From assembly GCF_006716065.1 (NCBI RefSeq), contig NZ_VFOL01000001.1, forward strand, positions 4,588,001 to 4,652,000: DNA of 64,000 bases, written 5' to 3'. The translations under genes and the position numbers were made by a program. Each line of letters opens with the position of its first letter. The first letter of the stretch is position 1. Shown here one piece after another: positions 1-64,000 of this stretch. Source of the stretch: Salinispora arenicola (GTDB taxonomy: Bacteria > Actinomycetota > Actinomycetes > Mycobacteriales > Micromonosporaceae). The notes under the pieces were generated by a model. That model was not told the DNA's origin, ran no database searches, and saw only the letters and a program-made list of their open reading frames with translations.

Positions 1-2302
1 CGGTGGCCGCTGGGGCCATCAGCGGGGAGTGGAAGGCGTGCGCGACGGCCAGGCGGGTGCAGCCGAACCCGGCCAGCGAGGCTCGGTCGAACACCTCGGC
101 GACGGCGTCGTCGGTACCGGCGACCACGGTCTGTCGTGGGCCGTTGTAGCCAGCGATGACGGCGGCGGTGCCGACCAGCAACGCCGCCGTCTCGTCCGGC
201 CCGGCGGTGACCCCGAGCATCGCGCCACGGGGAGCCCGCCCGGCCATGATCCCGCCCCGGGCGGCAACGAGGCTCCGCAACTCGTCCTGGTCGAAACATC
301 CCGCCCAGTGCAGGGCGGTCAGCTCGCCCAGGCTGTGCCCGACGGTCACGACCGCGTCGATTCCGAGCGCGCCCAGGGCCCGTAGCCCACCCAGGGAACC
401 GGCGACGACCCGCGGCTGGGCCGAGGCCGTCGAGGTACCGTCGTCGGCTGGCAGCGTGCCAACGGCCCGCCAGATGTCCTCCACCTCGGAGAATCGCCGA
501 CGCAACGCGCCTCCGCCCGAACCGGCGCCGGTTCCCTGGCCGGGGAAGAGGAAGCCGATCCGGAGGGGTCGGCGGGCATGACCGACGAAGACCCCGCGCG
601 CCGGGTCCACCAGTGTCCCCGGGCCGTCCGGCGGAAGCGCCCCGGCCGCGACGGCGAGGGACGTCGCCGCCTGTTGCGGGGACCGGGCGACGACCGCCGC
701 CCGGCAGGCTCGGCCGTGCTGCGCCTGGTGCAGACTGGCGGCCAGGTCGCCCAACTCGGCGAAGGCCAGCCCGGTCACGAGCGGTCGCAGCTCGGTGAGC
801 CGTTCCCGCAGCGCGTCTGGTGTGTCGGCGTCGACCAGCAACAACTCGGCGTCCTGCACAGACCGGGCCAGGTCGATGGTCCGCCGGTCCAGGGTTCGGC
901 GGCGGCGCCGGGGAGGGCCGTCGACGACCAGGTGGGTGTTGATGCCGCCGAACCCCATGGCAGTCACGCCGGCGCGCTGCGCGGCGCGGTCCGGCCAGAC
1001 CTCCGCCCGTCGCACGACGCGCAGCACCGGCCGTTCGCCACCGAGTTCCGGATGCGGCTCCACGCACCCGACGGTCGGCGGAATGACCTGATGTCGCACC
1101 GCCAGGACCGCCTTGATCAGGCCGGCCACCCCGGCTGCGGCCTTGGTGTGCCCGATCATCCCCTTGATCGTGCCGATGGCGGCCCGGTCGGCGTCCGGAT
1201 CCGCCGCACGCCGTTCGGCGCTCAACGCCCTCAGTTCGGTGGCGTCGCCGATCGCGGTGCCGGTGCCGTGCCCTTCGAACAACGGCACGGTGTCCACGCC
1301 GAAGCCAGCCCGCCGGTACGCCCGCCGCAGGGCCAGCCGATAACCGATCACCTCGGGCCGGGTGATACCGCCCCGCCCATCGGAGGAGACCCCCCAGCCC
1401 GCGATCGTGGCGTAGATGCGGCGGCCCTGCGCGAGCGCGTCCCGCTCTCGCATCAGCACCACCATGCCGCACCCCTCGCCGGGCCAGAACCCGTTGGAAC
1501 GCCGGTCGTAGACCCGCATGTCGTCGCTGGCGAGCGCACCGGTGCGGGCGAACCCGACCATCTCGAACGGGTCGATCGACAGGTCAACCCCGCCGGCAAC
1601 CGCCACATCCACATCCAGATCGGACAGACTGCGGCAGGCGGTCACCACCGACAGCAGGGAGGAGGCGCAGGCCGCGTCCACGGTGTATCCACCACCACGC
1701 AGGTCGAAATGATTGCAGATCCGCCCGGCGATGGTGTTCGACAGGCCGCCGGCCAGGCTGTCCTCGGTGACCTCCGGAAACGGAGACTTGTAGGACAGCT
1801 CCAGGTCGGCCAGGAAGGCGGCCACCCGGTCGTCGTCCCATCCCTGCCCCCCGAGCGCGGCGCCGACCACCCGACGCACGTACGGCCACCGCAGCCGCAG
1901 CACCCCGGCACGGGTGAACTCACCGGTGAGGGTGTTACCGACGACGACGGCTGTACTTTCCCGGGGCAGTGCGTCACCGGCCGGGAAACCGGCGTCGGCC
2001 AGTGCCTGCGCGGCCATGTCCAGCGCCAGCCAGTGGGTCAGATCGGTGGCGCGGTAGGTGCGACCCGTGACCTGGTAAGCGACCCGGTCGAACTCGTACC
2101 CCTCGATGACAGCCGCGTTGGCGGCGTAGTAGCGATCCGGACTGGCCGGATCGGCCGACCAGTAGTCCGCGGCCCGCATTCGCTGGTCGGGCAGCCGGCG
2201 GAAGGCACGCCGGCCGGCGAGGACGTTCTCCCACAGCTGCCCCGGATTGGCGGCGTCGGGGAAGCGGCAGGCCAGTCCGACGACGGCGATGCGGCTACTC
2301 AT
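1..2302 (-). CDS. Enediyne iterative type I polyketide synthase (PKSE), N-terminal part: KS and part of AT
   Basis: This is the first ~767 residues of the multidomain PKS that builds the linear polyene precursor of the enediyne core. The N terminus (MSSRIAVVGLACRFPDA) opens a ketosynthase domain with the nucleophile motif DAACASS near residue 211 and the two histidine motifs EGHGTGTAIGD and IGHTKAAAG. An acyltransferase begins around residue 560 and carries GHSLGE near residue 657. The stretch after the N terminus (WENVLAGRRAFRRLP, then LTHWLALDMAAQALADAG) is characteristic of PKSE rather than modular PKS. The remaining ACP, KR, DH and phosphopantetheinyl transferase domains expected from the family lie beyond the left edge. 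The ATG at 2302 overlaps the stop of the upstream membrane-protein gene by four bases (ATGA), so it is probably translated by coupling. It is the last visible gene of the E3-E4-E5-E cassette. Family assignment is firm; whether the product is 9- or 10-membered cannot be read from this fragment. Confidence 0.93.
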   Translation of the reverse strand, partial: MSSRIAVVGLACRFPDAANPGQLWENVLAGRRAFRRLPDQRMRAADYWSADPASPDRYYAANAAVIEGYEFDRVAYQVTGRTYRATDLTHWLALDMAAQALADAGFPAGDALPRESTAVVVGNTLTGEFTRAGVLRLRWPYVRRVVGAALGGQGWDDDRVAAFLADLELSYKSPFPEVTEDSLAGGLSNTIAGRICNHFDLRGGGYTVDAACASSLLSVVTACRSLSDLDVDVAVAGGVDLSIDPFEMVGFARTGALASDDMRVYDRRSNGFWPGEGCGMVVLMRERDALAQGRRIYATIAGWGVSSDGRGGITRPEVIGYRLALRRAYRRAGFGVDTVPLFEGHGTGTAIGDATELRALSAERRAADPDADRAAIGTIKGMIGHTKAAAGVAGLIKAVLAVRHQVIPPTVGCVEPHPELGGERPVLRVVRRAEVWPDRAAQRAGVTAMGFGGINTHLVVDGPPRRRRRTLDRRTIDLARSVQDAELLLVDADTPDALRERLTELRPLVTGLAFAELGDLAASLHQAQHGRACRAAVVARSPQQAATSLAVAAGALPPDGPGTLVDPARGVFVGHARRPLRIGFLFPGQGTGAGSGGGALRRRFSEVEDIWRAVGTLPADDGTSTASAQPRVVAGSLGGLRALGALGIDAVVTVGHSLGELTALHWAGCFDQDELRSLVAARGGIMAGRAPRGAMLGVTAGPDETAALLVGTAAVIAGYNGPRQTVVAGTDDAVAEVFDRASLAGFGCTRLAVAHAFHSPLMAPAAT

Positions 2303-3261
2303 GCCCGCACCACCTGGGGTGCCACGGCAGCCGGCACCGCACCGGCTGGGACCGCGGGCGTCGCGGGTGCGGTCGGCTGGCCCGACCCGACGACCCGCAC
2401 CGCGTGCAGCGACCACAGGAAGCCACCCCGGATCAGACAGACGATGGCGGTGGCGAAGAACAGTCCATAGACGATGGACGCGCCGGTCAGTAGCCCGTAG
2501 ACCAGGGCCACGCCGCCACCGAAGGCGAACTGGGGCAGGGGGCGGGACGGCGTGGTGCCCGGGTCAGTGATCATGTAGTTGGTGAACAGCACGAACGCCA
2601 CCCCGGTCATGGCAGCCAGGGCCGGCAGGATCGCGGTGTCCAGCACGATTCCCCGGACAACCGCCTGGACGACAAAGATGCCGAGCCAACCCGTGATCAG
2701 CCACATCCGATCGGTGAGTCGGGCGTTGAGCATGGTGCCGAAAACGACGATCACCAGCGGTACGATCCAGTCGCCGACGCCCTCGAGGTGCTCGGTGAAC
2801 TGGTACGGCGGGGCGATGGACAGCCACGGGAACAGCAGCAGCGCCACCGTGATACCGAAGTTCGACGGATTCATGAAGTGCCGAAGCCGGGCGTTCACCG
2901 GCACCCGGAACAGCCACTTGGCGCTGATCGCCGCCGCCACCGCGAAGAGCATCACCGGCAGCCGGTCGTTGACGTACAGCAGCATGTTCACGGCGAGGGC
3001 GGTGATGTGCGCCGGATAGAGGAACTCGACGAGTCCGCGGATCCCGCTACCGCGGAACCGGGGTGGGCGGTGCACCGCCCACGCCTCCACGGCCTCCAAT
3101 CCCAGTTCCACGGCGTATCCCGTGGCGAGGGCGAACAACGGCCAGGCCCAAGCCTGCTCGAACCCGAGCAGGGTGTACCCGAAGATGTTGAGGATGGTGA
3201 TGGAGATGGCGAACCTTCGCAACGCGGTGATCCGCGGATCCTTCGTCGCCTTCCGCCTCAT
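2299..3261 (-). CDS. Enediyne cassette protein E5 (UnbU-like integral membrane protein)
   Basis: A 320-residue polytopic membrane protein with roughly eight hydrophobic segments. It shows the UnbU/E5 signatures HFMNPSNFGITVAL and TDPGTTPSRP, which resemble the RnfD/NqrB fold of redox-driven membrane subunits. E5 is conserved beside PKSE in enediyne clusters, but its biochemical role has not been established. The reading frame is open far upstream, but the ATG at 3261 overlaps the E4 stop codon as ATGA and gives the family-typical N terminus MRRKATKDPRITALRRF, so I take it as the start. The last ~25 residues are an Ala/Pro-rich tail of low complexity. It is co-transcribed between E4 and PKSE. 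Confidence 0.9.
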   Translation of the reverse strand: MRRKATKDPRITALRRFAISITILNIFGYTLLGFEQAWAWPLFALATGYAVELGLEAVEAWAVHRPPRFRGSGIRGLVEFLYPAHITALAVNMLLYVNDRLPVMLFAVAAAISAKWLFRVPVNARLRHFMNPSNFGITVALLLFPWLSIAPPYQFTEHLEGVGDWIVPLVIVVFGTMLNARLTDRMWLITGWLGIFVVQAVVRGIVLDTAILPALAAMTGVAFVLFTNYMITDPGTTPSRPLPQFAFGGGVALVYGLLTGASIVYGLFFATAIVCLIRGGFLWSLHAVRVVGSGQPTAPATPAVPAGAVPAAVAPQVVRA

Positions 3262-5231
3262 CGCGAGACCTCCCGAGCCTGCGAGCCGAGGGTGAGGGTG
3301 TGTCGGCCGGGGGTGAGCCGCAGCATCTGCACCCGCGGGACGCCGCCGCGGTCGCGCCAGCTCAGCTGGACGGTCACCGGGCCCGCGACGTCGCCGAGGC
3401 CGAGCGAGACCTCGTTGCTGCGCCGGCCGGAGTGCCCGCTGCCACCGTCCACCCGGTCGATCAGCACCCGCCCGTCGGCGGTGGACAGCCGTACCTGCGC
3501 GCCGACCACCGGGGATCCCGCCCCGGCGAGCGGGTCGGCGGCCGGCGGCTGCTCGTGCAGTAGCCGCAGCGTGAGGAACGAGCCGGGGTCCGGGCTGTCG
3601 TTGCGGTAGAAGACCGGTTCCTCCCACTGCCGGGCCACGGCGAAGTCGAGGCGACCGTCTCCGTCGGCGTCACCGGTGGCAACACCGCGGCTGGGCACGC
3701 GGTCGGCGAGCCCGAGTTCGACGCTGAGATCCTCGTACCGGCCGTCGCGGCCCCGGACGTGGAAAGCCAGGTGCTGACCGCCGGCGATGTCGTCGCCCTG
3801 CTCGACCCGCGGCCACCACCGGGGGTCGGCCAGCAGGTCGTCGTTGGTGGTAGCCAACTCCTGCAACTGCGCCCACCGGTTGACCTCGCCCCGGACGAAA
3901 CCGGAGGTCTGCACGATGGCTGGCTCGCCACGGTTGGTGAAGTCACCGAACTTCACGTCCCAACTCCAGCCACTCCAGGCCAGGCCGAGCGGGGCGCTAC
4001 GGTCCTCCCACGGTGCCACCCCCCGGCGTAGCTCGGCGCGCAGGTGCGCAAGGTCCTCGGCCTGGTTGACGAAGGCGAGGTTGCTCTCCTGGATGCCGAA
4101 CGACGTGGTGATGTTCCCGACGTACAGGTCGAAGAGGCCATCGCCGTCGAAGTCACCGAAGTCCACGCCCATACCCTTGAACGAGTCGTGGCCGAGCCGC
4201 TTCGACTTGGGGGTGAGCCCGGGCAGTCCCGCACTCTCGACGACACCGAACGCGATCCGGCCGGGTCGTGACCGGTTGTGCAGCAGGCGGTCCGGACCGA
4301 AGTCGTTTGCCACGTACAGCTCCGGCAGAAGGTCACCGTCGAGGTCGGTAGCGCCGGCCGCCAGGGTCCAACCCCGGGACACCGCGGTAGGGAGGACACC
4401 CGGCACCTCGTCGAAGGTGACACTCGGCTGGGCTCCGGTGGAGCCGCCGACCCAGCGCAGCACGTGGTCCGCACCGCCGTTGAGACCGTTGGACATGGAC
4501 TGGTTCATCACCACCCCGCCATGCTGGCCGGGGTCGAGCAACGCGCTGTCCGGGAAGTAGTTGCCGAGGTAGACATCCACATACCCGTCACCGTCGAAGT
4601 CGGCCAGGGTGGCGGCGTTGGTGTTCCACTGGGGCCCGGTGTAGGTGGCACCCGCCGGCACCCGGTCCGGCGTCAACTCGACCGGTCGGTAGGCCCCCCG
4701 GGACAGCCCCGTCGCGTCCGACCGGGCCAGGAAGACCACCGGTGTGCGCCCCCAGAAGTAGACGAGCAGGTCGGTGCGACCGTCGGCGTTGAGGTCGCCC
4801 GGCAGGCAGCCCATCGGAGCGATGTGCGGATTCATCGGCAGCGGCGAGGGGTCCAGGACGAACGGCGAATAGCGGTCTATGCCGGCGACCGGGGCCGGGG
4901 CGACCACGACCTGGTCGATCCGGGGGTCGGTCAGGCACAGGTCGTTGGCGAGGCCGTCGCCGTCCAGGTCGTTCATCGCCACGCCGGCGCCGACCGACGA
5001 GATCCACGCCGCCAGGTGGGCGTACGCGCCGTTCACGCGGCGGATCGACTGCTGCGGCAGGCCACCGGGCATCGGCAGGGACATGGGCGTGAAGCGGTAC
5101 GGTTGGGCCATCGCGCGCCGCTCGTCGGCGTTCGCCTCCGGCAACCGCACCAGCAGGTAGGTGCCGGTGAGCAGCACCAGGGCGACCAGTCCCGCCAGCT
5201 GGCGGCGGATCAGCTTGATGATCGCCGACAA
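3258..5231 (-). CDS. Enediyne cassette protein E4 (FG-GAP/VCBS repeats with ASPIC/UnbV domain)
   Basis: A 657-residue protein with one N-terminal hydrophobic anchor (about residues 10-30) and an extracytoplasmic-looking body. At least five calcium-binding-style repeats are visible: DLDGDGLAND, DLNADGRTD, DFDGDGYVD, DLDGDLLPE, DFDGDGLFD and DADGDGRLD. These FG-GAP/VCBS blades predict a beta-propeller. The C-terminal ~90 residues match the ASPIC/UnbV module (SNEVSLGLGD near the end). E4 is one of the conserved enediyne cassette genes of unknown biochemical role. The start is a TTG at 5231, three bases after the E3 stop, with GAGGTG upstream. No ATG or GTG gives a better N terminus. Confidence 0.9.
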   Translation of the reverse strand: MSAIIKLIRRQLAGLVALVLLTGTYLLVRLPEANADERRAMAQPYRFTPMSLPMPGGLPQQSIRRVNGAYAHLAAWISSVGAGVAMNDLDGDGLANDLCLTDPRIDQVVVAPAPVAGIDRYSPFVLDPSPLPMNPHIAPMGCLPGDLNADGRTDLLVYFWGRTPVVFLARSDATGLSRGAYRPVELTPDRVPAGATYTGPQWNTNAATLADFDGDGYVDVYLGNYFPDSALLDPGQHGGVVMNQSMSNGLNGGADHVLRWVGGSTGAQPSVTFDEVPGVLPTAVSRGWTLAAGATDLDGDLLPELYVANDFGPDRLLHNRSRPGRIAFGVVESAGLPGLTPKSKRLGHDSFKGMGVDFGDFDGDGLFDLYVGNITTSFGIQESNLAFVNQAEDLAHLRAELRRGVAPWEDRSAPLGLAWSGWSWDVKFGDFTNRGEPAIVQTSGFVRGEVNRWAQLQELATTNDDLLADPRWWPRVEQGDDIAGGQHLAFHVRGRDGRYEDLSVELGLADRVPSRGVATGDADGDGRLDFAVARQWEEPVFYRNDSPDPGSFLTLRLLHEQPPAADPLAGAGSPVVGAQVRLSTADGRVLIDRVDGGSGHSGRRSNEVSLGLGDVAGPVTVQLSWRDRGGVPRVQMLRLTPGRHTLTLGSQAREVSR

Positions 5232-5234
5232 GGG

Positions 5235-6203
5235 TCAGCACCTCCCCAACACCGCGAACTGCTCGGCGATGCGCCGCCGCCATGCCTGGTACGCCGGCAC
5301 CGGCCCGTCCGGGTCGAGGCCGGCCAGGGCGGTCCGGGTGACGGCCGCCGCCTGTGCCGGCGTGGCACCACAGAAGACATCGGTGGCCACGCCGGTGCTG
5401 GCCGTGGTCAGACCGGCGCGTTCCCGGGCCTCGGCCCCGAAGGCGCTGCCCTGTGCCATGGCTGGGGCGTACGCGCCGCCGTGCCCGCGGAGCCGCGCCA
5501 GGGCGCCGCGGGTGGCCCCGCCGGCGTATGTGGCGGCGAGCGCGACCCCGCTGTACAGGTCCTCGTGCCGGTTCGTCGGGAAGCGAGCGATGGTGTCGGC
5601 TACCCGGTCCGGTTCGGCACCTGCCACGAACCACAGCGCCCGGCCGACGCCCTGGTCCACGACCCGCCCGGTCCACCGTCCGGTCGGATCGCCCGGCCAG
5701 GGCCCGAAGCGTTCCCGCCGGTGTGTCGGCACGTACCGAGTGGTGTGGAAGTACGCCTGGTGGAACCCGTAGCCGTCCAGGGCGAGCCAACCCAGCAGAG
5801 GGTCGGCGGGCCGGATCGCCGGGCGGCGCCACTGGGGCAGCCGGGCCATCGCCCACCCCACCCCGACGTGGACCAGGTAGACGTGCCGGGCTGCCGGGCC
5901 GGCGAGGAACTGGTCGACACGGCGACCGCCGGCCAGCCCGTCGAGGATCGCGAATCCCATCGCCGCGCCCTCGTAGGCGAACCCGCGCAGGTCCCGCTCG
6001 ACCGTCTCCAGCATCCCCGTGGCCTCGATCGGGTTCCGCGCGCCCATGGCGTGCGCGAAGCCGGTGAGGAACTGGGCTCCCACCGCCTCCAGGTGTTCCC
6101 GGGTCGCCGCGTGCCGGGTCTGGAAGCCGCGCGCGGCAAAGGTGGTCTCCACTATCGACGGCGTCAGGGTGATTTGACGAATCCTTCGCCAACTCAAGAA
6201 CAT
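5235..6203 (-). CDS. Enediyne cassette protein E3 (DUF1702 family)
   Basis: A 322-residue soluble protein of the DUF1702 family (UnbL/E3), found next to enediyne PKS genes. Typical family stretches are seen: GFAHAMGARNPIEA, FAYEGAAMGFAILDGL, HVGVGWAMARLP and DGYGFHQAYFH. The function is not established; comparative work places it among the genes for early core processing. It is the first gene of the minus-strand cassette and starts at an ATG (6203) preceded by GGGGAGTG. A 217-bp divergent promoter region separates it from the AraC-type regulator. Confidence 0.92.
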   Translation of the reverse strand: MFLSWRRIRQITLTPSIVETTFAARGFQTRHAATREHLEAVGAQFLTGFAHAMGARNPIEATGMLETVERDLRGFAYEGAAMGFAILDGLAGGRRVDQFLAGPAARHVYLVHVGVGWAMARLPQWRRPAIRPADPLLGWLALDGYGFHQAYFHTTRYVPTHRRERFGPWPGDPTGRWTGRVVDQGVGRALWFVAGAEPDRVADTIARFPTNRHEDLYSGVALAATYAGGATRGALARLRGHGGAYAPAMAQGSAFGAEARERAGLTTASTGVATDVFCGATPAQAAAVTRTALAGLDPDGPVPAYQAWRRRIAEQFAVLGRC

Positions 6204-6420
6204 TTTGCACTCCCCGGGCAGATGCCGAAGCGCGGTCGCATTCGGCGCGTCGAATTCCTGACTCCATTACGGGGCTCAGTTCGCCGTACCGGTTACAACC
6301 ATGTTTCAGGACGCCCTTGTGAACTACTTCTCCCAGCTTGCTCGGCTGGCTCGGTCAATTGCATTGATCTCACCCCAGCGCCTAATTCAAGAAAAGTTCA
6401 AGGAGGTATAAGCAGACTTC
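6204..6420. promoter_or_regulatory. Divergent promoter region between the enediyne cassette and the AraC regulator
   Basis: This non-coding, locally AT-richer interval separates the minus-strand E3-E4-E5-PKSE operon from the plus-strand regulator/sugar operon. A near-perfect Shine-Dalgarno AGGAGGT lies at 6401-6407, 13 bases before the TTG at 6421. I see no clear palindromic operator, and promoter boxes cannot be called with confidence. Confidence 0.6.
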
Positions 6421-7332
6421 TTGACGGGTGCCCGATCGACCGCACAGGGGGCTCACGTGAATTCGACTCCAGGGGTTAATCGGTACGTGGTGGAGCAGGC
6501 TCGGGAGGCAGCCACGGCACAGGCCATCGACCACATGCGCCGTCATCTGGCGGAGCCACTGCAGCTGGCCGACCTGGCTCGCGTCGTGCCCTTCAGCCCG
6601 TTCCACTTCCACCGGCTGTTCCGGGACGTGACCACGATGACCCCGGCCCGCTTCCTCGCCGCGCTACGGATGGCGGAGGCACGGCGGCTGCTGTTACACA
6701 CGGGCCGAACCGTCACCGCGATCAGCGGTCACGTCGGCTACACCAGCGCCGGCACCTTCACCACCCAGTTCTCCCGACTGGTCGGCACCACGCCGGGACA
6801 CTTCCGTCAGGTGGCACGCCTGCTGGCCGGACACCCCTGTCACGTTCTGGCGGAGCGCCTCCACAGCACCGCCGCGGAGGTCACCCGCCCCCGACTGACC
6901 CTGCACGTGCCGGGCAGCGAGTCCGGTGACCTGGTGTTGGTGAGCTTACGAGGGAAGGGACGGGTCACCGACGCGCCAACCGCCTGGACGGTGGCAGCCG
7001 GCGGTGCGGCCGTTCCGGTGGTGGCCCGGCCCAGCGCCTACCACGCCCAGATCGTGCTGGTACGGGCGGACAGCACGCTGACCGGCGCCCTGGTTGACGA
7101 GGAGCCGGCGAGCTACCTGGTCGGTGCCGCCGAGATCACGCTGACACCGGGCGGTACGGCGGTCGGCCGGGTCGTGGTGGGCCCACCGCGGCCGACCGAC
7201 CCGCCGGCACTGGCCATCGGGCCGGTCGGCCGCGTCATCGAGACGTTCACCCGCCTGTCCGGATCGCCGAGTTGGCGCGAGCCAGAACCGCCGGCCGCCG
7301 GTGCCGCACTCGCCACGACGGCCATCGCGTGA
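6421..7332 (+). CDS. AraC-family transcriptional regulator
   Basis: A DNA-binding regulator with an N-terminal AraC double helix-turn-helix: AIDHMRRHLAEPLQLADLA then FHFHRLFRDVT, and a second motif including GYTSAGTFTTQFSR. It is followed by a ~170-residue C-terminal domain that probably senses a ligand; its strands (SGDLVLVSLRGKG, YHAQIVLVRAD) I cannot assign to a family. HTH-first order is the reverse of classical AraC. The start is uncertain. TTG at 6421 follows the strong AGGAGGT but with 13-base spacing. An in-frame GTG at 6457 follows a GGGGG run. It overlaps the next gene through GTGA, so it is co-translated with UDP-sugar genes and is likely the pathway regulator of the adjacent cluster. 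Confidence 0.85.
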   Translation: MTGARSTAQGAHVNSTPGVNRYVVEQAREAATAQAIDHMRRHLAEPLQLADLARVVPFSPFHFHRLFRDVTTMTPARFLAALRMAEARRLLLHTGRTVTAISGHVGYTSAGTFTTQFSRLVGTTPGHFRQVARLLAGHPCHVLAERLHSTAAEVTRPRLTLHVPGSESGDLVLVSLRGKGRVTDAPTAWTVAAGGAAVPVVARPSAYHAQIVLVRADSTLTGALVDEEPASYLVGAAEITLTPGGTAVGRVVVGPPRPTDPPALAIGPVGRVIETFTRLSGSPSWREPEPPAAGAALATTAIA

Positions 7333-8744
7333 ACCCGGGGCACCGGTGTCCAGACCCCTCGTCAGCCGGACCAGTCGTCCGGGGGCTGGCGGGCGACTCC
7401 GCGGGCCCGAACCCGCCCTGGCGGGTGGTGGTCGCCGGAGCCGGCTACGTCGGCACCTGCCTCGGGGTCGCCCTCGCCGAACGCGGCGCCGAGGTGGTCG
7501 CCGTCGACAGCGACCCGGACACGGTCGAGGACCTGCGCGCGGGCCGCTGCCGGCTACCCGAGCCCGGACTCGCGCCCATGGTGCGGCGGTTGGCCGCCAC
7601 CGGCCGGTTGACGGCGAGCACCTCGTTCGACCCGGTCCAGGTGGCCGACGTGGTGCTGGTGGCGGTCGGCACGCCAATCGACCCGAAGGGTGTGTTGGTC
7701 GCCGATCAGCTCGTCGCGGCATGTCAACAGATCGCCCCGCGGCTGCGCCCCAGGCACCTGGTCATCCTCAAGTCGACGGTCGCGCCCGGCACCACCCGTA
7801 CGCTCGTCGCGCCGCTGTTGGAACGCGGCGGGTTGGTACACGAGCGAGACTTCGGTCTGGCTGTCTGCCCGGAACGGCTGGCCGAGGGGGTGGCGCTGAC
7901 GCAGGTGCGGACGCTGCCGGTGGTGGTGGGGGGCTGTGGCCCGCACAGCGCATCCGCGGCCGAGCGATTCTGGCGGGACGCGCTTGGGGTCGACGTTCGG
8001 CGGGTACCGACGGCCGAGGCGGCCGAGGTGGTGAAGCTGGCCACCAACTGGTGGATCGACGTCAACGTGGCGATCGCCAACGAGCTGGCCCGGTACTGCG
8101 CGGTGCTCGACGTCGACGTCCTGGACGTGATCGACGCGGCGAACACGCTGCCCAAGGGGACCAGCAGGGTGAACCTGCTGGTGCCCGGAGTCGGCGTCGG
8201 CGGATCCTGCCTGACCAAGGACCCGTGGATGGCATGGCGGGACGGCCGGGACCGGGGGGTGCGGCTCCGTACCGTCGAGACCGCTCGGGCGGTCAACGAC
8301 GACATGCCCGGTCACGTCGCCTCCGTCATCGTCGACGAGCTGCTGGGGCTGGGACGGGGCCCGACGGACAGCCCGATCGCGGTACTGGGAGCGGCCTTCA
8401 AGAGCGACACCGGCGACGTGCGTAACACACCGGTCCGCGACGTGGTGGTGGCGCTACGGGAGAACGGGTTCCCGGTCCGGGTCTTCGACCCACTCGCCGA
8501 TCCGGCCGCGCTCCTCGACCGCTTCGGCATCCCACCGGCGGCCAGCCTGGACGAGGCGGTACGCGGCGCGGGCTGCCTGGCCTTCCTAGCCGGGCACCGG
8601 GAGTTCCAGCGACTCGACTTCGCCGCGCTCGCCGAGCTGGTGGATGTGCCCTGCCTGGTCTTCGACGGCCTCCTGCACCTGCCTCCGGCGCGTGTCCGCG
8701 AGCTACACCAGCTCGGCTTCGCCTACCGCGGGATCGGACGGTGA
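7329..8744 (+). CDS. UDP-glucose 6-dehydrogenase (nucleotide-sugar dehydrogenase)
   Basis: This NAD-dependent enzyme would oxidise UDP-glucose to UDP-glucuronate in two steps. It has a Rossmann start (VVVAGAGYVGTCLGV) and the catalytic cysteine motif GGSCLTKD with Cys at about residue 294. The C-terminal UDP-binding part includes AFKSDTGDVRNTP. The start is GTG at 7329, overlapping the regulator stop as GTGA, which gives 471 residues. The first ~35 residues form an unusual Pro/Gly-rich extension compared with typical ~430-450-residue relatives. It overlaps the next gene by GTGA. Together the two genes convert UDP-glucose to a UDP-pentose. Calicheamicin-type clusters use such a pair for their aminopentose, so this supports a glycosylated enediyne product. 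Confidence 0.92.
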   Translation: MNPGHRCPDPSSAGPVVRGLAGDSAGPNPPWRVVVAGAGYVGTCLGVALAERGAEVVAVDSDPDTVEDLRAGRCRLPEPGLAPMVRRLAATGRLTASTSFDPVQVADVVLVAVGTPIDPKGVLVADQLVAACQQIAPRLRPRHLVILKSTVAPGTTRTLVAPLLERGGLVHERDFGLAVCPERLAEGVALTQVRTLPVVVGGCGPHSASAAERFWRDALGVDVRRVPTAEAAEVVKLATNWWIDVNVAIANELARYCAVLDVDVLDVIDAANTLPKGTSRVNLLVPGVGVGGSCLTKDPWMAWRDGRDRGVRLRTVETARAVNDDMPGHVASVIVDELLGLGRGPTDSPIAVLGAAFKSDTGDVRNTPVRDVVVALRENGFPVRVFDPLADPAALLDRFGIPPAASLDEAVRGAGCLAFLAGHREFQRLDFAALAELVDVPCLVFDGLLHLPPARVRELHQLGFAYRGIGR

Positions 8745-9739
8745 CGACAGTGCGCAGATGCCTGGTCACCGGCGGCTTCGGCTTCCTCGGTAGCCATGTG
8801 GTCGAACGGCTGCTGCACCGGGGGGACGAAGTCGTGGTCTACGACCCGGCCGGACCACCACCGGACCTGCGCGCTCCCGCCGGCCGTCTTCGGCACGTGC
8901 CCGGCGACGTCCGGGACGCCGAGCGCCTGATCACCGCCGCCGAGGGCGTGGACGAGGTCTACCACCTGGCAGCGGTCGTCGGTGTCGACCGCTACCTGCG
9001 GCGGCCGCTCGACGTGGTGGAGGTCAACGTGGGCGGAACCCACAACACGCTGCGGGCGGCCCGGCGCGCCGGCGCGCGGATCGTGGTGTCCAGCACCAGC
9101 GAGGTCTACGGGCGCAACCCCCGCGTGCCGTGGCGGGAGGACGACGACCGGGTGCTCGGCAGTACCGCGACCGACCGGTGGTCGTACTCGACGAGCAAGG
9201 CAGCGGCCGAACACCTCGCCTTCGCGTACCACCGACAGGAGGGGCTGCCGGTGACGGTGCTGCGGTACTTCAATGTCTACGGTCCACGCCAGCGTCCGGC
9301 GTACGTGTTGAGCCGTAGCATCGTCCGCATGCTGCGGGGCGAACCGGCCGTGGTGTACGACGACGGCCGGCAGACCCGGTGTTTCACCTGGGTGGACGAG
9401 GCGGTGGAGGCGACGCTGTCGGCTGCGGGACTGCCTCGGGCGGTCGGCGAGTGTTTCAACATCGGCAGCAGCGTGGAGACGACCATCGGCGAGGCGATCC
9501 GCATGGTCGGCAGCGTCGCCGGCGCGCCCGGGCCGGCCCTGACCGTACCTACCGGGGCCGGCCCGGGCGCTCACTACCAGGACATTCCCCGCCGGCTCCC
9601 GGACTGCGGCAAGGCCGCGGCGCTGTTGGGGTGGCGGGCTCGAATGCCGCTGCTGGAGGGCCTGGGCCGGACCGTCGAGTGGGCCCGCCGAAATCCGTGG
9701 TGGACGGCGCAGGCCGACGACGGGCTGGGGGTCCGTTAG
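8741..9739 (+). CDS. NAD-dependent epimerase/decarboxylase, probable UDP-glucuronate decarboxylase
   Basis: An extended short-chain dehydrogenase of 332 residues. It has the NAD motif TGGFGFLG at the N terminus and the catalytic pair YSTSK (Tyr149, Lys153). Internal motifs are VSSTSEVYG, RYFNVYGPRQ and the late FNIGSSVETT. It directly follows UDP-glucose dehydrogenase with a GTGA overlap, so decarboxylation of UDP-glucuronate to a UDP-4-keto-pentose or UDP-xylose is the simplest role. A plain 4-epimerase cannot be excluded from sequence alone. The C terminus (ARRNPWWTAQADDGLGVR) ends the operon; no terminator hairpin was seen behind it. Confidence 0.85.
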   Translation: MTTVRRCLVTGGFGFLGSHVVERLLHRGDEVVVYDPAGPPPDLRAPAGRLRHVPGDVRDAERLITAAEGVDEVYHLAAVVGVDRYLRRPLDVVEVNVGGTHNTLRAARRAGARIVVSSTSEVYGRNPRVPWREDDDRVLGSTATDRWSYSTSKAAAEHLAFAYHRQEGLPVTVLRYFNVYGPRQRPAYVLSRSIVRMLRGEPAVVYDDGRQTRCFTWVDEAVEATLSAAGLPRAVGECFNIGSSVETTIGEAIRMVGSVAGAPGPALTVPTGAGPGAHYQDIPRRLPDCGKAAALLGWRARMPLLEGLGRTVEWARRNPWWTAQADDGLGVR

Positions 9740-10029
9740 GACACCGGAATCCGCTCGGCAACGTTTGCGAAGCAGGTTGGCGAGGGCCGACCGAAAGCGG
9801 CGGGTTTCCACCTGCGAACAGAACATCAACCGCGGTTCTACTCCATTCTTCGTGGGACACCGCCCCGCCGGGAAAGCAGTTCACATCAGCCCGTGCGTAA
9901 TCAGGCATATTTGCCAGACAACGGCTGGTGATGACGAATGAAGCTCGGCGAGGGTGCCGGCGTAGAGCGCGATCGCGGTCTCGCTAATTTCTTGCAGGCG
10001 TCGCTATCCAGATCGCCGCACGTCTCTCC

Positions 10030-10440
10030 GCCACCCGTTCGGTCGGCCACGAACAATCCGCGCCCGCTCAGCCACCCCTCGACGTTCCGGGCGTCGCGGC
10101 CCGTCGCGGCGAAGGCGGACAGGCGCTCCGCCCGGGTGAACATGGTCAGCAGCCCGATCTGACTGAACTCGCGGATCCCGGCGGCGTCGCCGACAAGCCA
10201 GCGTTCCTCCATTCGGGTGACCCGCCCGTACCGGGTGGAGTGCGAGACCCGGGCCACCGTCCGCCCCACCCCGGCTCCCGCGCCGGGTCCCCCGCCGACG
10301 AGCCGTCGACGAAGCGATCCGGAAACCACCAGGGTTCCAGCACGAGCACACGACCCGGGACCAGGTGCGCGGACATCGCGGCGATGGCGGCCCACAGTCT
10401 TCGCCCGGCCTACCGATGCTGAGACGGCTGAGCGGCACCG
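10030..10440 (-). pseudogene. Degraded aminosugar N-methyltransferase (DesVI/TylM1-like)
   Basis: Read on the minus strand, pieces of one protein lie in different frames. One frame gives SAHLVPGRVLVLEPWWFPD. Another gives GRTVARVSHSTRYGRVTRME, then FSQIGLLTMFTRAE and GWLSGRGLFVAD. These match, in order, the C-terminal half of class I SAM-dependent aminosugar N-methyltransferases (the EPWWFP and SGRGLFV motifs are diagnostic). At least two frameshifts are needed and the N-terminal SAM-binding half is gone. It lies immediately downstream of the oligopeptide-binding gene on the same strand, next to a short tandem duplication. An intact version would have acted on an amino-deoxysugar, consistent with the nearby UDP-pentose genes. 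Confidence 0.75.
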
Positions 10441-10457
10441 CGTCATGTCGGCCCCGG

Positions 10458-10514
10458 TCGGCCGCGTCGAGCCACAGGTTCGGCCTCAGTCGGCCGCGTC
10501 GAGCCACAGGTTCG
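10458..10514. repeat. 25-bp direct repeat with 32-bp period at the 3' end of the binding-protein gene
   Basis: The sequence TCGGCCGCGTCGAGCCACAG followed by GTTCG occurs at 10458-10482 and again at 10490-10514. The second copy encodes the last residues (NLWLDAAD) of the oligopeptide-binding protein. The first copy lies just past its stop codon, at the edge of the broken N-methyltransferase. It looks like a slippage or junction duplication left by the rearrangement that destroyed the neighbour. Confidence 0.85.
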
Positions 10515-12192
10515 ACGCGTCGTACCAGCGGTCCACGTGCGGCAGCGGGATGGCATTGCGCACCCGGTCACTGGTCAGGTGCTCGATGGTCGGCTCGCAG
10601 ACCAGGATGGGCACGACCGCCACGTCGGCGAGCACCTGCCGGTCGACCTGGTGCCACAGCTCCGCGGCCCGCGCCTCCGTCTGGGCGGCGAGGGCCCGAT
10701 CGATCAGCTCGTCCACCACCGGACTGTGATAGCCGCCGTAGTTCGCGGTGCCGACCGCCGAGTGGGACTGGAACATCGGCTGGACGTACGACCGGCCGTT
10801 GTTGCCGAACCAGTCCGGCATGAACGCCGCCGGAGTCAGATCCCACTCCCCCGCTGCCGCGCGTCTCGGGTCCTGGAGGATGCGGTAGTACTCGTCGGTT
10901 CGATCGACTTCCACCAACCGCACATCGACGCCTCCCGCGGCCAGGTCCTCGGCGATCGCCTTGGCCACCCGCCCGTGCACCGCGTCTATCCGATAGATCA
11001 TGGTCAGGGTCAGCCCGCCCGGGTGGCCCGCCTCGGCCAGCAGTTCCCGGCAGCGCCCTCGGTCGCCTCGGTCGCCCGGCGTGGGGTAGGGGTCGTACCC
11101 GCGGTGCCCGACGTTGCCCGGCGGGATCACCGTACGGGCCGGCCGGGTGCGCGTACCGATGTTCATCTCGTCGAAGTACCGCACCAGGCGGGCCTTGTCG
11201 ACGGCGTAGGCGATGGCCAACCGGACGCGACGGTCCCGCAACGCGCCCTGCTCGTGCGGACTGCGCAGGTTGAACACAAGGTAGGGGTTCAACGCCCACC
11301 CCAGGTCACGGTCCGCCGCGGTGCGTCGGCGCGGCCGTCCCACCGCGGCCCCCCAGGACAGATCCGCCCGACCGCTGGTGATTTCGGCACGGACCCGCTC
11401 GTCACTCACCCGCGCCATGCGGACATCGATCCGGTCCACGTACCGACGCCGGATCGGGTCGGTCTCGGCCTGCCAGGCGGGGTTGTGCGCCATCGTGAGA
11501 TGGCTGCCGGGCACGTAGCTGGTGATCCGGTACGGGCCGTTGGAACGGACCAGCCGGGCGAAGTCCCGGCCGTCCGGGACGAGATCGTCATATTCGCGGG
11601 GGGCCGCCGAGGCGAACGGCATCGCCAGCAGGTTGAGCAGGTCGTTGGCCGGCCGCAGCAGCTCGATCACCAACGTGCGGTCGTCGACAGCCCACAGGCC
11701 CCGAATGTCATGGTCGTTCTGGTACGTGGCCAGGTCCCGAGCGGTGGGCGTACGGCCGGCGAAGCAGGCCCGGTACCCCTCGGCGAACTCGGCCATACCG
11801 ACGATCGTGCTGGTGTAGTAGGCGATGGCACCCGCCCCCGCGACCGGGTTGGCCATCCGCTTGACACCGCGTACGAAGTCCTCGGCGGTCACCAGCCGAG
11901 GCGGGACGGTGTCCCAGCGGACGCCCTCGCGCAACCGGATGGTGTACGTCCGACGGTCTCGGCTGAGCCCGCCGTTGTTCCTGGTCGGCACCTCGGCGGC
12001 AACATCCGGCACCGGCACCAGCGCACGGGCGTCCTCGGTAGTCGGATAACCGAACAGTTGCCGGGCGAAGAGTCGGGTGATCTGGTGCGAGAAGGCGTAG
12101 TAGGCGGCGGCGGGGTCCAGGTGGTCAAGCCCACCGGGCCCGTAGTAGCGCAGCGTACCGCCGGGCCGAGGAGGCGGTCGACGTGTCGACAC
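10486..12192 (-). CDS. Oligopeptide-binding (SBP family 5) protein without signal peptide
   Basis: A 568-residue protein of the DppA/OppA extracellular solute-binding family 5. The mature-domain start GGTLRYYGPGGLDHLDPA appears only eleven residues after the first codon. Later family features include YTIRLREGVRWDTVPP, RRVRLAIAYAVDKARLV and PDWFGNNG. There is no signal peptide, no lipobox cysteine and no ABC permease or ATPase gene nearby, so a normal transport role is doubtful. The GTG at 12192 is preceded by GAAGGTG and lies 21 bases after the O-methyltransferase stop, indicating an operon. A similar signal-less relative sits in the hydrazine locus (38624-40429). It could be a cytoplasmic enzyme or carrier for a cluster intermediate; this is inference. 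Confidence 0.85.
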   Translation of the reverse strand: MSTRRPPPRPGGTLRYYGPGGLDHLDPAAAYYAFSHQITRLFARQLFGYPTTEDARALVPVPDVAAEVPTRNNGGLSRDRRTYTIRLREGVRWDTVPPRLVTAEDFVRGVKRMANPVAGAGAIAYYTSTIVGMAEFAEGYRACFAGRTPTARDLATYQNDHDIRGLWAVDDRTLVIELLRPANDLLNLLAMPFASAAPREYDDLVPDGRDFARLVRSNGPYRITSYVPGSHLTMAHNPAWQAETDPIRRRYVDRIDVRMARVSDERVRAEITSGRADLSWGAAVGRPRRRTAADRDLGWALNPYLVFNLRSPHEQGALRDRRVRLAIAYAVDKARLVRYFDEMNIGTRTRPARTVIPPGNVGHRGYDPYPTPGDRGDRGRCRELLAEAGHPGGLTLTMIYRIDAVHGRVAKAIAEDLAAGGVDVRLVEVDRTDEYYRILQDPRRAAAGEWDLTPAAFMPDWFGNNGRSYVQPMFQSHSAVGTANYGGYHSPVVDELIDRALAAQTEARAAELWHQVDRQVLADVAVVPILVCEPTIEHLTSDRVRNAIPLPHVDRWYDASNLWLDAAD

Positions 12193-12213
12193 GGGTCTGT
12201 CACCTTCCGTGGT

Positions 12214-13212
12214 TCAGGCCGGTACACCGACCGCGATGGACATCACCGACGCGGTACCGACCACCTGATCCAGGCGCAGCCCGGCCGCACCGAACAACGG
12301 TGCCAGTTCGGCCACGGTGCGCTCCTGGCCGGTGCGCGCGGCCAGCATCATGAAGTCCATCTGCTTACTCTGGTGTGGGGTGTTACCCTCCGGCACGATC
12401 GCGTCGATCACCAGGACCCGGCCATGGCTCGGCATGGCTCGGCGGCAGTTGGCCAGGATCCGCAGGCTCCGCTCGTCGTCCCAGTTGTGCAGGATCCGTT
12501 TGAGTACGTGCACGTCGGCGGGGGGCACCTCACAGAGGAAGTTCCCCGGGACGGCCTTCCAGCGGCCGGCCACGTCCGGCTCGTCCAGCCGGTGCCGGCC
12601 GACCACCTCCACCCGGTCCAGTAGCACTCCCCGCAAGCCGGGATGTTCACGCAGGACGGTGAGGAGGAAGCCGCCCCGCCCACCGCCGACGTCCACGACC
12701 GTTCCGGTCGTGGGGAAGACGCCGCGGCGGGCGAGGATCAGGTGTTCCGCCGCGCTGACCGTCTCCATGCCCTCGTAGTAGAGGGCCTCGACGTCGGCGG
12801 CGCCCTCGAAGTAGTCGTCCAGGGTGCCACCGAAGACGTCGGCGAACGTCGGCCGGTCGAACCGTACCGTGCGGGCGATCCGGTGGCTCATCGTCCAGAA
12901 CATGGTGTCGGTAAACATGAGGATGCCGGCGCGTGCCGACACCGGGGCATCCGAGCGCAGCGCGGCTCCCTTGTCCGTGAGAGCGAACCGGCCGTCGGAC
13001 TCGCGGACGATGTCGCGGGCCGCGAGCAGGCGCAGCACCCGGCGCAGCGCATCGGGATCGGTGCCGGTGGCGGTGGCCAGTTCGGCCGCGGTCCGCGGCC
13101 TGCCCCGCAGGTGGTCGGCGACTCCGATGGTGGCCGCCGCACGCAGCGCCGCCGCGTAGGTGTATCCCATCGCCTCGGCATAGAGGGCCAGCGCCGACTG
13201 CAACCTGTCCAT
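12214..13212 (-). CDS. SAM-dependent O-methyltransferase (COMT/DnrK-type)
   Basis: A 332-residue two-domain methyltransferase. The N-terminal winged-helix dimerisation region contains GVADHLRGRPRTAAELA and DPDALRRVLRLLAARD. The C-terminal Rossmann domain contains VVDVGGGRGGFLLTVL for SAM binding and the conserved HVLKRILHNWDDERSLRIL. This family methylates phenolic or enolic hydroxyls of aromatic and polyketide substrates, for example orsellinate-derived rings in enediynes. The ATG at 13212 has GGAGGGAAC upstream. It heads a two-gene operon with the binding-protein gene. The substrate is not deducible. Confidence 0.9.
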   Translation of the reverse strand: MDRLQSALALYAEAMGYTYAAALRAAATIGVADHLRGRPRTAAELATATGTDPDALRRVLRLLAARDIVRESDGRFALTDKGAALRSDAPVSARAGILMFTDTMFWTMSHRIARTVRFDRPTFADVFGGTLDDYFEGAADVEALYYEGMETVSAAEHLILARRGVFPTTGTVVDVGGGRGGFLLTVLREHPGLRGVLLDRVEVVGRHRLDEPDVAGRWKAVPGNFLCEVPPADVHVLKRILHNWDDERSLRILANCRRAMPSHGRVLVIDAIVPEGNTPHQSKQMDFMMLAARTGQERTVAELAPLFGAAGLRLDQVVGTASVMSIAVGVPA

Positions 13213-13312
13213 GTTCCCTCCGGCCGACGATGGGTGACCTGACCATCCGTCACCCGCATCGAATGCTACATGGTAATCAAGCAGTTGTCAGGATGCCCCG
13301 AGTCAACGCAAG

Positions 13313-13333
13313 GTACGCAATAGCCTTGCGTAC
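13313..13333. promoter_or_regulatory. Perfect inverted repeat upstream of the O-methyltransferase
   Basis: GTACGCAA (13313-13320) and TTGCGTAC (13326-13333) form a perfect 8-bp inverted repeat with a 5-bp spacer. An overlapping GCAAGG/CCTTGC pair shares the same centre region. It lies about 100 bp upstream of the minus-strand O-methyltransferase start in otherwise non-coding DNA. The shape fits an operator for a dimeric regulator; the binding protein is unknown. Confidence 0.5.
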
Positions 13334-13420
13334 ATCTACTTGAGAAAGTATCTGTTGATACCGCGGGTCGGGAGGGACGGGACCCGGCGTCGCCGTCGGC
13401 TGGGAAGGGACCGCCGTGAG

Positions 13421-13649
13421 CCGACCTGACCGGGAACGTGTCCGAGTGGACGTCCACGCTGGCGCAGCTGCACTCCCCCACCACCCGCTGCGACCCGACG
13501 ATCGATCTGGTGATGGGCGATGTCGGGTACTCCGGGGTGGATCGTGGATGAACTTCCGCTACCAGGTCCGGTTCGCGGAGCGGCTCTATGGAGACCGACC
13601 GGGTGGTCCACCTTCGCCGTCGGCCTTCGCTGTGCACGCGACGTGGTGA
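13421..13649 (+). pseudogene. Remnant of an FGE-like (sulfatase-modifying factor fold) gene, C-terminal part
   Basis: Three frame-separated pieces reproduce the end of the intact FGE-like protein at 60470-61336. The first is LTGNVSEWTSTLAQLH (compare [16 protein letters not shown]). The second is [19 protein letters not shown], and the third is PTGWSTFAVGLRCARD. One frameshift lies between the first and second pieces near 13520, another near 13590. The first ~190 residues of the gene are missing altogether. As at 61 kb, the next gene downstream is a MoaD/ThiS-like protein, so this is a broken paralogous copy of the same gene pair. Confidence 0.85.
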
Positions 13650-13679
13650 CGAAGTCAGAGCCGGACAACGGAGGTAGCG

Positions 13680-13946
13680 ATGGTCACGGTCCTACTGTCG
13701 GCGGGCTGGGCCCACCGCGGGCAGCGGCGGTTCGTCTGCCCGGAAGGCACGGTGCGCGACATCATCCGGGAGTTCGTGGCGACCTACCCGGCCTACCGCC
13801 GCCGACTGCTCGACTCGGCGGGTGAGCCGCTCACCTACTACAACGTCTACCTCGACGGAGTCCTCGTCGAGAACGTCGACCGGGCCCGGATGTGGGTGGG
13901 ATCGGACAGCACCGTCGCCATCGTGCCGCCACTGGCCGGTGGGTGA
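13680..13946 (+). CDS. MoaD/ThiS-like ubiquitin-fold protein with C-terminal diglycine (first copy)
   Basis: An 88-residue protein starting MVTVLLSAGWAHRG and ending in ...VAIVPPLAGG. Length, the DSTVAIVPPLAGG ending and the internal TYYNVYLDGV strand fit the beta-grasp sulfur-carrier family. There the terminal Gly-Gly is adenylated and converted to a thiocarboxylate. It is clearly related to the protein at 61359-61625 (GEPLTYYNVYLDG versus GEPLSYINICVDD; both end GG). Unlike its broken FGE-like neighbour this frame is intact, so it may still be functional. No E1-like activating enzyme (ThiF/MoeB) is in the window; it would have to be supplied elsewhere in the genome. Confidence 0.8.
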   Translation: MVTVLLSAGWAHRGQRRFVCPEGTVRDIIREFVATYPAYRRRLLDSAGEPLTYYNVYLDGVLVENVDRARMWVGSDSTVAIVPPLAGG

Positions 13947-14535
13947 CCACCACCGGCCACACGCGCCTGACCGGGCGGTACCGCAGAACTTCACCGGAGC
14001 ATGGCGGCACGCCCGCCCCACGTATCTCGACCTGGTCCACTCCCCGACGGCCAGGTGCACGACGACGTCGTCCAGTCCGAGGAGGGAGGGCGACTTCACC
14101 ATGCGGTGACCCGGCACATGGTGGTGGAGGTGGGATCCGACTTTCCGCTCGTCCGTCCGCCGGACGACGCCTGACTGACCGTGCGTCAGCTCACCGCGAT
14201 GGCCGCCTTCAGCTATCAGGTCAACATCGAGGCCCGCAGCTTGCCGCTCTGCCTGCGGGCACTGAATCAGGTGCGGGAACGGCACTTTGAGCTTGCGCTG
14301 AGCCACGCCGCGGGCCGCCCCGCTGGCGTACCCGGCCACTCAACCCCATTCTATATGTGTTTAAAGTGTCAGCTGTCCATGTGTCAGTGGAGCGACCAGC
14401 CGGGAATGAGCCGTACGTCAGTCCCACTCCGCGCCGCCGTCGCGGGGACCACGGGCGATCCAGGTAGCCAACGAGCACTGCAGGGGACCGCCCGGGTTCG
14501 CTTCCTGACCTACCCCGAGAAGGTGGTTCCCGGCC
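13947..14535. other. Interval with no convincing gene
   Basis: Between the MoaD-like gene and the radical SAM gene I see only weak candidates. A 57-codon frame at 14001-14174 starts MAARPPHVSRPG, ends LVRPPDDA and has no clear ribosome-binding site. A longer plus frame at 14181-14549 runs into the radical SAM gene. Neither resembles a known family. Because the preceding FGE copy is decayed, this stretch may also be decayed coding DNA. Confidence 0.4.
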
Positions 14536-16035
14536 ATGGCCTTTCGTGACGTCAGCGTGCTGCTGCTGTACCCGCCGAACCAAACCGCACCGGGCACGGT
14601 GTGCAAGCCGAACGGATCACTCGCGTACCCGAACCTCGGGGGCGCACTGCGGGAACACGGCGTGCCCGTACGCGTCTTCGACGCCTGCGTCGGTGCGGAC
14701 GCCGATCCGCTGACCGAACTCTTCGCCAACCCCACGCCCCTGCCCAACGGCCTGCTGCGAACCGGTGTCAGCGACGAACGCATCCTTGAGGTGGTGGCGG
14801 ACCACGACATCGTCGGCATCACTTCGATCTTCACCGACCAGGAGACGATGGTGCTGCACTGCGCCCGGCTAATCCGGGCGGCGTTCCCCGAGAAGGTCCT
14901 CGTGTCCGGCGGCGTCAATGCCCGTTCGCGACTGCCGCAGTTCCTCGGGGCCGGCTTCGACGTGGTCTGTCTGTCCGAGGCCGAGCAGACCCTCGTCGAC
15001 ATCGTGGACACCGTCCGTCGCTCTCGTCAGCCGAGCTTCGCACACCTGCACGGCGTCGCCTTCCTCGACGACGGTCGCCTGTGCGTCAATCCCGCCCGCA
15101 CCGGGGACCTGGTGTGGGACCTCGACACATTGCCGATGCCGGCCTGGGACCTGCTGCCCAACGACCGGTACTGGACCATCGCCCGACCGCACTCGGGCCT
15201 GTTCGAGCCCGGCGCCGAGCTACGGTACGCCACGATGATGACCTCGCTGGGCTGCCCGTTCCACTGCGCCTACTGCCACATCGCGGGTGAACATGAAGGC
15301 AGCCTCAGCGGCCCGATCGGCCGGTTCCGGGTCAAGTCCGACGACCGGGTGCTCGCCGAGATCGAGGCCCTGAAGCGCCTCGGTGTGGACAACGTGTTCA
15401 TCGAGGACGACTCACTGTTGGGCGACAAGCGGCGGGGCCTGCGGCTACTCCAGAAGGTCCGGGGTGCCGGGGTGACCATCTGCGACCTGAACGGAATCAA
15501 CCTGATCCACCTCCTGAAGCGCTGGAAGCCCGACCACGAGGTGCTGGGTGCGCTCGCCGAGGCAGGGTTCACACAGATCAACATGCCGTTCGAGTCAGGC
15601 AGCCTGCGAATCATCCGCAAGTACGCGAGCAACAAGCTGAACGTTGAGAAGGCCGACCTTTCGGGACTGATCGTCGCTATGAAGGAGTACGGCTTCCAGA
15701 TCTACGGCAACTACATGATGGGCTACCCGGACGAGACTTTGGAGGAAATCGAGACGACCATCCGACTCGCCCGTGAGCACGTCTCCTACGGTCTCGACGC
15801 GGCGAACTTCTTCCTGGTCGTGCCGCTGCCCGGCGCCCCCCTGTTCGACCTGGCGGTGGCGGGCGGGCACATCAGCCCTGACTTCGACCCCGACACGATG
15901 AACATCTACCACGCGAACATGACCGGCACCGTGGTGCCGGCGGCGGTCCTGACGCAGCTACGTGCCCGGGCCTGGGAGGAGGTCAACTCCGCCACCTGGA
16001 AAGACGCCAAGCGGGCCTGGGCCGCCACAGTCTGA
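14536..16035 (+). CDS. B12-binding-domain radical SAM protein (BchE/class B type)
   Basis: A 499-residue enzyme. Residues ~1-190 form a Rossmann cobalamin-binding-type domain (YPPNQTAPG, DHDIVGITSIFTDQE, KVLVSGGVNARS, GFDVVCLSEAEQTL). The radical SAM barrel follows with SLGCPFHCAYCHIAG, a canonical CxxxCxxC cluster motif. Later barrel features are VDNVFIEDDSLLGDKRR, INMPFESGS and YGNYMMGYPDETLEE. The classical cobalamin-ligating DxHxxG is not seen, so if B12 binds it is probably base-off/His-off. Such enzymes do methyl transfer or radical ring chemistry on natural-product scaffolds. AGGTGG lies 9 bases upstream of the ATG. It stands alone on the plus strand; the substrate is unknown. Confidence 0.9.
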   Translation: MAFRDVSVLLLYPPNQTAPGTVCKPNGSLAYPNLGGALREHGVPVRVFDACVGADADPLTELFANPTPLPNGLLRTGVSDERILEVVADHDIVGITSIFTDQETMVLHCARLIRAAFPEKVLVSGGVNARSRLPQFLGAGFDVVCLSEAEQTLVDIVDTVRRSRQPSFAHLHGVAFLDDGRLCVNPARTGDLVWDLDTLPMPAWDLLPNDRYWTIARPHSGLFEPGAELRYATMMTSLGCPFHCAYCHIAGEHEGSLSGPIGRFRVKSDDRVLAEIEALKRLGVDNVFIEDDSLLGDKRRGLRLLQKVRGAGVTICDLNGINLIHLLKRWKPDHEVLGALAEAGFTQINMPFESGSLRIIRKYASNKLNVEKADLSGLIVAMKEYGFQIYGNYMMGYPDETLEEIETTIRLAREHVSYGLDAANFFLVVPLPGAPLFDLAVAGGHISPDFDPDTMNIYHANMTGTVVPAAVLTQLRARAWEEVNSATWKDAKRAWAATV

Positions 16036-16610
16036 CTGGCGGACGCGCTCACCCCGTCGAATTGGCGGGACCTGACTCTGCCCACGCCCCCCGCCCCGTC
16101 GTCGGGGCTGCCACCGTGGCTGCGCGCGATGCGACACGAGAGTCTTCCAGCGCTGTGGAAGCAGCGACGGAAATAGTCGAAGGCCAGATCTTGAGGTGAC
16201 CACCCTCCTCAGGCGCCCTATGCACGCCGGGCGACGGAAAGGAGTTCGGCGAGCGCGGTCCCGGAATCGGTCGAAGGTCAGCGGCCCGGGAACGCCGGAG
16301 GCGTCGATCACGTCCTGGTAGTACGAGTACCTGCGCCTCGGCCAGGTTGCGGGTCTCCGCCTCCTCGCGGTCAACTCGCCGACGAGTGAGCCGGTGGGAT
16401 AGACAGTTCCGGCGCGGGGCCCGGTCAGGACGAGTGCCGTCCCATACCTGCCAGTCATATACCGATGTCGACGGCGACACCATGGACCAGAGCATCATGG
16501 GAGTGGATCCGGCCGGGCGCGGTGTCGCCCCTGAATCAGGTGGTACCCCCGCCGACATCAGGTGGTGGCCTTACTGGGCCACCACCTGTCGATTCCGACA
16601 CGAGCTCGGT
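16036..16610. other. Interval with no convincing gene
   Basis: Frames on the minus strand give phrases that could be relics of a protein (for example YYQDVIDASGVPGPLTFDRF around 16230-16320). No single frame has a start with a ribosome-binding site and family-like sequence throughout. No repeats or hairpins stood out. Confidence 0.4.
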
Positions 16611-17219
16611 TCAGGGTCGTGGTCCCTGCCGGAGCAGCTTGAGATAGGACTTCTCGAGAACCTGCGACCACGCCATTCCGGCGTCACGTGCAAGCGCGGT
16701 GTCCTCATCCGACGGTACGTACCACTCGAGCGAGGGCTTGTTCGGCAGCTCACCCGCAAGATACATACCCAGGTACTTGAGCGGGGGTTCCCAACCGGAA
16801 CCGACACCCCAGTCACCGGTCCGGTAGTCGCTGGACACAAACACCTCCCGCACCGAGGCGTGCTCGAGCTCCAATTGGGTGCCGCCCTCGACCTCGGTCA
16901 GTCGGATCTCGACCTCGTCCGGGACCGCTCCCTGGAACGACCAGGTCAGGCGAAGGAGGTGCGGTGCGTCGCAGGTGAGGATCTCTCCGTCGGCGTTCAT
17001 CTCGATCGAGAAACGGCCGCCCTCGCGCAGGTCGCCGGTCACCGGCAGGAAGAACCGGTTGATGCGTTCCGGATCGGTGATGGCGGACCAGACCTCGCTG
17101 ATCGGAGCCGCGTAGACGCGACGCATGATCGCGGAGTGCGCGTCGCCCGCGCCGATCGTGCGTCGCCCGAGTTCACGTTCGGTGTGATCTACCGGGTGTT
17201 TGACCTCGCTGTCGCTCAT
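16611..17219 (-). CDS. SRPBCC/AHSA1-family protein
   Basis: A 202-residue START-fold protein of the activator-of-Hsp90-ATPase-1-like family. It shows MRRVYAAPISEVWSAITDPERINRFFLPV, DLREGGRFSIEMNADGEILT and RLTWSFQG, then a C-terminal helix (WSQVLEKSYLKLL). I take the ATG at 17219 (MSDSEV) as the start because GGATGGAGAAAC precedes it; the frame extends nine codons further without a better signal. Such proteins commonly pair with ArsR-type regulators, and one lies 1.9 kb away (19112-19537). Ligand or client unknown. Confidence 0.85.
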   Translation of the reverse strand: MSDSEVKHPVDHTERELGRRTIGAGDAHSAIMRRVYAAPISEVWSAITDPERINRFFLPVTGDLREGGRFSIEMNADGEILTCDAPHLLRLTWSFQGAVPDEVEIRLTEVEGGTQLELEHASVREVFVSSDYRTGDWGVGSGWEPPLKYLGMYLAGELPNKPSLEWYVPSDEDTALARDAGMAWSQVLEKSYLKLLRQGPRP

Positions 17220-17644
17220 GTTTCTCCATCCGAGTCGGGTCGGCACCGTGGCGTGGAGCGCGTGGAGCGCACAATATCAAGTACGACGTATATATCGCTA
17301 GGCTAAATAACCGTGGCCTGGCCGGCTACGCCAGCGTAAAGCCGGATCACGGAGCCAGCCGCCCCAACCCGCCGTTGACCACGCCGGATCAGAAGGGTGA
17401 GATTCCCGTGGCCCCGGTCTGGCCACGAACCCCTGCCGTCGGTGGCCCGGCTACGCGCACAACGACCACTATGCACACCTAGGATTGTGCGCTTTTCACT
17501 ACATCACCGGAGGTATGCCAACAGCCGTGCGCTCCCATGGGTTGGCAGCGATCCGCAGTCTCGACGCGGTGACAGCGGCGGCCGGGAGCGTGGTGGGCCG
17601 ATCCGACAGCGCCCATATCCTTGATGCCTGGTAGACACGGGCGG
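17220..17644. other. Intergenic interval, promoter of the SRPBCC gene and nothing else recognised
   Basis: The first ~100 bp contain an AT-rich run (TATATATCGCTAGGCTAAAT region near 17288-17310) that could hold the promoter of the minus-strand SRPBCC gene. The rest is GC-rich without a credible frame, hairpin or repeat. Confidence 0.4.
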
Positions 17645-18454
17645 TCACTTCACGCGTGTCGCCAACAGTTGCCAGAACCGGGCCATCCGTAGGTAGGGCT
17701 CACGGTCGCACAATGCCAGTTCGAGCCGTTCCAGGTCGGCGAAGAAGGCCGGCGTGTGCTTGAGTTCGTCGTTGGCGATCAGATCGGTCGCGCACCGGAT
17801 ACCGAACCGGTCCGTCACCGTGCAGCCCGACTTCTCCAGTGCGGCGGCAACGTCCTCCGCCTCCAACCGCAGCATGTCGTGCTCGAATGTCTCCGAGAAC
17901 AACGCCTCGGCGTCGAGTAGTCCAAACGCCTCGGCGGGACTACTCCGCCGGACGGCAATCGCCAACAGGTCCATCGCCGGGTTCGGAGCCAAGACCGAAA
18001 TCAGGCCACCGGGCCGGACGGCCGTCGCGAGCCCGGCAACGGCAGCCGGGGTGTCGGGCAGGTAGTGCAGCACGTTGTGGCAGAGGACCAGATCGAAGCC
18101 GACCTCGCCGGTCCGTCGAAGCTCCGGGACCTCGTCGACCCCGGCACAGACAGTTCGGACCAGATGGTCGACACCGGCGGCCCGGGCCCGCGCACGAGCC
18201 CGGGCAAGCAGTGCCGGGGCATGGTCGACGATGGTGACGTGGTGCCCCCGCTGGGCCAACCGCAGGCTGTCGGCTCCGTCGGCACCGCCGGCGTCCAAGA
18301 CCCGACAGGTGCCGGACAACCGACGCACCGCCCGGTCGACGGTGTGGGCGACCAGCCGGTAGCGCAGTCGTCCCCAGGGGGTTTCCTGCCAGGCGTCCCA
18401 CGCCTCGGCCCTCCGGTCGAAGACCTCGGGAGTGGCTTGCGGACGGTCAGACAT
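17645..18454 (-). CDS. Class I SAM-dependent methyltransferase (SmtA/CmoM-like)
   Basis: A 269-residue methyltransferase with the SAM motif VLDAGGADGADSLRLAQRG, the acidic strand end VTIVDHAP and the post-motif FDLVLCHNVLHYLPD. The N terminus (VFDRRAEAWDAWQETPWGRLRY) and C terminus (YLRMARFWQLLATRVK) are typical of the small CmoM/SmtA group. Several such proteins modify tRNA or small molecules; the substrate cannot be assigned. It is flanked by long non-coding intervals and is not obviously in an operon. Confidence 0.85.
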   Translation of the reverse strand: MSDRPQATPEVFDRRAEAWDAWQETPWGRLRYRLVAHTVDRAVRRLSGTCRVLDAGGADGADSLRLAQRGHHVTIVDHAPALLARARARARAAGVDHLVRTVCAGVDEVPELRRTGEVGFDLVLCHNVLHYLPDTPAAVAGLATAVRPGGLISVLAPNPAMDLLAIAVRRSSPAEAFGLLDAEALFSETFEHDMLRLEAEDVAAALEKSGCTVTDRFGIRCATDLIANDELKHTPAFFADLERLELALCDREPYLRMARFWQLLATRVK

Positions 18455-19111
18455 CGCACCTCGCTCGTCGGTTGAACTCGGACAACCCGGAACGGCGGGG
18501 CCAGCGCGAGAACGAGAGCGGCCGCCGTCACCGCCCCACCACCCGTCGCATTCGGGGCCGGGACTCCAGGAGATTCGGCATGAGCGCTCCCGAGGGGTCA
18601 GGGTGGGCCAAGGCGGGATTCGTGGTCAGGCCTGAGGAGACCGTAGTCGATCTCGTCGATAGCAAGCGCCTTCGATGGTGCGGTCCTGTCTCACCGTTTC
18701 GGGGGCGAGGCTGGCAGCCTCCCATTGTCCATTGTGGACTGCTGGGTGGGAACCCAACTGGCCGCCGTCGAGGCGGAGTGGTCATGGATGGGCGCATCCG
18801 GTGAACCGTGGCGGTGCCGGGCGGACGGGTGCAGGTCCATCACCGCGGTCGCCGCCAGGCGACCTGGTGGGCGGTGGCGCGCACCACCCCGGCGGCCGCA
18901 CCCGACCGGCGGGAGTCGTCGCCGACGAGGGTCACGGCACCGGCGCCCCTATGGAGGGCGAAGACAACTGCCGGTGGCGTCGGCCGGCAGCAGGTAGGCG
19001 CACCAGGTTCCATCCCGGATGCTTCGGGACGATGAGCACGTGCCTTCCCATCGACCGGGTGGAACATCACGGCAGAACCGGTATTCGTCGGGCAGGCGAC
19101 GACACGAGGTC
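18455..19111. other. Interval with no convincing gene
   Basis: A 74-codon plus-strand frame at 18580-18804 (MSAPEGSGWAKAGFVV start, AGGAG upstream) is the best candidate, but it has no recognisable homology and ends in a basic low-complexity tail. Overlapping minus frames at 18840-19233 look like decayed coding sequence. I report no gene. Confidence 0.35.
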
Positions 19112-19537
19112 TCACCCGGCCCGGCGGCCCCTGATGGTCTTCCGCCCGGAACTGGGCTCCTCGGCCCGCTCAGCCGCACCACCGGCCGGCGGTCCCACCG
19201 GGTCGGCGGCGGTGCGGTGTACCCGGCGGCCACGGACCAACTCGGTCTCGAGGGCGTCCAAGCGCTGAGCCCAGAACTGCCGATATCGGCCGAGCCACCG
19301 ATCGATCTCCTGGAGCGGCTCCGGTTGCACCGCGTAGAAGCGACGGTTGCCGTCGGGCCGCACCGTGGTGAAGCCGCTCTCGCGCAGGACCTTCAGGTGC
19401 TGCGAGACGCCCGGCTGAGAGATCCCGAACTCCTCCTGCACCACCACACCGATCTCACCGGCCGTCCGCTCGCCATCAACAAGCAGCTCGAGGATCCGTC
19501 GGCGGACCGGATCACCGAGAACATCGAAGGCGTGCAT
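19112..19537 (-). CDS. ArsR-family winged-helix repressor
   Basis: A 141-residue regulator. MHAFDVLGDPVRRRILELLVDGERT is the classic N terminus, followed by the recognition helix region FGISQPGVSQHLKVLRESGF and the wing TVRPDGNRRFYAV. The region YRQFWAQRLDALETEL forms the last helix. The frame is open upstream to 19648, but the family N terminus fixes the start at the ATG of 19537. No metal-binding CxC motif is present, so it is not an arsenic sensor. This subtype usually controls an adjacent SRPBCC gene, and the protein at 16611-17219 is the likely partner. The C-terminal ~30 residues are a disordered basic tail. Confidence 0.88.
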   Translation of the reverse strand: MHAFDVLGDPVRRRILELLVDGERTAGEIGVVVQEEFGISQPGVSQHLKVLRESGFTTVRPDGNRRFYAVQPEPLQEIDRWLGRYRQFWAQRLDALETELVRGRRVHRTAADPVGPPAGGAAERAEEPSSGRKTIRGRRAG

Positions 19538-19709
19538 CTGACCATGATGCCAAGGACCATTTCCGCACTTCAAGGCAACAAGGATGTGATCTTGATCGGG
19601 CTCGGCGGCCACCAACCGCGAATCGACACCTGCCGGTCGGCGCCTCACGCTGACCGACCCCCACGTCGTGCTGGGGGCCGGTCAGCCGGGCGAGGCTACC
19701 CGGATCAGG

Positions 19710-21143
19710 TCAGGAGGCCATCCGCGCGGCACCCCAGGCGGGTAGGGCCCGGTCCAGATCGGGCCCGATGGCACCGGCCCACGCGACGTAACCGTCGGGC
19801 CGCACCAGCATCGGTGTGGTCTGCTCCGCTGGCCGCAACGTCACCAGATGCTCGTAGCCGGGGCGTTCCGGACCTGGGTCCACCAGGACGAACTCGCCAC
19901 CACGCAGCGCCGTGTACAGCCGCCCCCCGTCCTGGGCTGCGAGATCGGGGGCACGCTGGCCGACCAATGAGTGCGAGCCAGGCGACGCCGGATAGCGTAC
20001 GCCAATCCCGCTGAGCCGCATCCGCAGCTGGTCGCCCAACGGTCGCACGGCGATGGCTGCACGAAAGATTCCGTTACGGGCCGTCCGCGCAAGCGAGGGC
20101 CGCAGGATCGCCGCCCGAATCAGCCCTCCGCTCGTGCGCAGCACCATGCGGCCGACCGGATGGCGCTCCGCCTCGTATGTGTCGAGCAGACTGTCACCAG
20201 CCCGGCCGTGCAGCACGGCAGCGAGCTTCCATCCCAGGTTGGCCGCGTCCTGCAGGCCGGTGTTCATGCCCATGCCGCCGGCCGGCGAGTGGACGTGGGC
20301 GGCATCGCCAGCGAGCAGCACACGCCCCCGCCGATAGCTGTTGGCCTGCCGCTCGTCACTGTGAAAACGAGACATCCAGCGTGGACTGTGCATGCCGTAG
20401 TCAGTTCCCGCGACCCGGCGTACGAGAGCGGCGGTCTCCTCGATAGTGACCGGCACGTCGTCGGGCGGCTCCCAGTTCGGATCCCGCGCCATGATCCGGT
20501 ACCAACCGTCGCCGAAGGGAACGATGAGGCAGAAGCCATGCTGGTTACCCAGGACCGTCAGCACCTCCGGCGGCGACTCGGTGACCCGGACGTCAGCCAA
20601 GATCAGCGAGCGCAGTACGGACTGGCCCGGAAAGTCCAGGCCGAGTTGGTCGCGCACCGTGGAGTGGCGTCCGTCGGCGCCGACGACGTACCGGCCCGTG
20701 AACGTGTGGACATCGCCGCCGTGGTCGACGGTCACCCGTACCTCGTCCCGGCCCGGCTCGATCCTGGTCACCCGGGCACCACGGACCAGTTCGGCCCCAC
20801 CTGCGACGGCGCGCTCCAGCAACAGCCGCTCCACGTGGTACTGAGGTGTGATGAGCAGGAAGGGGTAGCGGCTCGGCAGCGACGCGAGGGACACCGTCAC
20901 CGAGCCGAACAGCCGGAGCCTGCCCAGCGCCTTACCGGTGGCGATCAGCTGGTCGGCGAGCCCGCGGGCGTCGAACTGCTCGAGTGTCCGCGCGTGCACC
21001 CCGAACGCTCGGGTCAGGTTCGACTCCTCGCGACGCTTCTCCAGGACCGCGACCCGCACCCCGGCCGCCGCGAGGTCACCGGCGAGCAGCAGCCCGGTTG
21101 GTCCAGCTCCGACGATCACGACATCATAGGCGGATTCGCCCAT
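19710..21143 (-). CDS. Group A FAD-dependent monooxygenase (aromatic hydroxylase type)
   Basis: A 477-residue flavoprotein with the dinucleotide motif VVIVGAGPTGLLLAGDLA and the DG motif VVGADGRHSTVR. The GD motif is GRVLLAGDAAHVHSPAGGMGMN, and a C-terminal thioredoxin-like domain (QRAPDLA...) is present. The family (PgaE/MtmOIV/RdmE relatives) hydroxylates or oxidatively cleaves aromatic polyketides with NADPH and O2. It stands between ArsR and katG on the minus strand with no tight operon, so the substrate is unknown. A second member lies at 50720-52345. Confidence 0.9.
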   Translation of the reverse strand: MGESAYDVVIVGAGPTGLLLAGDLAAAGVRVAVLEKRREESNLTRAFGVHARTLEQFDARGLADQLIATGKALGRLRLFGSVTVSLASLPSRYPFLLITPQYHVERLLLERAVAGGAELVRGARVTRIEPGRDEVRVTVDHGGDVHTFTGRYVVGADGRHSTVRDQLGLDFPGQSVLRSLILADVRVTESPPEVLTVLGNQHGFCLIVPFGDGWYRIMARDPNWEPPDDVPVTIEETAALVRRVAGTDYGMHSPRWMSRFHSDERQANSYRRGRVLLAGDAAHVHSPAGGMGMNTGLQDAANLGWKLAAVLHGRAGDSLLDTYEAERHPVGRMVLRTSGGLIRAAILRPSLARTARNGIFRAAIAVRPLGDQLRMRLSGIGVRYPASPGSHSLVGQRAPDLAAQDGGRLYTALRGGEFVLVDPGPERPGYEHLVTLRPAEQTTPMLVRPDGYVAWAGAIGPDLDRALPAWGAARMAS

Positions 21144-21746
21144 TGGTCAGCCCACCTCCGCCAGTCCGTGGCGTGGGGCACCCCGCCTCGAGCGGGTGTT
21201 CCTGGTATCGGGGGCGAACTGGGCGACGACGGTGACCAGGGGAATCAAACAAATAGTCATGGAAACTCCGATCGGCCGGTGGCCCACCCCGCGACGTGCC
21301 GGTGATGAGCACGCGATATCTCGTTCCACTCTCACCAGTGAGCCTATGCAGGTGAATGTCGCCGACACCAGGGGCCACGAACTGTGGCTTCGATGACAGT
21401 AAAACTGTGGCCGTGCACGAGATCCGCTGCTACTCGCAGGACACCGCCCGGTTGGGCGCCGGCCCGGTCACCTGACCCACCAGCGCACACAGAAGCACGG
21501 CTGGGAATGGGGGCCCGCGCCACAGCGGGCGGCCCGACATACGATGCCCACCGGTATGCGTAACGAGATCAGAGCACGTTGCCCCGCCGGCATGCAGGTG
21601 CCCGACTGCTTGGGCATGTATCGGGGCACGCACCGGGAACAGGCCTGGACCGGCGCGGAAACCGAAGCGATACACCACGAACGCTACCTGGTGGCCGAGC
21701 GGCTGTACCTGACCGAGGTGAATCCCCTGCGACTCGTTGGACAGGG
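21144..21746. other. Interval between the monooxygenase and katG, no gene called
   Basis: Upstream of the monooxygenase there is an AT-richer patch near 21240-21340 that may hold its promoter. A plus-strand frame from 21544 (MPTGMRNEIRARC...) reads through the katG terminator into antisense katG and is not supported as a gene. Confidence 0.4.
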
Positions 21747-21785
21747 ACGAGCCCGGTCAACCACTGTCGGGGCGACCGGGCTCGT
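21747..21785 (-). terminator. Hairpin terminator downstream of katG
   Basis: ACGAGCCCGGTC (21747-21758) and GACCGGGCTCGT (21774-21785) are perfectly complementary 12-bp arms with a 15-base loop. They lie 13 bases beyond the katG stop codon. There is no long U-tract, as is usual in high-GC actinomycetes. Confidence 0.8.
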
Positions 21786-21797
21786 CGTGATGTTCGA

Positions 21798-24074
<2,277 letters not shown>

Positions 24075-24084
24075 CTACTTCCCT

Positions 24085-24525
24085 TCAGAGTGACGGATCG
24101 CGGGAGTTGCGTCCGGTGATGCAGTCGGGGCAGGTACCCCGGTAGACGACCTCTGCCTCGTCGACCACGAATCCGTGGTCGTCCGAGGCAGTGAGGCAGG
24201 GAGCGTGGCCTACCGAACAGTCGACGTCGGCGATCGCGCCGCAGGACCGGCACACGACGTGGTGATGGTTGTCCCCCACCCTGGACTCGTACCGGGCGGG
24301 GGCGCCGTTCGGCTGGATACGTCGCACCAGGCCGGCGTCGGTGAGCGCGCGCAGCACGTCGTACACCGTCTGGTGGGACACCGTGGGAACACTGTCCCGG
24401 ACCAGGGCGATAACCCGGTCGGTGTCGACGTGCGGATGGTCATACAGTGCGGCGAGCACGGCCATCCGGGGTCGGGTCACGCGCAACGAGACCGCCCGTA
24501 GCTGCGTCTCGAAGTCGGGCGCCAT
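24085..24525 (-). CDS. furA: Fur-family redox/peroxide-responsive repressor FurA
   Basis: A 146-residue Fur-type regulator. The winged helix contains VTRPRMAVLAAL and VSHQTVYDVLRALTDAGLV. The metal-binding C-terminal part contains DNHHHVVCRSCGAIADVDC and a second Cys pair CPDC near the end. It precedes katG, as in many actinobacteria where FurA represses katG and itself. The ATG at 24525 (MAPDFETQL) fits the family N terminus; the frame extends twelve codons upstream without a better start. The AT-rich stretch around 24535-24565 is the likely promoter/operator. Confidence 0.92.
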   Translation of the reverse strand: MAPDFETQLRAVSLRVTRPRMAVLAALYDHPHVDTDRVIALVRDSVPTVSHQTVYDVLRALTDAGLVRRIQPNGAPARYESRVGDNHHHVVCRSCGAIADVDCSVGHAPCLTASDDHGFVVDEAEVVYRGTCPDCITGRNSRDPSL

Positions 24526-24637
24526 GCGAGACACGATAGCCACTCTTCTGGAATGAATCAAGTTTGTGGCGGATGATCAGATCCAACCCGGTGTCCCCTG
24601 CCCGCCGACTTCCGGGGAGCGCGCCGGCGCTGGGCCC

Positions 24638-26023
24638 TCAACGCCCGGAGTGCTCACCATCCGGTGTCGTCGCCACCTCCGGCGCCTCGGTGGCGGTGTC
24701 CCCGGTTTCGGCCACCTGGCCGGGAACCGCGCCCGGTGGACGCTGCCTCCCCCCGCCGTTGCGGTCAGTGCGCAACCGGAGGTAGAGCAGGGCCGCGCCC
24801 GTGACGACCAGGGGCCACACCAGGTAGACACCGGTCATGATCAACAGAAACAGCACCGCTCCGACCGTCACCGCAGCCGCCCACCAGGTCTTGCTGCGCG
24901 ACGGTAGCAGCCGCAGTGCCGCCGCGACCCCCACGGCGTAGACCGTGACGAATGATCCGGTGGTCAGCAGGACCAGCGGACGAGGGCCGACACCAGCGGC
25001 GAGCACCGCGAACAGGGCCAGGAAGGACAGCGCCGCGTTGATGGCCAGGCTACGCCGCGGCACCTCGCCGGCCACGGTCCCTCTGGTGAGCCAGACGGGC
25101 AGGGCACCATCCCGACCGAGCGCCGCGCCGAGCTTCGCCGCGCCGGCGTAGTACGCGTTCATCGCGCCGAAGGTGAGCAGCAGCGCGGCGGCCGCGGCAA
25201 GCCACCGGGCATCGCCGCCGAGCGCGACAGCGAACAACTCGCCCAACGGCGCGTCGGCGGTGGCGGCGGACGACCCGAGTACCGCGATGATGGCGAAGGC
25301 GACCGCGAGGTACAACGCGCCGACCACGATGACCGCCGCCGCGGTGGCCCGCGGCAGGTCCCGGGCAGGGCGGCGGAACTCCGCGGTCAGGTGCGTGATC
25401 GCCTCCCAGCCGACGAAGCTCCACACCAGCAACGCGGCAGCGGGACCGATCGCCGTCCAGCCGTGCGGGGCGAACGGTTCGAAGTTGCCGGCGGAGGCGT
25501 GGGGTAGCGACAGGACCACGGACACGAGCAGGAACGTGACCAGGACACCGGCCAACGCGAGCTGCACCCTCCCGGCGAGTTGAACCCCGAAGAAGTTGGT
25601 GGCGGTGACCACGACCATGAGGAGAACGGCCGTGACCGCCACGGTGAGGTCGCCACCACCGACAGCGGCCTCCACGTACGCGCCACCGAAGAGCGCAGCC
25701 GCGGCGGCACCGGGTGGCACCGCGAAGTAGAAACACCATCCCACGACGGCCGCGGCCCGTGGCCCGAAGGCCATTCGGGAATACGTCGACACGCCGCCCG
25801 CGTCCGGGTAGCGGGAGCCGAGCGCGGCGAAGGTCGCCGCGAGCGGGGCGGACACGACCACAAGCAGCAGCCAGGCCAGCAGTGAGGCGGGTCCGGCGGC
25901 CTCGGCCGCCAGCGCGGGAAGAGCGATGACTCCGGTCCCCAGGACGGCGCCGACATACAGCGCGGTGCCCTGCGCGACGGTCAGCCGGCCGCCGACAGCC
26001 GGCACGGACGGTGTATCAGCCAT
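24638..26023 (-). CDS. APC-superfamily amino acid permease
   Basis: A 461-residue polytopic membrane protein with about twelve hydrophobic segments. It begins GGRLTVAQGTALYVGAVLGTGVIALPALAAEAAGPASL, which contains the family's GxGI motif in the first membrane helix. The last ~45 residues are a hydrophilic Pro/Glu/Thr-rich cytoplasmic tail. AGGGTGAT lies upstream of the ATG at 26023, which I prefer to an upstream TTG. The substrate is probably an amino acid or amine. The divergent GlxA-type regulator 71 bp away may control it. Confidence 0.88.
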   Translation of the reverse strand: MADTPSVPAVGGRLTVAQGTALYVGAVLGTGVIALPALAAEAAGPASLLAWLLLVVVSAPLAATFAALGSRYPDAGGVSTYSRMAFGPRAAAVVGWCFYFAVPPGAAAAALFGGAYVEAAVGGGDLTVAVTAVLLMVVVTATNFFGVQLAGRVQLALAGVLVTFLLVSVVLSLPHASAGNFEPFAPHGWTAIGPAAALLVWSFVGWEAITHLTAEFRRPARDLPRATAAAVIVVGALYLAVAFAIIAVLGSSAATADAPLGELFAVALGGDARWLAAAAALLLTFGAMNAYYAGAAKLGAALGRDGALPVWLTRGTVAGEVPRRSLAINAALSFLALFAVLAAGVGPRPLVLLTTGSFVTVYAVGVAAALRLLPSRSKTWWAAAVTVGAVLFLLIMTGVYLVWPLVVTGAALLYLRLRTDRNGGGRQRPPGAVPGQVAETGDTATEAPEVATTPDGEHSGR

Positions 26024-26094
26024 GAGATCACCCTCGTCCGAACCACCCTCGTTCAAACAGATGGATTCATGCCGGGGTGCGGTAGATTTCTGCC

Positions 26095-27135
26095 ATGGGA
26101 GCGCACGTCATTGCGGTGGCGGTGACCGACAGCCTGCCTATCTTCGAGCTGGCCGTGCCGCAGGAGGTGTTCGGCACCGACCGCCGGGACATCGCCGATC
26201 CGTGGTACGACATGCGCCTGTGCGCGGCCGAACCGGGCCCACTGCGCACCACCGGAGGCGGCTTCCTCAACCCGTCGTACGGCTTGGACGATCTGGTCGA
26301 GGCAGACACCGTGCTGGTGCCGGCGTGCGCGCGGGCAGCCCAGGTCAACCCACCGGCCGACCTGGTCGAGGCACTCCGGGTGGCGCACGCGCGGGGCAAG
26401 CGCATTGTCGGCATCTGCACCGGCGCGTACGTGCTGGCCGCGGCCGATCTGCTCGACGGCCGCCGGGCAACGACCCACTGGATGAACGCCCAGGACTTCG
26501 CGGCCCGGTTTCCCCTGGTCGACCTCGACCCTCGGGTGCTCTACGTGGATGAGGGCGACATCCTCACCTCCGCCGGGACGGCCGCCGCGATCGATCTGTG
26601 CCTGCACCTGGTGTGGCGGGACCACGGCGCGGCGATCGCCCACGAGGTCGCCCGCCGGATGGTCGTGCCCCCGCATCGGGGCGGTGAGCACACCCAGTAC
26701 CCGTCCGCACCAGCACGGAGCGTGCCCCCCGACGACCTGAGCGCGGTGCTGGAATGGGCCCGCGGCCGGCTTGACCAGCCACTGACGGTCAACGACCTGG
26801 CGCGTGCGGCGAACCTGAGCCCGCGTACGTTCGCCCGGCGGTTCCGCGACACGCTCGGGACCACTCCGTTGCAGTGGCTACTGGAGCAGCGGGTCCGGCT
26901 GGCTCAGGAACTGCTGGAGACCACGGACGAGCCGGTGGAACGGATAGCTCACCGCACCGGCTTCGGTACGGGCGCCAACCTGCGCCAGCACTTCGGTCGG
27001 GTCAGCGGGGTGACCCCCCAGTCCTACCGGCACGTGTTCCGCTACCGCAACGCCGCGGCGGCATCGCCGGTTGTCCACGACACCTCGGAGCATCCGGCGT
27101 TGGTGATCGCCCGCTCGGGCGGCGAGGCGAGGTGA
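26095..27135 (+). CDS. GlxA/FtrA-type regulator (DJ-1/PfpI domain plus AraC HTH)
   Basis: A 346-residue two-domain regulator. Residues ~1-190 form a DJ-1/PfpI-like domain with the nucleophile-elbow sequence IVGICTGAYVLAAADLLDGRRATTHW. Residues ~210-320 form an AraC-type DNA-binding domain (LDQPLTVNDLARAANLSPRTFARRF and RIAHRTGFGTGANLRQHF). Such proteins sense small metabolites such as amines or aldehydes. It is divergent from the APC permease across a 71-bp promoter region, a common regulator-target arrangement. Confidence 0.92.
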   Translation: MGAHVIAVAVTDSLPIFELAVPQEVFGTDRRDIADPWYDMRLCAAEPGPLRTTGGGFLNPSYGLDDLVEADTVLVPACARAAQVNPPADLVEALRVAHARGKRIVGICTGAYVLAAADLLDGRRATTHWMNAQDFAARFPLVDLDPRVLYVDEGDILTSAGTAAAIDLCLHLVWRDHGAAIAHEVARRMVVPPHRGGEHTQYPSAPARSVPPDDLSAVLEWARGRLDQPLTVNDLARAANLSPRTFARRFRDTLGTTPLQWLLEQRVRLAQELLETTDEPVERIAHRTGFGTGANLRQHFGRVSGVTPQSYRHVFRYRNAAAASPVVHDTSEHPALVIARSGGEAR

Positions 27136-27251
27136 GCTGACCGATCACGTGCGACGGCGCCGCCCCACTCGGAGGGGGCCGCACCATACGGCGCCGCGCC
27201 ATTCGGACGGGGCCGCGCCGCTCCGACGGCGCCGTCGCCGCTGCGGTCAGC
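27136..27251. repeat. Repeat-rich hairpin region between convergent genes
   Basis: The intergenic region carries imperfect tandem units beginning GGCGCCG at about 34-40-bp spacing (near 27156, 27190 and 27229). It also has a perfect 14-bp palindrome CGACGGCGCCGTCG at 27224-27237. The outer arms GCTGACCG (27136-27143) and CGGTCAGC (27244-27251) are complementary, so the region can fold as a large stem. Position between the two stop codons suggests a bidirectional terminator. Confidence 0.65.
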
Positions 27252-28629
27252 CACGTGCGGCCAGGTTGCGCAGCAATAGCGCCTCGGCCAGACACACCCG
27301 GGCGAACTCCCCCAGATGCAGGCTCTCGTTGGGCCCATGCGCACGGGTGTGCGGGTCCTCCACGCCGGTGACGAGAATCGCGGCGTTCGGGAACGCCTCC
27401 TGGAACGTCGCGATGAACGGGATGGAGCCCCCGACACCGATGTCGACCGGGTCGGTGCCGTCCCAGGCGGTGCGGAACGCGGCCCGGGCGGCGTCGTGCC
27501 GGGGGCCGGAGGCGTCGATACGACACGGCGCACCACCGCCCTCGTACCGAAAACTCACCTCGGCGCCCCAATCGACGTGAGCCCGCAGGTGCGCGCACAG
27601 CGCCTGGTACGCCCGCTGCGGGTCGTCGCCGGGGGCGAGGCGGACGCTCACTTTCGCGGTGGCCTCGGGAACCAGGGCGTTGGCCGCCTCCCGGGTGCTC
27701 GGTGCGTCGAGGCCCAACACGTTGATCGCGGGTTGGGTCCAGAGGCGGTCGACGAGGTGGCCGGTACCGGTCAGCCGCACCCCGTCGAGGACACCGGCCG
27801 CCGTGCGCAGCCTCTCCTCCGGCAGATCCAGCGGTGCGGCCGACCCGGCGGCCAGTCCCGCGACGGCGGGAGATCCAGCCGAGTCGTGCAGGGTGCCCAG
27901 CAGGCGGGCGAGGACGGTCAGGGCATCCGGCACCGGGCCGCCGAACACGCCCGAGTGCACCGCCTGGCGCAGCACCCGCACCTGCACGAGGCAGTTCATC
28001 ACCCCGCGCAGTGAGGTGGTGAGGGCCGGTACGCCGACGTCCCAGTTGCCGGAGTCGGCGATGACGATGACGTCGGCGTTCAGCCGCTCGCGGTGACGGG
28101 CGATGAGGTCGGGCAGGGACGAGGAGCCGTACTCCTCCTCGCCCTCGACGAAGACCACCACCGACAGCGGCAGGTCGGCGCCGAACGCGCGCAACGCCGC
28201 GACGTGTGCCATCAGGCCCGCCTTGTCGTCCGCCGCACCCCGACCGTAGAGGCGGCCGTCGCGTTCGACCGGCTCGAACGGATCGCTTCTCCACAGCCGC
28301 AGGTCTCCGGTGGGTTGGACGTCGTGGTGCGCGTAGAGCAACACGGTGGGACGTCCGGCGGGGCCGGCACGGTGGCCGAGCACGGCGGGCTGCCCGCCCG
28401 CCCGGACGACCTCGGTACTGAGGCCGCAGGCGCGCAGCAGGGCGGCGACCGCGGTGGCGGAGCGCTCCAGGTGATGGTGGTCGAAGCCGTCGTAGGCGAT
28501 GCTGGGGATTCGGACCAGCCGTTCCAGGTCGGCGCGAACGCCGGGCATCTCGTTGGCCACGGCGGCGCGCAACTGGTCGTCGGTCGGTAGGGTAGCGGGA
28601 CTTCGGTTCGGCTGTACGGGCGAAGGCAC
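27247..28629 (-). CDS. M20-family metallopeptidase (dipeptidase)
   Basis: A 460-residue zinc dipeptidase of the ArgE/DapE/carnosinase family. Zinc-site motifs are visible: [13 protein letters not shown] (His/Asp), [14 protein letters not shown] (bridging Asp) and [12 protein letters not shown] (general-base Glu). A late [10 protein letters not shown] supplies the final His. The lid-domain region around [14 protein letters not shown] is also typical. GTG at 28629 is chosen as start because GGAAGGAAA lies just upstream and the longer frame adds an unrelated basic segment. It is convergent with the GlxA-type gene and 104 bp from the VOC gene on the same strand. Confidence 0.9.
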
Positions 28630-28733
28630 GGTGGTTTCCTTCCGGTTGCAGGGCAGGTTCCGCCGGGCCACCCGCCGCCGGGACACGGCGGGTGGCCCCA
28701 CGGTGGGCACGGAGGCGGCCCCCGGCTGTCCGG

Positions 28734-29153
28734 TCAGGCGGGCGCGTACTCCACGAGTTCGACCAGCAGGCTGCTGGGATGGCGCAGGTAGAGGAACCGC
28801 ACCCGCATTCCGGGGCGAGCGCCCGGGTGGGGCCGGTCGTCAACGGAGCTGAACCCCTCGCGGCGTAGGCGGTTCACCTCGGCGTCGAGCTGGTCGACGC
28901 GGAAGGCGACGTGGTGCAGCCCCGGCCCCCGGGTGGCCAGGTGACGGGTGACGGTGGAGTCGGACGCCAACGGTGAGACGATCTCCACGGCGGGCTGGGT
29001 GCGCCGCCGCGGGTCACTCCAGAACTGGCAGCCGACCTGGTAGGTGAGGGCGACACCGGCATCGGTGTGGGACAGCCCCAGGGCCGCCAGAGGGCCGGCG
29101 AGGGCGGCGGGTTCGTGGGTGGCCAGGCCGATGTGGTCGATTCCGATAATCAT
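28734..29153 (-). CDS. VOC-superfamily protein (methylmalonyl-CoA epimerase-like)
   Basis: A 139-residue single-chain vicinal oxygen chelate protein with two paired modules. Metal ligand candidates are the His in [12 protein letters not shown], the His in [15 protein letters not shown] and the Glu in [11 protein letters not shown]. The arrangement matches methylmalonyl-CoA epimerase/glyoxalase relatives, but several VOC functions would look the same. The ATG at 29153 gives the canonical start [11 protein letters not shown]. It is divergent from the hydrazine-locus operon across a 418-bp region. Confidence 0.82.
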
Positions 29154-29571
29154 GACAGCACCGGTCCCCGGCCTTGGTGGCATGTCCGGCACCGATAGTC
29201 GTCCGGCCACGACCGAAACGGGCAGCCGACGAATCGGCCCACCGCCGCGCGGAGCGAGTCCAGGGTGGGCACAACGACATTCATACGTGCTGAGTCTAGG
29301 GACGACAATGCTGAGCGTCGAGCGGATCAGGGTAGCGCCACGACTGATTGTCCGGCCTCTGACTACCAGTTGTTCGTACGCACTGACGGGCACTCCTCGA
29401 CCACAAAACAAGGGGCACCGAAACGGCTGGTACGACTCATCCGCCACCTGCGTGTGAAACATCTGCAGGTACGACTGATTTCGTTGGCCCACCCGTTGTG
29501 TGCGCCGATTCCCACCGATAGACCTGGGTCCCATCGCTATTCACCGCCGGACGAGACCCGGAAGGAACGAG
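29154..29571. promoter_or_regulatory. Divergent regulatory region in front of the hydrazine locus
   Basis: No gene is seen here. Three near-identical direct elements ACGACTSAT occur at 29340, 29432 and 29471, in one orientation. The last two are embedded in longer matching GGTACGACTSAT repeats 39 bp apart. These may be activator sites for the KASIII-FkbH-ACP operon. GGAAGGAA at 29561-29568 is the ribosome-binding site of the KASIII-like gene. Confidence 0.45.
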
Positions 29572-30603
29572 ATGAGTCGCGATCCAGTTCAGTTCGGAAT
29601 CCGAAACTTCGGGTACGCGTTCGGAGAGGACCAGGACGTGGCGCAGGTCGCCGGCGACTACGTCGACGACCCGGAGCGGATCATCCGGTGGGGTTACCGC
29701 ACCTTCCATCGGGCACCGGAAGGCGTCACCGCGACGGACCTCGCAGCCGACGCCGCCCGCAAGGCACTCGCCGGGGCCGACCTGGCCGCCGACGACGTGG
29801 ACCTGATCGTCCTGGCCACCTCCGAGATGCCCGAGTACCCGCACTGGGACTCCTCGGCGGCGTTGGCCCGCAAGCTCGGCCGTACGAGGGCCCAGACGCT
29901 CCTCCTCACCGAGGGCTGCGCGTCGGGGGTCACCGGACTGGGCGTCGTCGCCGGGCTGATGGCCGTCCAGCTGGAGATCAACACGGTGTTGTTCGTGGCC
30001 GTCAACCGGGTCAGCGAGTTCCACCGCAACCGGATGAAGGTCAACAACGCGGTGCACAGCGACGGGGCGGTGGCCGCGGTGCTGCACCGGGGGCACCCGC
30101 GCAACCGGTGGCTGGCAACCGACCAGTTCACCGACCCGGACCTGTGTGACTGGTTCCGCACCGACTACGGCGGGGCGGTGGCGCCCGTCCCGCCGCCCGG
30201 CTGGACCAGCACCATCGCCCCCGCCGGTCACGAGCGGGTGCAGGCGCACTTCGACAAGGACCCCCGTCGGCTCGGGGACTTCGTTGACCTACTCAATCAC
30301 CGTGTCGTCGAGGTCATCGAGGGGGCGTGCCGGCGTGCCGGGGTCGACCGAGACGCGGTGTCACACATCATCTACATCAACGACAGCCCCGATGCCATCG
30401 ACGACATCACCGCCCCGTTCGCGCTGCCTCGCGAGCGCAGCAACGCCGCGCTCGCCGTGGTACACGGCCACATGGGGGCGGCCGACCAGTTGGTCAGCCT
30501 CGGTCAGCACCTCGAACGCGGCGATCTCGCCGAGGACGATGTCGTGGCCATGGCCGGCATCTCGATCGGGATGCGCTGGTACTGCACCCTGGTCCGGGTC
30601 TGA
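29572..30603 (+). CDS. KASIII-like (FabH-fold) acyl transferase/condensing enzyme
   Basis: A 343-residue thiolase-fold protein. The nucleophile is in LLTEGCASGVTGL (Cys116), and the N-terminal half DLAADAARKALAGADL...DVDLIVLAT is standard FabH. The usual His and Asn motifs (HQAN and GNTSAAS) are not present as such: the corresponding places read HIIYINDSPDAID and VVHGHMGAADQL. The triad is therefore non-canonical, as in KASIII homologues that transfer acyl groups to O or N nucleophiles rather than making C-C bonds. It overlaps the FkbH gene (TGATG), with the ACP next, so its acyl donor is presumably glyceryl-ACP. This resembles the FkbH/ACP/KASIII trio of tetronate pathways, though the acceptor here is unknown. 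The start ATG has GGAAGGAACGAG upstream. Confidence 0.85.
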   Translation: MSRDPVQFGIRNFGYAFGEDQDVAQVAGDYVDDPERIIRWGYRTFHRAPEGVTATDLAADAARKALAGADLAADDVDLIVLATSEMPEYPHWDSSAALARKLGRTRAQTLLLTEGCASGVTGLGVVAGLMAVQLEINTVLFVAVNRVSEFHRNRMKVNNAVHSDGAVAAVLHRGHPRNRWLATDQFTDPDLCDWFRTDYGGAVAPVPPPGWTSTIAPAGHERVQAHFDKDPRRLGDFVDLLNHRVVEVIEGACRRAGVDRDAVSHIIYINDSPDAIDDITAPFALPRERSNAALAVVHGHMGAADQLVSLGQHLERGDLAEDDVVAMAGISIGMRWYCTLVRV

Positions 30604-32480
30604 TGACGGCCGCGGAGCAGGCCGTCGCGCTGGCGATGGACGAGGTGGACGTGTGGAACGGTGTCCGCGAAGCGGTACACACCAACCAGTACCCGGATGC
30701 CCGGCTACGGACGCGACTGCTGCGGGAACGCGACCCGGTGCTGCTGCGCCGGGTGGGCAGACTGCTCGACCGACCGGAGTTGGTCGGCGACGACCTGCGT
30801 CCGATTCGGGTCAGCGCGCTCGCCCCGTTCACGATCGGGTCGTTCACCGACCTACTACGGGCGTACCTGGTCGGCGCCGGCCTCGCCCCGACGCTACAGG
30901 TCGCCCAGTACGGTTCCTTCGACCTGGCGCTGGCCACCGGGGAGTTCCCGGTACACCAGCCGGATCTGGTGGTGTTGCTGCTCGACGAGTCGGTGTTCCT
31001 ACCGACGGTGTGGTCTCCCGCCGACGTCGACGACCTCACCGAGCAGGTTCAGCGACGGCTGGACGACTTCTGCTCGGCCGTGACGACTAGCGCCGCCGAC
31101 GCGACAGCGCCGGTGGTGCTGCACACGGTGCCGCTGCCGGCCGAGGTGCGTGACTCGTTCATCGCGGCACGGGACCGGGCGGTGGTGGCCGGCTGCTGGC
31201 ACCGCCTCAACGCGACGCTGCTCGACCTGTCCCGCCGGCACCCGCGAGTGCTCGCCGTAGACCTCGTCGGGGCGCTGGCGGACACACCCTTCGCCGTTCG
31301 CGACGATCGCCTGCACCGCTACGGTGACCTGCCCTACAGCGACGGCGCACTGTCCTGCCTGGCACGCGAGGTACGCCGGGTGGCGCAGGCCAGCACCGGG
31401 TCGTCCCGCAAGGTGCTGGCCCTCGACCTGGACAACACGCTGTGGGGCGGGGTTGTCGGCGAAGTCGGCGCCGAAGGGGTCACGCTCGGCGGCCTCTATC
31501 CCGGCAACGCCTATCGACAGGTGCAACGGGCCGCGCAGAGACTGCGCGAGCAGGGCGTGGTCCTGGTCCTGACCAGTAAGAACGACACCGCCGTGGCGAC
31601 TGACGCGATGATGTCTCACCCGGAGATGCTGCTGCGGCCCGATGCGTTCTCCTACCGTGCGGTCAACTGGTCGTCGAAGGCGGAGAACCTACGGGCGGCC
31701 GCCGCACACCTGGGGCTGTCCACCGCCGCGACGGTCTTCCTGGACGACTCGCCGTTCGAACGCGGCCAGGTGTCCGGCTCGCTACCGGAGGTGGCCGTCC
31801 TTCCGGCCGACGGCGATCCGGCTCGCCTGGTACGGACCCTGTTGGAGCCGGGTTGGTTCGACACCCTGGACCTGACCGAGACCGACCGCCGACGCCCGGA
31901 GCTGTACCGCGGCCGGGCCGAGCGCAGCACGTTCTCCACCGGCTTCGGCTCCTCGCAGGACTACCTGCGGGCCCTCGGCATCCACCTCGCCGTCGAGCCG
32001 GCGAACCGATACACCGCGGCGAGGGTGGCCCAACTGGCTGCCCGCACCAACCAGTTCAACCTCACCGGCGTGCGGTTCGACCAGCCCGCGACAACGGCGA
32101 TGGCAGCCGACCCGGGGTACCTGGTCGCTGCCTGCGCCGTCACCGACCGCTTCGGCGACGAGGGCGTCGTCGGCGCGGTCTGGGTGTGCCGCGGAGCACC
32201 TACCTGGGAGGTGCTGAACCTGGTCCTCAGCTGCCGGGTACTCGGCCGGGGGGTGGAGCTGGCGATCGTCGGGTGGCTGGTTCGACAGGCCCGGCTGGCC
32301 GGTGCCGCGGCGGTGGAGGGCCGGTACACGCCGACAGCGAAGAACGGTGCCGCACGCGACTTCTGGACCAGGGCCGGATTCACCGCGGTCACCGCGGAGC
32401 TCTACCGCCTGGACCTGCGTGGCGCCGACGACCCAACCCCCGATTGGATCAGCACAGAGGAGCCCCAGCAGCATGGATGA
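30603..32480 (+). CDS. FkbH-like glyceryl-ACP synthase (HAD superfamily)
   Basis: A 625-residue protein. The N-terminal ~260 residues are the SGNH-like part of long FkbH proteins. The HAD domain starts with VLALDLDNTLWGGVVGE (Asp275 and Asp277) and continues with VLTSKNDTAVA and FLDDSPFERGQV. The C-terminal ~150 residues resemble an acetyltransferase-like fold. FkbH enzymes dephosphorylate 1,3-bisphosphoglycerate and load a D-glyceryl unit on an ACP, and such an ACP follows here with an 8-base overlap. The FkbI/FkbJ/FkbK/FkbG partners needed for methoxymalonyl-ACP are absent, so glyceryl-ACP itself is probably used. Its start overlaps the KASIII stop, indicating coupled translation. Confidence 0.92.
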   Translation: MTAAEQAVALAMDEVDVWNGVREAVHTNQYPDARLRTRLLRERDPVLLRRVGRLLDRPELVGDDLRPIRVSALAPFTIGSFTDLLRAYLVGAGLAPTLQVAQYGSFDLALATGEFPVHQPDLVVLLLDESVFLPTVWSPADVDDLTEQVQRRLDDFCSAVTTSAADATAPVVLHTVPLPAEVRDSFIAARDRAVVAGCWHRLNATLLDLSRRHPRVLAVDLVGALADTPFAVRDDRLHRYGDLPYSDGALSCLAREVRRVAQASTGSSRKVLALDLDNTLWGGVVGEVGAEGVTLGGLYPGNAYRQVQRAAQRLREQGVVLVLTSKNDTAVATDAMMSHPEMLLRPDAFSYRAVNWSSKAENLRAAAAHLGLSTAATVFLDDSPFERGQVSGSLPEVAVLPADGDPARLVRTLLEPGWFDTLDLTETDRRRPELYRGRAERSTFSTGFGSSQDYLRALGIHLAVEPANRYTAARVAQLAARTNQFNLTGVRFDQPATTAMAADPGYLVAACAVTDRFGDEGVVGAVWVCRGAPTWEVLNLVLSCRVLGRGVELAIVGWLVRQARLAGAAAVEGRYTPTAKNGAARDFWTRAGFTAVTAELYRLDLRGADDPTPDWISTEEPQQHG

Positions 32481-32727
32481 CAAGACGAACATCGCCGACC
32501 GGGTTCGACAGATCGTCGCCGAAGTGCTCGACGAACCGGTCAGCGCCATGGACGCGAACCCTGTTCTCGCCGCCCACGAATGGGACAGCCGGGTATCGCT
32601 GGAGGCGCTGGCGCAGTTGGAGGCCGCGTTCGTGGTAGCCGTCGACCTGCGGTCGTTCCACGCGGCTCGGACGGTCAACGACCTGGTCGATCTCGTGATC
32701 CGGTCCCAGCCGACCCCGACCCGGTGA
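32473..32727 (+). CDS. Discrete acyl carrier protein
   Basis: An 84-residue carrier protein. The phosphopantetheine attachment serine is Ser39 in EWDSRVSLEALAQLE, preceded by a helix-I sequence IADRVRQIVAEVLD. It overlaps the FkbH gene by eight bases and is followed 25 bases later by the N-hydroxylase gene, so it belongs to the same operon. It is the expected acceptor of the glyceryl unit from the FkbH-like protein and donor for the KASIII-like protein. Confidence 0.9.
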   Translation: MDDKTNIADRVRQIVAEVLDEPVSAMDANPVLAAHEWDSRVSLEALAQLEAAFVVAVDLRSFHAARTVNDLVDLVIRSQPTPTR

Positions 32728-32752
32728 CCACCCGATTCCACCTGGAGGTGTC

Positions 32753-34048
32753 GTGGAACACGACGACGTGACCCTGCTTGCCGTCGGCGCCGGCCCCGCC
32801 AACCTGGCCCTCGCCGTCGCCCTGGAGGAACTCGCACCGGAGGTCGCCGCGGACACGCTCATCGTCGAGCAGTACGACAACGTGGTCTGGCAACGCGGGA
32901 TGCTGCTGCCCTGGACACAGAGCCAGGTCTCATTCCTCAAGGACCTGGTTACCCTGCGCAACCCGCGCAGCGAGTACTCGTTCATCAACTACCTGCACGC
33001 CGTACATCGACTCGACGACTTCGTCAACCTGGGCAGTTTCACCCCGTACCGCCTCGAGATCTCGCACTACCTGGCCTGGGTGGCCGAGCACCTGCGGCAG
33101 GTACGGATCGACTACGCACGCCGGTGTGTGGGCGTCGAGCCCCTGCGTGACGAACAGGGTGTGGTCAGCCGCTGGTCGGTGTCGTTCGCCGACGGCAGCC
33201 GTGTCGTCTGTCGAATCCTGGTACTGGGTGCGGGCCGGGACGTGCACGTGCCGGCCGAATTCGCCGGGCTGGCCCGCGAACGGGTCATCCACAGCACCGA
33301 GTACGCGTGGCGGGCCGAGGAACTCGATCCGACCACCCCCCACCGAATCGTGGTCGTCGGCGGCGCGCAGAGCGCCGCAGAGATGCTCTGGTCGGCGTAC
33401 CAGCGCTTCCCACAGGCCACCTGCACGATGGTGATGCGCTCCATCGGGCTCAACGCGTACGAGAGCAGCAAGTTCACCAACGAGCTGTTCTTTCCGTCCT
33501 TTGTGGACGTCTTTCACAGCGCTCGACCAGATGCCCGCGACCAGCTGTTACGGGAGATGCACCGGACGAACTACTCCGGGCTGGCCCCGGCCACACTGGA
33601 CATGCTGTACCGGGAGATCTACCTGGGCCGCCTGACCGGGCGGCAGCGCATCGACATGGTCACGATGTTCGACGTCGCCGACGCGGCGATGGACGGCGAC
33701 GAGGTCGCGCTGACGCTGTCGGACCGCCGTACCGGGGACAGCAGGGAACTGCGCTGCGACGTCGTCCTGCTCGGCACCGGATTCGCCCGTGGCGTGCCCC
33801 GTTTCGTCCAGGACCTGGCCGCCTCGGCCGGGGCCGGTGAGGTGACGGTCAACCGGCAGTACCGGTTGAACCTACCGCCGCAGGTCAGCGCCGCCTGCTA
33901 TCTCCAGGGTGTCAACGAGAGCACCCACGGAATCGCCGACTCCCTACTGAGCGTCCTGGCGGTGCGCAGTGAGGAGATCGTCTCCGACCTGCTCACCCAC
34001 CTGCTCGAGACCACCACCAAGCGGCCGACCGCCCTGGCCGGACGCTGA
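32753..34048 (+). CDS. Amino-acid side-chain N-hydroxylase (lysine/ornithine N-monooxygenase family)
   Basis: A 431-residue class B flavin monooxygenase. The FAD motif is LLAVGAGPANLALAVAL, the substrate/FAD segment is QVSFLKDLVTLRNPRSEYSF, the NADPH site is IVVVGGAQSAAEM and the C-terminal motif is VVLLGTGF. The family hydroxylates the terminal amine of L-lysine or L-ornithine with NADPH and O2. The cupin and MetRS-like genes immediately downstream are the signature partners in hydrazine synthesis. There the N-hydroxy-lysine is coupled to a second amino acid, so N6-hydroxylysine is the likelier product. CTGGAGGTG precedes the GTG start. Siderophore synthesis is an alternative but no NRPS or NIS synthetase is nearby. 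Confidence 0.92.
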   Translation: MEHDDVTLLAVGAGPANLALAVALEELAPEVAADTLIVEQYDNVVWQRGMLLPWTQSQVSFLKDLVTLRNPRSEYSFINYLHAVHRLDDFVNLGSFTPYRLEISHYLAWVAEHLRQVRIDYARRCVGVEPLRDEQGVVSRWSVSFADGSRVVCRILVLGAGRDVHVPAEFAGLARERVIHSTEYAWRAEELDPTTPHRIVVVGGAQSAAEMLWSAYQRFPQATCTMVMRSIGLNAYESSKFTNELFFPSFVDVFHSARPDARDQLLREMHRTNYSGLAPATLDMLYREIYLGRLTGRQRIDMVTMFDVADAAMDGDEVALTLSDRRTGDSRELRCDVVLLGTGFARGVPRFVQDLAASAGAGEVTVNRQYRLNLPPQVSAACYLQGVNESTHGIADSLLSVLAVRSEEIVSDLLTHLLETTTKRPTALAGR

Positions 34049-34063
34049 CCCGCGGAGGACCCG

Positions 34064-34438
34064 ATGGAGATTCGCCCCCTGGACCGCGCCAACCTCAGAC
34101 TGGACAACAACCTACGGGCACAGCGGCTCATGCCGTGGCCGACGGTCAACGCGCCCTTCGAAGGGTCCTGGTGCGTGGTGGCGCCCGGCGTCTCCTCCGG
34201 CGAGCACGGCCACCACGAGTACGAGATCTGGATCGCGATGACCGGCCGGGCCGAGCTCGTCAGTGACGGCGCGCGTCGGCCGTTCCACGCCGGTGATGTC
34301 GTCTACCTGCCACCGGGCAGCCGTCACCAGGTCGTCAACCCCACCGACGAACAGTTCCAGATGTACGCGGTGTGGTGGGACGCGGCCATGGTCGACCGTT
34401 TCGCGACCCGCCACGAGGCGGACGGCCATGACGGCTGA
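34064..34438 (+). CDS. Stand-alone cupin, putative N-N bond-forming half of a hydrazine synthetase
   Basis: A 124-residue single-domain cupin with both metal motifs intact. Motif 1 has His48, His50 and Glu54 in EHGHHEYEIW; motif 2 is GDVVYLPPGSRH with His88. In characterised hydrazine synthetases (Spb40 and Tri28 families) a cupin domain is fused to a MetRS-like domain and rearranges an aminoacyl ester of the N-hydroxy amino acid to form the N-N bond. Here it is a separate gene that overlaps the MetRS-like gene by 11 bases. GCGGAGGA lies before the ATG, and it sits 15 bases after the N-hydroxylase. The functional call rests on the gene trio rather than on unique residues. Confidence 0.85.
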   Translation: MEIRPLDRANLRLDNNLRAQRLMPWPTVNAPFEGSWCVVAPGVSSGEHGHHEYEIWIAMTGRAELVSDGARRPFHAGDVVYLPPGSRHQVVNPTDEQFQMYAVWWDAAMVDRFATRHEADGHDG

Positions 34439-36038
34439 CCCGCACCGACCGGCCGTCATCATCGCCGCGACCCCGACTCCCAACGGTGACCTGCACCTGG
34501 GCCACCTCGCCGGGCCGTACCTCGCCGCCGACGTCTACGCCCGCCACCTGCGCATGTCGGGTCGCCCCGTGGTCTACACCACGTGCACCGACGACAGCCA
34601 GAGCTACGTGCTGACCACCGCACGCCGACAGGGGGTGCCACCTCGACGTCTGGCGGCCACCGCCGCCACAGCTATCGCCCGCTCGCTGGACGCCGTCGGG
34701 ATCTCCACCGCGGGGCTCCCCCCGACCGGCGACACCTACCGCGGCACGGTGCTCGACTTCGTTGGCCAACTGCATGCGGCGGGCCGGTTCCGACAGCGCC
34801 GCGTACGGCTGCCGTACGCCCGCCACGCGGGGATGTACCTCTACGACGGGCTGCTCTCCGGCACCTGCCCGACCTGCCTGTCGGACAGTTCCGGTGGGGT
34901 CTGTGAGGCGTGCGGACATCCGAACACCTTCGACGACCTGTTGGATCCTCGGTACAGCCTCGATCCGGACGACCCGGTGGAGCCGCGGGTCGCCGACGTC
35001 CTCGTGCTGCCTGCGGAGGACTACCGGGGTCGGCTCGCCGAGTACTACGCGCGGCACACGCCGCGGTGGCGCCCGCACGCGCGGCGGCTCGTCAACGAAC
35101 TACTCGCCCGGCCGCTACCTGACATCCCGGTCACGGTACCGGGCAGTTGGGGCATCCCCGCGCCGTTCGCGCAGACCCCGGGGCAGGTCCTCTATCCGTG
35201 GATCGAGGCGATGCCCGCCTCGATCTACAGCACCTGGTGGTCGCGCTCGCCGCGGGGCGCCACCGGCGGGAACGTCGACGCCCCGTGGCGGGCCGAGACG
35301 GACACCGAGCTGGTCTACTTCCACGGATACGACAACGTGTACCACTGGGGCCTGGTCGATCTGGTCCTGTTGTTGGCGCACGGTGATCGGTACGTGCTGC
35401 CCGCGGCGAATGTGTGCAACGAGTTCTACGAACTGGCTGGAGCCAAGTTCTCCACCAGTCGCGACCACCTGGTGCACGCACCCGAGGTCCTCGCCGAGGT
35501 ACCCCGGGATCTGTTGCGCTTCTACCTGGCGCTGACCGCCCCGGAGTACCAGCGATCCACGTTCGACCGGGCGGCCCTGCCCTCGGTGACGCAGACCCGG
35601 CTGGTCGAGCCATGGAACCGTCTCTCCCGGGCCCTCGACCGGGCACTCGACGCGTCATCCATGCCGGCCCGGCTGCCCACGGACGAGGCTGGCCGGCGCC
35701 GCGCCGCCATCGTCGCCGACCGCTTCCGCACCTGGTACGGACTGCCGGAGTTCAGTATCCGCCAAGCAGCCGACACGCTCAGCACGCAGGTCGATCGGCT
35801 GGCCCGGCAGGCAGAGGTGCTCACCGGGGATCCGACCGACACCGGTGGCCTCGTGGTGCAGGTCCGCGCACTCCTCGCCGGCGCCGCTCCGCTGCTGGTC
35901 GATACCGCGGCAGCCGCCGCCGCGTCCGGTTGGGAGAGCGGCGACGCCACCGCGCCGTCGACCACCGTCGCCGCCCTGCGCCTGCCACCACTGGCCGGTG
36001 TCCGCGCACCGCAGGACGGACGCCTACCGGTGCGGTGA
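34428..36038 (+). CDS. MetRS-like adenylating enzyme, putative hydrazine synthetase subunit
   Basis: A 536-residue class I aminoacyl-tRNA-synthetase-like protein. The HIGH signature is HLGH (residues 23-26) in PTPNGDLHLGHLAGPY. A zinc-knuckle-like insert has CPTC...CEAC, and a KMSKS equivalent reads KFSTS (Lys340). The C-terminal anticodon-binding region is only partly recognisable and lacks a tRNA-binding OB domain, so this is not housekeeping methionyl-tRNA synthetase. In hydrazine synthetases this domain activates the second amino acid (glycine in Spb40) and esterifies it to the N-hydroxylated lysine for the cupin. The ATG at 34428 lies inside the cupin gene (11-base overlap), which argues for an equimolar complex of the two chains. 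Confidence 0.88.
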   Translation: MTADPHRPAVIIAATPTPNGDLHLGHLAGPYLAADVYARHLRMSGRPVVYTTCTDDSQSYVLTTARRQGVPPRRLAATAATAIARSLDAVGISTAGLPPTGDTYRGTVLDFVGQLHAAGRFRQRRVRLPYARHAGMYLYDGLLSGTCPTCLSDSSGGVCEACGHPNTFDDLLDPRYSLDPDDPVEPRVADVLVLPAEDYRGRLAEYYARHTPRWRPHARRLVNELLARPLPDIPVTVPGSWGIPAPFAQTPGQVLYPWIEAMPASIYSTWWSRSPRGATGGNVDAPWRAETDTELVYFHGYDNVYHWGLVDLVLLLAHGDRYVLPAANVCNEFYELAGAKFSTSRDHLVHAPEVLAEVPRDLLRFYLALTAPEYQRSTFDRAALPSVTQTRLVEPWNRLSRALDRALDASSMPARLPTDEAGRRRAAIVADRFRTWYGLPEFSIRQAADTLSTQVDRLARQAEVLTGDPTDTGGLVVQVRALLAGAAPLLVDTAAAAAASGWESGDATAPSTTVAALRLPPLAGVRAPQDGRLPVR

Positions 36039-36072
36039 TCCCGTCCCACCAACCGTCGACTCGGAGAGCCCG

Positions 36073-37317
36073 ATGAAACTCCTCACCATCGAAACCCAGC
36101 AGTACCTCTCGTACTACATTTCCCGCTACCAGCAGGTCGAGGCGTTCGGTGTCGACCTGTACGTGCTCAACGGAGAGGGCACGCACGACTTCTGGCCGTC
36201 GGAGCGGTATCGCCTGGTCGGGTCGAAAAAGATCGACGACATCGTCGCCCAGGCCCGTCGGTGGCACGCCGAGGAACAGTTCGACGGCGTGATCACATTC
36301 TCGGAGTCGGCCGTCGTCACGGTGGCCGTGGTGGCCGAAGCCCTGGGCCTGCCCGGAATCCCGGTCGAGGCCGCCGTGCGCAGTCGCAACAAGTACCTGA
36401 TGCGACGAGCATACGAGGAAGGGGGCGTACCGGTTCCCCGTTACCGGCTGGTCGAGTCGGTGGGCGAGGCCCTCGCCGGGGGCGCCGAGTTCGGCTACCC
36501 GCTGATCATCAAACCCACCATGGGAGCGGGCAGCCACTTCGTCTTCCGAGTGGACGACGCCCGTGCGTTGGAACGCCGGTATGTGCAGGCGGCGGCCGGA
36601 ATCCAGGACATGTTCTGGGCGACGTCCGAGGCCGACGGCATCGATCTCGGCCCGCAGGGCCTGCTGGTGGAGTCCTTCCTCGATGGGCGCGAGTATCTGA
36701 TCGAGGCGTTGGCCTGGGACGACGAGCTCTACCTCGGCTCGGTGGTGGACCGGATCACCGTCGAGGGTGGCACCTTCGACGACGATGTCCATCACGCGCC
36801 CACCTCGTTGCCCGCCGAGGACCTGGCCAAGGTGCACCGTGTGGTGGCGGCCGCAGCCCGGGCCCAGGGTCTGCACCGCAGCGTCATGCACGCGGAGGTG
36901 CGGTTCCACCAGGGCGAGCCGCACCTGCTGGAGATCGCCGCCCGGGTCGGCGGCGGCGGGTTGGACCAGATCGCCCGACTGACCGCCGAGTACGACCCGA
37001 TCCGTGCTGTGGTCGACGTTGGTCGGGGGGTCAGACCCGTGGTGCGACACTATCGCCCGACCGGCACCCACATCGCCGCGATGTGTCTCATCAGCGATGC
37101 GGGCGTGGTCGAGCAGGTGCACGTGCCGCCGGAGGTCAGCACCTCCGACAAGGTGTTCCTGTTGAAGATCACCGCTCGGCCGGGTGACCTGATCCGCCGC
37201 CCCCCTGACGGCAACACCATCCTCGGCTTCCTGGGCACGACCGGACGCTCCGAGGCAGAGGCCAGGTCCACCATGAACGAATTCGCTTCCAAGATCACGG
37301 TTCGGTTCACCCGCTGA
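36073..37317 (+). CDS. ATP-grasp ligase (amino acid/peptide ligase type), first copy
   Basis: A 414-residue ATP-grasp enzyme. Lys/ATP-binding strands are YPLIIKPTMGAGSHFVFRV and LLVESFLDGREYLIEAL, and the metal site is MHAEVRFHQGEPHLLEIAARVGGGGLDQI. The N-terminal pre-ATP-grasp domain starts MKLLTIETQQYLSYYI. The family couples a carboxylate, activated as acyl phosphate, to an amine, for example L-amino-acid ligases. It follows the MetRS-like gene by 34 bases with GGAGAG before the ATG. Probable role: joining the hydrazino-amino acid, or an amino acid, to another unit of the product; substrates cannot be read from sequence. Confidence 0.88.
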   Translation: MKLLTIETQQYLSYYISRYQQVEAFGVDLYVLNGEGTHDFWPSERYRLVGSKKIDDIVAQARRWHAEEQFDGVITFSESAVVTVAVVAEALGLPGIPVEAAVRSRNKYLMRRAYEEGGVPVPRYRLVESVGEALAGGAEFGYPLIIKPTMGAGSHFVFRVDDARALERRYVQAAAGIQDMFWATSEADGIDLGPQGLLVESFLDGREYLIEALAWDDELYLGSVVDRITVEGGTFDDDVHHAPTSLPAEDLAKVHRVVAAAARAQGLHRSVMHAEVRFHQGEPHLLEIAARVGGGGLDQIARLTAEYDPIRAVVDVGRGVRPVVRHYRPTGTHIAAMCLISDAGVVEQVHVPPEVSTSDKVFLLKITARPGDLIRRPPDGNTILGFLGTTGRSEAEARSTMNEFASKITVRFTR

Positions 37318-37410
37318 CCCGCTGACCCGGCGCCACCGGCCGCTTTCCCTCACTCGGCACCGGCAGGCCCGCCACGTCCGCCGGAGCGGACCCCGCTTCA
37401 GGGAGCACGC

Positions 37411-38247
37411 ATGTCCACACCCACCGCTGTCGTGCCACCAGCCCCTCGTTTCCGTCCCCGTCGATACCTGATGTGCCCACCGACCCACTTCACCGTGACG
37501 TACTCGATCAATCCCTGGATGGATCCGGCAAAGCCCACCGACACCGCCCTCGCCGTCGCCCAGTGGGAGCGGCTGCGCCGCCTACTCGTCGGCCTCGGCC
37601 ACCGGGTGGACCTCATCGAGCCCGAACCACTGCTGCCGGACATGGTTTTCGCTGCCAACGGCGCCACCGTCGTCGCCGGTCGGGTGCTCGCCGCCCGGTT
37701 CCGCCATCCGCAGCGCGCCGCCGAGGCCCCCGCCTACGCGTCGTGGTTCCGGGCACATGGGTACCAGGTCCACGAGGCGACGCACGTCAACGAGGGCGAA
37801 GGCGACTACCTCGTCACCGGCACCAGGATCCTCGCCGGCAGTGGCTTCCGCACCGACGCGGCGGCGCATGCCGAAGCGCAACGAGCGCTGGGCCGTCCGG
37901 TCGTCGGTCTCGAACTGGTCGACCCCCGCTTCTACCACCTGGACACGGCGCTGGCGGTGCTGGCCGACGACGAGATCATGTACTACCCGGAGGCGTTCTC
38001 GGCCCACAGCCGTCGCCTGCTCCAGGAGTTGTACCCGGACGCCGTCACCGCCACCGAGGAGGACGCGCTCGTCTTCGGCCTCAACGCCGTCTCCGACGGG
38101 CACCACGTCGTCCTCTCCGCCCAGGCGGTCGGGCTGGCCGCACGGCTGGCGGCCCGCGACTACGTGCCGATCGACATTGAGCTGTCCGAGTTGCTCAAGT
38201 CCGGTGGCGGCGCGAAGTGCTGCACGCTGGAGGTGCGGGATCGATGA
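37411..38247 (+). CDS. Dimethylargininase/amidinotransferase-fold (DDAH-like) hydrolase
   Basis: A 278-residue guanidino-modifying enzyme. The N-terminal signature is MCPPTHFTVTYSINPWMDP. Acidic ligand candidates are in LLPDMVFAANGA and NEGEGDYL, the catalytic His is in PRFYHLDTAL (His176), and the nucleophile is in GGGAKCCTLEVRDR (Cys270/271). DDAH and related actinobacterial enzymes hydrolyse arginine-type guanidines to citrulline or ornithine-type products. In this operon it may process an arginine- or N-substituted guanidino intermediate, or supply an amino-acid precursor. Its stop overlaps the next gene's start (ATGA), so it is integral to the operon. The substrate is inferred, not seen. 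Confidence 0.85.
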   Translation: MSTPTAVVPPAPRFRPRRYLMCPPTHFTVTYSINPWMDPAKPTDTALAVAQWERLRRLLVGLGHRVDLIEPEPLLPDMVFAANGATVVAGRVLAARFRHPQRAAEAPAYASWFRAHGYQVHEATHVNEGEGDYLVTGTRILAGSGFRTDAAAHAEAQRALGRPVVGLELVDPRFYHLDTALAVLADDEIMYYPEAFSAHSRRLLQELYPDAVTATEEDALVFGLNAVSDGHHVVLSAQAVGLAARLAARDYVPIDIELSELLKSGGGAKCCTLEVRDR

Positions 38248-38627
38248 GCGCGGCACCGACCAGCTATCACGGACGGCGGTTCCGTCCGGTGGCCGACGGC
38301 ACGGGGGAACACACCCGGACGGCCCACTACTTCCAGGACGGCGACCTGTTGTGGGGCGAGTTCACCGGGGGCCACGCCCGTCGTGGCACGCTGGCCGGCC
38401 GGTGCCGGCCCGACGGTTCCCTCGACTTCGCCTACTGCATGGTCCTCGACGACGGCCGGATCATCTCCGGCCAGTGCCGCAGCACCCCGCAGCTCCTGCC
38501 CGACGGACGCGTGTTGCTGCACGAGGTGTGGCAGCGGTTCGGGGAGCACGCCGCCAGCGGCACCTCCCGGATCGAGGAAATCCCGACGGCTGCACCATCC
38601 GACACCCCACCAGGAGCACACCGATGA
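38244..38627 (+). CDS. Small beta-rich protein of the 'N-acetylglutamate synthase-like' family
   Basis: A 127-residue protein with repeated beta-strand pairs: YHGRRFRPVADG, HYFQDGDLLWGEFTGGHARRGTLAG, LDFAYCMVLDDGRIISGQCRSTP and DGRVLLHEVWQRFGEHAASGTSRIEE. Small proteins of this sequence type are often auto-annotated as N-acetylglutamate synthase, but they have no GNAT motif and no demonstrated activity that I know of. A lipocalin-like barrel is plausible. It overlaps its neighbours by ATGA on both sides and so is translated with the DDAH-like enzyme and the binding protein. Confidence 0.75.
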   Translation: MSAAPTSYHGRRFRPVADGTGEHTRTAHYFQDGDLLWGEFTGGHARRGTLAGRCRPDGSLDFAYCMVLDDGRIISGQCRSTPQLLPDGRVLLHEVWQRFGEHAASGTSRIEEIPTAAPSDTPPGAHR

Positions 38628-40429
38628 CCTCGTCCCTACCGGTCCTCACCGGCGACGACACACGCCCGCACCGGGGTGGCACGGTGACCTGGGCGTGCGC
38701 GCCCGGTTTCCCACCCGCCGTGATCTTCCCCTTCACGCCCGCCGAACGGATGGGCACCCGCAACATCTACGAGTTCCAGATGCTGATGTACCGCCCGCTG
38801 TACTACTTCGGCAGCAAGGGCACCCCAGAGGTCGACTACGAGCAGAGCATCGGCGAGCCACCGCGGTGGAGCGACGACGGGCTCACCGTCCGAATCCGGA
38901 TCAAGCCGTGGAAGTGGTCCAACGGCGAGACCCTCTGCGCGGACAACGTGCTGTTCTGGGTGAACCTGATGAAGGTCAAGGGCGACCGTTACGGCGAGTA
39001 CGTCCCGGGCTACTTCCCGGACAACTGCACCGACTACGGCAGGGATGGTGAGGACAGCGTCTGGTTCACCTTCGACAAGCCGTACTCCCGCAAGTGGGTC
39101 CTGATGAACCAGCTCAGCACCATCACCCCGCTACCCCGGGCGTGGGACCGGACCGCCGACGGACCGGCCAACGCCTCCCGCGGCCTGACCGACGTCGCCT
39201 CGGTCTACGACTACCTGATGGCCGAGCAGGGCGACATCGTCGCGGAAAGCAACCAGCATCGCACTCGCTGGGCCGACAGCCCTGTCTGGAGCGTGGTCGA
39301 CGGCCCCTGGCGGCTGAAAAGCTACACCCTGGAGGGAGTCGTCACCTTCGTGCCCAACCAGCACTACTCCGGGCCGAATCGGCCCTATGTGGACGAGTTC
39401 CGACAGGTGCCCACCATGTCCGACGACGAGGAGTACCGCATGCTCCAGGCCGGGCCGCGAGGCCCGGACTCCGTTCAGGTCGGGTACCTGCCACTGAGCT
39501 TCACCACCGAGCCGACCGACGATCCCACCCGAGGTGGGGCCAACCCGCTCGCCCCGGACTATCGGCTGGTGCCTCAGGTCGCGTTCTGCATCCGGTACTT
39601 CTGCCTGAACTACAACAACCCGACCGTCGCCGGGCGGATCTTCACCCAGACGTACTTCCGGCAGGCGTTACAGTGCACCCTGGACCAGGACTCGGCGGTC
39701 CGCGACATCTACCACGGATACGCGTACCGGCAGAACGGTCCGGTGCCGATGGTGCCGGCGACCGACCTGGTCTCCCCACGGCAGCGTGCCGGCGCCTGGC
39801 CGTTGCCGTTCGACCCGGACCGGGCCCGCCGACTACTACAGGACAACGGCTGGGACACCAGCACCACACCGGCGGTGTGTGTCCGGCCCGGTACCGGTCC
39901 CGGCGCGGCCGGCGCGGGTATCCCCGCCGGCACCCGGCTCAGCGTCCTGCTCCGGTACGTGGAAGGTCGGCCAGCGCTGACCCGGCTGATGACCACCTTC
40001 CAACGCGACGCCGCCACCGCCGGGATCGAGATCCGGTTGGAGGAGGTGTACGGCTCCGTCCTGGTGGCTGAGGACGCACCCTGCGTGCCAAGTCCGGACA
40101 CCCCCTGCCGGTGGGAGATGTGCTGTTGGAACGGCGGCTGGGCCTACCACCATCCGACCGGCGAGATCCTCTTCCGCACCGACGCCGGCGGCAACTTCGG
40201 CCACTGGAGTGACCCTGTTACCGACGAACTCATCGAACGCACCGTCACCAGCGACGACCCGGCCGTCCTGTACGAGTACCAGGACCACATCGCCGAACAG
40301 GTCCCGGTCATCTTCACCCCCAACTTCCCGATCCGCCTCTTCGAGGTCTCCAGTGACCTGAGGGGATTCGAACCGGTCAACCCGTTCGGAATGATCAACC
40401 CGGAGAACTGGTACTACGTCGACCAATAG
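38624..40429 (+). CDS. Oligopeptide-binding (SBP family 5) protein without signal peptide, second copy
   Basis: A 601-residue family 5 solute-binding protein. GGTVTWACAPGFPPAVIFPF is the family start and lies 17 residues from the initiator. Other family features are RWSDDGLTVRIRIKPWKWSNGETLCADNV, TQTYFRQALQCTLDQDSAVRDIYHGYA and LTRLMTTFQRDAATAGIEI. There is no signal peptide, lipobox or adjacent permease. The protein is rich in cysteines for an exported binding protein (at least nine, for example CIRYFC, CRWEMCCW). The overlapping ATGA start and CCAGGAG box fix the N terminus, so a missing signal sequence is not a start-site error. A cytoplasmic binding or enzymatic role in the pathway is inferred. 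Confidence 0.85.
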   Translation: MTSSLPVLTGDDTRPHRGGTVTWACAPGFPPAVIFPFTPAERMGTRNIYEFQMLMYRPLYYFGSKGTPEVDYEQSIGEPPRWSDDGLTVRIRIKPWKWSNGETLCADNVLFWVNLMKVKGDRYGEYVPGYFPDNCTDYGRDGEDSVWFTFDKPYSRKWVLMNQLSTITPLPRAWDRTADGPANASRGLTDVASVYDYLMAEQGDIVAESNQHRTRWADSPVWSVVDGPWRLKSYTLEGVVTFVPNQHYSGPNRPYVDEFRQVPTMSDDEEYRMLQAGPRGPDSVQVGYLPLSFTTEPTDDPTRGGANPLAPDYRLVPQVAFCIRYFCLNYNNPTVAGRIFTQTYFRQALQCTLDQDSAVRDIYHGYAYRQNGPVPMVPATDLVSPRQRAGAWPLPFDPDRARRLLQDNGWDTSTTPAVCVRPGTGPGAAGAGIPAGTRLSVLLRYVEGRPALTRLMTTFQRDAATAGIEIRLEEVYGSVLVAEDAPCVPSPDTPCRWEMCCWNGGWAYHHPTGEILFRTDAGGNFGHWSDPVTDELIERTVTSDDPAVLYEYQDHIAEQVPVIFTPNFPIRLFEVSSDLRGFEPVNPFGMINPENWYYVDQ

Positions 40430-40605
40430 CCGCCGGGCGACGTGTCGTCGGTAACCGTGGCGCCGGTGCCCACCGCCGGCAGATCGGCGGTACCGACCGA
40501 AGGAAGCGGGTTGGTCACACCGATGGCCCCACCGGGTGCCTCGACCACGACGGGTACCGCCCACGCCGAGGTTCCCCGCTGATCCCCATACGTCAGGAGT
40601 CCGCG

Positions 40606-41868
40606 ATGCACACCGCACCGACCGATCACCGTCCCCGGCTGTTGCTGGTGGCCAGCGGCATGCGCCCGTACCGGGAGTACCTGCTCGCGTCGATCGCCAC
40701 CGCCTACCGCGTCCACCTGTTCCACAGCGCCGACCCCGGCTGGGAGCGGCCCTACCTCGACGGCTGGACCGTCCTCGGTTCCACCATCGACGGTCCGGCG
40801 ATGGCGGCAGCCGCTCGACCGCTCCATCGGGAGGAACCGTTCGCCGGGGTGCTGTGCTGGGACGAGGGTCGCATTCACGCCACCTCCTCCGTCGCCGCGG
40901 AACTCGGCTGTCGCAACGGCGACCCGACGGTGGTCTGGCGGCTGCGGGACAAGGCCCAGACCCGGCAGGCGCTCGCCGCCGCCGGCGTACCCCAGCCGCA
41001 GTCGGTGCCGGTGAACTCCGTGCAGGAGGCCCTGCTGGCCGCCGCGGCGATCGGCTACCCGGTGATCCTCAAGCCCCGCGGGCTCGGCGCCAGCCTGGGA
41101 GTGGTCCGGGTCGACGATTCCGACGGCCTACGCCGGTTGTTCCCGTTCACCCACGGCACGACAGCACCTGACCCGGTCCAGTACAGCACGGACGCTCCGG
41201 TCCTGGTCGAGCAGTGCGTCTGCGGGACGGAGGTCAGCGTCGACGCGGTGGTGACCGATGGGCAGGTGGTGCCCCTGTTCGTGGCCCGTAAGAAGGTCGG
41301 CTACCCGCCGTACGCCGAGGAGGTCGGGCACCTGGTGGATGCGGCGGACCCGTTGCTGCACGACGGCGCCTTCGTCGACCTGCTCCAACGGACCCACGGC
41401 GCCCTGGGCTTCCGGGACGGCTGCACCCACACCGAGTACATGCTCACGGAGGACGGCCCGCAGTTGATCGAGGTCAACGGTCGACTGGGTGGGGACATGA
41501 TCCCGTACCTCGGGAAGCTGGCCACCGGCGTGGACCCCGGTCTGGTCGCGGCCGCGGCGGCGTGCGGCCTGCCGCCGCGGACCGTACCCACGCGTCGACG
41601 GGTGGCGGGGGTGACCTTTTCCTACGTGGATTCGGACGACACCACCGTCACGTCGGTGACCATAGATCACGCACGGCTTCCGCCGACCGTGGACCACGTG
41701 GTGACGCTGGTGTCCGCCGGTCAGGTGGTCTCACCGCCGCCGAAGGGCACCGTGTGGGGGCGGATCGCCTACGTCACGGCAGTGGCCGACACCTGGCAGG
41801 AGTGTCAGGCCGCGCTCGATGCGGCGACCAGGGCCGTGGCTTTCACTCGACATGAGAAACGGCGATGA
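40606..41868 (+). CDS. ATP-grasp ligase, second copy
   Basis: A 420-residue ATP-grasp protein. The N-terminal domain starts RPRLLLVASGMRPYREYLLASI. ATP-binding segments are YPVILKPRGLGASLGVVRVDD and VLVEQCVCGTEVSVDAVV, and metal-ligand residues are in THTEYMLTEDGPQLIEVNGRLGGD. The C-terminal segment (TVDHVVTLVSAGQVVSPPPKGTVWGRIAYVTA) is the extra domain seen in carboxylate-amine ligases of the BacD/carnosine-synthase kind. GTCAGGAGT precedes the ATG; the 176-bp gap behind the binding-protein gene may hold a promoter. With the first ATP-grasp enzyme it suggests two amide or hydrazide bonds in the product. Confidence 0.88.
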   Translation: MHTAPTDHRPRLLLVASGMRPYREYLLASIATAYRVHLFHSADPGWERPYLDGWTVLGSTIDGPAMAAAARPLHREEPFAGVLCWDEGRIHATSSVAAELGCRNGDPTVVWRLRDKAQTRQALAAAGVPQPQSVPVNSVQEALLAAAAIGYPVILKPRGLGASLGVVRVDDSDGLRRLFPFTHGTTAPDPVQYSTDAPVLVEQCVCGTEVSVDAVVTDGQVVPLFVARKKVGYPPYAEEVGHLVDAADPLLHDGAFVDLLQRTHGALGFRDGCTHTEYMLTEDGPQLIEVNGRLGGDMIPYLGKLATGVDPGLVAAAAACGLPPRTVPTRRRVAGVTFSYVDSDDTTVTSVTIDHARLPPTVDHVVTLVSAGQVVSPPPKGTVWGRIAYVTAVADTWQECQAALDAATRAVAFTRHEKRR

Positions 41869-41904
41869 CCGGAGCCGGAACGGACAGCACTATCATCGAT
41901 CAGC

Positions 41905-42417
41905 ATGACTGACCCGGTAACCCATCTCGCGGCCCTGGGTGCGGTACCCCCCGACTACCGACACCGGCCGAAGCGGGCCGATCCGGGGCCGCCGCTGCTC
42001 CTTCCCGACGCCTGCCTGAAGTGGTACGACGTGCACGACATCGGGGACGGCGTCCCCGGTAGCGTCCGCGACGCCGCTCGGAACTTCGTCCGCCGCCAGG
42101 CCGGCTCGGACGCACTCGACATCTCCGGCGCACTGGGCTTCGCCATCCTGCACCGATGCGACGGCGACCTGTACTACCTGGACGTCTGCACCTGGCGACA
42201 CGCCAACGAGTTGTGGGAGTCGGTCTACACCGCCGACCCGGACGCCGGCGGCGCCTTTCGCCGACACCGATCCACCGGACACGTCGAGATCGGCTGTGTA
42301 TGGGAACTCGGTGTGGTGCGGCACGAGGTGCAGGCGTGGACGGCGTTTCTCGACTCGGCCCGCGACGAGCCGGCCAAGGTTGCCTACCTGGCCGACCAGC
42401 TCACCGGCCAGGTCTGA
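41905..42417 (+). CDS. Conserved-looking protein of unknown function
   Basis: A 170-residue soluble protein I cannot assign. It is Trp- and Asp-rich, with DACLKWYDVHDIGDGVPG, GFAILHRCDGDLYYLDVCTWRHANELWES and RSTGHVEIGCVWELGVVRHEVQAW. No membrane segment or signal peptide is seen. Composition and codon use resemble its neighbours. It lies 36 bases behind the second ATP-grasp gene on the same strand and is convergent with the FMN-barrel gene three bases away, so it is the last gene of the operon. The aromatic-rich beta pattern suggests a small ligand-binding or cyclase-like fold, but this is only an impression. Confidence 0.7.
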   Translation: MTDPVTHLAALGAVPPDYRHRPKRADPGPPLLLPDACLKWYDVHDIGDGVPGSVRDAARNFVRRQAGSDALDISGALGFAILHRCDGDLYYLDVCTWRHANELWESVYTADPDAGGAFRRHRSTGHVEIGCVWELGVVRHEVQAWTAFLDSARDEPAKVAYLADQLTGQV

Positions 42418-42420
42418 CGG

Positions 42421-43101
42421 TCAGCCGCGCCCCGGCCAGGTGCCCGGCAGGTCCGCGACGTGGCGTGGCACCGGTGTGCCGACCGGCAGCGCCGGGTCGG
42501 GCACCGGCGTGCCGAACCCGGTGAGCACCGGCAGTTCACCCGCCCACCGGCCGTCACGGGCGTCGGCGCTGTCCGCGTCGTCCGGCCCTCCGCTGCGGAC
42601 CTTGACCGACGCCTCGCCCAGGGAGAGGGCCCACAGGCGGGTAGCCGCCAGCTCCCGCCGGTTGGGTTGCCGGGCGTAGTCCCACTGCCCCGGGGCGACA
42701 TGCTCGGTGATCAGGCGCAGCGCGGCGAGCTTCTCGGTGTCGTCGGTGACGTCACCCGGCCTGCCGTAGATCATCGCACTGCGGTAGTTGACGGAATGCT
42801 CGAACACCGAGCGTGCGAGCACCACACCGTCCAGCACCGTGACCGTGACGCAGACCTCGTCGGGTGGACCGGCGAGGGATCGGCTGGCCACCGACCCGTG
42901 CAGGTAGAGGGTGTCGGGGTCGTAGCCGTAGACGGTGGGCACCACCATGACGACGCCCTCCACGACCACCCCGAGGTGACACACGAAGCCGGCGGCGAGG
43001 ACGTCGAGCAGTGCCTCCCGTCGGCCACGTGCCTTCTCGCGCCCACGCCGCAGGCGGGTGCGGGGCGTGCCGGACAACGGTGGACCGACGGCGCCGGTCA
43101 C
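42421..43101 (-). CDS. Pyridoxamine 5'-phosphate oxidase-related FMN-binding split-barrel protein
   Basis: A 226-residue flavin-barrel protein. RGRREALLDVLAAGFVCHLGVVVEGVVMVVPTVYGYD opens the barrel, followed by DTLYLHGSVASRSL, VCVTVTVLDGVVLARSVFEHSVNYRSAMIYGRP and a C-terminal helical region WALSLGEASVKVR. The group is related to NimA/Fmn-dependent oxidoreductases of unknown natural substrate. It starts at GTG 43101, overlapping the upstream MmcQ/YjbR-like gene as GTGA; the open frame further upstream is a shadow of that gene. Confidence 0.82.
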   Translation of the reverse strand: MTGAVGPPLSGTPRTRLRRGREKARGRREALLDVLAAGFVCHLGVVVEGVVMVVPTVYGYDPDTLYLHGSVASRSLAGPPDEVCVTVTVLDGVVLARSVFEHSVNYRSAMIYGRPGDVTDDTEKLAALRLITEHVAPGQWDYARQPNRRELAATRLWALSLGEASVKVRSGGPDDADSADARDGRWAGELPVLTGFGTPVPDPALPVGTPVPRHVADLPGTWPGRG

Positions 43102-43529
43102 CGGACGTCGGCCCGTCGGGCCACCCGCGAGGAGGTCGTCAGCCCATCGGTGGGCACGCGCGGCGGCCGGTCGGGCACCACCAGCCCTCGTCGGCTGAGC
43201 TCGGCAGCCGCAACGCCACGGGGCACGGCCATGCACCAGGCATCGAGGACCAGTTCGTCGAGTTCCTCGGCGTCCAGCGCGGCCAGTCGAACCTGGGCCC
43301 AGTTGTACCGCTCGTCGGAGGACGACGGCATGAAGAATGTGGTCGGCCGGGCGATGATCAACGCGTTCCGCTCCTCCTTGGGATGGGCGAAGCCCATGGT
43401 CGTCTCGTCGGGCGCGATCGACAGGTACACGATCCGACCGACCCTGAACGTGACCCGGTCCCGCACGAGCGCCTCGTAGCTGCGCGGCAGCGCCAAAGCG
43501 CGAGTGCGTATGTCGGCAACGGTGACCAT
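43098..43529 (-). CDS. MmcQ/YjbR-family protein
   Basis: A 143-residue protein of the YjbR (CyaY-like fold) family. It shows MVTVADIRTRALALPRSYEALVRDRVTFRVGRIVYLSI, DETTMGFAHPKEERNALI and WAQVRLAALDAEELDELVLDAWCMAVP. Proteins of this family bind DNA or small ligands, and some actinobacterial members (MmcQ) occur in biosynthetic clusters. GGAAGGA lies upstream of ATG 43529. It heads a two-gene overlap with the flavin-barrel gene. Function unknown. Confidence 0.82.
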   Translation of the reverse strand: MVTVADIRTRALALPRSYEALVRDRVTFRVGRIVYLSIAPDETTMGFAHPKEERNALIIARPTTFFMPSSSDERYNWAQVRLAALDAEELDELVLDAWCMAVPRGVAAAELSRRGLVVPDRPPRVPTDGLTTSSRVARRADVR

Positions 43530-43566
43530 CGCCCACGGTCCTTCCGGTCCGTCCTGCACCGGCCAC

Positions 43567-43920
43567 TCAGCCTACCGTGGGGTCTGCGAGCCCGGCGACG
43601 ATCGCGCCGTACGCCGGCAGCAGCGCGTGACGGTAGTCAACGATCATCGCCATCACCGGCTGCTCGTAGTTGTCGATCCACTCCTGGCTGGCATACAGCC
43701 GTTGGGACAGGTCGAGCCGCTGTTGGGCCGAGTCGAAGACCCGGACAAGGTAGTAGCCGTCATCCTCGTCGAGCTGCGGGCCGCACGCGAGTACGGTGAA
43801 GCCGTAGCGACGCATCATCGGCACAGTTCCCTCGCGGCTGATCCGGTCGAACTCCTCCCGGGTGCCGGGTCGCACCCGGAACATCCGGATCTCCAGCAGC
43901 CTGCCGTCGGTGGTGTTCAT
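43567..43920 (-). CDS. NIPSNAP-family small protein
   Basis: A 117-residue ferredoxin-like alpha/beta-barrel protein with LLEIRMFRVRPGTREEFDRI, YGFTVLACGPQLDEDDGYYLVRVFDSAQQRLDLSQRLYAS and a C-terminal helix. NIPSNAP proteins are dimeric and of unclear activity. CGGAGGAAGC lies before the ATG at 43920. It sits 37 bases upstream of the YjbR-like gene and 34 bases downstream of the amidohydrolase on the same strand, so the four minus-strand genes may be one operon. Confidence 0.82.
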   Translation of the reverse strand: MNTTDGRLLEIRMFRVRPGTREEFDRISREGTVPMMRRYGFTVLACGPQLDEDDGYYLVRVFDSAQQRLDLSQRLYASQEWIDNYEQPVMAMIVDYRHALLPAYGAIVAGLADPTVG

Positions 43921-43954
43921 TGCTTCCTCCGGTGCACATGGGTGGGTGGAGTCG

Positions 43955-45181
43955 TCACGCGACGCGGCCTCCGGCCTTCCAGACACCGGTGATGTGTGCC
44001 GGCTTGGCCAGCACGCCGATGTCGGCGAGGGGGTCCGCATCCAGGGTGATCACGTCGGCGTCGTACCCCTCGACGAGTTGACCCGAACGGGGCGCCTGGG
44101 GTCCGAGGGTGGCAGGAGCCGCGGCGGTCGCCGCCTCGATCACCTCCAGCGGCGAGAACCCGATCTCTGCCAGTAGCGGCAACTCACGCCCGTTGCGGCC
44201 CCACGAGTCGGGCAGCTCGGCACCGGTGAGGGCGACATCCGTACCGGCGGCAATCCGTACCCCGCTCTCTCGTGCGATCACGATCGCCTCGGCATGGCGG
44301 TCGACAATCGACTCCAGCTTCCGCAGGGCGTACGGCGGGAGCGCCCGGCTGTCGATCAGCTCCTGCATGATCGTGCGGGTGGTGACGAGGATCGCCCCCG
44401 TCTCCCGCATCGCTGCCGCCACCTCCTCGTCCAGGTAGGTGCCGTGCTCGATGGTGCGTACGCCGGCTTCGATCGCGGCCATCATGCCGGGCTTGCCGTG
44501 GCAGTGCGCCGCGACGACCCGGTCCGCCAGGCCGGCGACCTCGACGATCGCGCGCAGTTCCCGATCGGTGAACTGCCTGTGGATGGGGTGGTCGACCTCG
44601 GAGAGCACCCCACCGGAGGCATAAACCTTGATCACCTTGGCATTACGTCGTAGCTGTTCCCGCACCGCCCGGACGCACTCGGCTTCGCCGTCAGCCAGTC
44701 GCAGCTCACCTCCGTGCCGGGCGAACTCCTCCATCCAGGCCAACGGGTAGCTGTGCAGGTCGCCGTGACCACCCGTGGTGGACAGGGCACATCCGGCGGC
44801 ATAGACCGACGGGCCGACGGCGGTACCTTCCTCGACGGCACGGGCCAGGTCGAGGCCCAGCCCGCCCACCTCGCGTACCGAGGTGAACCCGGCGTCCAGT
44901 GCGGCACGCAGGTCGGCGACCGTCCGCGCGGCTCGCAGCGCCACCGGCTCCTGCGGCAAGATCCCGACGTCAGCCGAACGCAGCCCCATGAAGTGCACGT
45001 GGCTGTCCCACAGGCCGGGCAGTACGGTATGCGCCCGGCTGCGCCGCGCCTCGGCCACCTTGGGGGCATGCTCCGCCGGCCCGGCATACCGGATCGTCGC
45101 GTCCTCAAGGACAACGACGGCGTTCGCCACCGGTTCACCACGTCCAGGAATCAACTGGTCCGCCTCAATACATTCAATCAT
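43955..45181 (-). CDS. Amidohydrolase-superfamily enzyme (imidazolonepropionase/prolidase-like)
   Basis: A metal-dependent amidohydrolase of about 408 residues. The metal His pair is in VLPGLWDSHVHFMGL, a carboxylated-Lys region candidate is RNAKVIKVYASGGVLS, and the later His sites are VVAAHCHGKPGMMAAI and TIEHGTYLDEEVA. The final Asp is in VRIAAGTDVALTG. This subgroup hydrolyses amide bonds of peptides or modified amino acids such as prolyl or ureido compounds. The start is uncertain: ATG 45181 (MIECIEADQLIPG) fits the family best, but an in-frame ATG at 45226 adds 15 residues; neither has a strong ribosome site. It is divergent from the M1-like gene across ~280 bp. Confidence 0.87.
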   Translation of the reverse strand: MIECIEADQLIPGRGEPVANAVVVLEDATIRYAGPAEHAPKVAEARRSRAHTVLPGLWDSHVHFMGLRSADVGILPQEPVALRAARTVADLRAALDAGFTSVREVGGLGLDLARAVEEGTAVGPSVYAAGCALSTTGGHGDLHSYPLAWMEEFARHGGELRLADGEAECVRAVREQLRRNAKVIKVYASGGVLSEVDHPIHRQFTDRELRAIVEVAGLADRVVAAHCHGKPGMMAAIEAGVRTIEHGTYLDEEVAAAMRETGAILVTTRTIMQELIDSRALPPYALRKLESIVDRHAEAIVIARESGVRIAAGTDVALTGAELPDSWGRNGRELPLLAEIGFSPLEVIEAATAAAPATLGPQAPRSGQLVEGYDADVITLDADPLADIGVLAKPAHITGVWKAGGRVA

Positions 45182-45464
45182 TGAATTATGAAATCGCACC
45201 GACACCCGCGCCCGATACTCCTGCATGGAGATTTCCAAGTAGGACGCAGTGCTGCAACTGACGTTTACCCACCGCCACACCAGCCGGGCCGCCAACTCCG
45301 CCCAACCGCTGTGACACCGCTCAGGTACAGCACTCACCACCAGCGCAGCCGCACATACGGCACCGTTCGCTCGTCAATAGTTCACGTAAGCCCGACACCA
45401 ATTGCCACGGTCGTTCGAGCGACGGAAAAATGCAGGGCCAGAAGCATTCCTCAAGGAGGTACGG

Positions 45465-47969
45465 ATGCCGAGTCTGACCCGCGCCGAGGCCGTCGGCCGC
45501 AGCAGCGGCCTACACGTCCGTTCGTACCACGTTGACCTGGATCTGACCACCGGGGCCGACACCTTCCGATCTCGAACGCGGATCACGTTCGATGCCACCG
45601 GGCTGCCGACCTTTCTCGACCTCAAGCCGCACCGGGTGCACACGATCCTGCTGAACGGCGAGGCGATCGACGCCGGGACACTGCGTGAGGGCCGGCTGCC
45701 GATCCAGCCCCGCACCGGCCGCAACGCGATCGACGTCGACGCCGACATGAGGTACTCCCGGGAGTGCGAGGGTCTCCACCGCTACGTCGACCCGGCGGAC
45801 GGCAAGGTGTACGTCTACGCGTTCGTGTACGTGGACAACGCTCCGCGGGTGTTCGCCTGCTTCGACCAGCCGGATCTGAAGGCGCCCTACACCTTCGCGC
45901 TGCGCACGCCTACCGATTGGCAGGTGATGGGCACCAGCAGTGCCGTGCGCACCGGCCCCGAACGGTGGTTGTTGACCGAAAGCGCACCGCAGGCCACCTA
46001 CCTGACCACCGTGGTCGCCGGACCCTACCGATCGTTTCGGGTTGAGCATGGCGGCGTACGCCTGGGCTTGCACTGCCGGGACTCACTGGGTGATGCGCTC
46101 ACGCACGATCTCGACGAGCTGGTCGACGTCACTCGGCAGTGCCTGGACGCCTACCGTGACCTGTTCGGTGTCCCCTATCCCTATGCCAAGCTCGATCAGG
46201 TCTTCGCACCCGAGTTCAGCGTGCTGTCGCTGGACCATCCCGCCTGCATCCTGCTGCGGGAGCAGTATCTGTTCCGGTCGACCGCCACCGACAGTGAACG
46301 GGAGACCCGGGCGGTGGTCCTGGCACACGGCATCTCCCTGATGTGGATGGCCGGACTCGTCACCAGCGGTTGGTGGGACGACCTGTGGCTGGGCCAGGCA
46401 TTCGCCGACTACATGGCGCACCGGATCACCAGCGAGGCCACCCGCTTCCCGGGGCCACCCACCACCTTCGCGGCCCGGCGCAAGGGACAGGCGTACGTCG
46501 CCGACCAGCGCCCCTCCACCCACCCGGTGGCGATCGACGGTGCCGATGTGCAGAGCGCCCTGCTGGACCTGGACCGGATCTCCTACTTCAAGGGGCACTC
46601 GGTGATTCGCCAACTGGCCACCCGGCTCGGCGACGACGCCCTGCGCGCCGGGTTGCGGCGGTACTTCGCCGACCACGCCCACGGCACGGCTGGCTTCGCC
46701 GACTTCCTCTCGGCCCTGACCGCGGCGACCGGACAGGACCTCGAGGACTGGGCGCAGCGCTGGTTTCGGACCGCGAATGTCACCACGCTGGAGCCGGAGA
46801 TCGAGGTCGTCGACGGCCGGATCGTGCGGGCGGCGGTCCGGCAGTCCGCGCCGAGGAGTCACCCGACGCTACGCCCGCACACCCTCGACATCGGGCTGTA
46901 CGACGGTGCCGGAGGTGGTCACCGGATGCGCGTCCAGGTCGACGGGCCGCTGACCGCACTTCCACAGCTTGTCGGCGAGGCCGCGCCCCGATTCCTGCTG
47001 CTCAACGACGGCGACCTCAGCTATGCCAAGATCCGGTTCGATCCGACCTCGCTGGCCAGTTTGCCCGGGATCCTGCCCACGCTCGAACCGATCAACCGGG
47101 CGATGGTCTGGTGCAACCTGCTACTCGCCGTGCAGGACGGCGCGTTTCCGGCCGACGCTCATCTTGACCTGGTCACGCGGATGGTGGCGGTCGAGACCGA
47201 GCTGTCGATCCTCGCCGAGGTGCTGGAGCAGGCCCGCAACGACGTGGCGGACCGCTTCCTCGACCCGGTCCGGCGACCCGCGGCCATGCGGGCCGTCGCG
47301 GCGGCACTGCGCCACCGGTTGGCCACGCTGGCACCGGGTGACGAGCGACAGGTCACCCTCTTCCGGGCGCTGGTGGACTTCAGCGCCGACCCGACGGAGC
47401 TTCAGGGCTGGCTCGATGGCGCAGACACGCCCGTCGGGCTCCCGGTCGAGGCCGATCTCGCGTGGCGGATCCGATACCGGCTGGCTGTGCTCGGCCGGCT
47501 CGACACCAACGATATCGACCACGCGCTACGTACCGATCCGCGCGGGGACAGCGCTGCCGCCGCCGCGCGCTGCCACGCCGCTCGCCCCGACTCCGCGGCG
47601 AAGGCGTCGGCGTGGAGGACGATCACCCGGGACAGTTCGGTGTCCAGCTACCGACTGTGGGCACTTGCCGAGGGCTTCTGGCAGCCGGAGCAGGCCGACC
47701 TGACCGCGCCGTACGTGCCACGGTTCTTCGTCGAGGCGCCCGGACTCGCCCGGTTGCGCGGCGACCTCGTGCTGGACCTGCTGCTGCGCTTCCTCTATCC
47801 CCGTCACGCCGCCCGCACCGAGACACTGACGGCAGCAGCGGACCTGTTGGCACGGGAGGAGCTTCCGGTGCCGTTGCGCCGGCGGATGGCGGACTTCACC
47901 GACGATTTGCGCCGGGCGGCGCGGGCCCGGACGGTGAGCGCCAACTCGACGGTGGCTTGGGGGCGGTGA
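45465..47969 (+). CDS. M1 aminopeptidase homologue with destroyed zinc site (pseudo-peptidase)
   Basis: An 834-residue protein with full-length PepN/M1 architecture: N-terminal saddle domain, thermolysin-like domain and C-terminal helical domain. The family landmarks align but the catalytic ones are lost. The HExxH site reads HGISL in VVLAHGISLMWMAGLVTSGWWDDLWL. The third zinc ligand (usually NE) reads GQ in WLGQAFADYM. The substrate-binding GAMEN motif reads SLDHP in EFSVLSLDHPACILL. The catalytic-Tyr region ISYFKGHSVIRQL is retained. It cannot be a normal zinc peptidase. Its long intact frame and AAGGAGGT four bases before ATG 45465 show it is maintained, and it is coupled to the flavoprotein gene by a near-overlap. 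A scaffold, binding or new catalytic role in the locus is inferred. Confidence 0.88.
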   Translation: MPSLTRAEAVGRSSGLHVRSYHVDLDLTTGADTFRSRTRITFDATGLPTFLDLKPHRVHTILLNGEAIDAGTLREGRLPIQPRTGRNAIDVDADMRYSRECEGLHRYVDPADGKVYVYAFVYVDNAPRVFACFDQPDLKAPYTFALRTPTDWQVMGTSSAVRTGPERWLLTESAPQATYLTTVVAGPYRSFRVEHGGVRLGLHCRDSLGDALTHDLDELVDVTRQCLDAYRDLFGVPYPYAKLDQVFAPEFSVLSLDHPACILLREQYLFRSTATDSERETRAVVLAHGISLMWMAGLVTSGWWDDLWLGQAFADYMAHRITSEATRFPGPPTTFAARRKGQAYVADQRPSTHPVAIDGADVQSALLDLDRISYFKGHSVIRQLATRLGDDALRAGLRRYFADHAHGTAGFADFLSALTAATGQDLEDWAQRWFRTANVTTLEPEIEVVDGRIVRAAVRQSAPRSHPTLRPHTLDIGLYDGAGGGHRMRVQVDGPLTALPQLVGEAAPRFLLLNDGDLSYAKIRFDPTSLASLPGILPTLEPINRAMVWCNLLLAVQDGAFPADAHLDLVTRMVAVETELSILAEVLEQARNDVADRFLDPVRRPAAMRAVAAALRHRLATLAPGDERQVTLFRALVDFSADPTELQGWLDGADTPVGLPVEADLAWRIRYRLAVLGRLDTNDIDHALRTDPRGDSAAAAARCHAARPDSAAKASAWRTITRDSSVSSYRLWALAEGFWQPEQADLTAPYVPRFFVEAPGLARLRGDLVLDLLLRFLYPRHAARTETLTAAADLLAREELPVPLRRRMADFTDDLRRAARARTVSANSTVAWGR

Positions 47970-47971
47970 CG

Positions 47972-48994
47972 ATGCGGATCACCGTTGTGGGCGCCGGTCT
48001 CGCCGGTGTCTTGCTGGGCTGGCGACTGCGCGGTCTGCGTCCCGACGTGCAGCTGACGCTGGTCACCGGTCCGCCGCGCCCGGATGCCACCGGTTCGTCC
48101 GGTGGCCTGGTCCGGGCCTTCGAGCCGGCACCATCGAACGCGGAGTTGGCGGCCGAGAGCATGGCCGAGTTGGTCGCCAGCCCAGTGCTGCGACGATGGA
48201 GTGCCTATCGGGAGATCGGCTCGACCTATCTGTTGCGGGGCGTGGCCGACGCGGGCGCGCTGCGGCGGGTCGAGAACGTACTACCGGGTTCGGTGGCCCT
48301 GCTGGACCAGCCCGCCCTCACCTCGGGCCTCCCGTTTCGTCAGCTGGACCGGGACGTGGTGGGGGTGGCCGAGCGCCGGGCGGGATTCCTGTCCCCCAGG
48401 CGGCTCCGCGACCGGGTCCTCGCCGACCTTCGCCGTGGCGGCGCCCGGTTCCACGCCGCACCGGCACGGCGGATCGCACCGGACGGCTCCGTGCACACCG
48501 GCGACGGCTCGACCGTGGCCGGGGATGTCACGGTCGTCGCGGCCGGAGCGTGGACGCCGGCGCTACTGACCGCGTCCGGCCTTCCGGTGTCGGGTCTGCG
48601 GACGAAGCAGATCCAGTACACACGCTTCACCGTCGACCTGCCCGGTTTCGGCGCCTTCGTGGACGAGACGACCGGGCTGTACGGGCGGCCGGCCGGGACC
48701 GGTACCTTCCTGTTCGGCCTGCCATGTGACAACTGGAACGAGTCGCCGGAGGCGCTGGCGCTGGACCGCGCCCTGGTGACCCGGGTGGCACGGCGTGTGC
48801 GACGACAGTTCGGAGTGGACCCGGTCGTGGGCGACTCGACCGCGTCGCTCGACTGCTACGTCGACGAGGGCGGGCTACGGCTGCGCCCAGCCGGTGCCAC
48901 CGGGCACATATACACCTTCACCGGCGGCAGTGGCGGCGCCGCGAAGACGGCGCTCGCGGCCAGCCGTCGGGCGGCACTCGCCCTACGGGCCTGA
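47972..48994 (+). CDS. FAD-dependent amine/amino-acid oxidase (DAO superfamily)
   Basis: A 340-residue flavoprotein of the D-amino-acid/glycine-oxidase type. The Rossmann FAD motif is ITVVGAGLAGVLLGWRL; an internal SSGGLVRAFEP segment is typical of DAO relatives. VTVVAAGAWTPALL and the late GHIYTFTGGSGGAAKTALAAS complete the FAD site. The ATG at 47972 is preceded in frame by a GTG at 47966 that overlaps the M1-like stop (GTGA), so the two genes are translationally linked. It could oxidise an amino acid, hydrazine or N-substituted glycine intermediate. That pairing with the neighbouring N-N locus is inference. Confidence 0.87.
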   Translation: MRITVVGAGLAGVLLGWRLRGLRPDVQLTLVTGPPRPDATGSSGGLVRAFEPAPSNAELAAESMAELVASPVLRRWSAYREIGSTYLLRGVADAGALRRVENVLPGSVALLDQPALTSGLPFRQLDRDVVGVAERRAGFLSPRRLRDRVLADLRRGGARFHAAPARRIAPDGSVHTGDGSTVAGDVTVVAAGAWTPALLTASGLPVSGLRTKQIQYTRFTVDLPGFGAFVDETTGLYGRPAGTGTFLFGLPCDNWNESPEALALDRALVTRVARRVRRQFGVDPVVGDSTASLDCYVDEGGLRLRPAGATGHIYTFTGGSGGAAKTALAASRRAALALRA

Positions 48995-49000
48995 CCGGGT

Positions 49001-49723
49001 TCACACACCGCCGCTGGGCGCGGGCAGGCCTCCCGCCGGAGGGCATCCGAACCGGCTGTCGACCGACCGGGCCAGGCCGGTCTGGTAGGCGAACGTAACC
49101 AGCTGTGCCCGGTCCTTCAACTGAAGCTTGCACCGCAGCCGGTAGAGGTGGGTCCGCACCGTCGCGACACTGATGAACAACCGGCCCGCGATCTCGTCCG
49201 CCGACAGCCCGCGTGCGGTGAGCAGGAGAATCTCGCGTTCCCGACCGGTGAGGTTGTTGGCCACGGCCGGGTAGGGCACGCCGACTGGGTCGTCGCTGCT
49301 GCGGAGCCAGTCGAGCATCCGGCGCGCGACCGGCGGGCCGAGCATGGCGTGACCGCTGGCCACTGCCCGGACCGCGATGAGGAGCTCCGCCTTGCTCGCG
49401 TCCTCCGCCAGCACACCGTTGGCTCCCGCCCGGACCAGATCCACCATGGAGTCCGTGATCTCTCCAAGGGCGTACACCACCACGGGTGGACACAGCTCCG
49501 CTCCGCCCTCACGGAGGCGCCGGAGGAACTCTCCGCCGGTCATGTCCTGCAGCCGCAGGCCCGTCAACAGGACGTCCGGACGTCCTTCCCTGGCCAACAC
49601 GATCGCCTCCGCGCCGCTGCCGGTCCCCCCAATGACCTGGACATCCGTCTCGCCCTCGAGAAGTGTTCGTAGGCCGTCACTGACCAGTGTCCGCTCGTCG
49701 CAGATCAACACACGCAACGACAC
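49001..49723 (-). CDS. NarL/LuxR-type response regulator with a non-phosphorylatable receiver
   Basis: A 240-residue regulator. A receiver domain (MSLRVLICDERTLVSDGLRTLLEG) is followed by a LuxR HTH (LTGREREILLLTARGLSADEIAGRLFISVATVRTHLYRL). The phospho-acceptor Asp is replaced by Gly55 in PDVLLTGLRLQDM. The conserved Thr/Ser after strand 4 is Ala (VVVYALGE), and the conserved Lys is Glu (VLAEDASKAEL). The acidic pair Asp9-Glu10 remains. It therefore probably works without phosphorylation, perhaps by ligand binding, as in some antibiotic-cluster regulators. No histidine kinase is nearby. It is convergent with the flavoprotein gene and probably regulates the locus. The start is GTG at 49723. 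Confidence 0.9.
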   Translation of the reverse strand: MSLRVLICDERTLVSDGLRTLLEGETDVQVIGGTGSGAEAIVLAREGRPDVLLTGLRLQDMTGGEFLRRLREGGAELCPPVVVYALGEITDSMVDLVRAGANGVLAEDASKAELLIAVRAVASGHAMLGPPVARRMLDWLRSSDDPVGVPYPAVANNLTGREREILLLTARGLSADEIAGRLFISVATVRTHLYRLRCKLQLKDRAQLVTFAYQTGLARSVDSRFGCPPAGGLPAPSGGV

Positions 49724-50719
49724 CGTGCCTCCTCCCCAGCGCTCTCACCCGGTGACGGTCGGGCCCGTGCTGAGCACACGCCGCCCGTTGCACGGGCCGG
49801 ACGCCGCGCAACGCCTCCATGCTGCGTCCCACAGGGCCGTAACTGTCTGCAAGTTTTCGCGTATACTTTCCGTAGCCAGGTAAGCAAACGCTTATGCTCT
49901 ACGACAAGACGGGCATGTCTGCTGCCCAAAATTGCGCGATGTGAAAGAACCAATTTCAAATATTCCACATCGCGAGACACGGTGGCACACAACTACGGTC
50001 GGTGAGTCGTCCACGCTATTACCCGATCCACAGTGATGCGGCTTGCACAAACGCGACTCACAGGATCGTGGCCATCTCGGGCCAGATATTTACGCATGAT
50101 GCGTAGCCCTCATCGCTGCGGTTCGTGCGCCAGCAACGGTTGCCCCAGGAAACAGCACGGCTCGGACAACAGTGGTTCCCACCGATGATCAACCGCCCCG
50201 CTCCCCCGTCCAAGGATCTCTATCGTCGCTTCTGCCCATGTCAAAAGGGAGGCGAACCGTTAGCCGCAGGCGCCCTGGGCGACGGGTCGCCGACGCACAC
50301 GAGCGAGACACGCGCCCTGCCCACCCCGGCCCGGTGAGGCGGCGCGGGCAAGCGGGAGATCATGCACTGGCACCGTTACCCGGCGGACAGTCTGCTCGCG
50401 AATGTGATTCTTCATCACCAGCCGCAGTGCAGCGAAAGTACACAAACACATCAATTCGCCGCTCAAGAACCTGCGATTATACCCCGCCAGGAAGTACAGG
50501 CAACACCTCGAGCAACGGATCTCGCTCGGCGTCTCGGACCTGATTCGGTGATCAGCGGATCGGAGCGGCGCCGCAGGACCGTGATCCGTCCCGGAGCAAC
50601 GCGCAACGCCGCGAGGACGGGCGGCCAGGGGGTGACCGCCCGCCCCGGGTCCGCCGCCGACCCGAGCCAGTACCACGGCCCAGGGTCCGGCCATCGGGCA
50701 CCTGGTGCCCCTCGGCCTG
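49724..50719. other. Long intergenic region upstream of the response regulator, no gene called
   Basis: Almost 1 kb without a credible coding frame. The first ~250 bp are clearly AT-richer than the surroundings, as in promoter DNA, and include the inverted repeat at 49935-49974. Short frames around 50125-50694 are Arg/Pro/Ser-rich shadows with no family resemblance. Confidence 0.5.
49935..49974. promoter_or_regulatory. Inverted repeat upstream of the response regulator gene
   Basis: CGCGATGTG (49935-49943) and CACATCGCG (49966-49974) are perfect 9-bp inverted arms separated by 22 bp of AT-rich sequence. They lie about 210 bp upstream of the minus-strand response regulator start. This could be an operator or a hairpin; no gene ends here that would need a terminator. 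Confidence 0.5.
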
Positions 50720-52345
50720 TTACCACCGGGCGGACAGCGTGTTCTCGATCAGCACGGCGGACACGTGCTGCTCGACGCGAGCCCGATCCAGCGGACCGGC
50801 GTAGCCGAGGTGCCGGTCCGGCCGGATCACAAAGGCCGCAGCACCGGAGTCGTACAGGCCCCGGGCGGTGCGGCCCCGGTCGAGGAGCACCGGAACCCGA
50901 GGGCTCGTGAATTGGGCAAGCTGCCAGGCCGGGGTCAGCAACCGCAGGTCCACCGCGCCGGCCCAACGACGGGCCACGGCATCGGCAAGGCTTCCAATCT
51001 CCCGGGCCATGGCCGCACCGGGCTCCGCTGCTGCCATCAGCAGGGTGTATCGGTCGGTGGCGAGCTGATCGTGCAGGCGCTGCGGCTGATTGCTGATGCC
51101 ATCGAACAGCATCGGGTCGGGTAGCCGGTCTCCACCGCGCAAACCGCCTCTGCGGCCGGTCACCCCGGCCGTGCGGCGATAGCTGTGCCCGAGTTGGGAC
51201 AACCGGTGGGCGAGCAGCCGGCGGGCCGGCGCGCTGGCCTGGAGTCCGGCCAGCACGGCGTCGCGCAGGTGACGGCGAGGGTCGCCCCGCAGCAGCATCG
51301 CCTCCGCGCCGAGGTGGGTGAAGGTGACGACCTGCCGACCCACACGGTGCCGCTCGGCCTGGTAGCTGTCCAACAGCGTGGCGGGCGCGCGACCGGCGAC
51401 CACCGCGGCCAGCTTCCAGCCCAGGTTGATCGCGTCGGCGACGCCCAGGTTGAGCCCCTGTCCGCCGAACGGGGTGTGCACATGCCCCGCGTCGCCGACC
51501 AGGAAGACCCGACCTTCTCGGTAGGCGGTGGCCTGCCCACGCGCCAGGTCGAAGGTCCAGAACTGGTCGGCGGATTCGATGGTGCCGGGGACGCCGGTAC
51601 GGGACAGGGCCGCCTGCGCGTCGTCGAGGGTGGGTTGCACCGGCTGGCCGGTGGCATCGATGCTCTGGGTGTACGCCAGCCGGTACCGCCGCCGCCCGGG
51701 CAGGGGGAACACTCCGTAGATACCGACGCTGTCGCTGGAAAAGGTCATTTCATTCCGCGGCAACGGCCAATCGATCTCTGCGTCGCACAGCACCCAGGGA
51801 TCGCTGTACGTGGCACTATCGAAACCGATACCGCGCAGCTCCCGGACCGTGCTGTGCGCGCCGTCGCAGCCCACGACCCACTGTGCGGTGATCGTTTCCG
51901 TGCCGCCGTCGGGCGTGGTGACGGTGGCGGTGACCCCGGTGGCGGCCTCGGCGAGGTCGACCAGGGTGGTGTTGCGGTGGAGCGGAACACCACACTGCGC
52001 CAGGTGATCGATAAGTATGTGCTCGGTACGGTACTGCGGAATATCCAGTATGTATGGATAGGCCGTATCAGCGAGCACGCGGAAGTCGACACTGAGCCGG
52101 TCGCGGTGACTGGTCCGCAGCGTGAGCACGTCGACGCGTTGCCCTTCGGCGAGGATCTGGTCGACCACCCCGAGATCACGGAAGTGCTCCAGCGTGCGGG
52201 CGTGCAGGGCGGCGGACTTGGTCAGCTCCAGCGGAGCCGCGTGCTTGTCGATGATCCGGAAGTCGACACCAAGCCGGTTCAGCTGGGCGGCGAGGACCAG
52301 GCCGGTGGGGCCGGCCCCGACAATCAGCACCTGAGGGTGTGGCAC
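50720..52345 (-). CDS. Group A FAD-dependent monooxygenase, second copy
   Basis: A 541-residue aromatic-hydroxylase-type flavoprotein: VLIVGAGPTGLVLAAQLNRLGVDF, then WVVGCDGAHSTVRELRGIGF, then GRVFLVGDAGHVHTPFGGQGLNLG. A C-terminal thioredoxin-like domain is present. The long frame continues upstream antisense to the TetR gene, so the true start is inside it. GTG 52345 has GAGAGG eight bases upstream and gives the family N terminus VPHPQVLIVGAG. It is divergent from a TetR gene with palindromic operators between, the usual sign that TetR represses it in response to an aromatic compound or antibiotic. A detoxifying or modifying oxygenase is likely. Confidence 0.9.
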   Translation of the reverse strand: MPHPQVLIVGAGPTGLVLAAQLNRLGVDFRIIDKHAAPLELTKSAALHARTLEHFRDLGVVDQILAEGQRVDVLTLRTSHRDRLSVDFRVLADTAYPYILDIPQYRTEHILIDHLAQCGVPLHRNTTLVDLAEAATGVTATVTTPDGGTETITAQWVVGCDGAHSTVRELRGIGFDSATYSDPWVLCDAEIDWPLPRNEMTFSSDSVGIYGVFPLPGRRRYRLAYTQSIDATGQPVQPTLDDAQAALSRTGVPGTIESADQFWTFDLARGQATAYREGRVFLVGDAGHVHTPFGGQGLNLGVADAINLGWKLAAVVAGRAPATLLDSYQAERHRVGRQVVTFTHLGAEAMLLRGDPRRHLRDAVLAGLQASAPARRLLAHRLSQLGHSYRRTAGVTGRRGGLRGGDRLPDPMLFDGISNQPQRLHDQLATDRYTLLMAAAEPGAAMAREIGSLADAVARRWAGAVDLRLLTPAWQLAQFTSPRVPVLLDRGRTARGLYDSGAAAFVIRPDRHLGYAGPLDRARVEQHVSAVLIENTLSARW

Positions 52346-52377
52346 GTCGTTCACCTCTCTGCGGACCGAACAGCGAA

Positions 52378-52391
52378 AGCGAGTACTCGCT
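52378..52391. promoter_or_regulatory. Perfect palindrome, probable TetR operator 1
   Basis: AGCGAGTACTCGCT is a perfect 14-bp palindrome in the 108-bp region between the monooxygenase and TetR genes, 33 bp from the monooxygenase start. The size and spacing suit a TetR dimer. A related half-conserved site lies at 52426-52442. Confidence 0.75.
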
Positions 52392-52425
52392 CTTTTAGCG
52401 TGCACCTGCCCGCCCACACCGTCAA

Positions 52426-52442
52426 GAGGGAGCGCTCGCTTT
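52426..52442. promoter_or_regulatory. Imperfect palindrome, probable TetR operator 2
   Basis: GAGGGAGCGCTCGCTTT centres on the palindrome GAGCGCTC, and its complement (AAAGCGAGCGCTCCCTC) shares AAAGCGAG with operator 1. It ends 12 bases before the TetR ATG, well placed for autorepression. Confidence 0.65.
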
Positions 52443-52453
52443 ACGATGAGCGG

Positions 52454-53071
52454 ATGCCGAGAGTCTCCGAGGACCACCGCGCCGCCCGTCGACAGCAGAT
52501 CCTGGCCGCTGCCGCCGCCCGGTTCGCCCGCGATGGCTTCCACCGCACCTCCATGCAGGACGTGGTCGATGAGTCCGGCATGTCGTTCGGCGCCGTCTAC
52601 CGCTACTTCCGCACCAAGAACGACATCGTCATGGCGATCTCCCTGGAGGCGATCAGCATGATCGAAACGGTGGTTCGCGACGGCGTCCAGGCCGGCCGCC
52701 CCGTCGCCGACCTGATGGCAACGCTCCCACGCGCGCTGCTCACCCTCGAACAGATCGACGAACGAATGCGGCTCGCGGTGCAGGCGTGGGGAGAGGCCCT
52801 CCGCGATCAGGCCCTCGCCGAACGCATGCAGTCGGGCCTGCGGCGGGCCCGCGCCGCACTGAAGGAGACCATCGACGTCAGTTACGCCGACAGCGACGTC
52901 CACATCGACGCGGAGGCCGCATCACAGGTCCTGATCTCGATCATTCAAGGCTTCATCCTGCAACGCGCCTGGGATCCCCACCTTGACGCCGACTCGTACG
53001 GTCAGGCCGCGCAGGCGCTGATCGCCGGAACTCTCGGCCGCACCGGGCCCGAGCAGCCGACACCGAGGTGA
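52454..53071 (+). CDS. TetR-family repressor
   Basis: A 205-residue regulator. The N-terminal HTH is RQQILAAAAARFARDGFHRTSMQDVVDESGMSFGAVYRYFRTKNDIV. The C-terminal helical ligand domain ends in VLISIIQGFILQRAWDP. The ATG at 52454 begins MPRVSEDHRAARR; the longer open frame upstream is antisense to the monooxygenase. With operators on both sides of the intergenic region it most likely represses itself and the divergent FAD monooxygenase. Confidence 0.92.
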   Translation: MPRVSEDHRAARRQQILAAAAARFARDGFHRTSMQDVVDESGMSFGAVYRYFRTKNDIVMAISLEAISMIETVVRDGVQAGRPVADLMATLPRALLTLEQIDERMRLAVQAWGEALRDQALAERMQSGLRRARAALKETIDVSYADSDVHIDAEAASQVLISIIQGFILQRAWDPHLDADSYGQAAQALIAGTLGRTGPEQPTPR

Positions 53072-53304
53072 GAAACGACGGTGCGCCTGGTCGCCGTCAG
53101 GCTGACCTCTCGCGTTCCCGGCCGAACAGGACCACGCCGAACGGGACACGCCACGGTTCATGGCGGTGCTCGACAGCTCCGGCCACCCGGCAGCGGGATC
53201 ACAATCGGTGGGAACACGCACGCAGGTACGACTCGTTCGCGTGGGGCCGGGAATAATCCGGACAGATGTGACTTCCTTCAACGCGGTGGGTCAAGGAGGC
53301 GGAC

Positions 53305-54087
53305 GTGCTCGGCTGGAGTAACGCGGTACCCGGCTGGCTCCTGAGTGTGCTCCTCATCGCGGCCCTCACCGGTTGGGGGGCGCTTGGCGTGCTCCTGCGT
53401 TCTCCGATCCAACGGGTGTTCGGATCTGAGCCGAAACGACATGAGATCATGACTACTGCATTACGTTCCGTCGTAACCTTCTACGGTCTCCTTCTCACTC
53501 TCACCGCCGTCACCGCGTATGAAACGTTCGCTGACGCCCGTAAGGTTGTGCTGGCCGAAGCAGCCTCGTTGGCCTCGCTCTCCCGGGCGGTGTCGGACTT
53601 CCCGGAGCCCGTTCGAGGTGAACTGCAGGGACATCTGCGCGACTATGTTGACTACATGACGGACGAGGCATGGCCCTCCTATCGGCAGCGCGCCGCCGTG
53701 CGGGGTGACAATGACGTAGCAGACAAGATCAACTTGACCCTGCACAGACACAAGCCGGAGTCGGACGAGGAAAAGGCACAAAGTAGGATCGCCTTGGCGG
53801 AACTCGAGAAGTTCAACGAGAACCGCCAACTCCGACGTGGTTTCGCCACCACAGAGCTTCCAGGCTTCCTGTGGACCATCCTCGTCGTAGGTGCCGCGCT
53901 CGTCATTTCGCTTACCTGGCTCTTGTCGCCCCGGACACGCAGAGTCCATCTGGTTGTCTCGACGGCGATCGCGGCCATCATAGCTTTGCTGTTGTTCGCC
54001 GTTGAGGCAATGGACGGCCCGTTCGAAGGAAGCCTGAGCGTCTCGCCGGCTCCGTTCGAGGAACTGCGGGAGGAGCTTTCCGGGTAG
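53305..54087 (+). CDS. DUF4239 (bestrophin-like) membrane protein
   Basis: A 260-residue membrane protein with two N-terminal membrane segments (LLSVLLIAALTGWGALGVLL and TTALRSVVTFYGLLLTLTAVTAYETF). A ~110-residue soluble helical region and two C-terminal segments (FLWTILVVGAALVISLTWLL and LVVSTAIAAIIALLLFAVEAMDGPF) follow. The pattern matches the DUF4239 family found widely in actinobacteria; function unknown. AAGGAGG at 53293 lies five bases before the GTG start. It appears monocistronic, and codon use is slightly less GC-biased than in cluster genes. Confidence 0.85.
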   Translation: MLGWSNAVPGWLLSVLLIAALTGWGALGVLLRSPIQRVFGSEPKRHEIMTTALRSVVTFYGLLLTLTAVTAYETFADARKVVLAEAASLASLSRAVSDFPEPVRGELQGHLRDYVDYMTDEAWPSYRQRAAVRGDNDVADKINLTLHRHKPESDEEKAQSRIALAELEKFNENRQLRRGFATTELPGFLWTILVVGAALVISLTWLLSPRTRRVHLVVSTAIAAIIALLLFAVEAMDGPFEGSLSVSPAPFEELREELSG

Positions 54088-54150
54088 GGAGTCCGCGTTC
54101 GTGCGTGGGCACACGCGGGCAGGTAGGTGTGCCCGCTGCGGGGATCGCCC

Positions 54151-55017
54151 CTACCGGTCCGGTGTTCCCGTCGAGGTGCGGTGGTCGTGGCTGTGCCCGC
54201 CGCGTAGGAAGTCCTCCAAGCCGGCCAGGTCGTCAGTGTTGATGTGATCCACCCCGGCCGCGCGCAACTCGCGCCAGACGGCCTCTCGTTGCGCTCCGGG
54301 CTCGTCAGGCGTGGCCCAGAAGCGCACCCGCTGCCCGTTCCGGTGCGCGACAGCGATGACGTCGCGCAGCCGGGCCCGTTGCTCGGTCGGCATCGGACCA
54401 ACCCCCTGCCAGGTGAAGACATTGTTCCAGTTGTCGCTGATCAACGGCATGAACGACGAGTGGGCACCGGTGTCGAGATCGGACAACCTGCCGTCGTAGA
54501 AGGCATACCGGACTGACTGGTCTTCCATCAGATCCCGGGGCCTGTCCCCGCTGATCACGACCGTCACCGCGCTGGCCCGGACCCGGCCGAAGGCGTACCG
54601 GGTGAGCATCCGTCGGTACGATCGCAGGACCTGGTCGAGTTCGGTGTAGGTCTGCGCGCCGGTGTTCTTGATGTCGACCAGCAGTTGCAGCGGTTGCCGG
54701 CTGCCCCGGTACACCCGGCCGTGGTTACGGGCCACCCGGGCCGCGAGCGGGTCCAGGTAGAGACGCTGCAGTGTCCGGCCCGGTTGCAGGTCCTCGGGAT
54801 CGTGGCCGACCAGCAGTTCGCCGTCGACCAGGTAGATGTCGGCCTCGACGCTGGTGAACCCGTGATCGAGCGCGTCCAGCAGCGGGCGCTCGTGCTCGTA
54901 GTCGTTGTGTGCGTGTGCCTGTGCCAGTGGGCGGCTACCGCCATGCGCCCAGGCGGGTGCCGCTCCCAACAGCATCGTCGCGACCAGGCCCAGGGCCACC
55001 GACAATCGGCGAAGCAT
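54151..55017 (-). CDS. Secreted PLC/GDPD-like phosphodiesterase domain protein
   Basis: A 288-residue exported protein. A signal peptide (LSVALGLVATMLLGAAPAWAHG, cleavage likely after AWA) is followed by a TIM-barrel of the phosphatidylinositol-specific phospholipase C/glycerophosphodiesterase type. Active-site-like motifs are QAHAHNDYEHERPLLDALDHGFTSVEADIYLVDGELLVGHD; later strands include LLVDIKNTG and FMPLISDNW. The family hydrolyses phosphodiesters outside the cell, but this subgroup is often annotated only as hypothetical. No operon partner is evident. Confidence 0.85.
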   Translation of the reverse strand: MLRRLSVALGLVATMLLGAAPAWAHGGSRPLAQAHAHNDYEHERPLLDALDHGFTSVEADIYLVDGELLVGHDPEDLQPGRTLQRLYLDPLAARVARNHGRVYRGSRQPLQLLVDIKNTGAQTYTELDQVLRSYRRMLTRYAFGRVRASAVTVVISGDRPRDLMEDQSVRYAFYDGRLSDLDTGAHSSFMPLISDNWNNVFTWQGVGPMPTEQRARLRDVIAVAHRNGQRVRFWATPDEPGAQREAVWRELRAAGVDHINTDDLAGLEDFLRGGHSHDHRTSTGTPDR

Positions 55018-55319
55018 GGATCAACCTCCGAAGAAGTGTGGCAATGCACGAACGGCACCGACGCTATGCCCGCCAGTCGGACGGCGGCCCAACCCGCTGT
55101 TAACTCCACCCGTACTCTGATGTGTGGGCGACCGCATGCCGCCTCCGCCAACCCGGTGATCGCGGTGGTGCCAGTCATGATCCAGGGCTTCCATGCCGGG
55201 GGATCCCGGTCGTGGTGGCGCTGGTCATGCCACGGCCAGATGTCATCACCGAATGGCACGACCACAACAGCGCCCTCGTCGTCAACCATCCCGGTGGTGA
55301 GGACATGGGACCGAGGCAG
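55018..55319. other. Intergenic interval upstream of the phosphodiesterase, no gene called
   Basis: It contains the promoter side of the minus-strand phosphodiesterase gene. No frame with family resemblance is seen. A translated patch around 55120-55260 (MIQGFHAGG...) is a short shadow. Confidence 0.4.
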
Positions 55320-55356
55320 CACGAAGGCCCGGCTCCCAGGGAGCCGGGCCTTCGTG
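55320..55356 (-). terminator. Long perfect hairpin terminator downstream of the DUF397 gene
   Basis: CACGAAGGCCCGGCTCCC (55320-55337) pairs perfectly with GGGAGCCGGGCCTTCGTG (55339-55356) around a single-base centre, giving an 18-bp stem-like palindrome. It starts eight bases past the DUF397 stop on the minus strand. Strong actinomycete-type terminator. Confidence 0.9.
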
Positions 55357-55363
55357 CCGACGA

Positions 55364-55552
55364 TCAGTGCTGCTTGGCGTGCTGCACGAACGCCCGCCAC
55401 GCCACCGGCCCGAACACCAGCGCCGGCCCGGTCGGGTCCTTGGAATCCCGGACACCGACGACGCCGGGAAGGTTGTCGGCAACCTCGACACAATTGCCGC
55501 CGCTCGAGCCGCTACGGGTGGATTTCCTCCACTGTGCGCTATTGAGGTCCAT
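55364..55552 (-). CDS. DUF397-family small regulatory partner protein
   Basis: A 62-residue protein with the family pattern LNSAQWRKSTRSGSSGGNCVEVAD, then VRDSKDPTGPALVFGPVAWRAFV. DUF397 proteins (BldB-like partners) are encoded directly behind XRE/DUF5753 regulators in actinomycetes and antagonise them. Here the ATG at 55552 overlaps the XRE gene's last codons by 14 bases. The pair forms a typical regulatory unit whose targets are unknown. Confidence 0.93.
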   Translation of the reverse strand: MDLNSAQWRKSTRSGSSGGNCVEVADNLPGVVGVRDSKDPTGPALVFGPVAWRAFVQHAKQH

Positions 55553-56345
55553 GGTAGGTCTCAACTTCCTTCAACAGGTCGACGGACGCACTGCGCGGCA
55601 GAGCTTCGTTGCGGACGCTCTCCCACATCACCTGAAGCTTAGCCACATCCTCGTCCTTGTCGACCGCCTCTCCGCCCAGCTGATTTTCCAGATGGCCGAC
55701 CCACTGCCCCTCACTCGACCGGGCCAGCGCGAACGGTCCCGACAGCCCGATGTGCAGTCCGCTGGTGGCCGGGATGATCAGCACGTGCACGTGCGGTAGC
55801 TCGGTCATGGTGCGCAGGTGGGCGATCTGCTGCGCCATGATCCCACTGAAACTGTCGCCGGAGCGGCGAAGGGCACCCTCGTCCAGCACCGCGACGAGTT
55901 GCGGCGGCCGATCGCCGGTCAGAGCCTTCTGTCGGTCCATCCGGGCGGCCGTCAGCTGCTCGACCTCACCGTCGGTGAGGCTGTCGTCGGCGCGTAGTAC
56001 CGTCCTGGCGTAGTGCTCCGTCTGCAACAAGCCCGGGATCAGGATGGGCTCGAAATAGCGAAGTTGGGTCGCGGTGCGTTCCGCGTCCAGCCAGCGCAGA
56101 AACCAGGACGGGGCACCCAGCCTGGTGGCCAGGCGCCGGAACAGACCACCGGTGTTGAGCGCGCGATCCGCGCCCCGGATGAAGTCGACTGTCAGCGCCC
56201 GGGTGCCGTTCTCCACCGCACTGACATGTGAGGCCGTGTATCCAGCCGCACGCCCGAAGACGTCCTGGGTCATGCCCGCTGCGCCTCTCGCGAGGCGAAT
56301 CTCGCTCACGATGAATTCCGCCAGTACCTCCGGTACATCGGTCAT
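55539..56345 (-). CDS. XRE-family regulator with DUF5753 domain
   Basis: A 268-residue regulator. The N-terminal helix-turn-helix (LARGAAGMTQDVFGRAAGYTASHVSAVENGTRAL) is followed by a ~180-residue DUF5753 ligand/partner domain containing LRYFEPILIPGLLQTEHYARTVL and VLDEGALRR. It is partnered with the overlapping DUF397 gene. Divergent small genes start about 240 bp away. Members of this class influence sporulation and secondary metabolism in streptomycetes; the role here is not readable. Confidence 0.92.
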   Translation of the reverse strand: MTDVPEVLAEFIVSEIRLARGAAGMTQDVFGRAAGYTASHVSAVENGTRALTVDFIRGADRALNTGGLFRRLATRLGAPSWFLRWLDAERTATQLRYFEPILIPGLLQTEHYARTVLRADDSLTDGEVEQLTAARMDRQKALTGDRPPQLVAVLDEGALRRSGDSFSGIMAQQIAHLRTMTELPHVHVLIIPATSGLHIGLSGPFALARSSEGQWVGHLENQLGGEAVDKDEDVAKLQVMWESVRNEALPRSASVDLLKEVETYHGPQ

Positions 56346-56588
56346 TCAGCACCCCTCAATTTGGTGATCGACTACTCATCTCGCCGCCCCGGCGCCACGC
56401 CTTCGTTCATCACTGCCCAGCGGACCAACACACCTGGTGAGCGCGGGGCTGGGGCATCCATCCTGGAACAACAGCGCCAGTCGAGGGAAGTGCCAAATCG
56501 ACGGAGGCGCTGTCGGACCGCCGTCAATTCCAGGGATGTGGAGAAGGCGGTCGTCCACCAATTTCCATTCACACCCAGGAGCGCCACC

Positions 56589-56792
56589 GTGCCGACAGCC
56601 ACCAACACACCGCCGCCACGAGACACGCGCCGAGCCGCACCGGCCGAGGCAACCGACCTCGACCGCCCGAGGGCCGCCTCCGCGTCGGAACCAGGACCCC
56701 CGCTGCGCGTGCGGGCTGTGGGGAGGGCGCGCGTCTATCACACCCGCGTGGACATCCTTCAGGCCGTCCTCGCCGGGCTGCGGCGGCTGTGA
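56589..56792 (+). CDS. Small hypothetical protein divergent from the XRE regulator
   Basis: A 67-residue frame starting at GTG with AGGAG nine bases upstream and ending DILQAVLAGLRRL. The first half is Pro/Ala/Arg-rich and probably disordered; the second (LRVRAVGRARVYHTRVDILQAVLAGL) could form a beta-alpha unit. Its stop overlaps the start of the next small gene (GTGATG), which supports both as real. Small gene pairs of this look often sit next to XRE/DUF397 units in Micromonosporaceae; function unknown. Confidence 0.5.
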   Translation: MPTATNTPPPRDTRRAAPAEATDLDRPRAASASEPGPPLRVRAVGRARVYHTRVDILQAVLAGLRRL

Positions 56793-56986
56793 TGGCCGAC
56801 GACAGCAGGCCCACCGAGCTACACCCCCACCGCGACCCGTCCGGCAGACCCCCACAACCCGACGGGGACCGGGTGGTCGCAGAGCCGACACCGAACAAGC
56901 CCCCGGCCACGACCCGGCACCTGTGGGTCGCGGCACTGATACTGACGATCGTGGTTGCCGCCATCACGATCGGGATGGTCCGCTGA
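56792..56986 (+). CDS. Small single-pass membrane protein, unknown
   Basis: A 64-residue protein with a Pro/Asp-rich N-terminal half and one C-terminal membrane segment (HLWVAALILTIVVAAITIGMV). ATG 56792 overlaps the upstream stop; a GTG one codon earlier is an alternative. The tail-anchored layout with the soluble part inside the cell is the most likely topology. Function unknown. Confidence 0.55.
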   Translation: MADDSRPTELHPHRDPSGRPPQPDGDRVVAEPTPNKPPATTRHLWVAALILTIVVAAITIGMVR

Positions 56987-57382
56987 CAGGTAGGCCGCGC
57001 CTTCCAGCCGCTGGCAATTGGCTACCAGGTTTCACAGTCAGGCGCTTCCGGCAATGCTGGGGGGCCGCTGTCGTGGTAGCTTCGCGTCGTGACTGCCGGG
57101 TCGGCCAAGGGCCACAAACGAGTACGGTTCCCGGCCGTGGCGTGATCGCCCGGCGGGGCAGAGCCCCACCCTCATTTTCCGCGATCAGCCACGGTGGAGC
57201 CGCTATGGCAACAGCACGCACCATTCGCTGACTGTCACTCTGCTCCTATGCTGCCGCGCCCTGCCGCAAGACCACGTACCCGGCTGCCCACCGGGCCAAG
57301 CGATGCCGGGGTGTCGGCACCGACGGAACGACTCGTGCTGCCCAAAAACTCATTCGTGCCGCGCAAGAATTGGAGTGCATCC
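56987..57382. other. Intergenic interval, no gene called
   Basis: The frame of the next gene is open back to 57194, but that extension (MEPLWQQHAPFADC...) has low similarity to the family and lacks a ribosome site. It is left as upstream region containing the presumptive promoter. Confidence 0.4.
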
Positions 57383-58237
57383 TTGCCGACCGACAACACT
57401 CACCTCATCGAGGAACTCCGCACCCACCGGGAAAACGCCACGGAGACCCGGGAGAACAAACGGATCCTCCTGCTCACCACCGTCAACCGGGAAACCGGGG
57501 TACCGCGTACCACTCCAGTGGAGTTCCTGCTCGGCGAAGGCCGGCGCATACTGATGATCGCGCTGCCCGACGGCACCCGCCCGAAACCGGAGTGGTACGA
57601 CGATCTGCTGACCGAGCCGCACGTGACCGCGGAGAGCGGCGCCTTCGCGATCGAGGCACGCGCGGTGACGCTCGACGACGGTGCACGTGACGCCGCACTC
57701 AACCAGGCCGCGGAGTTGGACCCCGACCTGGACCGGGAGCTGTCCCTCGCCCCCGGGCCGCCGCCCGTCATGGCGCTGGAACTGATCAGCGCCCAGCCGG
57801 CCGGAACCACCTGGAGCAGCGGTCTGAAGCTGGTCCACGACGCCTTCCGCCGGGAGATGGCGGTGATTCGCGATGAGCTGTCACGGCCGGGAACGCGCCT
57901 CGGCGCGCAGTTGCGCATCAACTGCCTCACCCTCTGCGGGGGCCTCGGGCATCACCACCGCGGCGAGGACGACCAGATGCTCCCGGTTGTCGACCAGCAC
58001 CATCCCGAACTCGCCGACGCGGTGCGGCGGCTGCGGGAGGAACACGCGGCGATGGAGGCGCTGCTCCAGGAACTACAGCAGGTGATCGGATCAGACGACG
58101 CGGACCGGGCGACCGTACGCGCCGAGTTCAACCGGCTCACCGCCGCCGTCGAGGAGCATCTCGACTACGAAGAGGAACAACTCCTGCCGGTTCTGGACAG
58201 GATTCCCGTGGACGGAGCCGACGACTCGGACACCTGA
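57383..58237 (+). CDS. F420-dependent nitroreductase-like (DUF385) domain fused to a hemerythrin domain
   Basis: A 284-residue fusion. Residues ~1-135 are a deazaflavin (F420)-dependent nitroreductase/quinone reductase-like split barrel (ENKRILLLTTVNRETGVPRTTPVEFL, RILMIALPDG, PHVTAESGAFAIEARAVTLDD). Residues ~150-280 are a hemerythrin HHE domain with di-iron ligand candidates in LCGGLGHHHRGEDDQMLPVVDQHHPELADAVRRLREEH and HLDYEEEQLLPVL. It may couple F420H2 reduction to an oxygen-, NO- or redox-sensing di-iron site; this is inference. The TTG start at 57383 has GGAG seven bases upstream; an earlier in-frame start is possible. Monocistronic. Confidence 0.82.
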   Translation: MPTDNTHLIEELRTHRENATETRENKRILLLTTVNRETGVPRTTPVEFLLGEGRRILMIALPDGTRPKPEWYDDLLTEPHVTAESGAFAIEARAVTLDDGARDAALNQAAELDPDLDRELSLAPGPPPVMALELISAQPAGTTWSSGLKLVHDAFRREMAVIRDELSRPGTRLGAQLRINCLTLCGGLGHHHRGEDDQMLPVVDQHHPELADAVRRLREEHAAMEALLQELQQVIGSDDADRATVRAEFNRLTAAVEEHLDYEEEQLLPVLDRIPVDGADDSDT

Positions 58238-58328
58238 CGACGACCACGGGCCACGCCGCACAGACCGGCTCGATCAGGAATCACCGGGCAGGAAGCCGCC
58301 CGCCGGATCCGGGGCCGTGGGAACGTCG

Positions 58329-58616
58329 TCAACCCGACGCCGCTGCCCGGTTTCCGTACCGTTCGGCCGCACGTGCCTTCGCCTTCGCGGCCTCCACCTC
58401 ACGGTCACGAGGAGGCGCCTTCGTCACGAGGCTTTCCAACAGGTGCTGGGTGGCAGCCATCACCGCACGGACGGCCTCGTCGAACGCCTCCTCGTTGGCC
58501 TGGGACGGCCGGGTCGTGCCACTGACCTTACGCACGTACTGAATGGCGGCGGCCTCGACCTCGTCGTCGGTCGCAGGCGGCTCGAAGTTGTGGAGCACAC
58601 GAATGTTCCTGCACAT
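58329..58616 (-). CDS. DUF2277-family protein
   Basis: A 95-residue protein with the family N terminus MCRNIRVLHNFEPPATDDEVEAAAIQYVRKVSGTTRPSQANEEAF, followed by a helix and an Arg/Ala-rich tail. Members often keep this Cys near the N terminus and have no known function. It is flanked by the nitroreductase fusion and a glyA remnant. Confidence 0.9.
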   Translation of the reverse strand: MCRNIRVLHNFEPPATDDEVEAAAIQYVRKVSGTTRPSQANEEAFDEAVRAVMAATQHLLESLVTKAPPRDREVEAAKAKARAAERYGNRAAASG

Positions 58617-58678
58617 GCCCCTAGAATGCCACGCCGACACCGGCACCCAGCTCACCGAGGCGTACCCTACGGTCCCCC

Positions 58679-58850
58679 ACCGAACCCGCGTTCCGCCGCC
58701 ACGCCCACCAGGTCGTCGCGAACGCGAAGGCACTCGCCGAAGCGCTGACCGCACGAGGATTCGACCCCGTGACCGGCGGAACCGACAACCATCTGATCCG
58801 CATCGACCTCACCAACAAGGGTGTGGCGGGCAAGCCCGTCGGGCCGGGTC
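58679..58850 (+). pseudogene. Fragment of serine hydroxymethyltransferase (glyA)
   Basis: The translation [24 protein letters not shown]...[22 protein letters not shown] reproduces the conserved C-terminal third of GlyA (the GGTDNHL signature). It starts abruptly behind DUF2277 and loses similarity after about residue 55, so both the PLP-binding N-terminal part and the end are missing. It is in frame with the desulfurase downstream but separated from it by ~190 bp of unrelated sequence. A relic of insertion or deletion at the left border of the sulfur/halogenase gene group. Confidence 0.85.
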
Positions 58851-59038
58851 AGCGGTATCCGGTCGGGTCGGCGGGCTTGCCGACGTCCTGCACCTCGACC
58901 ACGCGGCGGGCACGACCCGAGAAGGCGTGGACCACGTACCGCACACGGAAAGGTGCCGGCGAGGAACAGCGGCGCGAAAGTCGGGTCACGGACCCAACCC
59001 AGCGCACCGCCGCGCCTAACCTGATCTTGCGAGGTACC

Positions 59039-60346
59039 GTGAACCGGACCGCACCGACCCAGGAGGGTGGCTCGTTAACCCGGCCCGACCCCGCGCCACC
59101 GGGGTCCGAGATCGGCCGGCTCCGGGCCGACTTTCCGATTTTCGGTAGGCGGGTGCACGGTCACCCGCTGGTGTATTTGGACTCGGCCAGTACCTCCCAG
59201 ATACCGCTACCGGTACTCGACCGGATGCGGCGGCACGAACAGTGGCACAACGGGAACGTGGGTCGTGCCGTCCACACCCTGGGTAGCGAGGCCACCGAGG
59301 CGTACGAGGAGGCCCGCGCCAAGGTCGCCGCATTCATCGGCGCCCGGTCGCCCGATGAGATCGTGTTCACCCGTAACACCACCGAGGCGATCAACCTGGT
59401 GGCACACGCGTTCGGCGGCCCGAGCGGCGGTGACCAGCGGTTCCGCCTGGGCCCCGGCGACGAGATAGTGGTCTCGGAGATGGAGCATCACTCCAACCTC
59501 GTGCCGTGGCAGTTGCTGTGTCAGCGCACCGGCGCCACGCTCCGCTGGATCGGACTCACCGACGACGGCCGCCTGGACCTGTCCGGCCTCGATGAGCTGA
59601 TCAACGAGTGCACCCGACTGGTGTCGTACGTGCACGTCTCGAACATCCTCGGCACGGTCAACCCCACCCGACCGATCGTCGACCGCGCTCGTGCCGTCGG
59701 TGCGATCACCATGTTGGATGCCTCCCAGTCCGTGCCGCACATGCCCGTTGACGTCGCCGCCCTGGATGTCGACTTCGTGGCCTTCACCGGGCACAAGATG
59801 TGCGGCCCGACTGGCATCGGCGCACTGTGGGGCCGGGCTGACCTACTGGAGGTGATGCCGCCGTTCCTGGCCGGAGGCGGCATGGTTGGGACGGTGTCGA
59901 TGGAGGGCACGGCCTTCGTGCCACCGCCGGCCCGGTTCGAGGCGGGCACCCCGGCGATCACCCCGGCGGTCGGGCTCGGCGCCGCGGTGGACTACCTGTC
60001 AGCGGTGGGTATGGCCGCGGTGCACCGCCACGAACAGCAGCTCACGACGTACGCGCTGGCCGCGCTCGCCGAGGTGCCGGGGCTGCGGGTGTTCGGTCCG
60101 ACCGATCCGGCGCACCGCGGCGGTACGATCTCCTTCGCCGTGCAGGGGGTGGACCCGACCGTTGTCGGGCGACAGCTCGACGCGGTTGGGGTGCAGGTGC
60201 GCGTCGGCCGGCACTGCGCTGGGCCGGTGTGTGTCCGGTACGGCGTACCAGCCATGGCCCGGGCCTCCTTCTATCTGTACACGACGACGGACGATGTCGA
60301 CGCGCTGGTCACGGCCCTCGCGGACATCCGCCGGCGGTTCGGGTAG
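59039..60346 (+). CDS. SufS-type cysteine desulfurase
   Basis: A 435-residue PLP enzyme of the SufS/CsdA group. The N-terminal [37 protein letters not shown] and [14 protein letters not shown] are canonical. The PLP lysine is in [17 protein letters not shown] (Lys253), and the persulfide-forming cysteine is in GRHCAGPVC (Cys393). It would take sulfur from L-cysteine. No SUF iron-sulfur operon genes are near; instead the next genes are an FGE-fold protein and a MoaD/ThiS-like carrier, suggesting sulfur delivery into a natural product. The GTG at 59039 has GAGG five bases upstream; the first ~45 residues are an unusual linker. Confidence 0.92.
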
Positions 60347-60469
60347 CCGCTGCCGCGCAGCGGTCCAGGTACCGCAAACCGCAAGATGACCTTTGCCGCA
60401 CCCCGGCGCGATCATCGACTGACCAGTCAGTCGGCGGTGCTGCTCGCTCGGATACGGCATGGAGGTCAG

Positions 60470-61336
60470 ATGGGCCAGATGGTGCGGATCCCGGGCGGGA
60501 TGTTTCTTCAGGGGTCGCCGCCCTGGCTGATCGACTGGCTCGACCAGGCGGACCAGCCGCTACCCCGGACATGGTTCGCCGACGAGACGCCGCAGGTTTC
60601 CCGACGCCTACCTCCGTATCGGATGGATCGGCACCTGGTGACAGTGGCTGACTTCCGGCGGTTCGTGCGCGCGACCGGGTACCGAACCGACGCCGAGCGG
60701 CGCGGCTTCGGACTGGTATACGAGGCGCTGGGCTGGGTGGAGCGCGACGGTGTCTGCTGGCACTCGCCAGGTGGCCCGGACACCGGGTCGCCCGGGTACG
60801 ACGACCATCCCGTGGTGCACGTGTCCTGGGAGGACGCCAACACCTACGCGCAGTGGGCCGGTAAGCGCCTGCCGACCGAATCCGAGTGGGAGTTCGCCGC
60901 CCGTGGGTCCGGCTTCCGGATCTGGCCCTGGGGCGACACCTGGCAGGTCGACCACGCCAACACGGCGGAGCTGCATGCCGGCCCGCTGAACTCGCTCGCC
61001 GCGTGGCGCGAATGGTGGCAGGCGATGTGCGAGAAACACGGACCGGTGCCACACACGACGCCGGTCGGTATGTTCTCTCGCCATGGCGACAGCACTCTCG
61101 GGTGCGCCGACATGGCGGGCAACGTGTACGAGTGGACCTCGACGCTGTCGGAGCTCTACGACGAAGGCGTGGTCTGCGACCCCACGGTACGAATGGCGAT
61201 GGGTCGGTACCGGGTGATTCGGGGTGGGTCGTGGATGAACTTTCGCTACCAGGTTCGCTGTAGCGAGCGGATGCACGGCGACCCCACTGGGTGGTCGAGT
61301 TTCGCGCACGGCTTCCGCTGCGCGCAGGACGAGTGA
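60470..61336 (+). CDS. FGE-fold (SUMF1/EgtB superfamily) protein lacking the formylglycine-forming cysteines
   Basis: A 288-residue formylglycine-generating-enzyme-fold protein. It starts [16 protein letters not shown], followed by [60 protein letters not shown] and [20 protein letters not shown]...GFRCAQDE. In true FGE the GGSW box continues with two copper-binding cysteines; here the matching positions are Asn and Val (SWMNFRYQV). There is no DinB domain as in EgtB. The activity is therefore unknown, possibly oxidative C-S or hydroxylation chemistry. GGAGG lies four bases before ATG 60470. It is followed 22 bases later by the MoaD-like gene, and a broken copy of the same pair occurs at 13421-13946. 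No sulfatase gene is present. Confidence 0.88.
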
Positions 61337-61358
61337 CGGGACCAGGAGGGCATGGCTC

Positions 61359-61625
61359 ATGGTAAGGATCATTTTGCCGTCGGTGTGGACGCAGGACGGA
61401 CGTACCGACTTTGACACCGACGAGGGTCCGCTACACGACGTGATCCGACGCTTCGCGGCCGACCATCCGGACTACCAGCACCGTCTGCTGACACCGGACG
61501 GGGAGCCGCTGTCGTATATCAACATCTGCGTCGACGACGACCTCATTCCCCGGCACCGACGGCAGCACACGAGAGTGCCGGCCGACAGCACCGTTACCAT
61601 CATCGCCCCGATGGCCGGGGGCTGA
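61359..61625 (+). CDS. MoaD/ThiS-like ubiquitin-fold protein with C-terminal diglycine (second copy)
   Basis: An 88-residue beta-grasp protein. It has strands MVRIILPSVW, GEPLSYINICVDDDLI and DSTVTIIAPMAGG, ending in Gly-Gly as required for thiocarboxylate carriers. It resembles the copy at 13680-13946. AGGAGGG precedes the ATG by eight bases. As the last gene of the desulfurase/FGE-fold/carrier set, it probably receives desulfurase sulfur after adenylation by an unlinked E1-like enzyme, then donates it. That chain is inference. Confidence 0.85.
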   Translation: MVRIILPSVWTQDGRTDFDTDEGPLHDVIRRFAADHPDYQHRLLTPDGEPLSYINICVDDDLIPRHRRQHTRVPADSTVTIIAPMAGG

Positions 61626-61698
61626 CCAGCGCCGGTTGCTGCACGAACACGTGACCTCCCGGCACCCTGGGGCACCGACCCGCCGGGGGCCGGCCTGC

Positions 61699-61728
61699 GG
61701 CGGGCGGTATCTCTGGATACCGCCCGCC
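61699..61728. terminator. Hairpin terminator between the MoaD-like gene and the halogenase gene
   Basis: GGCGGGCGGTATC (61699-61711) and GATACCGCCCGCC (61716-61728) form a perfect 13-bp stem with a 4-base loop. It lies 73 bases after the MoaD-like stop and 115 bases from the halogenase stop, so it can terminate both converging transcripts. Confidence 0.88.
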
Positions 61729-61843
61729 TTCGGATACGGATTCAACACCCCTGCGTGGGTCGCAGCGCCACAGCCACACACGGGGGCCACGGTGCCGGGT
61801 CCACACAGGGTAGTCGCACCACACCCGTGCAGGTGTGAGGATG

Positions 61844-63331
61844 TCAGGAATCGGGACGCACCCAGTGCATCCCGTCCGCGGACGGGATGAGGCCGCCCTC
61901 GCGGATCGGCCTCACCTCGTCGACGTTGCCGCCCATCACCGCCTGGACCTGGAGTCGGCTTCCCTCTCTGACCACCGAACGGGCGAGCGACGCCTGTAGC
62001 AGGTTGCGGTCCTCGCCGGCTGCTCGTACCGGCTGGTCCACGATGTCGGCGAGCTGGCGCATGGCCGCATCACGTCCGCCACCCTTGACTCCCGGCGCGA
62101 GCAGTGCGTCCTCCTGCCAACCGCCACCCCCGACCAGCTCCACGAAGGACTCCAGCTCGGTTCCCGTGTTGCTGGTGAGCTTCTTGGCCGACCAGAAGTA
62201 CGAATTCTCGTCCTGGTGCATGTCGTAGAACGCGACGAGAAAGTCGTGAAACCGGGAGTACTCCCGGCGGTACCTGGCCTCGAACTCCTCGAACGCCGCC
62301 GCCTCGTCCGCCTCGCCGCGCAGGACCGTGTTGATCGAGCGTGCGGCCATCATCGCGCTGTACGTGGCCAGGTGTACTCCCGAGGAGAACACCGGATCGA
62401 TGAAGCAGGCCGCGTCGCCGGCGAGGACCAGACCGGGACGCCAGAACCGGTCCTGAAGATAGGAATAGTCCTTGCGTATCCGGATCTCACCGTACGGGCC
62501 GGTGCGCACCCGTTCCGCGTCAGCGAGTTGCTCGGCGATCAGCGGACACTCCTCGATCAGGTCGAGCAAGGCCCGCTCCCGGTCACCCTGGATTCGATCC
62601 AGGGCCTCTGGTAGCAGCACCGCACCAACACTGGTCAACTCAGGACCGAGTGGGATGTACCAGAACCAACCGGAGTCGAACGCAGCGGCGAGGATGTTTC
62701 CCTCATTCGGCGGGGGTAGGCGCTTACCGCCGGTGAAGTACCCGAACAGGGCCAGGTTCCGGAAGAACTTCGAGTAGTGGCGGGTTCCCGCGTGGGCCCG
62801 TAGCCGGCTGGCGTGGCCCGAGGCGTCCACGACGTATGCGGCGCGTACCTCGCGCTCGTGGCCGGAAGCGTCGGCGTAACGAACTCCGACCACGCGGCCG
62901 TGCTCGGCCACCACGTCCCGTACATCGCACTCCTCGCGTACCTCGACGCCGCGGCTCCGGGCGTTGTCCAGCAGGATCTGGTCGAACTTCATCCGCTCGA
63001 CCTGGTACGCCGTCGCCGCCTCACCGGCGAACCTGGGTGAGATTCCGAATGAGAACGTCCACGGCTGGGGATTGGCGCCCCAACGAAACGTGCCGCCTCG
63101 CTTGATCGTGAACGCCGCCCGCTCCAGGGCCTCGTCCGCACCGATGAGCCGGCAGATCCCGTGCACTGTCGACGGAAGCAGCGACTCCCCGATCTGGTAG
63201 CGCGGAAACCGCTCCTTCTCCAGCAGGAGTACGCGGTGGCCCTGCATAGCGACCAGCGTCGCGGCCGTTGACCCGGCTGGGCCACCCCCCACCACAACAA
63301 CGTCGACGCTCCGGTCGGTCCGCGTGGTCAC
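61844..63331 (-). CDS. Flavin-dependent halogenase (phenolic/pyrrole type)
   Basis: A 495-residue FADH2-dependent halogenase-family protein. The FAD motif is VVVVGGGPAGSTAATLVAMQGH. The family hallmark is RYQIGESLLPSTVHGICRLIG, and the FAD-halogenase GWxWxIP motif is present as SGWFWYIPLG. RPGLVLAGDAACFIDPVFSSGVHLA is the second FAD site. This group (CndH/CmlS/CalO3-type relatives) halogenates carrier-bound or free phenols and pyrroles. GTG 63331 has AAGGGAGA upstream; the longer open frame adds an unrelated segment. Convergent with the sulfur gene set and downstream, on the same strand, of the C-methyltransferase. The aromatic substrate is not known. Confidence 0.9.
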   Translation of the reverse strand: MTTRTDRSVDVVVVGGGPAGSTAATLVAMQGHRVLLLEKERFPRYQIGESLLPSTVHGICRLIGADEALERAAFTIKRGGTFRWGANPQPWTFSFGISPRFAGEAATAYQVERMKFDQILLDNARSRGVEVREECDVRDVVAEHGRVVGVRYADASGHEREVRAAYVVDASGHASRLRAHAGTRHYSKFFRNLALFGYFTGGKRLPPPNEGNILAAAFDSGWFWYIPLGPELTSVGAVLLPEALDRIQGDRERALLDLIEECPLIAEQLADAERVRTGPYGEIRIRKDYSYLQDRFWRPGLVLAGDAACFIDPVFSSGVHLATYSAMMAARSINTVLRGEADEAAAFEEFEARYRREYSRFHDFLVAFYDMHQDENSYFWSAKKLTSNTGTELESFVELVGGGGWQEDALLAPGVKGGGRDAAMRQLADIVDQPVRAAGEDRNLLQASLARSVVREGSRLQVQAVMGGNVDEVRPIREGGLIPSADGMHWVRPDS

Positions 63332-63553
63332 GTATATCTCTCCCTTCACGAGCAGTACTCCCAGCATCGTCAGGTGCCCCGTTCGGGCCGCGCATCCTCC
63401 GCCGTGCCCGAGAGCCGGGGTTTCGTCGATCCCGAACGGCTCCGCCGCCCGGTCCGGGGGCCGACCGCACGGCCCGGCGGTGGTCACCAGACGCCTCGGC
63501 AGCCACCGCCGACGATCGCGCCACGGCCCGGACCCGCGGTGACATCCACCAGG

Positions 63554-64000
63554 TCAGTCGACTCGCACCTCGGGCACGAACCGGATCCAACGGCCGCCCG
63601 CCTCCCGGAAGCCCTGCTCCTTGGCCATGATCTCCTCGGCGTGGTTCCAGGCGAACAGCAGTGCGTAGTCCGGGTACGGGTCTGCGAACGCCTCCGGCGC
63701 GCGTACCGGCAGGTGTGAGCCGGGCAGTAGGTGACCCTGCTTGGACGGGGTGGAGTCGCACACGAACGGGACGAGGTCGGATCCGATCCGACAGTAGTTC
63801 GTGACCGTCGATGCCTTGCCTGGTGCGCCGTACCCGACCACCCGCAGCCCGTCCGCCCGGATCTGCCGCAGCAGGGTGACGAGTTCGTCACGGACCCGTT
63901 CCACGTGCCGCCCGAACTCCTCGAGCGTGTCTGGCGCGGACAGTCGGCGGGCCTGCTCGTCGGCGAGGAGCGCCGCGACCCCTGGAGCCGGGACACGGGC
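63554..64000 (-). CDS. SAM-dependent C-methyltransferase, C-terminal domain (cut by window edge)
   Basis: The last ~148 residues of a NovU/TylC3-type methyltransferase. RVVGYGAPGKASTVTNYC and SDLVPFVCDSTPSKQGHLLPGSHLPV are the C-terminal domain signature, followed by YALLFAWNHAEEIM and a typical end. The zinc-binding and SAM-binding domains lie beyond the right edge. Relatives methylate C-3 or C-5 of NDP-keto-deoxysugars, though some act on other substrates. Together with the UDP-sugar genes at 7-10 kb it suggests deoxysugar decoration. It is 222 bp upstream of the halogenase on the same strand. Confidence 0.88.
   Translation of the reverse strand, partial: ARVPAPGVAALLADEQARRLSAPDTLEEFGRHVERVRDELVTLLRQIRADGLRVVGYGAPGKASTVTNYCRIGSDLVPFVCDSTPSKQGHLLPGSHLPVRAPEAFADPYPDYALLFAWNHAEEIMAKEQGFREAGGRWIRFVPEVRVD

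Follow-up and report, generated by a model that had tools for sequence, protein, structure and literature searches.

A recurrent actinomycete gene cluster in Salinispora arenicola predicted to direct biosynthesis of an N–N-bonded amino-acid peptide

Natural products with an N–N bond are rare and often bioactive, and the enzymes that make this bond are wanted for biocatalysis. In a 64,000-nucleotide stretch of the Salinispora arenicola genome (hereafter the window), genes for a flavin-dependent N-hydroxylase (NMO), a zinc cupin and a MetRS-like protein lie among genes for a glyceryl loader, amino acid ligases and a solute-binding-protein (SBP) fold. Do these genes form one pathway, and what would it make? 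We propose that the cluster directs biosynthesis of an N–N-bonded (hydrazine) amino-acid peptide without NRPS modules, and we consider the pathway as a whole probable, with considerable room for doubt. The original prediction survives in part: the hydrazine trio, glyceryl loader, ligases, binding protein and single pathway stand, and the type of KASIII, the choice of lysine, the extent of the cluster and its novelty are corrected.

Extent of the cluster and its recurrence

Twelve plus-strand genes, every frame open, run head to tail from 29572 to 42417, as had been observed. The cluster had been confined to 29572–41868; the genes named there are present, but the limits do not hold, as the cluster runs to about 49.0 kb and more genes lie on both sides (Table 1). 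Overlooked were the small avidin-like barrel gene, the homologous clusters in other genomes, and flanking genes for an FAD-dependent DAO-family oxidase, an M1 peptidase, an amidohydrolase, an M20 peptidase and a VOC protein. Gene families were assigned with Pfam and NCBIfam, and window proteins were scanned between 19.7 and 49.7 kb, some small frames excepted.

Table 1. Genes of the proposed cluster and its flanks (window positions)
Feature	Position	Strand	Match or occurrence
Amino-acid permease, accessory	24638..26056	-	PF13520 92 bits; family f38, also loci L064, L066, L069
AraC-type regulator with DJ-1/PfpI domain, accessory	26095..27135	+	PF12833 78 bits, PF01965 51 bits
M20 peptidase, accessory	27247..28710	-	PF01546 105.5 bits
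VOC/glyoxalase-like protein, accessory	28734..29192	-	PF13669 55 bits
KASIII-like acyltransferase, ChlB3/CerJ type, proposed glyceryl transferase	29572..30603	+	full-length match to ChlB3 7eqi, 45 bits
FkbH-type glyceryl transferase/phosphatase	30603..32480	+	TIGR01686 262 bits (cut-off 146.65)
Acyl carrier protein (ACP)	32473..32727	+	PF00550 35.4 bits
Flavin-dependent ornithine/lysine N-hydroxylase (NMO)	32753..34048	+	PF13434 286 bits
Zinc cupin, predicted N–N bond-forming step	34064..34438	+	RHS1 5uqp 44 bits
MetRS-like amino acid adenylating/esterifying enzyme	34428..36038	+	PF09334 201 bits
ATP-grasp amino acid ligase 1	36073..37317	+	PF13535 63.4 and PF18603 48.0 bits, both above cut-off
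DDAH/arginine dihydrolase-like hydrolase, proposed ornithine supply	37411..38247	+	NF045659 432.9 bits (cut-off 300)
Small avidin-like beta-barrel protein	38244..38627	+	54/57 fully flanked loci
SBP fold, family 5, no export signal, predicted cytosolic	38624..40429	+	
ATP-grasp amino acid ligase 2	40606..41868	+	PF13535 59.8 bits, above cut-off; 56/57 fully flanked loci
Protein without Pfam match, loosely linked	41905..42417	+	5/80 loci (best 80 of 116)
YjbR-like protein, accessory	43098..43529	-	PF04237 31.1 bits (cut-off 30.1); 17/80 loci (best 80 of 116)
NIPSNAP-like protein, accessory	43567..43920	-	PF07978 20.1, below cut-off 22.3; 7/80 loci (best 80 of 116)
Amidohydrolase, accessory	43955..45340	-	PF01979 158 bits; 5/57 fully flanked loci, all SBP-positive
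M1-type aminopeptidase, accessory	45402..47969	+	PF01433 127 bits; 8/57 fully flanked loci, all SBP-positive
FAD-dependent DAO-family oxidase, candidate hydrazine C–N oxidation	47972..48994	+	PF01266 71.5 bits (cut-off 27.9)

Related loci were collected with the MetRS-like protein as query (best 80 of 116), so this gene is present in every locus by construction; the co-occurrence figures describe relatives of the window MetRS, count related genomes repeatedly, and carry p-values that ignore genome kinship. The fully flanked set comprises the 57 loci in which roughly 10 kb is covered on either side (23 of the 80, at <21 kb, were left out), and a gene farther out than these flanks is scored as absent. 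The search for co-conserving clusters suggested at the outset recovered a recurrent cluster in actinomycetes: an eight-gene core (NMO–cupin–MetRS–ATP-grasp 1–DDAH–barrel–SBP–ATP-grasp 2) occurs in 21 of the 57 loci, seven of which additionally contain KAS, FkbH and ACP. KAS and FkbH are found in 13 of the 80 loci (best 80 of 116), and KAS accompanies FkbH in all seven fully flanked loci having either. ATP-grasp 1 is present in 23 of 23 SBP-positive loci, within whose flanks DDAH is absent from 2, KAS/FkbH from 16 and DAO from 7. DDAH occurs in 28 of 32 loci with ATP-grasp 1 versus 9 of the remaining 25, counts that may include copies outside the cluster. The association between the barrel and ATP-grasp 2 is not significant alone (p 0.053, 57 fully flanked loci), because both are nearly universal.

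The gene order is repeated in other actinomycete genera. Recurrent order and co-occurrence show that the genes are not neighbours by accident; synteny, co-occurrence and the restriction of the glyceryl module to one MetRS clade (see below) support the single pathway originally proposed. The M20 peptidase family (f35) is shared with loci L062, L064, L066 and L074, the AraC-type regulator family (f24) spans 10 loci including the window, and the VOC/glyoxalase-like gene adjoins KAS or sits one gene off in L053, L064 and L066. The M1 and M20 peptidases and the amidohydrolase would be compatible with a peptide-like product. The permease is common to the window and Winogradskya clusters.

The predicted hydrazine synthetase and its substrate

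The NMO is closest among solved structures to PvdA (3s5w, 260 bits), followed by MbtG (231) and KtzI (209), and its residues K63, N243, N273 and S400 are kept in 80 of 80 homologues (best 80 of 116). The cupin is identical to PDB 4rd7 at 124 of 124 residues; this entry, solved without a named function, gains a candidate one. Its metal ligands H48, H50, E54 and H88 are kept in 74 of 74 sequences, with spacing that matches RHS1 and PyrN (H50/H52/E56/H90; PMC8664883). The MetRS-like enzyme contains HIGH- and KMSKS-type motifs, and H23/H26, K340-F-S-T-S and four Zn-knuckle cysteines are retained across three clades; a canonical MetRS is encoded separately in the same genome (479 bits). The three genes stand together in 55 of the 57 fully flanked loci, a set chosen by MetRS, and a flavin NMO is co-located in the window and in all 57.

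Pfam and PDB matches, intact motifs and invariant metal ligands support the trio as first described: it is a hydrazine synthetase cassette, its N–N bond formation predicted by homology. The original concern that the cupin or the MetRS-like protein might belong with non-hydrazine families was not borne out: hydrazine-family residues are kept in both. The NMO would hydroxylate a side-chain amine, the MetRS-like enzyme would adenylate a second amino acid and esterify it onto the N-hydroxyl, and the cupin would rearrange the ester into the N–N bond, judging by the characterised hydrazine synthetases (PMC11705231, PMC8664883) and the residues checked.

The MetRS tree was built by a quick method, has long outgroup branches, and was drawn without the named references Spb40, PyrN, Apy9 and Spb39. 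In this tree the KAS–FkbH–ACP module is restricted to clade A (12 loci plus the window), and the module-bearing clade is supported by an SH-aLRT of 97. L078 and L081, with no MetRS frame of at least 380 aa, were left out, L081 being one of the 13 KAS-positive loci; G065 (in-frame TGA) was left out of alignment A1. The amino acid pocket is near-fixed inside clade A, and an eight-residue code for the MetRS amino acid has reportedly been published. The split into clades A, B and C may supply more hydrazine synthetases whose amino acid pockets differ.

The original prediction named N-hydroxylated lysine as one partner. An N-hydroxylated partner stands, and lysine gives way to ornithine as the likelier candidate substrate. 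The NMO family does not settle the matter, with the lysine-type MbtG just 29 bits behind PvdA. The DDAH-like protein passes the cut-off of NF045659 (dimethylargininase, M. tuberculosis type, NCBIfam) and matches ArgZ Sll1336 (6jv0) at 173 bits, while falling short of the NCBIfam ArgZ cut-offs (NF052232, 203.8 vs 450; NF052231, 206.6 vs 1025). A paralogue match lies 48 bp from a match to RocD, an ornithine aminotransferase (474 bits), and this paralogue is identical to the cluster protein at 28 of 28 inspected positions. Because the paralogue adjoins RocD and PvdA is the closest solved NMO, we favour hydroxylation of ornithine N5 over lysine N6, with the DDAH-like enzyme converting arginine into the ornithine that would be used. 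Aravind et al. 2010 call such dimethylargininase genes citrulline-generating (PMC2922099).

The DDAH-like enzyme could instead act late, on an arginine-containing ATP-grasp product, with lysine as the NMO substrate. The gene lies directly after ATP-grasp 1 in most drawn clusters and tracks it, and in 16 of the 25 loci without ATP-grasp 1, DDAH is missing although the NMO is of the same family. However, the 28 positions shared with the RocD-linked paralogue suggest free arginine as substrate, and we regard late action as unlikely.

Glyceryl module, ligases and binding proteins

FkbH and ACP hold as the predicted source of a glyceryl thioester: the FkbH motif D275-L-D-x-T-L-W-G-G and the ACP phosphopantetheine serine S39, in a W-D-S motif, are among the near-invariant positions in 14 sequences. 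The KASIII-like protein is of the ChlB3/CerJ type and not of the FabH type. Its C116, H300 and D305, found in 14 of 14 sequences with the Asp five residues after the His, correspond to the ChlB3 triad C113/H296/D301 (PMC9573744). The FabH-type Cys-His-Asn triad was not found: in alignment to 8vd9, the FabH His and Asn positions fall on Ile269 and His300, with Ile or Leu at 269 and His at 300 in 14 of 14 sequences and Cys116 retained. Acyltransferases of this type pass acyl groups to O, N or another ACP. Because of its ChlB3/CerJ-type triad, KAS probably hands glyceryl to an O or N acceptor in place of forming a C–C bond. FkbH, whose family assignment is shown, would load glyceryl onto the ACP, and KAS would pass it to the product at an OH or NH.

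The module lies directly upstream of NMO in most clade A clusters carrying the KAS–FkbH–ACP trio, and truncated FkbH remnants sit upstream of NMO in L062 and L074. Since many relatives have no module, glyceryl would be an optional cap. Eight KAS neighbourhoods outside the cluster family were searched by tblastn, and in both of those annotated with Pfam (L178, L181) KAS adjoins an ACP and an AMP-ligase.

Family-level matches uphold the two ATP-grasp ligases. The first also matches L-amino acid ligase 3vot (109 bits); the PF18603 (LAL_C2) score of the second, 28.7, is slightly below the cut-off of 29.4. At the level of family, they would join one or two amino acids via amide bonds. The claim of a signal-less binding protein is borne out by N-terminal hydropathy: no export signal is seen in the SBP (maximum 1.30 in the window, 1.21 in the G477 copy), whereas all 23 distant homologues carry a hydrophobic stretch at the N terminus (1.55–2.96), with a lipobox-type Cys in 22 of the 23 within the sequence part shown. 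Alignments A3 and A2 each include the window protein, along with 23 of the 24 listed SBPs and 36 of the 59 listed small proteins, respectively. Among the core proteins of 25 SBP-positive loci, the SBP is the most conserved in 17 and is surpassed by another in 8. That a signal-less binding-protein fold is best conserved in most clade A clusters raises the question of whether such folds can be intracellular enzymes or carriers; together with the avidin-like barrel, it may serve to bind a reactive intermediate or product, or to shield it.

In the window, 6 kb separate the core from the DAO-family oxidase. The oxidase matches 25 of 80 loci (best 80 of 116); in 24 the match is a gene of family f14, and such genes adjoin or neighbour KAS or NMO in several clusters. 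The enzyme would oxidise or cleave one C–N bond, as Spb39 and Apy10 do.

Alternative readings and relation to known systems

Could the cluster serve another product? In a pyridazomycin-type scheme, the N of N5-hydroxyornithine and that of a second amino acid would end up in a pyridazine or other N–N heterocycle, with glyceryl giving ring carbons and not a cap. Ornithine, oxaloacetate and glycine are believed to be pyridazomycin precursors, with N5-hydroxyornithine a probable intermediate (PMC7347517), and the closeness of the NMO to PvdA and the C3 loader would suit this. Yet the KAS triad is that of acyl transfer and not the FabH triad for C–C bonds, two ATP-grasp ligases and the peptidases would be left unexplained, and no gene-cluster paper was found among the available open-licence papers that name pyridazomycin; we consider this scheme quite improbable.

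We think it very unlikely that the KAS–FkbH–ACP trio is a separate upstream pathway, for a tetronate or other polyketide, and a neighbour by chance. Such trios are classical in tetronates, and 50 of the 57 fully flanked hydrazine loci have none. Against this, the trio in the tree is limited to clade A and mostly directly upstream of NMO, the SBP accompanies it in seven of seven fully flanked loci, FkbH remnants persist in L062 and L074, and the KAS triad is not of the FabH type. The scan of window proteins from 19.7 to 49.7 kb showed no modular PKS. That the NMO, close as it is to siderophore NMOs, serves a hydroxamate siderophore beside an unrelated or regulatory cupin and MetRS-like protein seems very improbable. 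The three genes are joined in 55 of 57 loci (chosen by MetRS), the SBP belongs to family 5 and has no signal, and the window proteins scanned over that range include neither an NIS synthetase nor an NRPS nor a hydroxamate acyltransferase, which also answers the original concern that the NMO might serve a siderophore.

Returning to the proposed hydrazine peptide, we suggest only tentatively that the cluster defines a new natural-product class, namely peptides that derive from an N5-amino-ornithine-type hydrazine, bear a glyceryl cap and are built by stand-alone ligases only. In that case an SBP fold relocated to the cytosol would be an essential component alongside the avidin-like barrel, either as an enzyme or as a carrier or shield for a reactive hydrazine. 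The cluster is present in enough named strains that a producing host may be findable.

Several parts of the cluster have known counterparts. The DDAH-like protein matches ArgZ/AgrE and actinobacterial dimethylargininase, with N83 and C270 conserved, but its gene here lies inside a biosynthetic cluster and the protein misses the NCBIfam ArgZ cut-offs. The clavulanic acid cluster encodes OppA-type oligopeptide-binding-type proteins alongside an ATP-grasp ligase; those proteins are exported, whereas the window SBP has no signal. The ChlB3/CerJ KSIII-like acyltransferases share the Cys-His-Asp triad and take their acyl group from an ACP (PMC9573744), but the loader here is FkbH.

The original prediction knew of no described pathway with this combination. 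For the product this stands, none having been found for such a cluster in the open-licence literature; for the gene neighbourhoods it does not. Aravind et al. 2010 (PMC2922099) described MetRS-paralogue neighbourhoods with cupin, lysine N6-monooxygenase, ATP-grasp, periplasmic-type binding proteins, dimethylargininase, ACP and acyl-condensing enzymes, the same gene types as in the window cluster, credited S. arenicola with three MetRS paralogues, and predicted a Met-Lys peptide ligase. These gene types are spread over neighbourhoods, none of which is stated to have all, and the portion of the account available includes no N–N bond, FkbH or glyceryl, cytosolic SBP, barrel or co-conservation figures. 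The actinopyridazinone pathway (Apy9/10/11) shares a non-lysine N-hydroxy amino acid, a MetRS/cupin enzyme and an FAD oxidase; it joins DABA and Ala, and the accessible part of its description mentions no ATP-grasp/FkbH/SBP set (PMC11705231). Spb40, Tri28, PyrN and the split pairs (RHS1 and its MetRS, Afn8/Afn9) likewise combine a MetRS-like protein, a zinc cupin with the same metal-ligand spacing and an NMO (PMC11705231, PMC8664883). In the window, by contrast, the genes stand alone and are accompanied by those for ATP-grasp ligases, a DDAH-like enzyme, an SBP, a barrel protein and a glyceryl module.

Probable hydrazine core of the cluster

The MetRS-like, cupin and flavin N-hydroxylase (NMO) genes very probably form a hydrazine core, as the original prediction had held, and the case for this core from sequence is strong. 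The MetRS-like enzyme retains H23/H26, K340-F-S-T-S and all four Zn-knuckle cysteines. The cupin is identical at 124/124 residues to PDB entry 4rd7, which carries just the molecule name 'Cupin 2 conserved barrel domain protein' and whose source we take to be Salinispora arenicola. Residues K63, N243, N273 and S400 of the NMO, presumably amino-acid-binding positions, are present in 80/80 homologues. Cupin residues H48, H50, E54 and H88 are conserved in 74/74, and this ligand spacing is the same as in PyrN (H50/H52/E56/H90) and RHS1 (D63/H65/E69/H103), as given in excerpts of PMC8664883. Where such pairs have been characterised, the N-hydroxy amine is esterified with an amino acid by the MetRS-like part, and the cupin then rearranges the resulting ester to the N-N product (excerpts of PMC11705231 and PMC8664883).

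The genome (5.63 Mb, one contig) encodes two MetRS paralogues in addition to the canonical enzyme, whereas Aravind et al. counted three in S. arenicola (excerpts of PMC2922099), so our strain is not necessarily theirs. A second hydrazine-synthetase-type locus in this genome (L002 and L033) holds an NMO (318 bits), a DAO-family (FAD-dependent) oxidase (117 bits), a cupin match and a 1066-aa MetRS-like reading frame; another genome, G077, has relatives of several of its genes.

Distribution of the core and of the glyceryl module

The MetRS query matched 151/151 genus genomes, finding the canonical enzyme in most, and gave matches of at least 44% identity in just six of the 151, our own counted. 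Named genomes were scanned with the MetRS alignment, and the window genes were searched by tblastn against the best 80 of 116 loci; 57 of these 80, at least 21 kb long with ~10 kb on each side, form the flanked subset. Within it, the NMO occurs in 57/57, ATP-grasp 2 in 56, the cupin in 55, the small avidin-like barrel gene in 54, the DDAH-like gene in 37, ATP-grasp 1 in 32, the solute-binding-protein-fold gene (SBP) in 23, DAO in 20, and the KASIII-like gene (KAS) and FkbH in seven each. The eight-gene core (NMO, cupin, MetRS, ATP-grasp 1, DDAH, barrel, SBP and ATP-grasp 2) is complete in 21/57, and is joined by KAS, FkbH and ACP in seven: Saccharothrix luteola (L053), Amycolatopsis sp. (L055), Streptomyces (L057 and L065), Actinomadura xylanilytica (L058), Winogradskya humida (L064) and, rearranged, Streptomyces dysideae (L076). 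Across the flanked loci KAS and FkbH always occur together (Fisher p 3.8e-9) and every SBP locus also has ATP-grasp 1 (p 6.5e-9), while the association of the small gene with ATP-grasp 2 has no significance (p 0.053), relatedness being ignored in all three. KAS and FkbH are found in 13 of the best 80 of 116 loci.

A quick maximum-likelihood tree of the MetRS sequences (82 rows: the window, 78 of the 80 loci and three outgroups) places the window and the 12 KAS- and FkbH-positive loci that it includes in a single clade of 26 rows (SH-aLRT 97); across the whole tree, KAS/FkbH presence changes state at least six times. FkbH is truncated just 5' of the NMO in L062 and L074, the latter also having there a shortened KAS that is missing the active-site Cys, and L054 has an ACP without KAS or FkbH; these remnants point to losses of the glyceryl module. 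Pocket-region residues Y256, P257, W258, E260, P263, Y267, N303 and W307 are fixed in clade A (25 loci), to which the window belongs. Clade B shares W258, E260, Y267 and N303, and in most cases W307, but reads N-A at positions 256-257; in clade C the pocket region differs more. A sister cluster type, commoner than the window type, occurs in clade C (L093-L128) and in G055, G065 and G102, with hosts including Streptomyces, Nocardia, Frankia, Lentzea, Amycolatopsis and Actinomadura. Its order in many is NMO-cupin-MetRS-DAO-ATPgrasp2-small-BBE oxidase; its MetRS pocket differs and the window-type SBP is absent.

The FkbH score exceeds the NCBIfam cut-off. In the PDB search KAS matches ChlB3 over its full length, but with 45 bits only; C116/H300/D305, kept in 14/14, correspond to the ChlB3 triad C113/H296/D301 (excerpts of PMC9573744). 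Among 394 genomes of the class, KAS matched at E <=1e-40 in eight besides our own (38-57% identity), and tblastn found no other window gene in the eight non-cluster KAS neighbourhoods except one ATP-grasp gene in one. In two annotated neighbourhoods, L178 and L181, KAS adjoins an ACP and an AMP-ligase, so the acyl unit taken by the same acyltransferase may vary with the loader, here FkbH. The L178 KAS is 57% identical to that of the window, and its neighbours comprise a chorismate-binding enzyme, AMP-ligases, ACP, aldehyde dehydrogenase, an adenylosuccinate lyase-like gene and ATP-grasp.

DDAH-like enzyme and binding protein

The DDAH-like family is present in 196/200 genomes of the same taxonomic family. 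The match of a housekeeping copy lies 48 bp from a RocD homologue match (474 bits) on the same strand, and that copy is identical to the window copy at 28/28 inspected positions, 26 of which are invariant across 18 clade A copies. The RocD adjacency and the shared positions suggest that the window enzyme would produce ornithine, although the NCBIfam family name is dimethylargininase and Aravind et al. term such genes citrulline-generating (excerpts of PMC2922099).

The SBP has a predicted NikZ/AppA-type fold (mean pLDDT 80) and shares 57-82% identity with 23 relatives. By best-segment identity it ranks first among the core proteins in 17/25 SBP-positive loci (17/18 in clade A, 0/7 outside). 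It matched at E <=1e-60 in 22/394 class genomes, with >42% identity just in G477 besides our own; the G477 copy belongs to a cluster of the same type. Neither of these two cluster copies has a signal-like N-terminus or lipobox-type Cys, and no signal-like stretch occurs in the listed 18 longer cluster copies or in the SBP alignment; distant homologues have a signal-like N-terminus in 23/23 and, within the N-terminal part inspected, a lipobox-type Cys in 22/23. The small gene product is predicted to be an avidin-like barrel, and we infer roles in the pathway for both proteins. In sister clusters (L123, L124, L127 versus L098, L101), some SBPs of another family, f22, have a lipoprotein-type signal and others apparently lack one, so export may have been lost more than once, the f22 start codons being uncertain.

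Extent of the cluster and comparison with described systems

The peroxidase-family and FAD aromatic hydroxylase genes probably adjoin the cluster from outside, and the response regulator immediately past DAO is a possible boundary or regulator.

Coordinates of features in the window (4588001-4652000 of C1) and elsewhere
Feature	Position	Strand	Remark
12 open genes	29572-42417	+	families from profile matches
M1 peptidase	45402-47969	+	several further clusters have matching-family genes near/beside NMO or KAS
DAO-family oxidase	47972-48994	+	several further clusters have matching-family genes near/beside NMO or KAS
Permease, AraC, M20, VOC genes	24638-29192		gene order common to window and both Winogradskya clusters
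Peroxidase-family gene	21798-24074	-	catalase-peroxidase size
FAD aromatic hydroxylase	19710-21143	-	
LuxR-type response regulator	49001-49723	-	
Housekeeping DDAH match	C1:2617375-2618157		
RocD homologue match	C1:2616157-2617326		
Second hydrazine-synthetase-type locus	G000:C1:233968-242000		own genome
KAS neighbourhood in another genome	L178:1153-18037		

The cluster's substrates, ligation order, glyceryl acceptor and product are putative, and no product assignment for this gene set was recognised in the open-licence literature searched. Such neighbourhoods were described in 2010 as peptide-ligase systems (excerpts of PMC2922099); the cluster very probably represents a widespread variant of hydrazine biosynthesis in which the glyceryl module is optional and the binding protein, unusually, carries no export signal.
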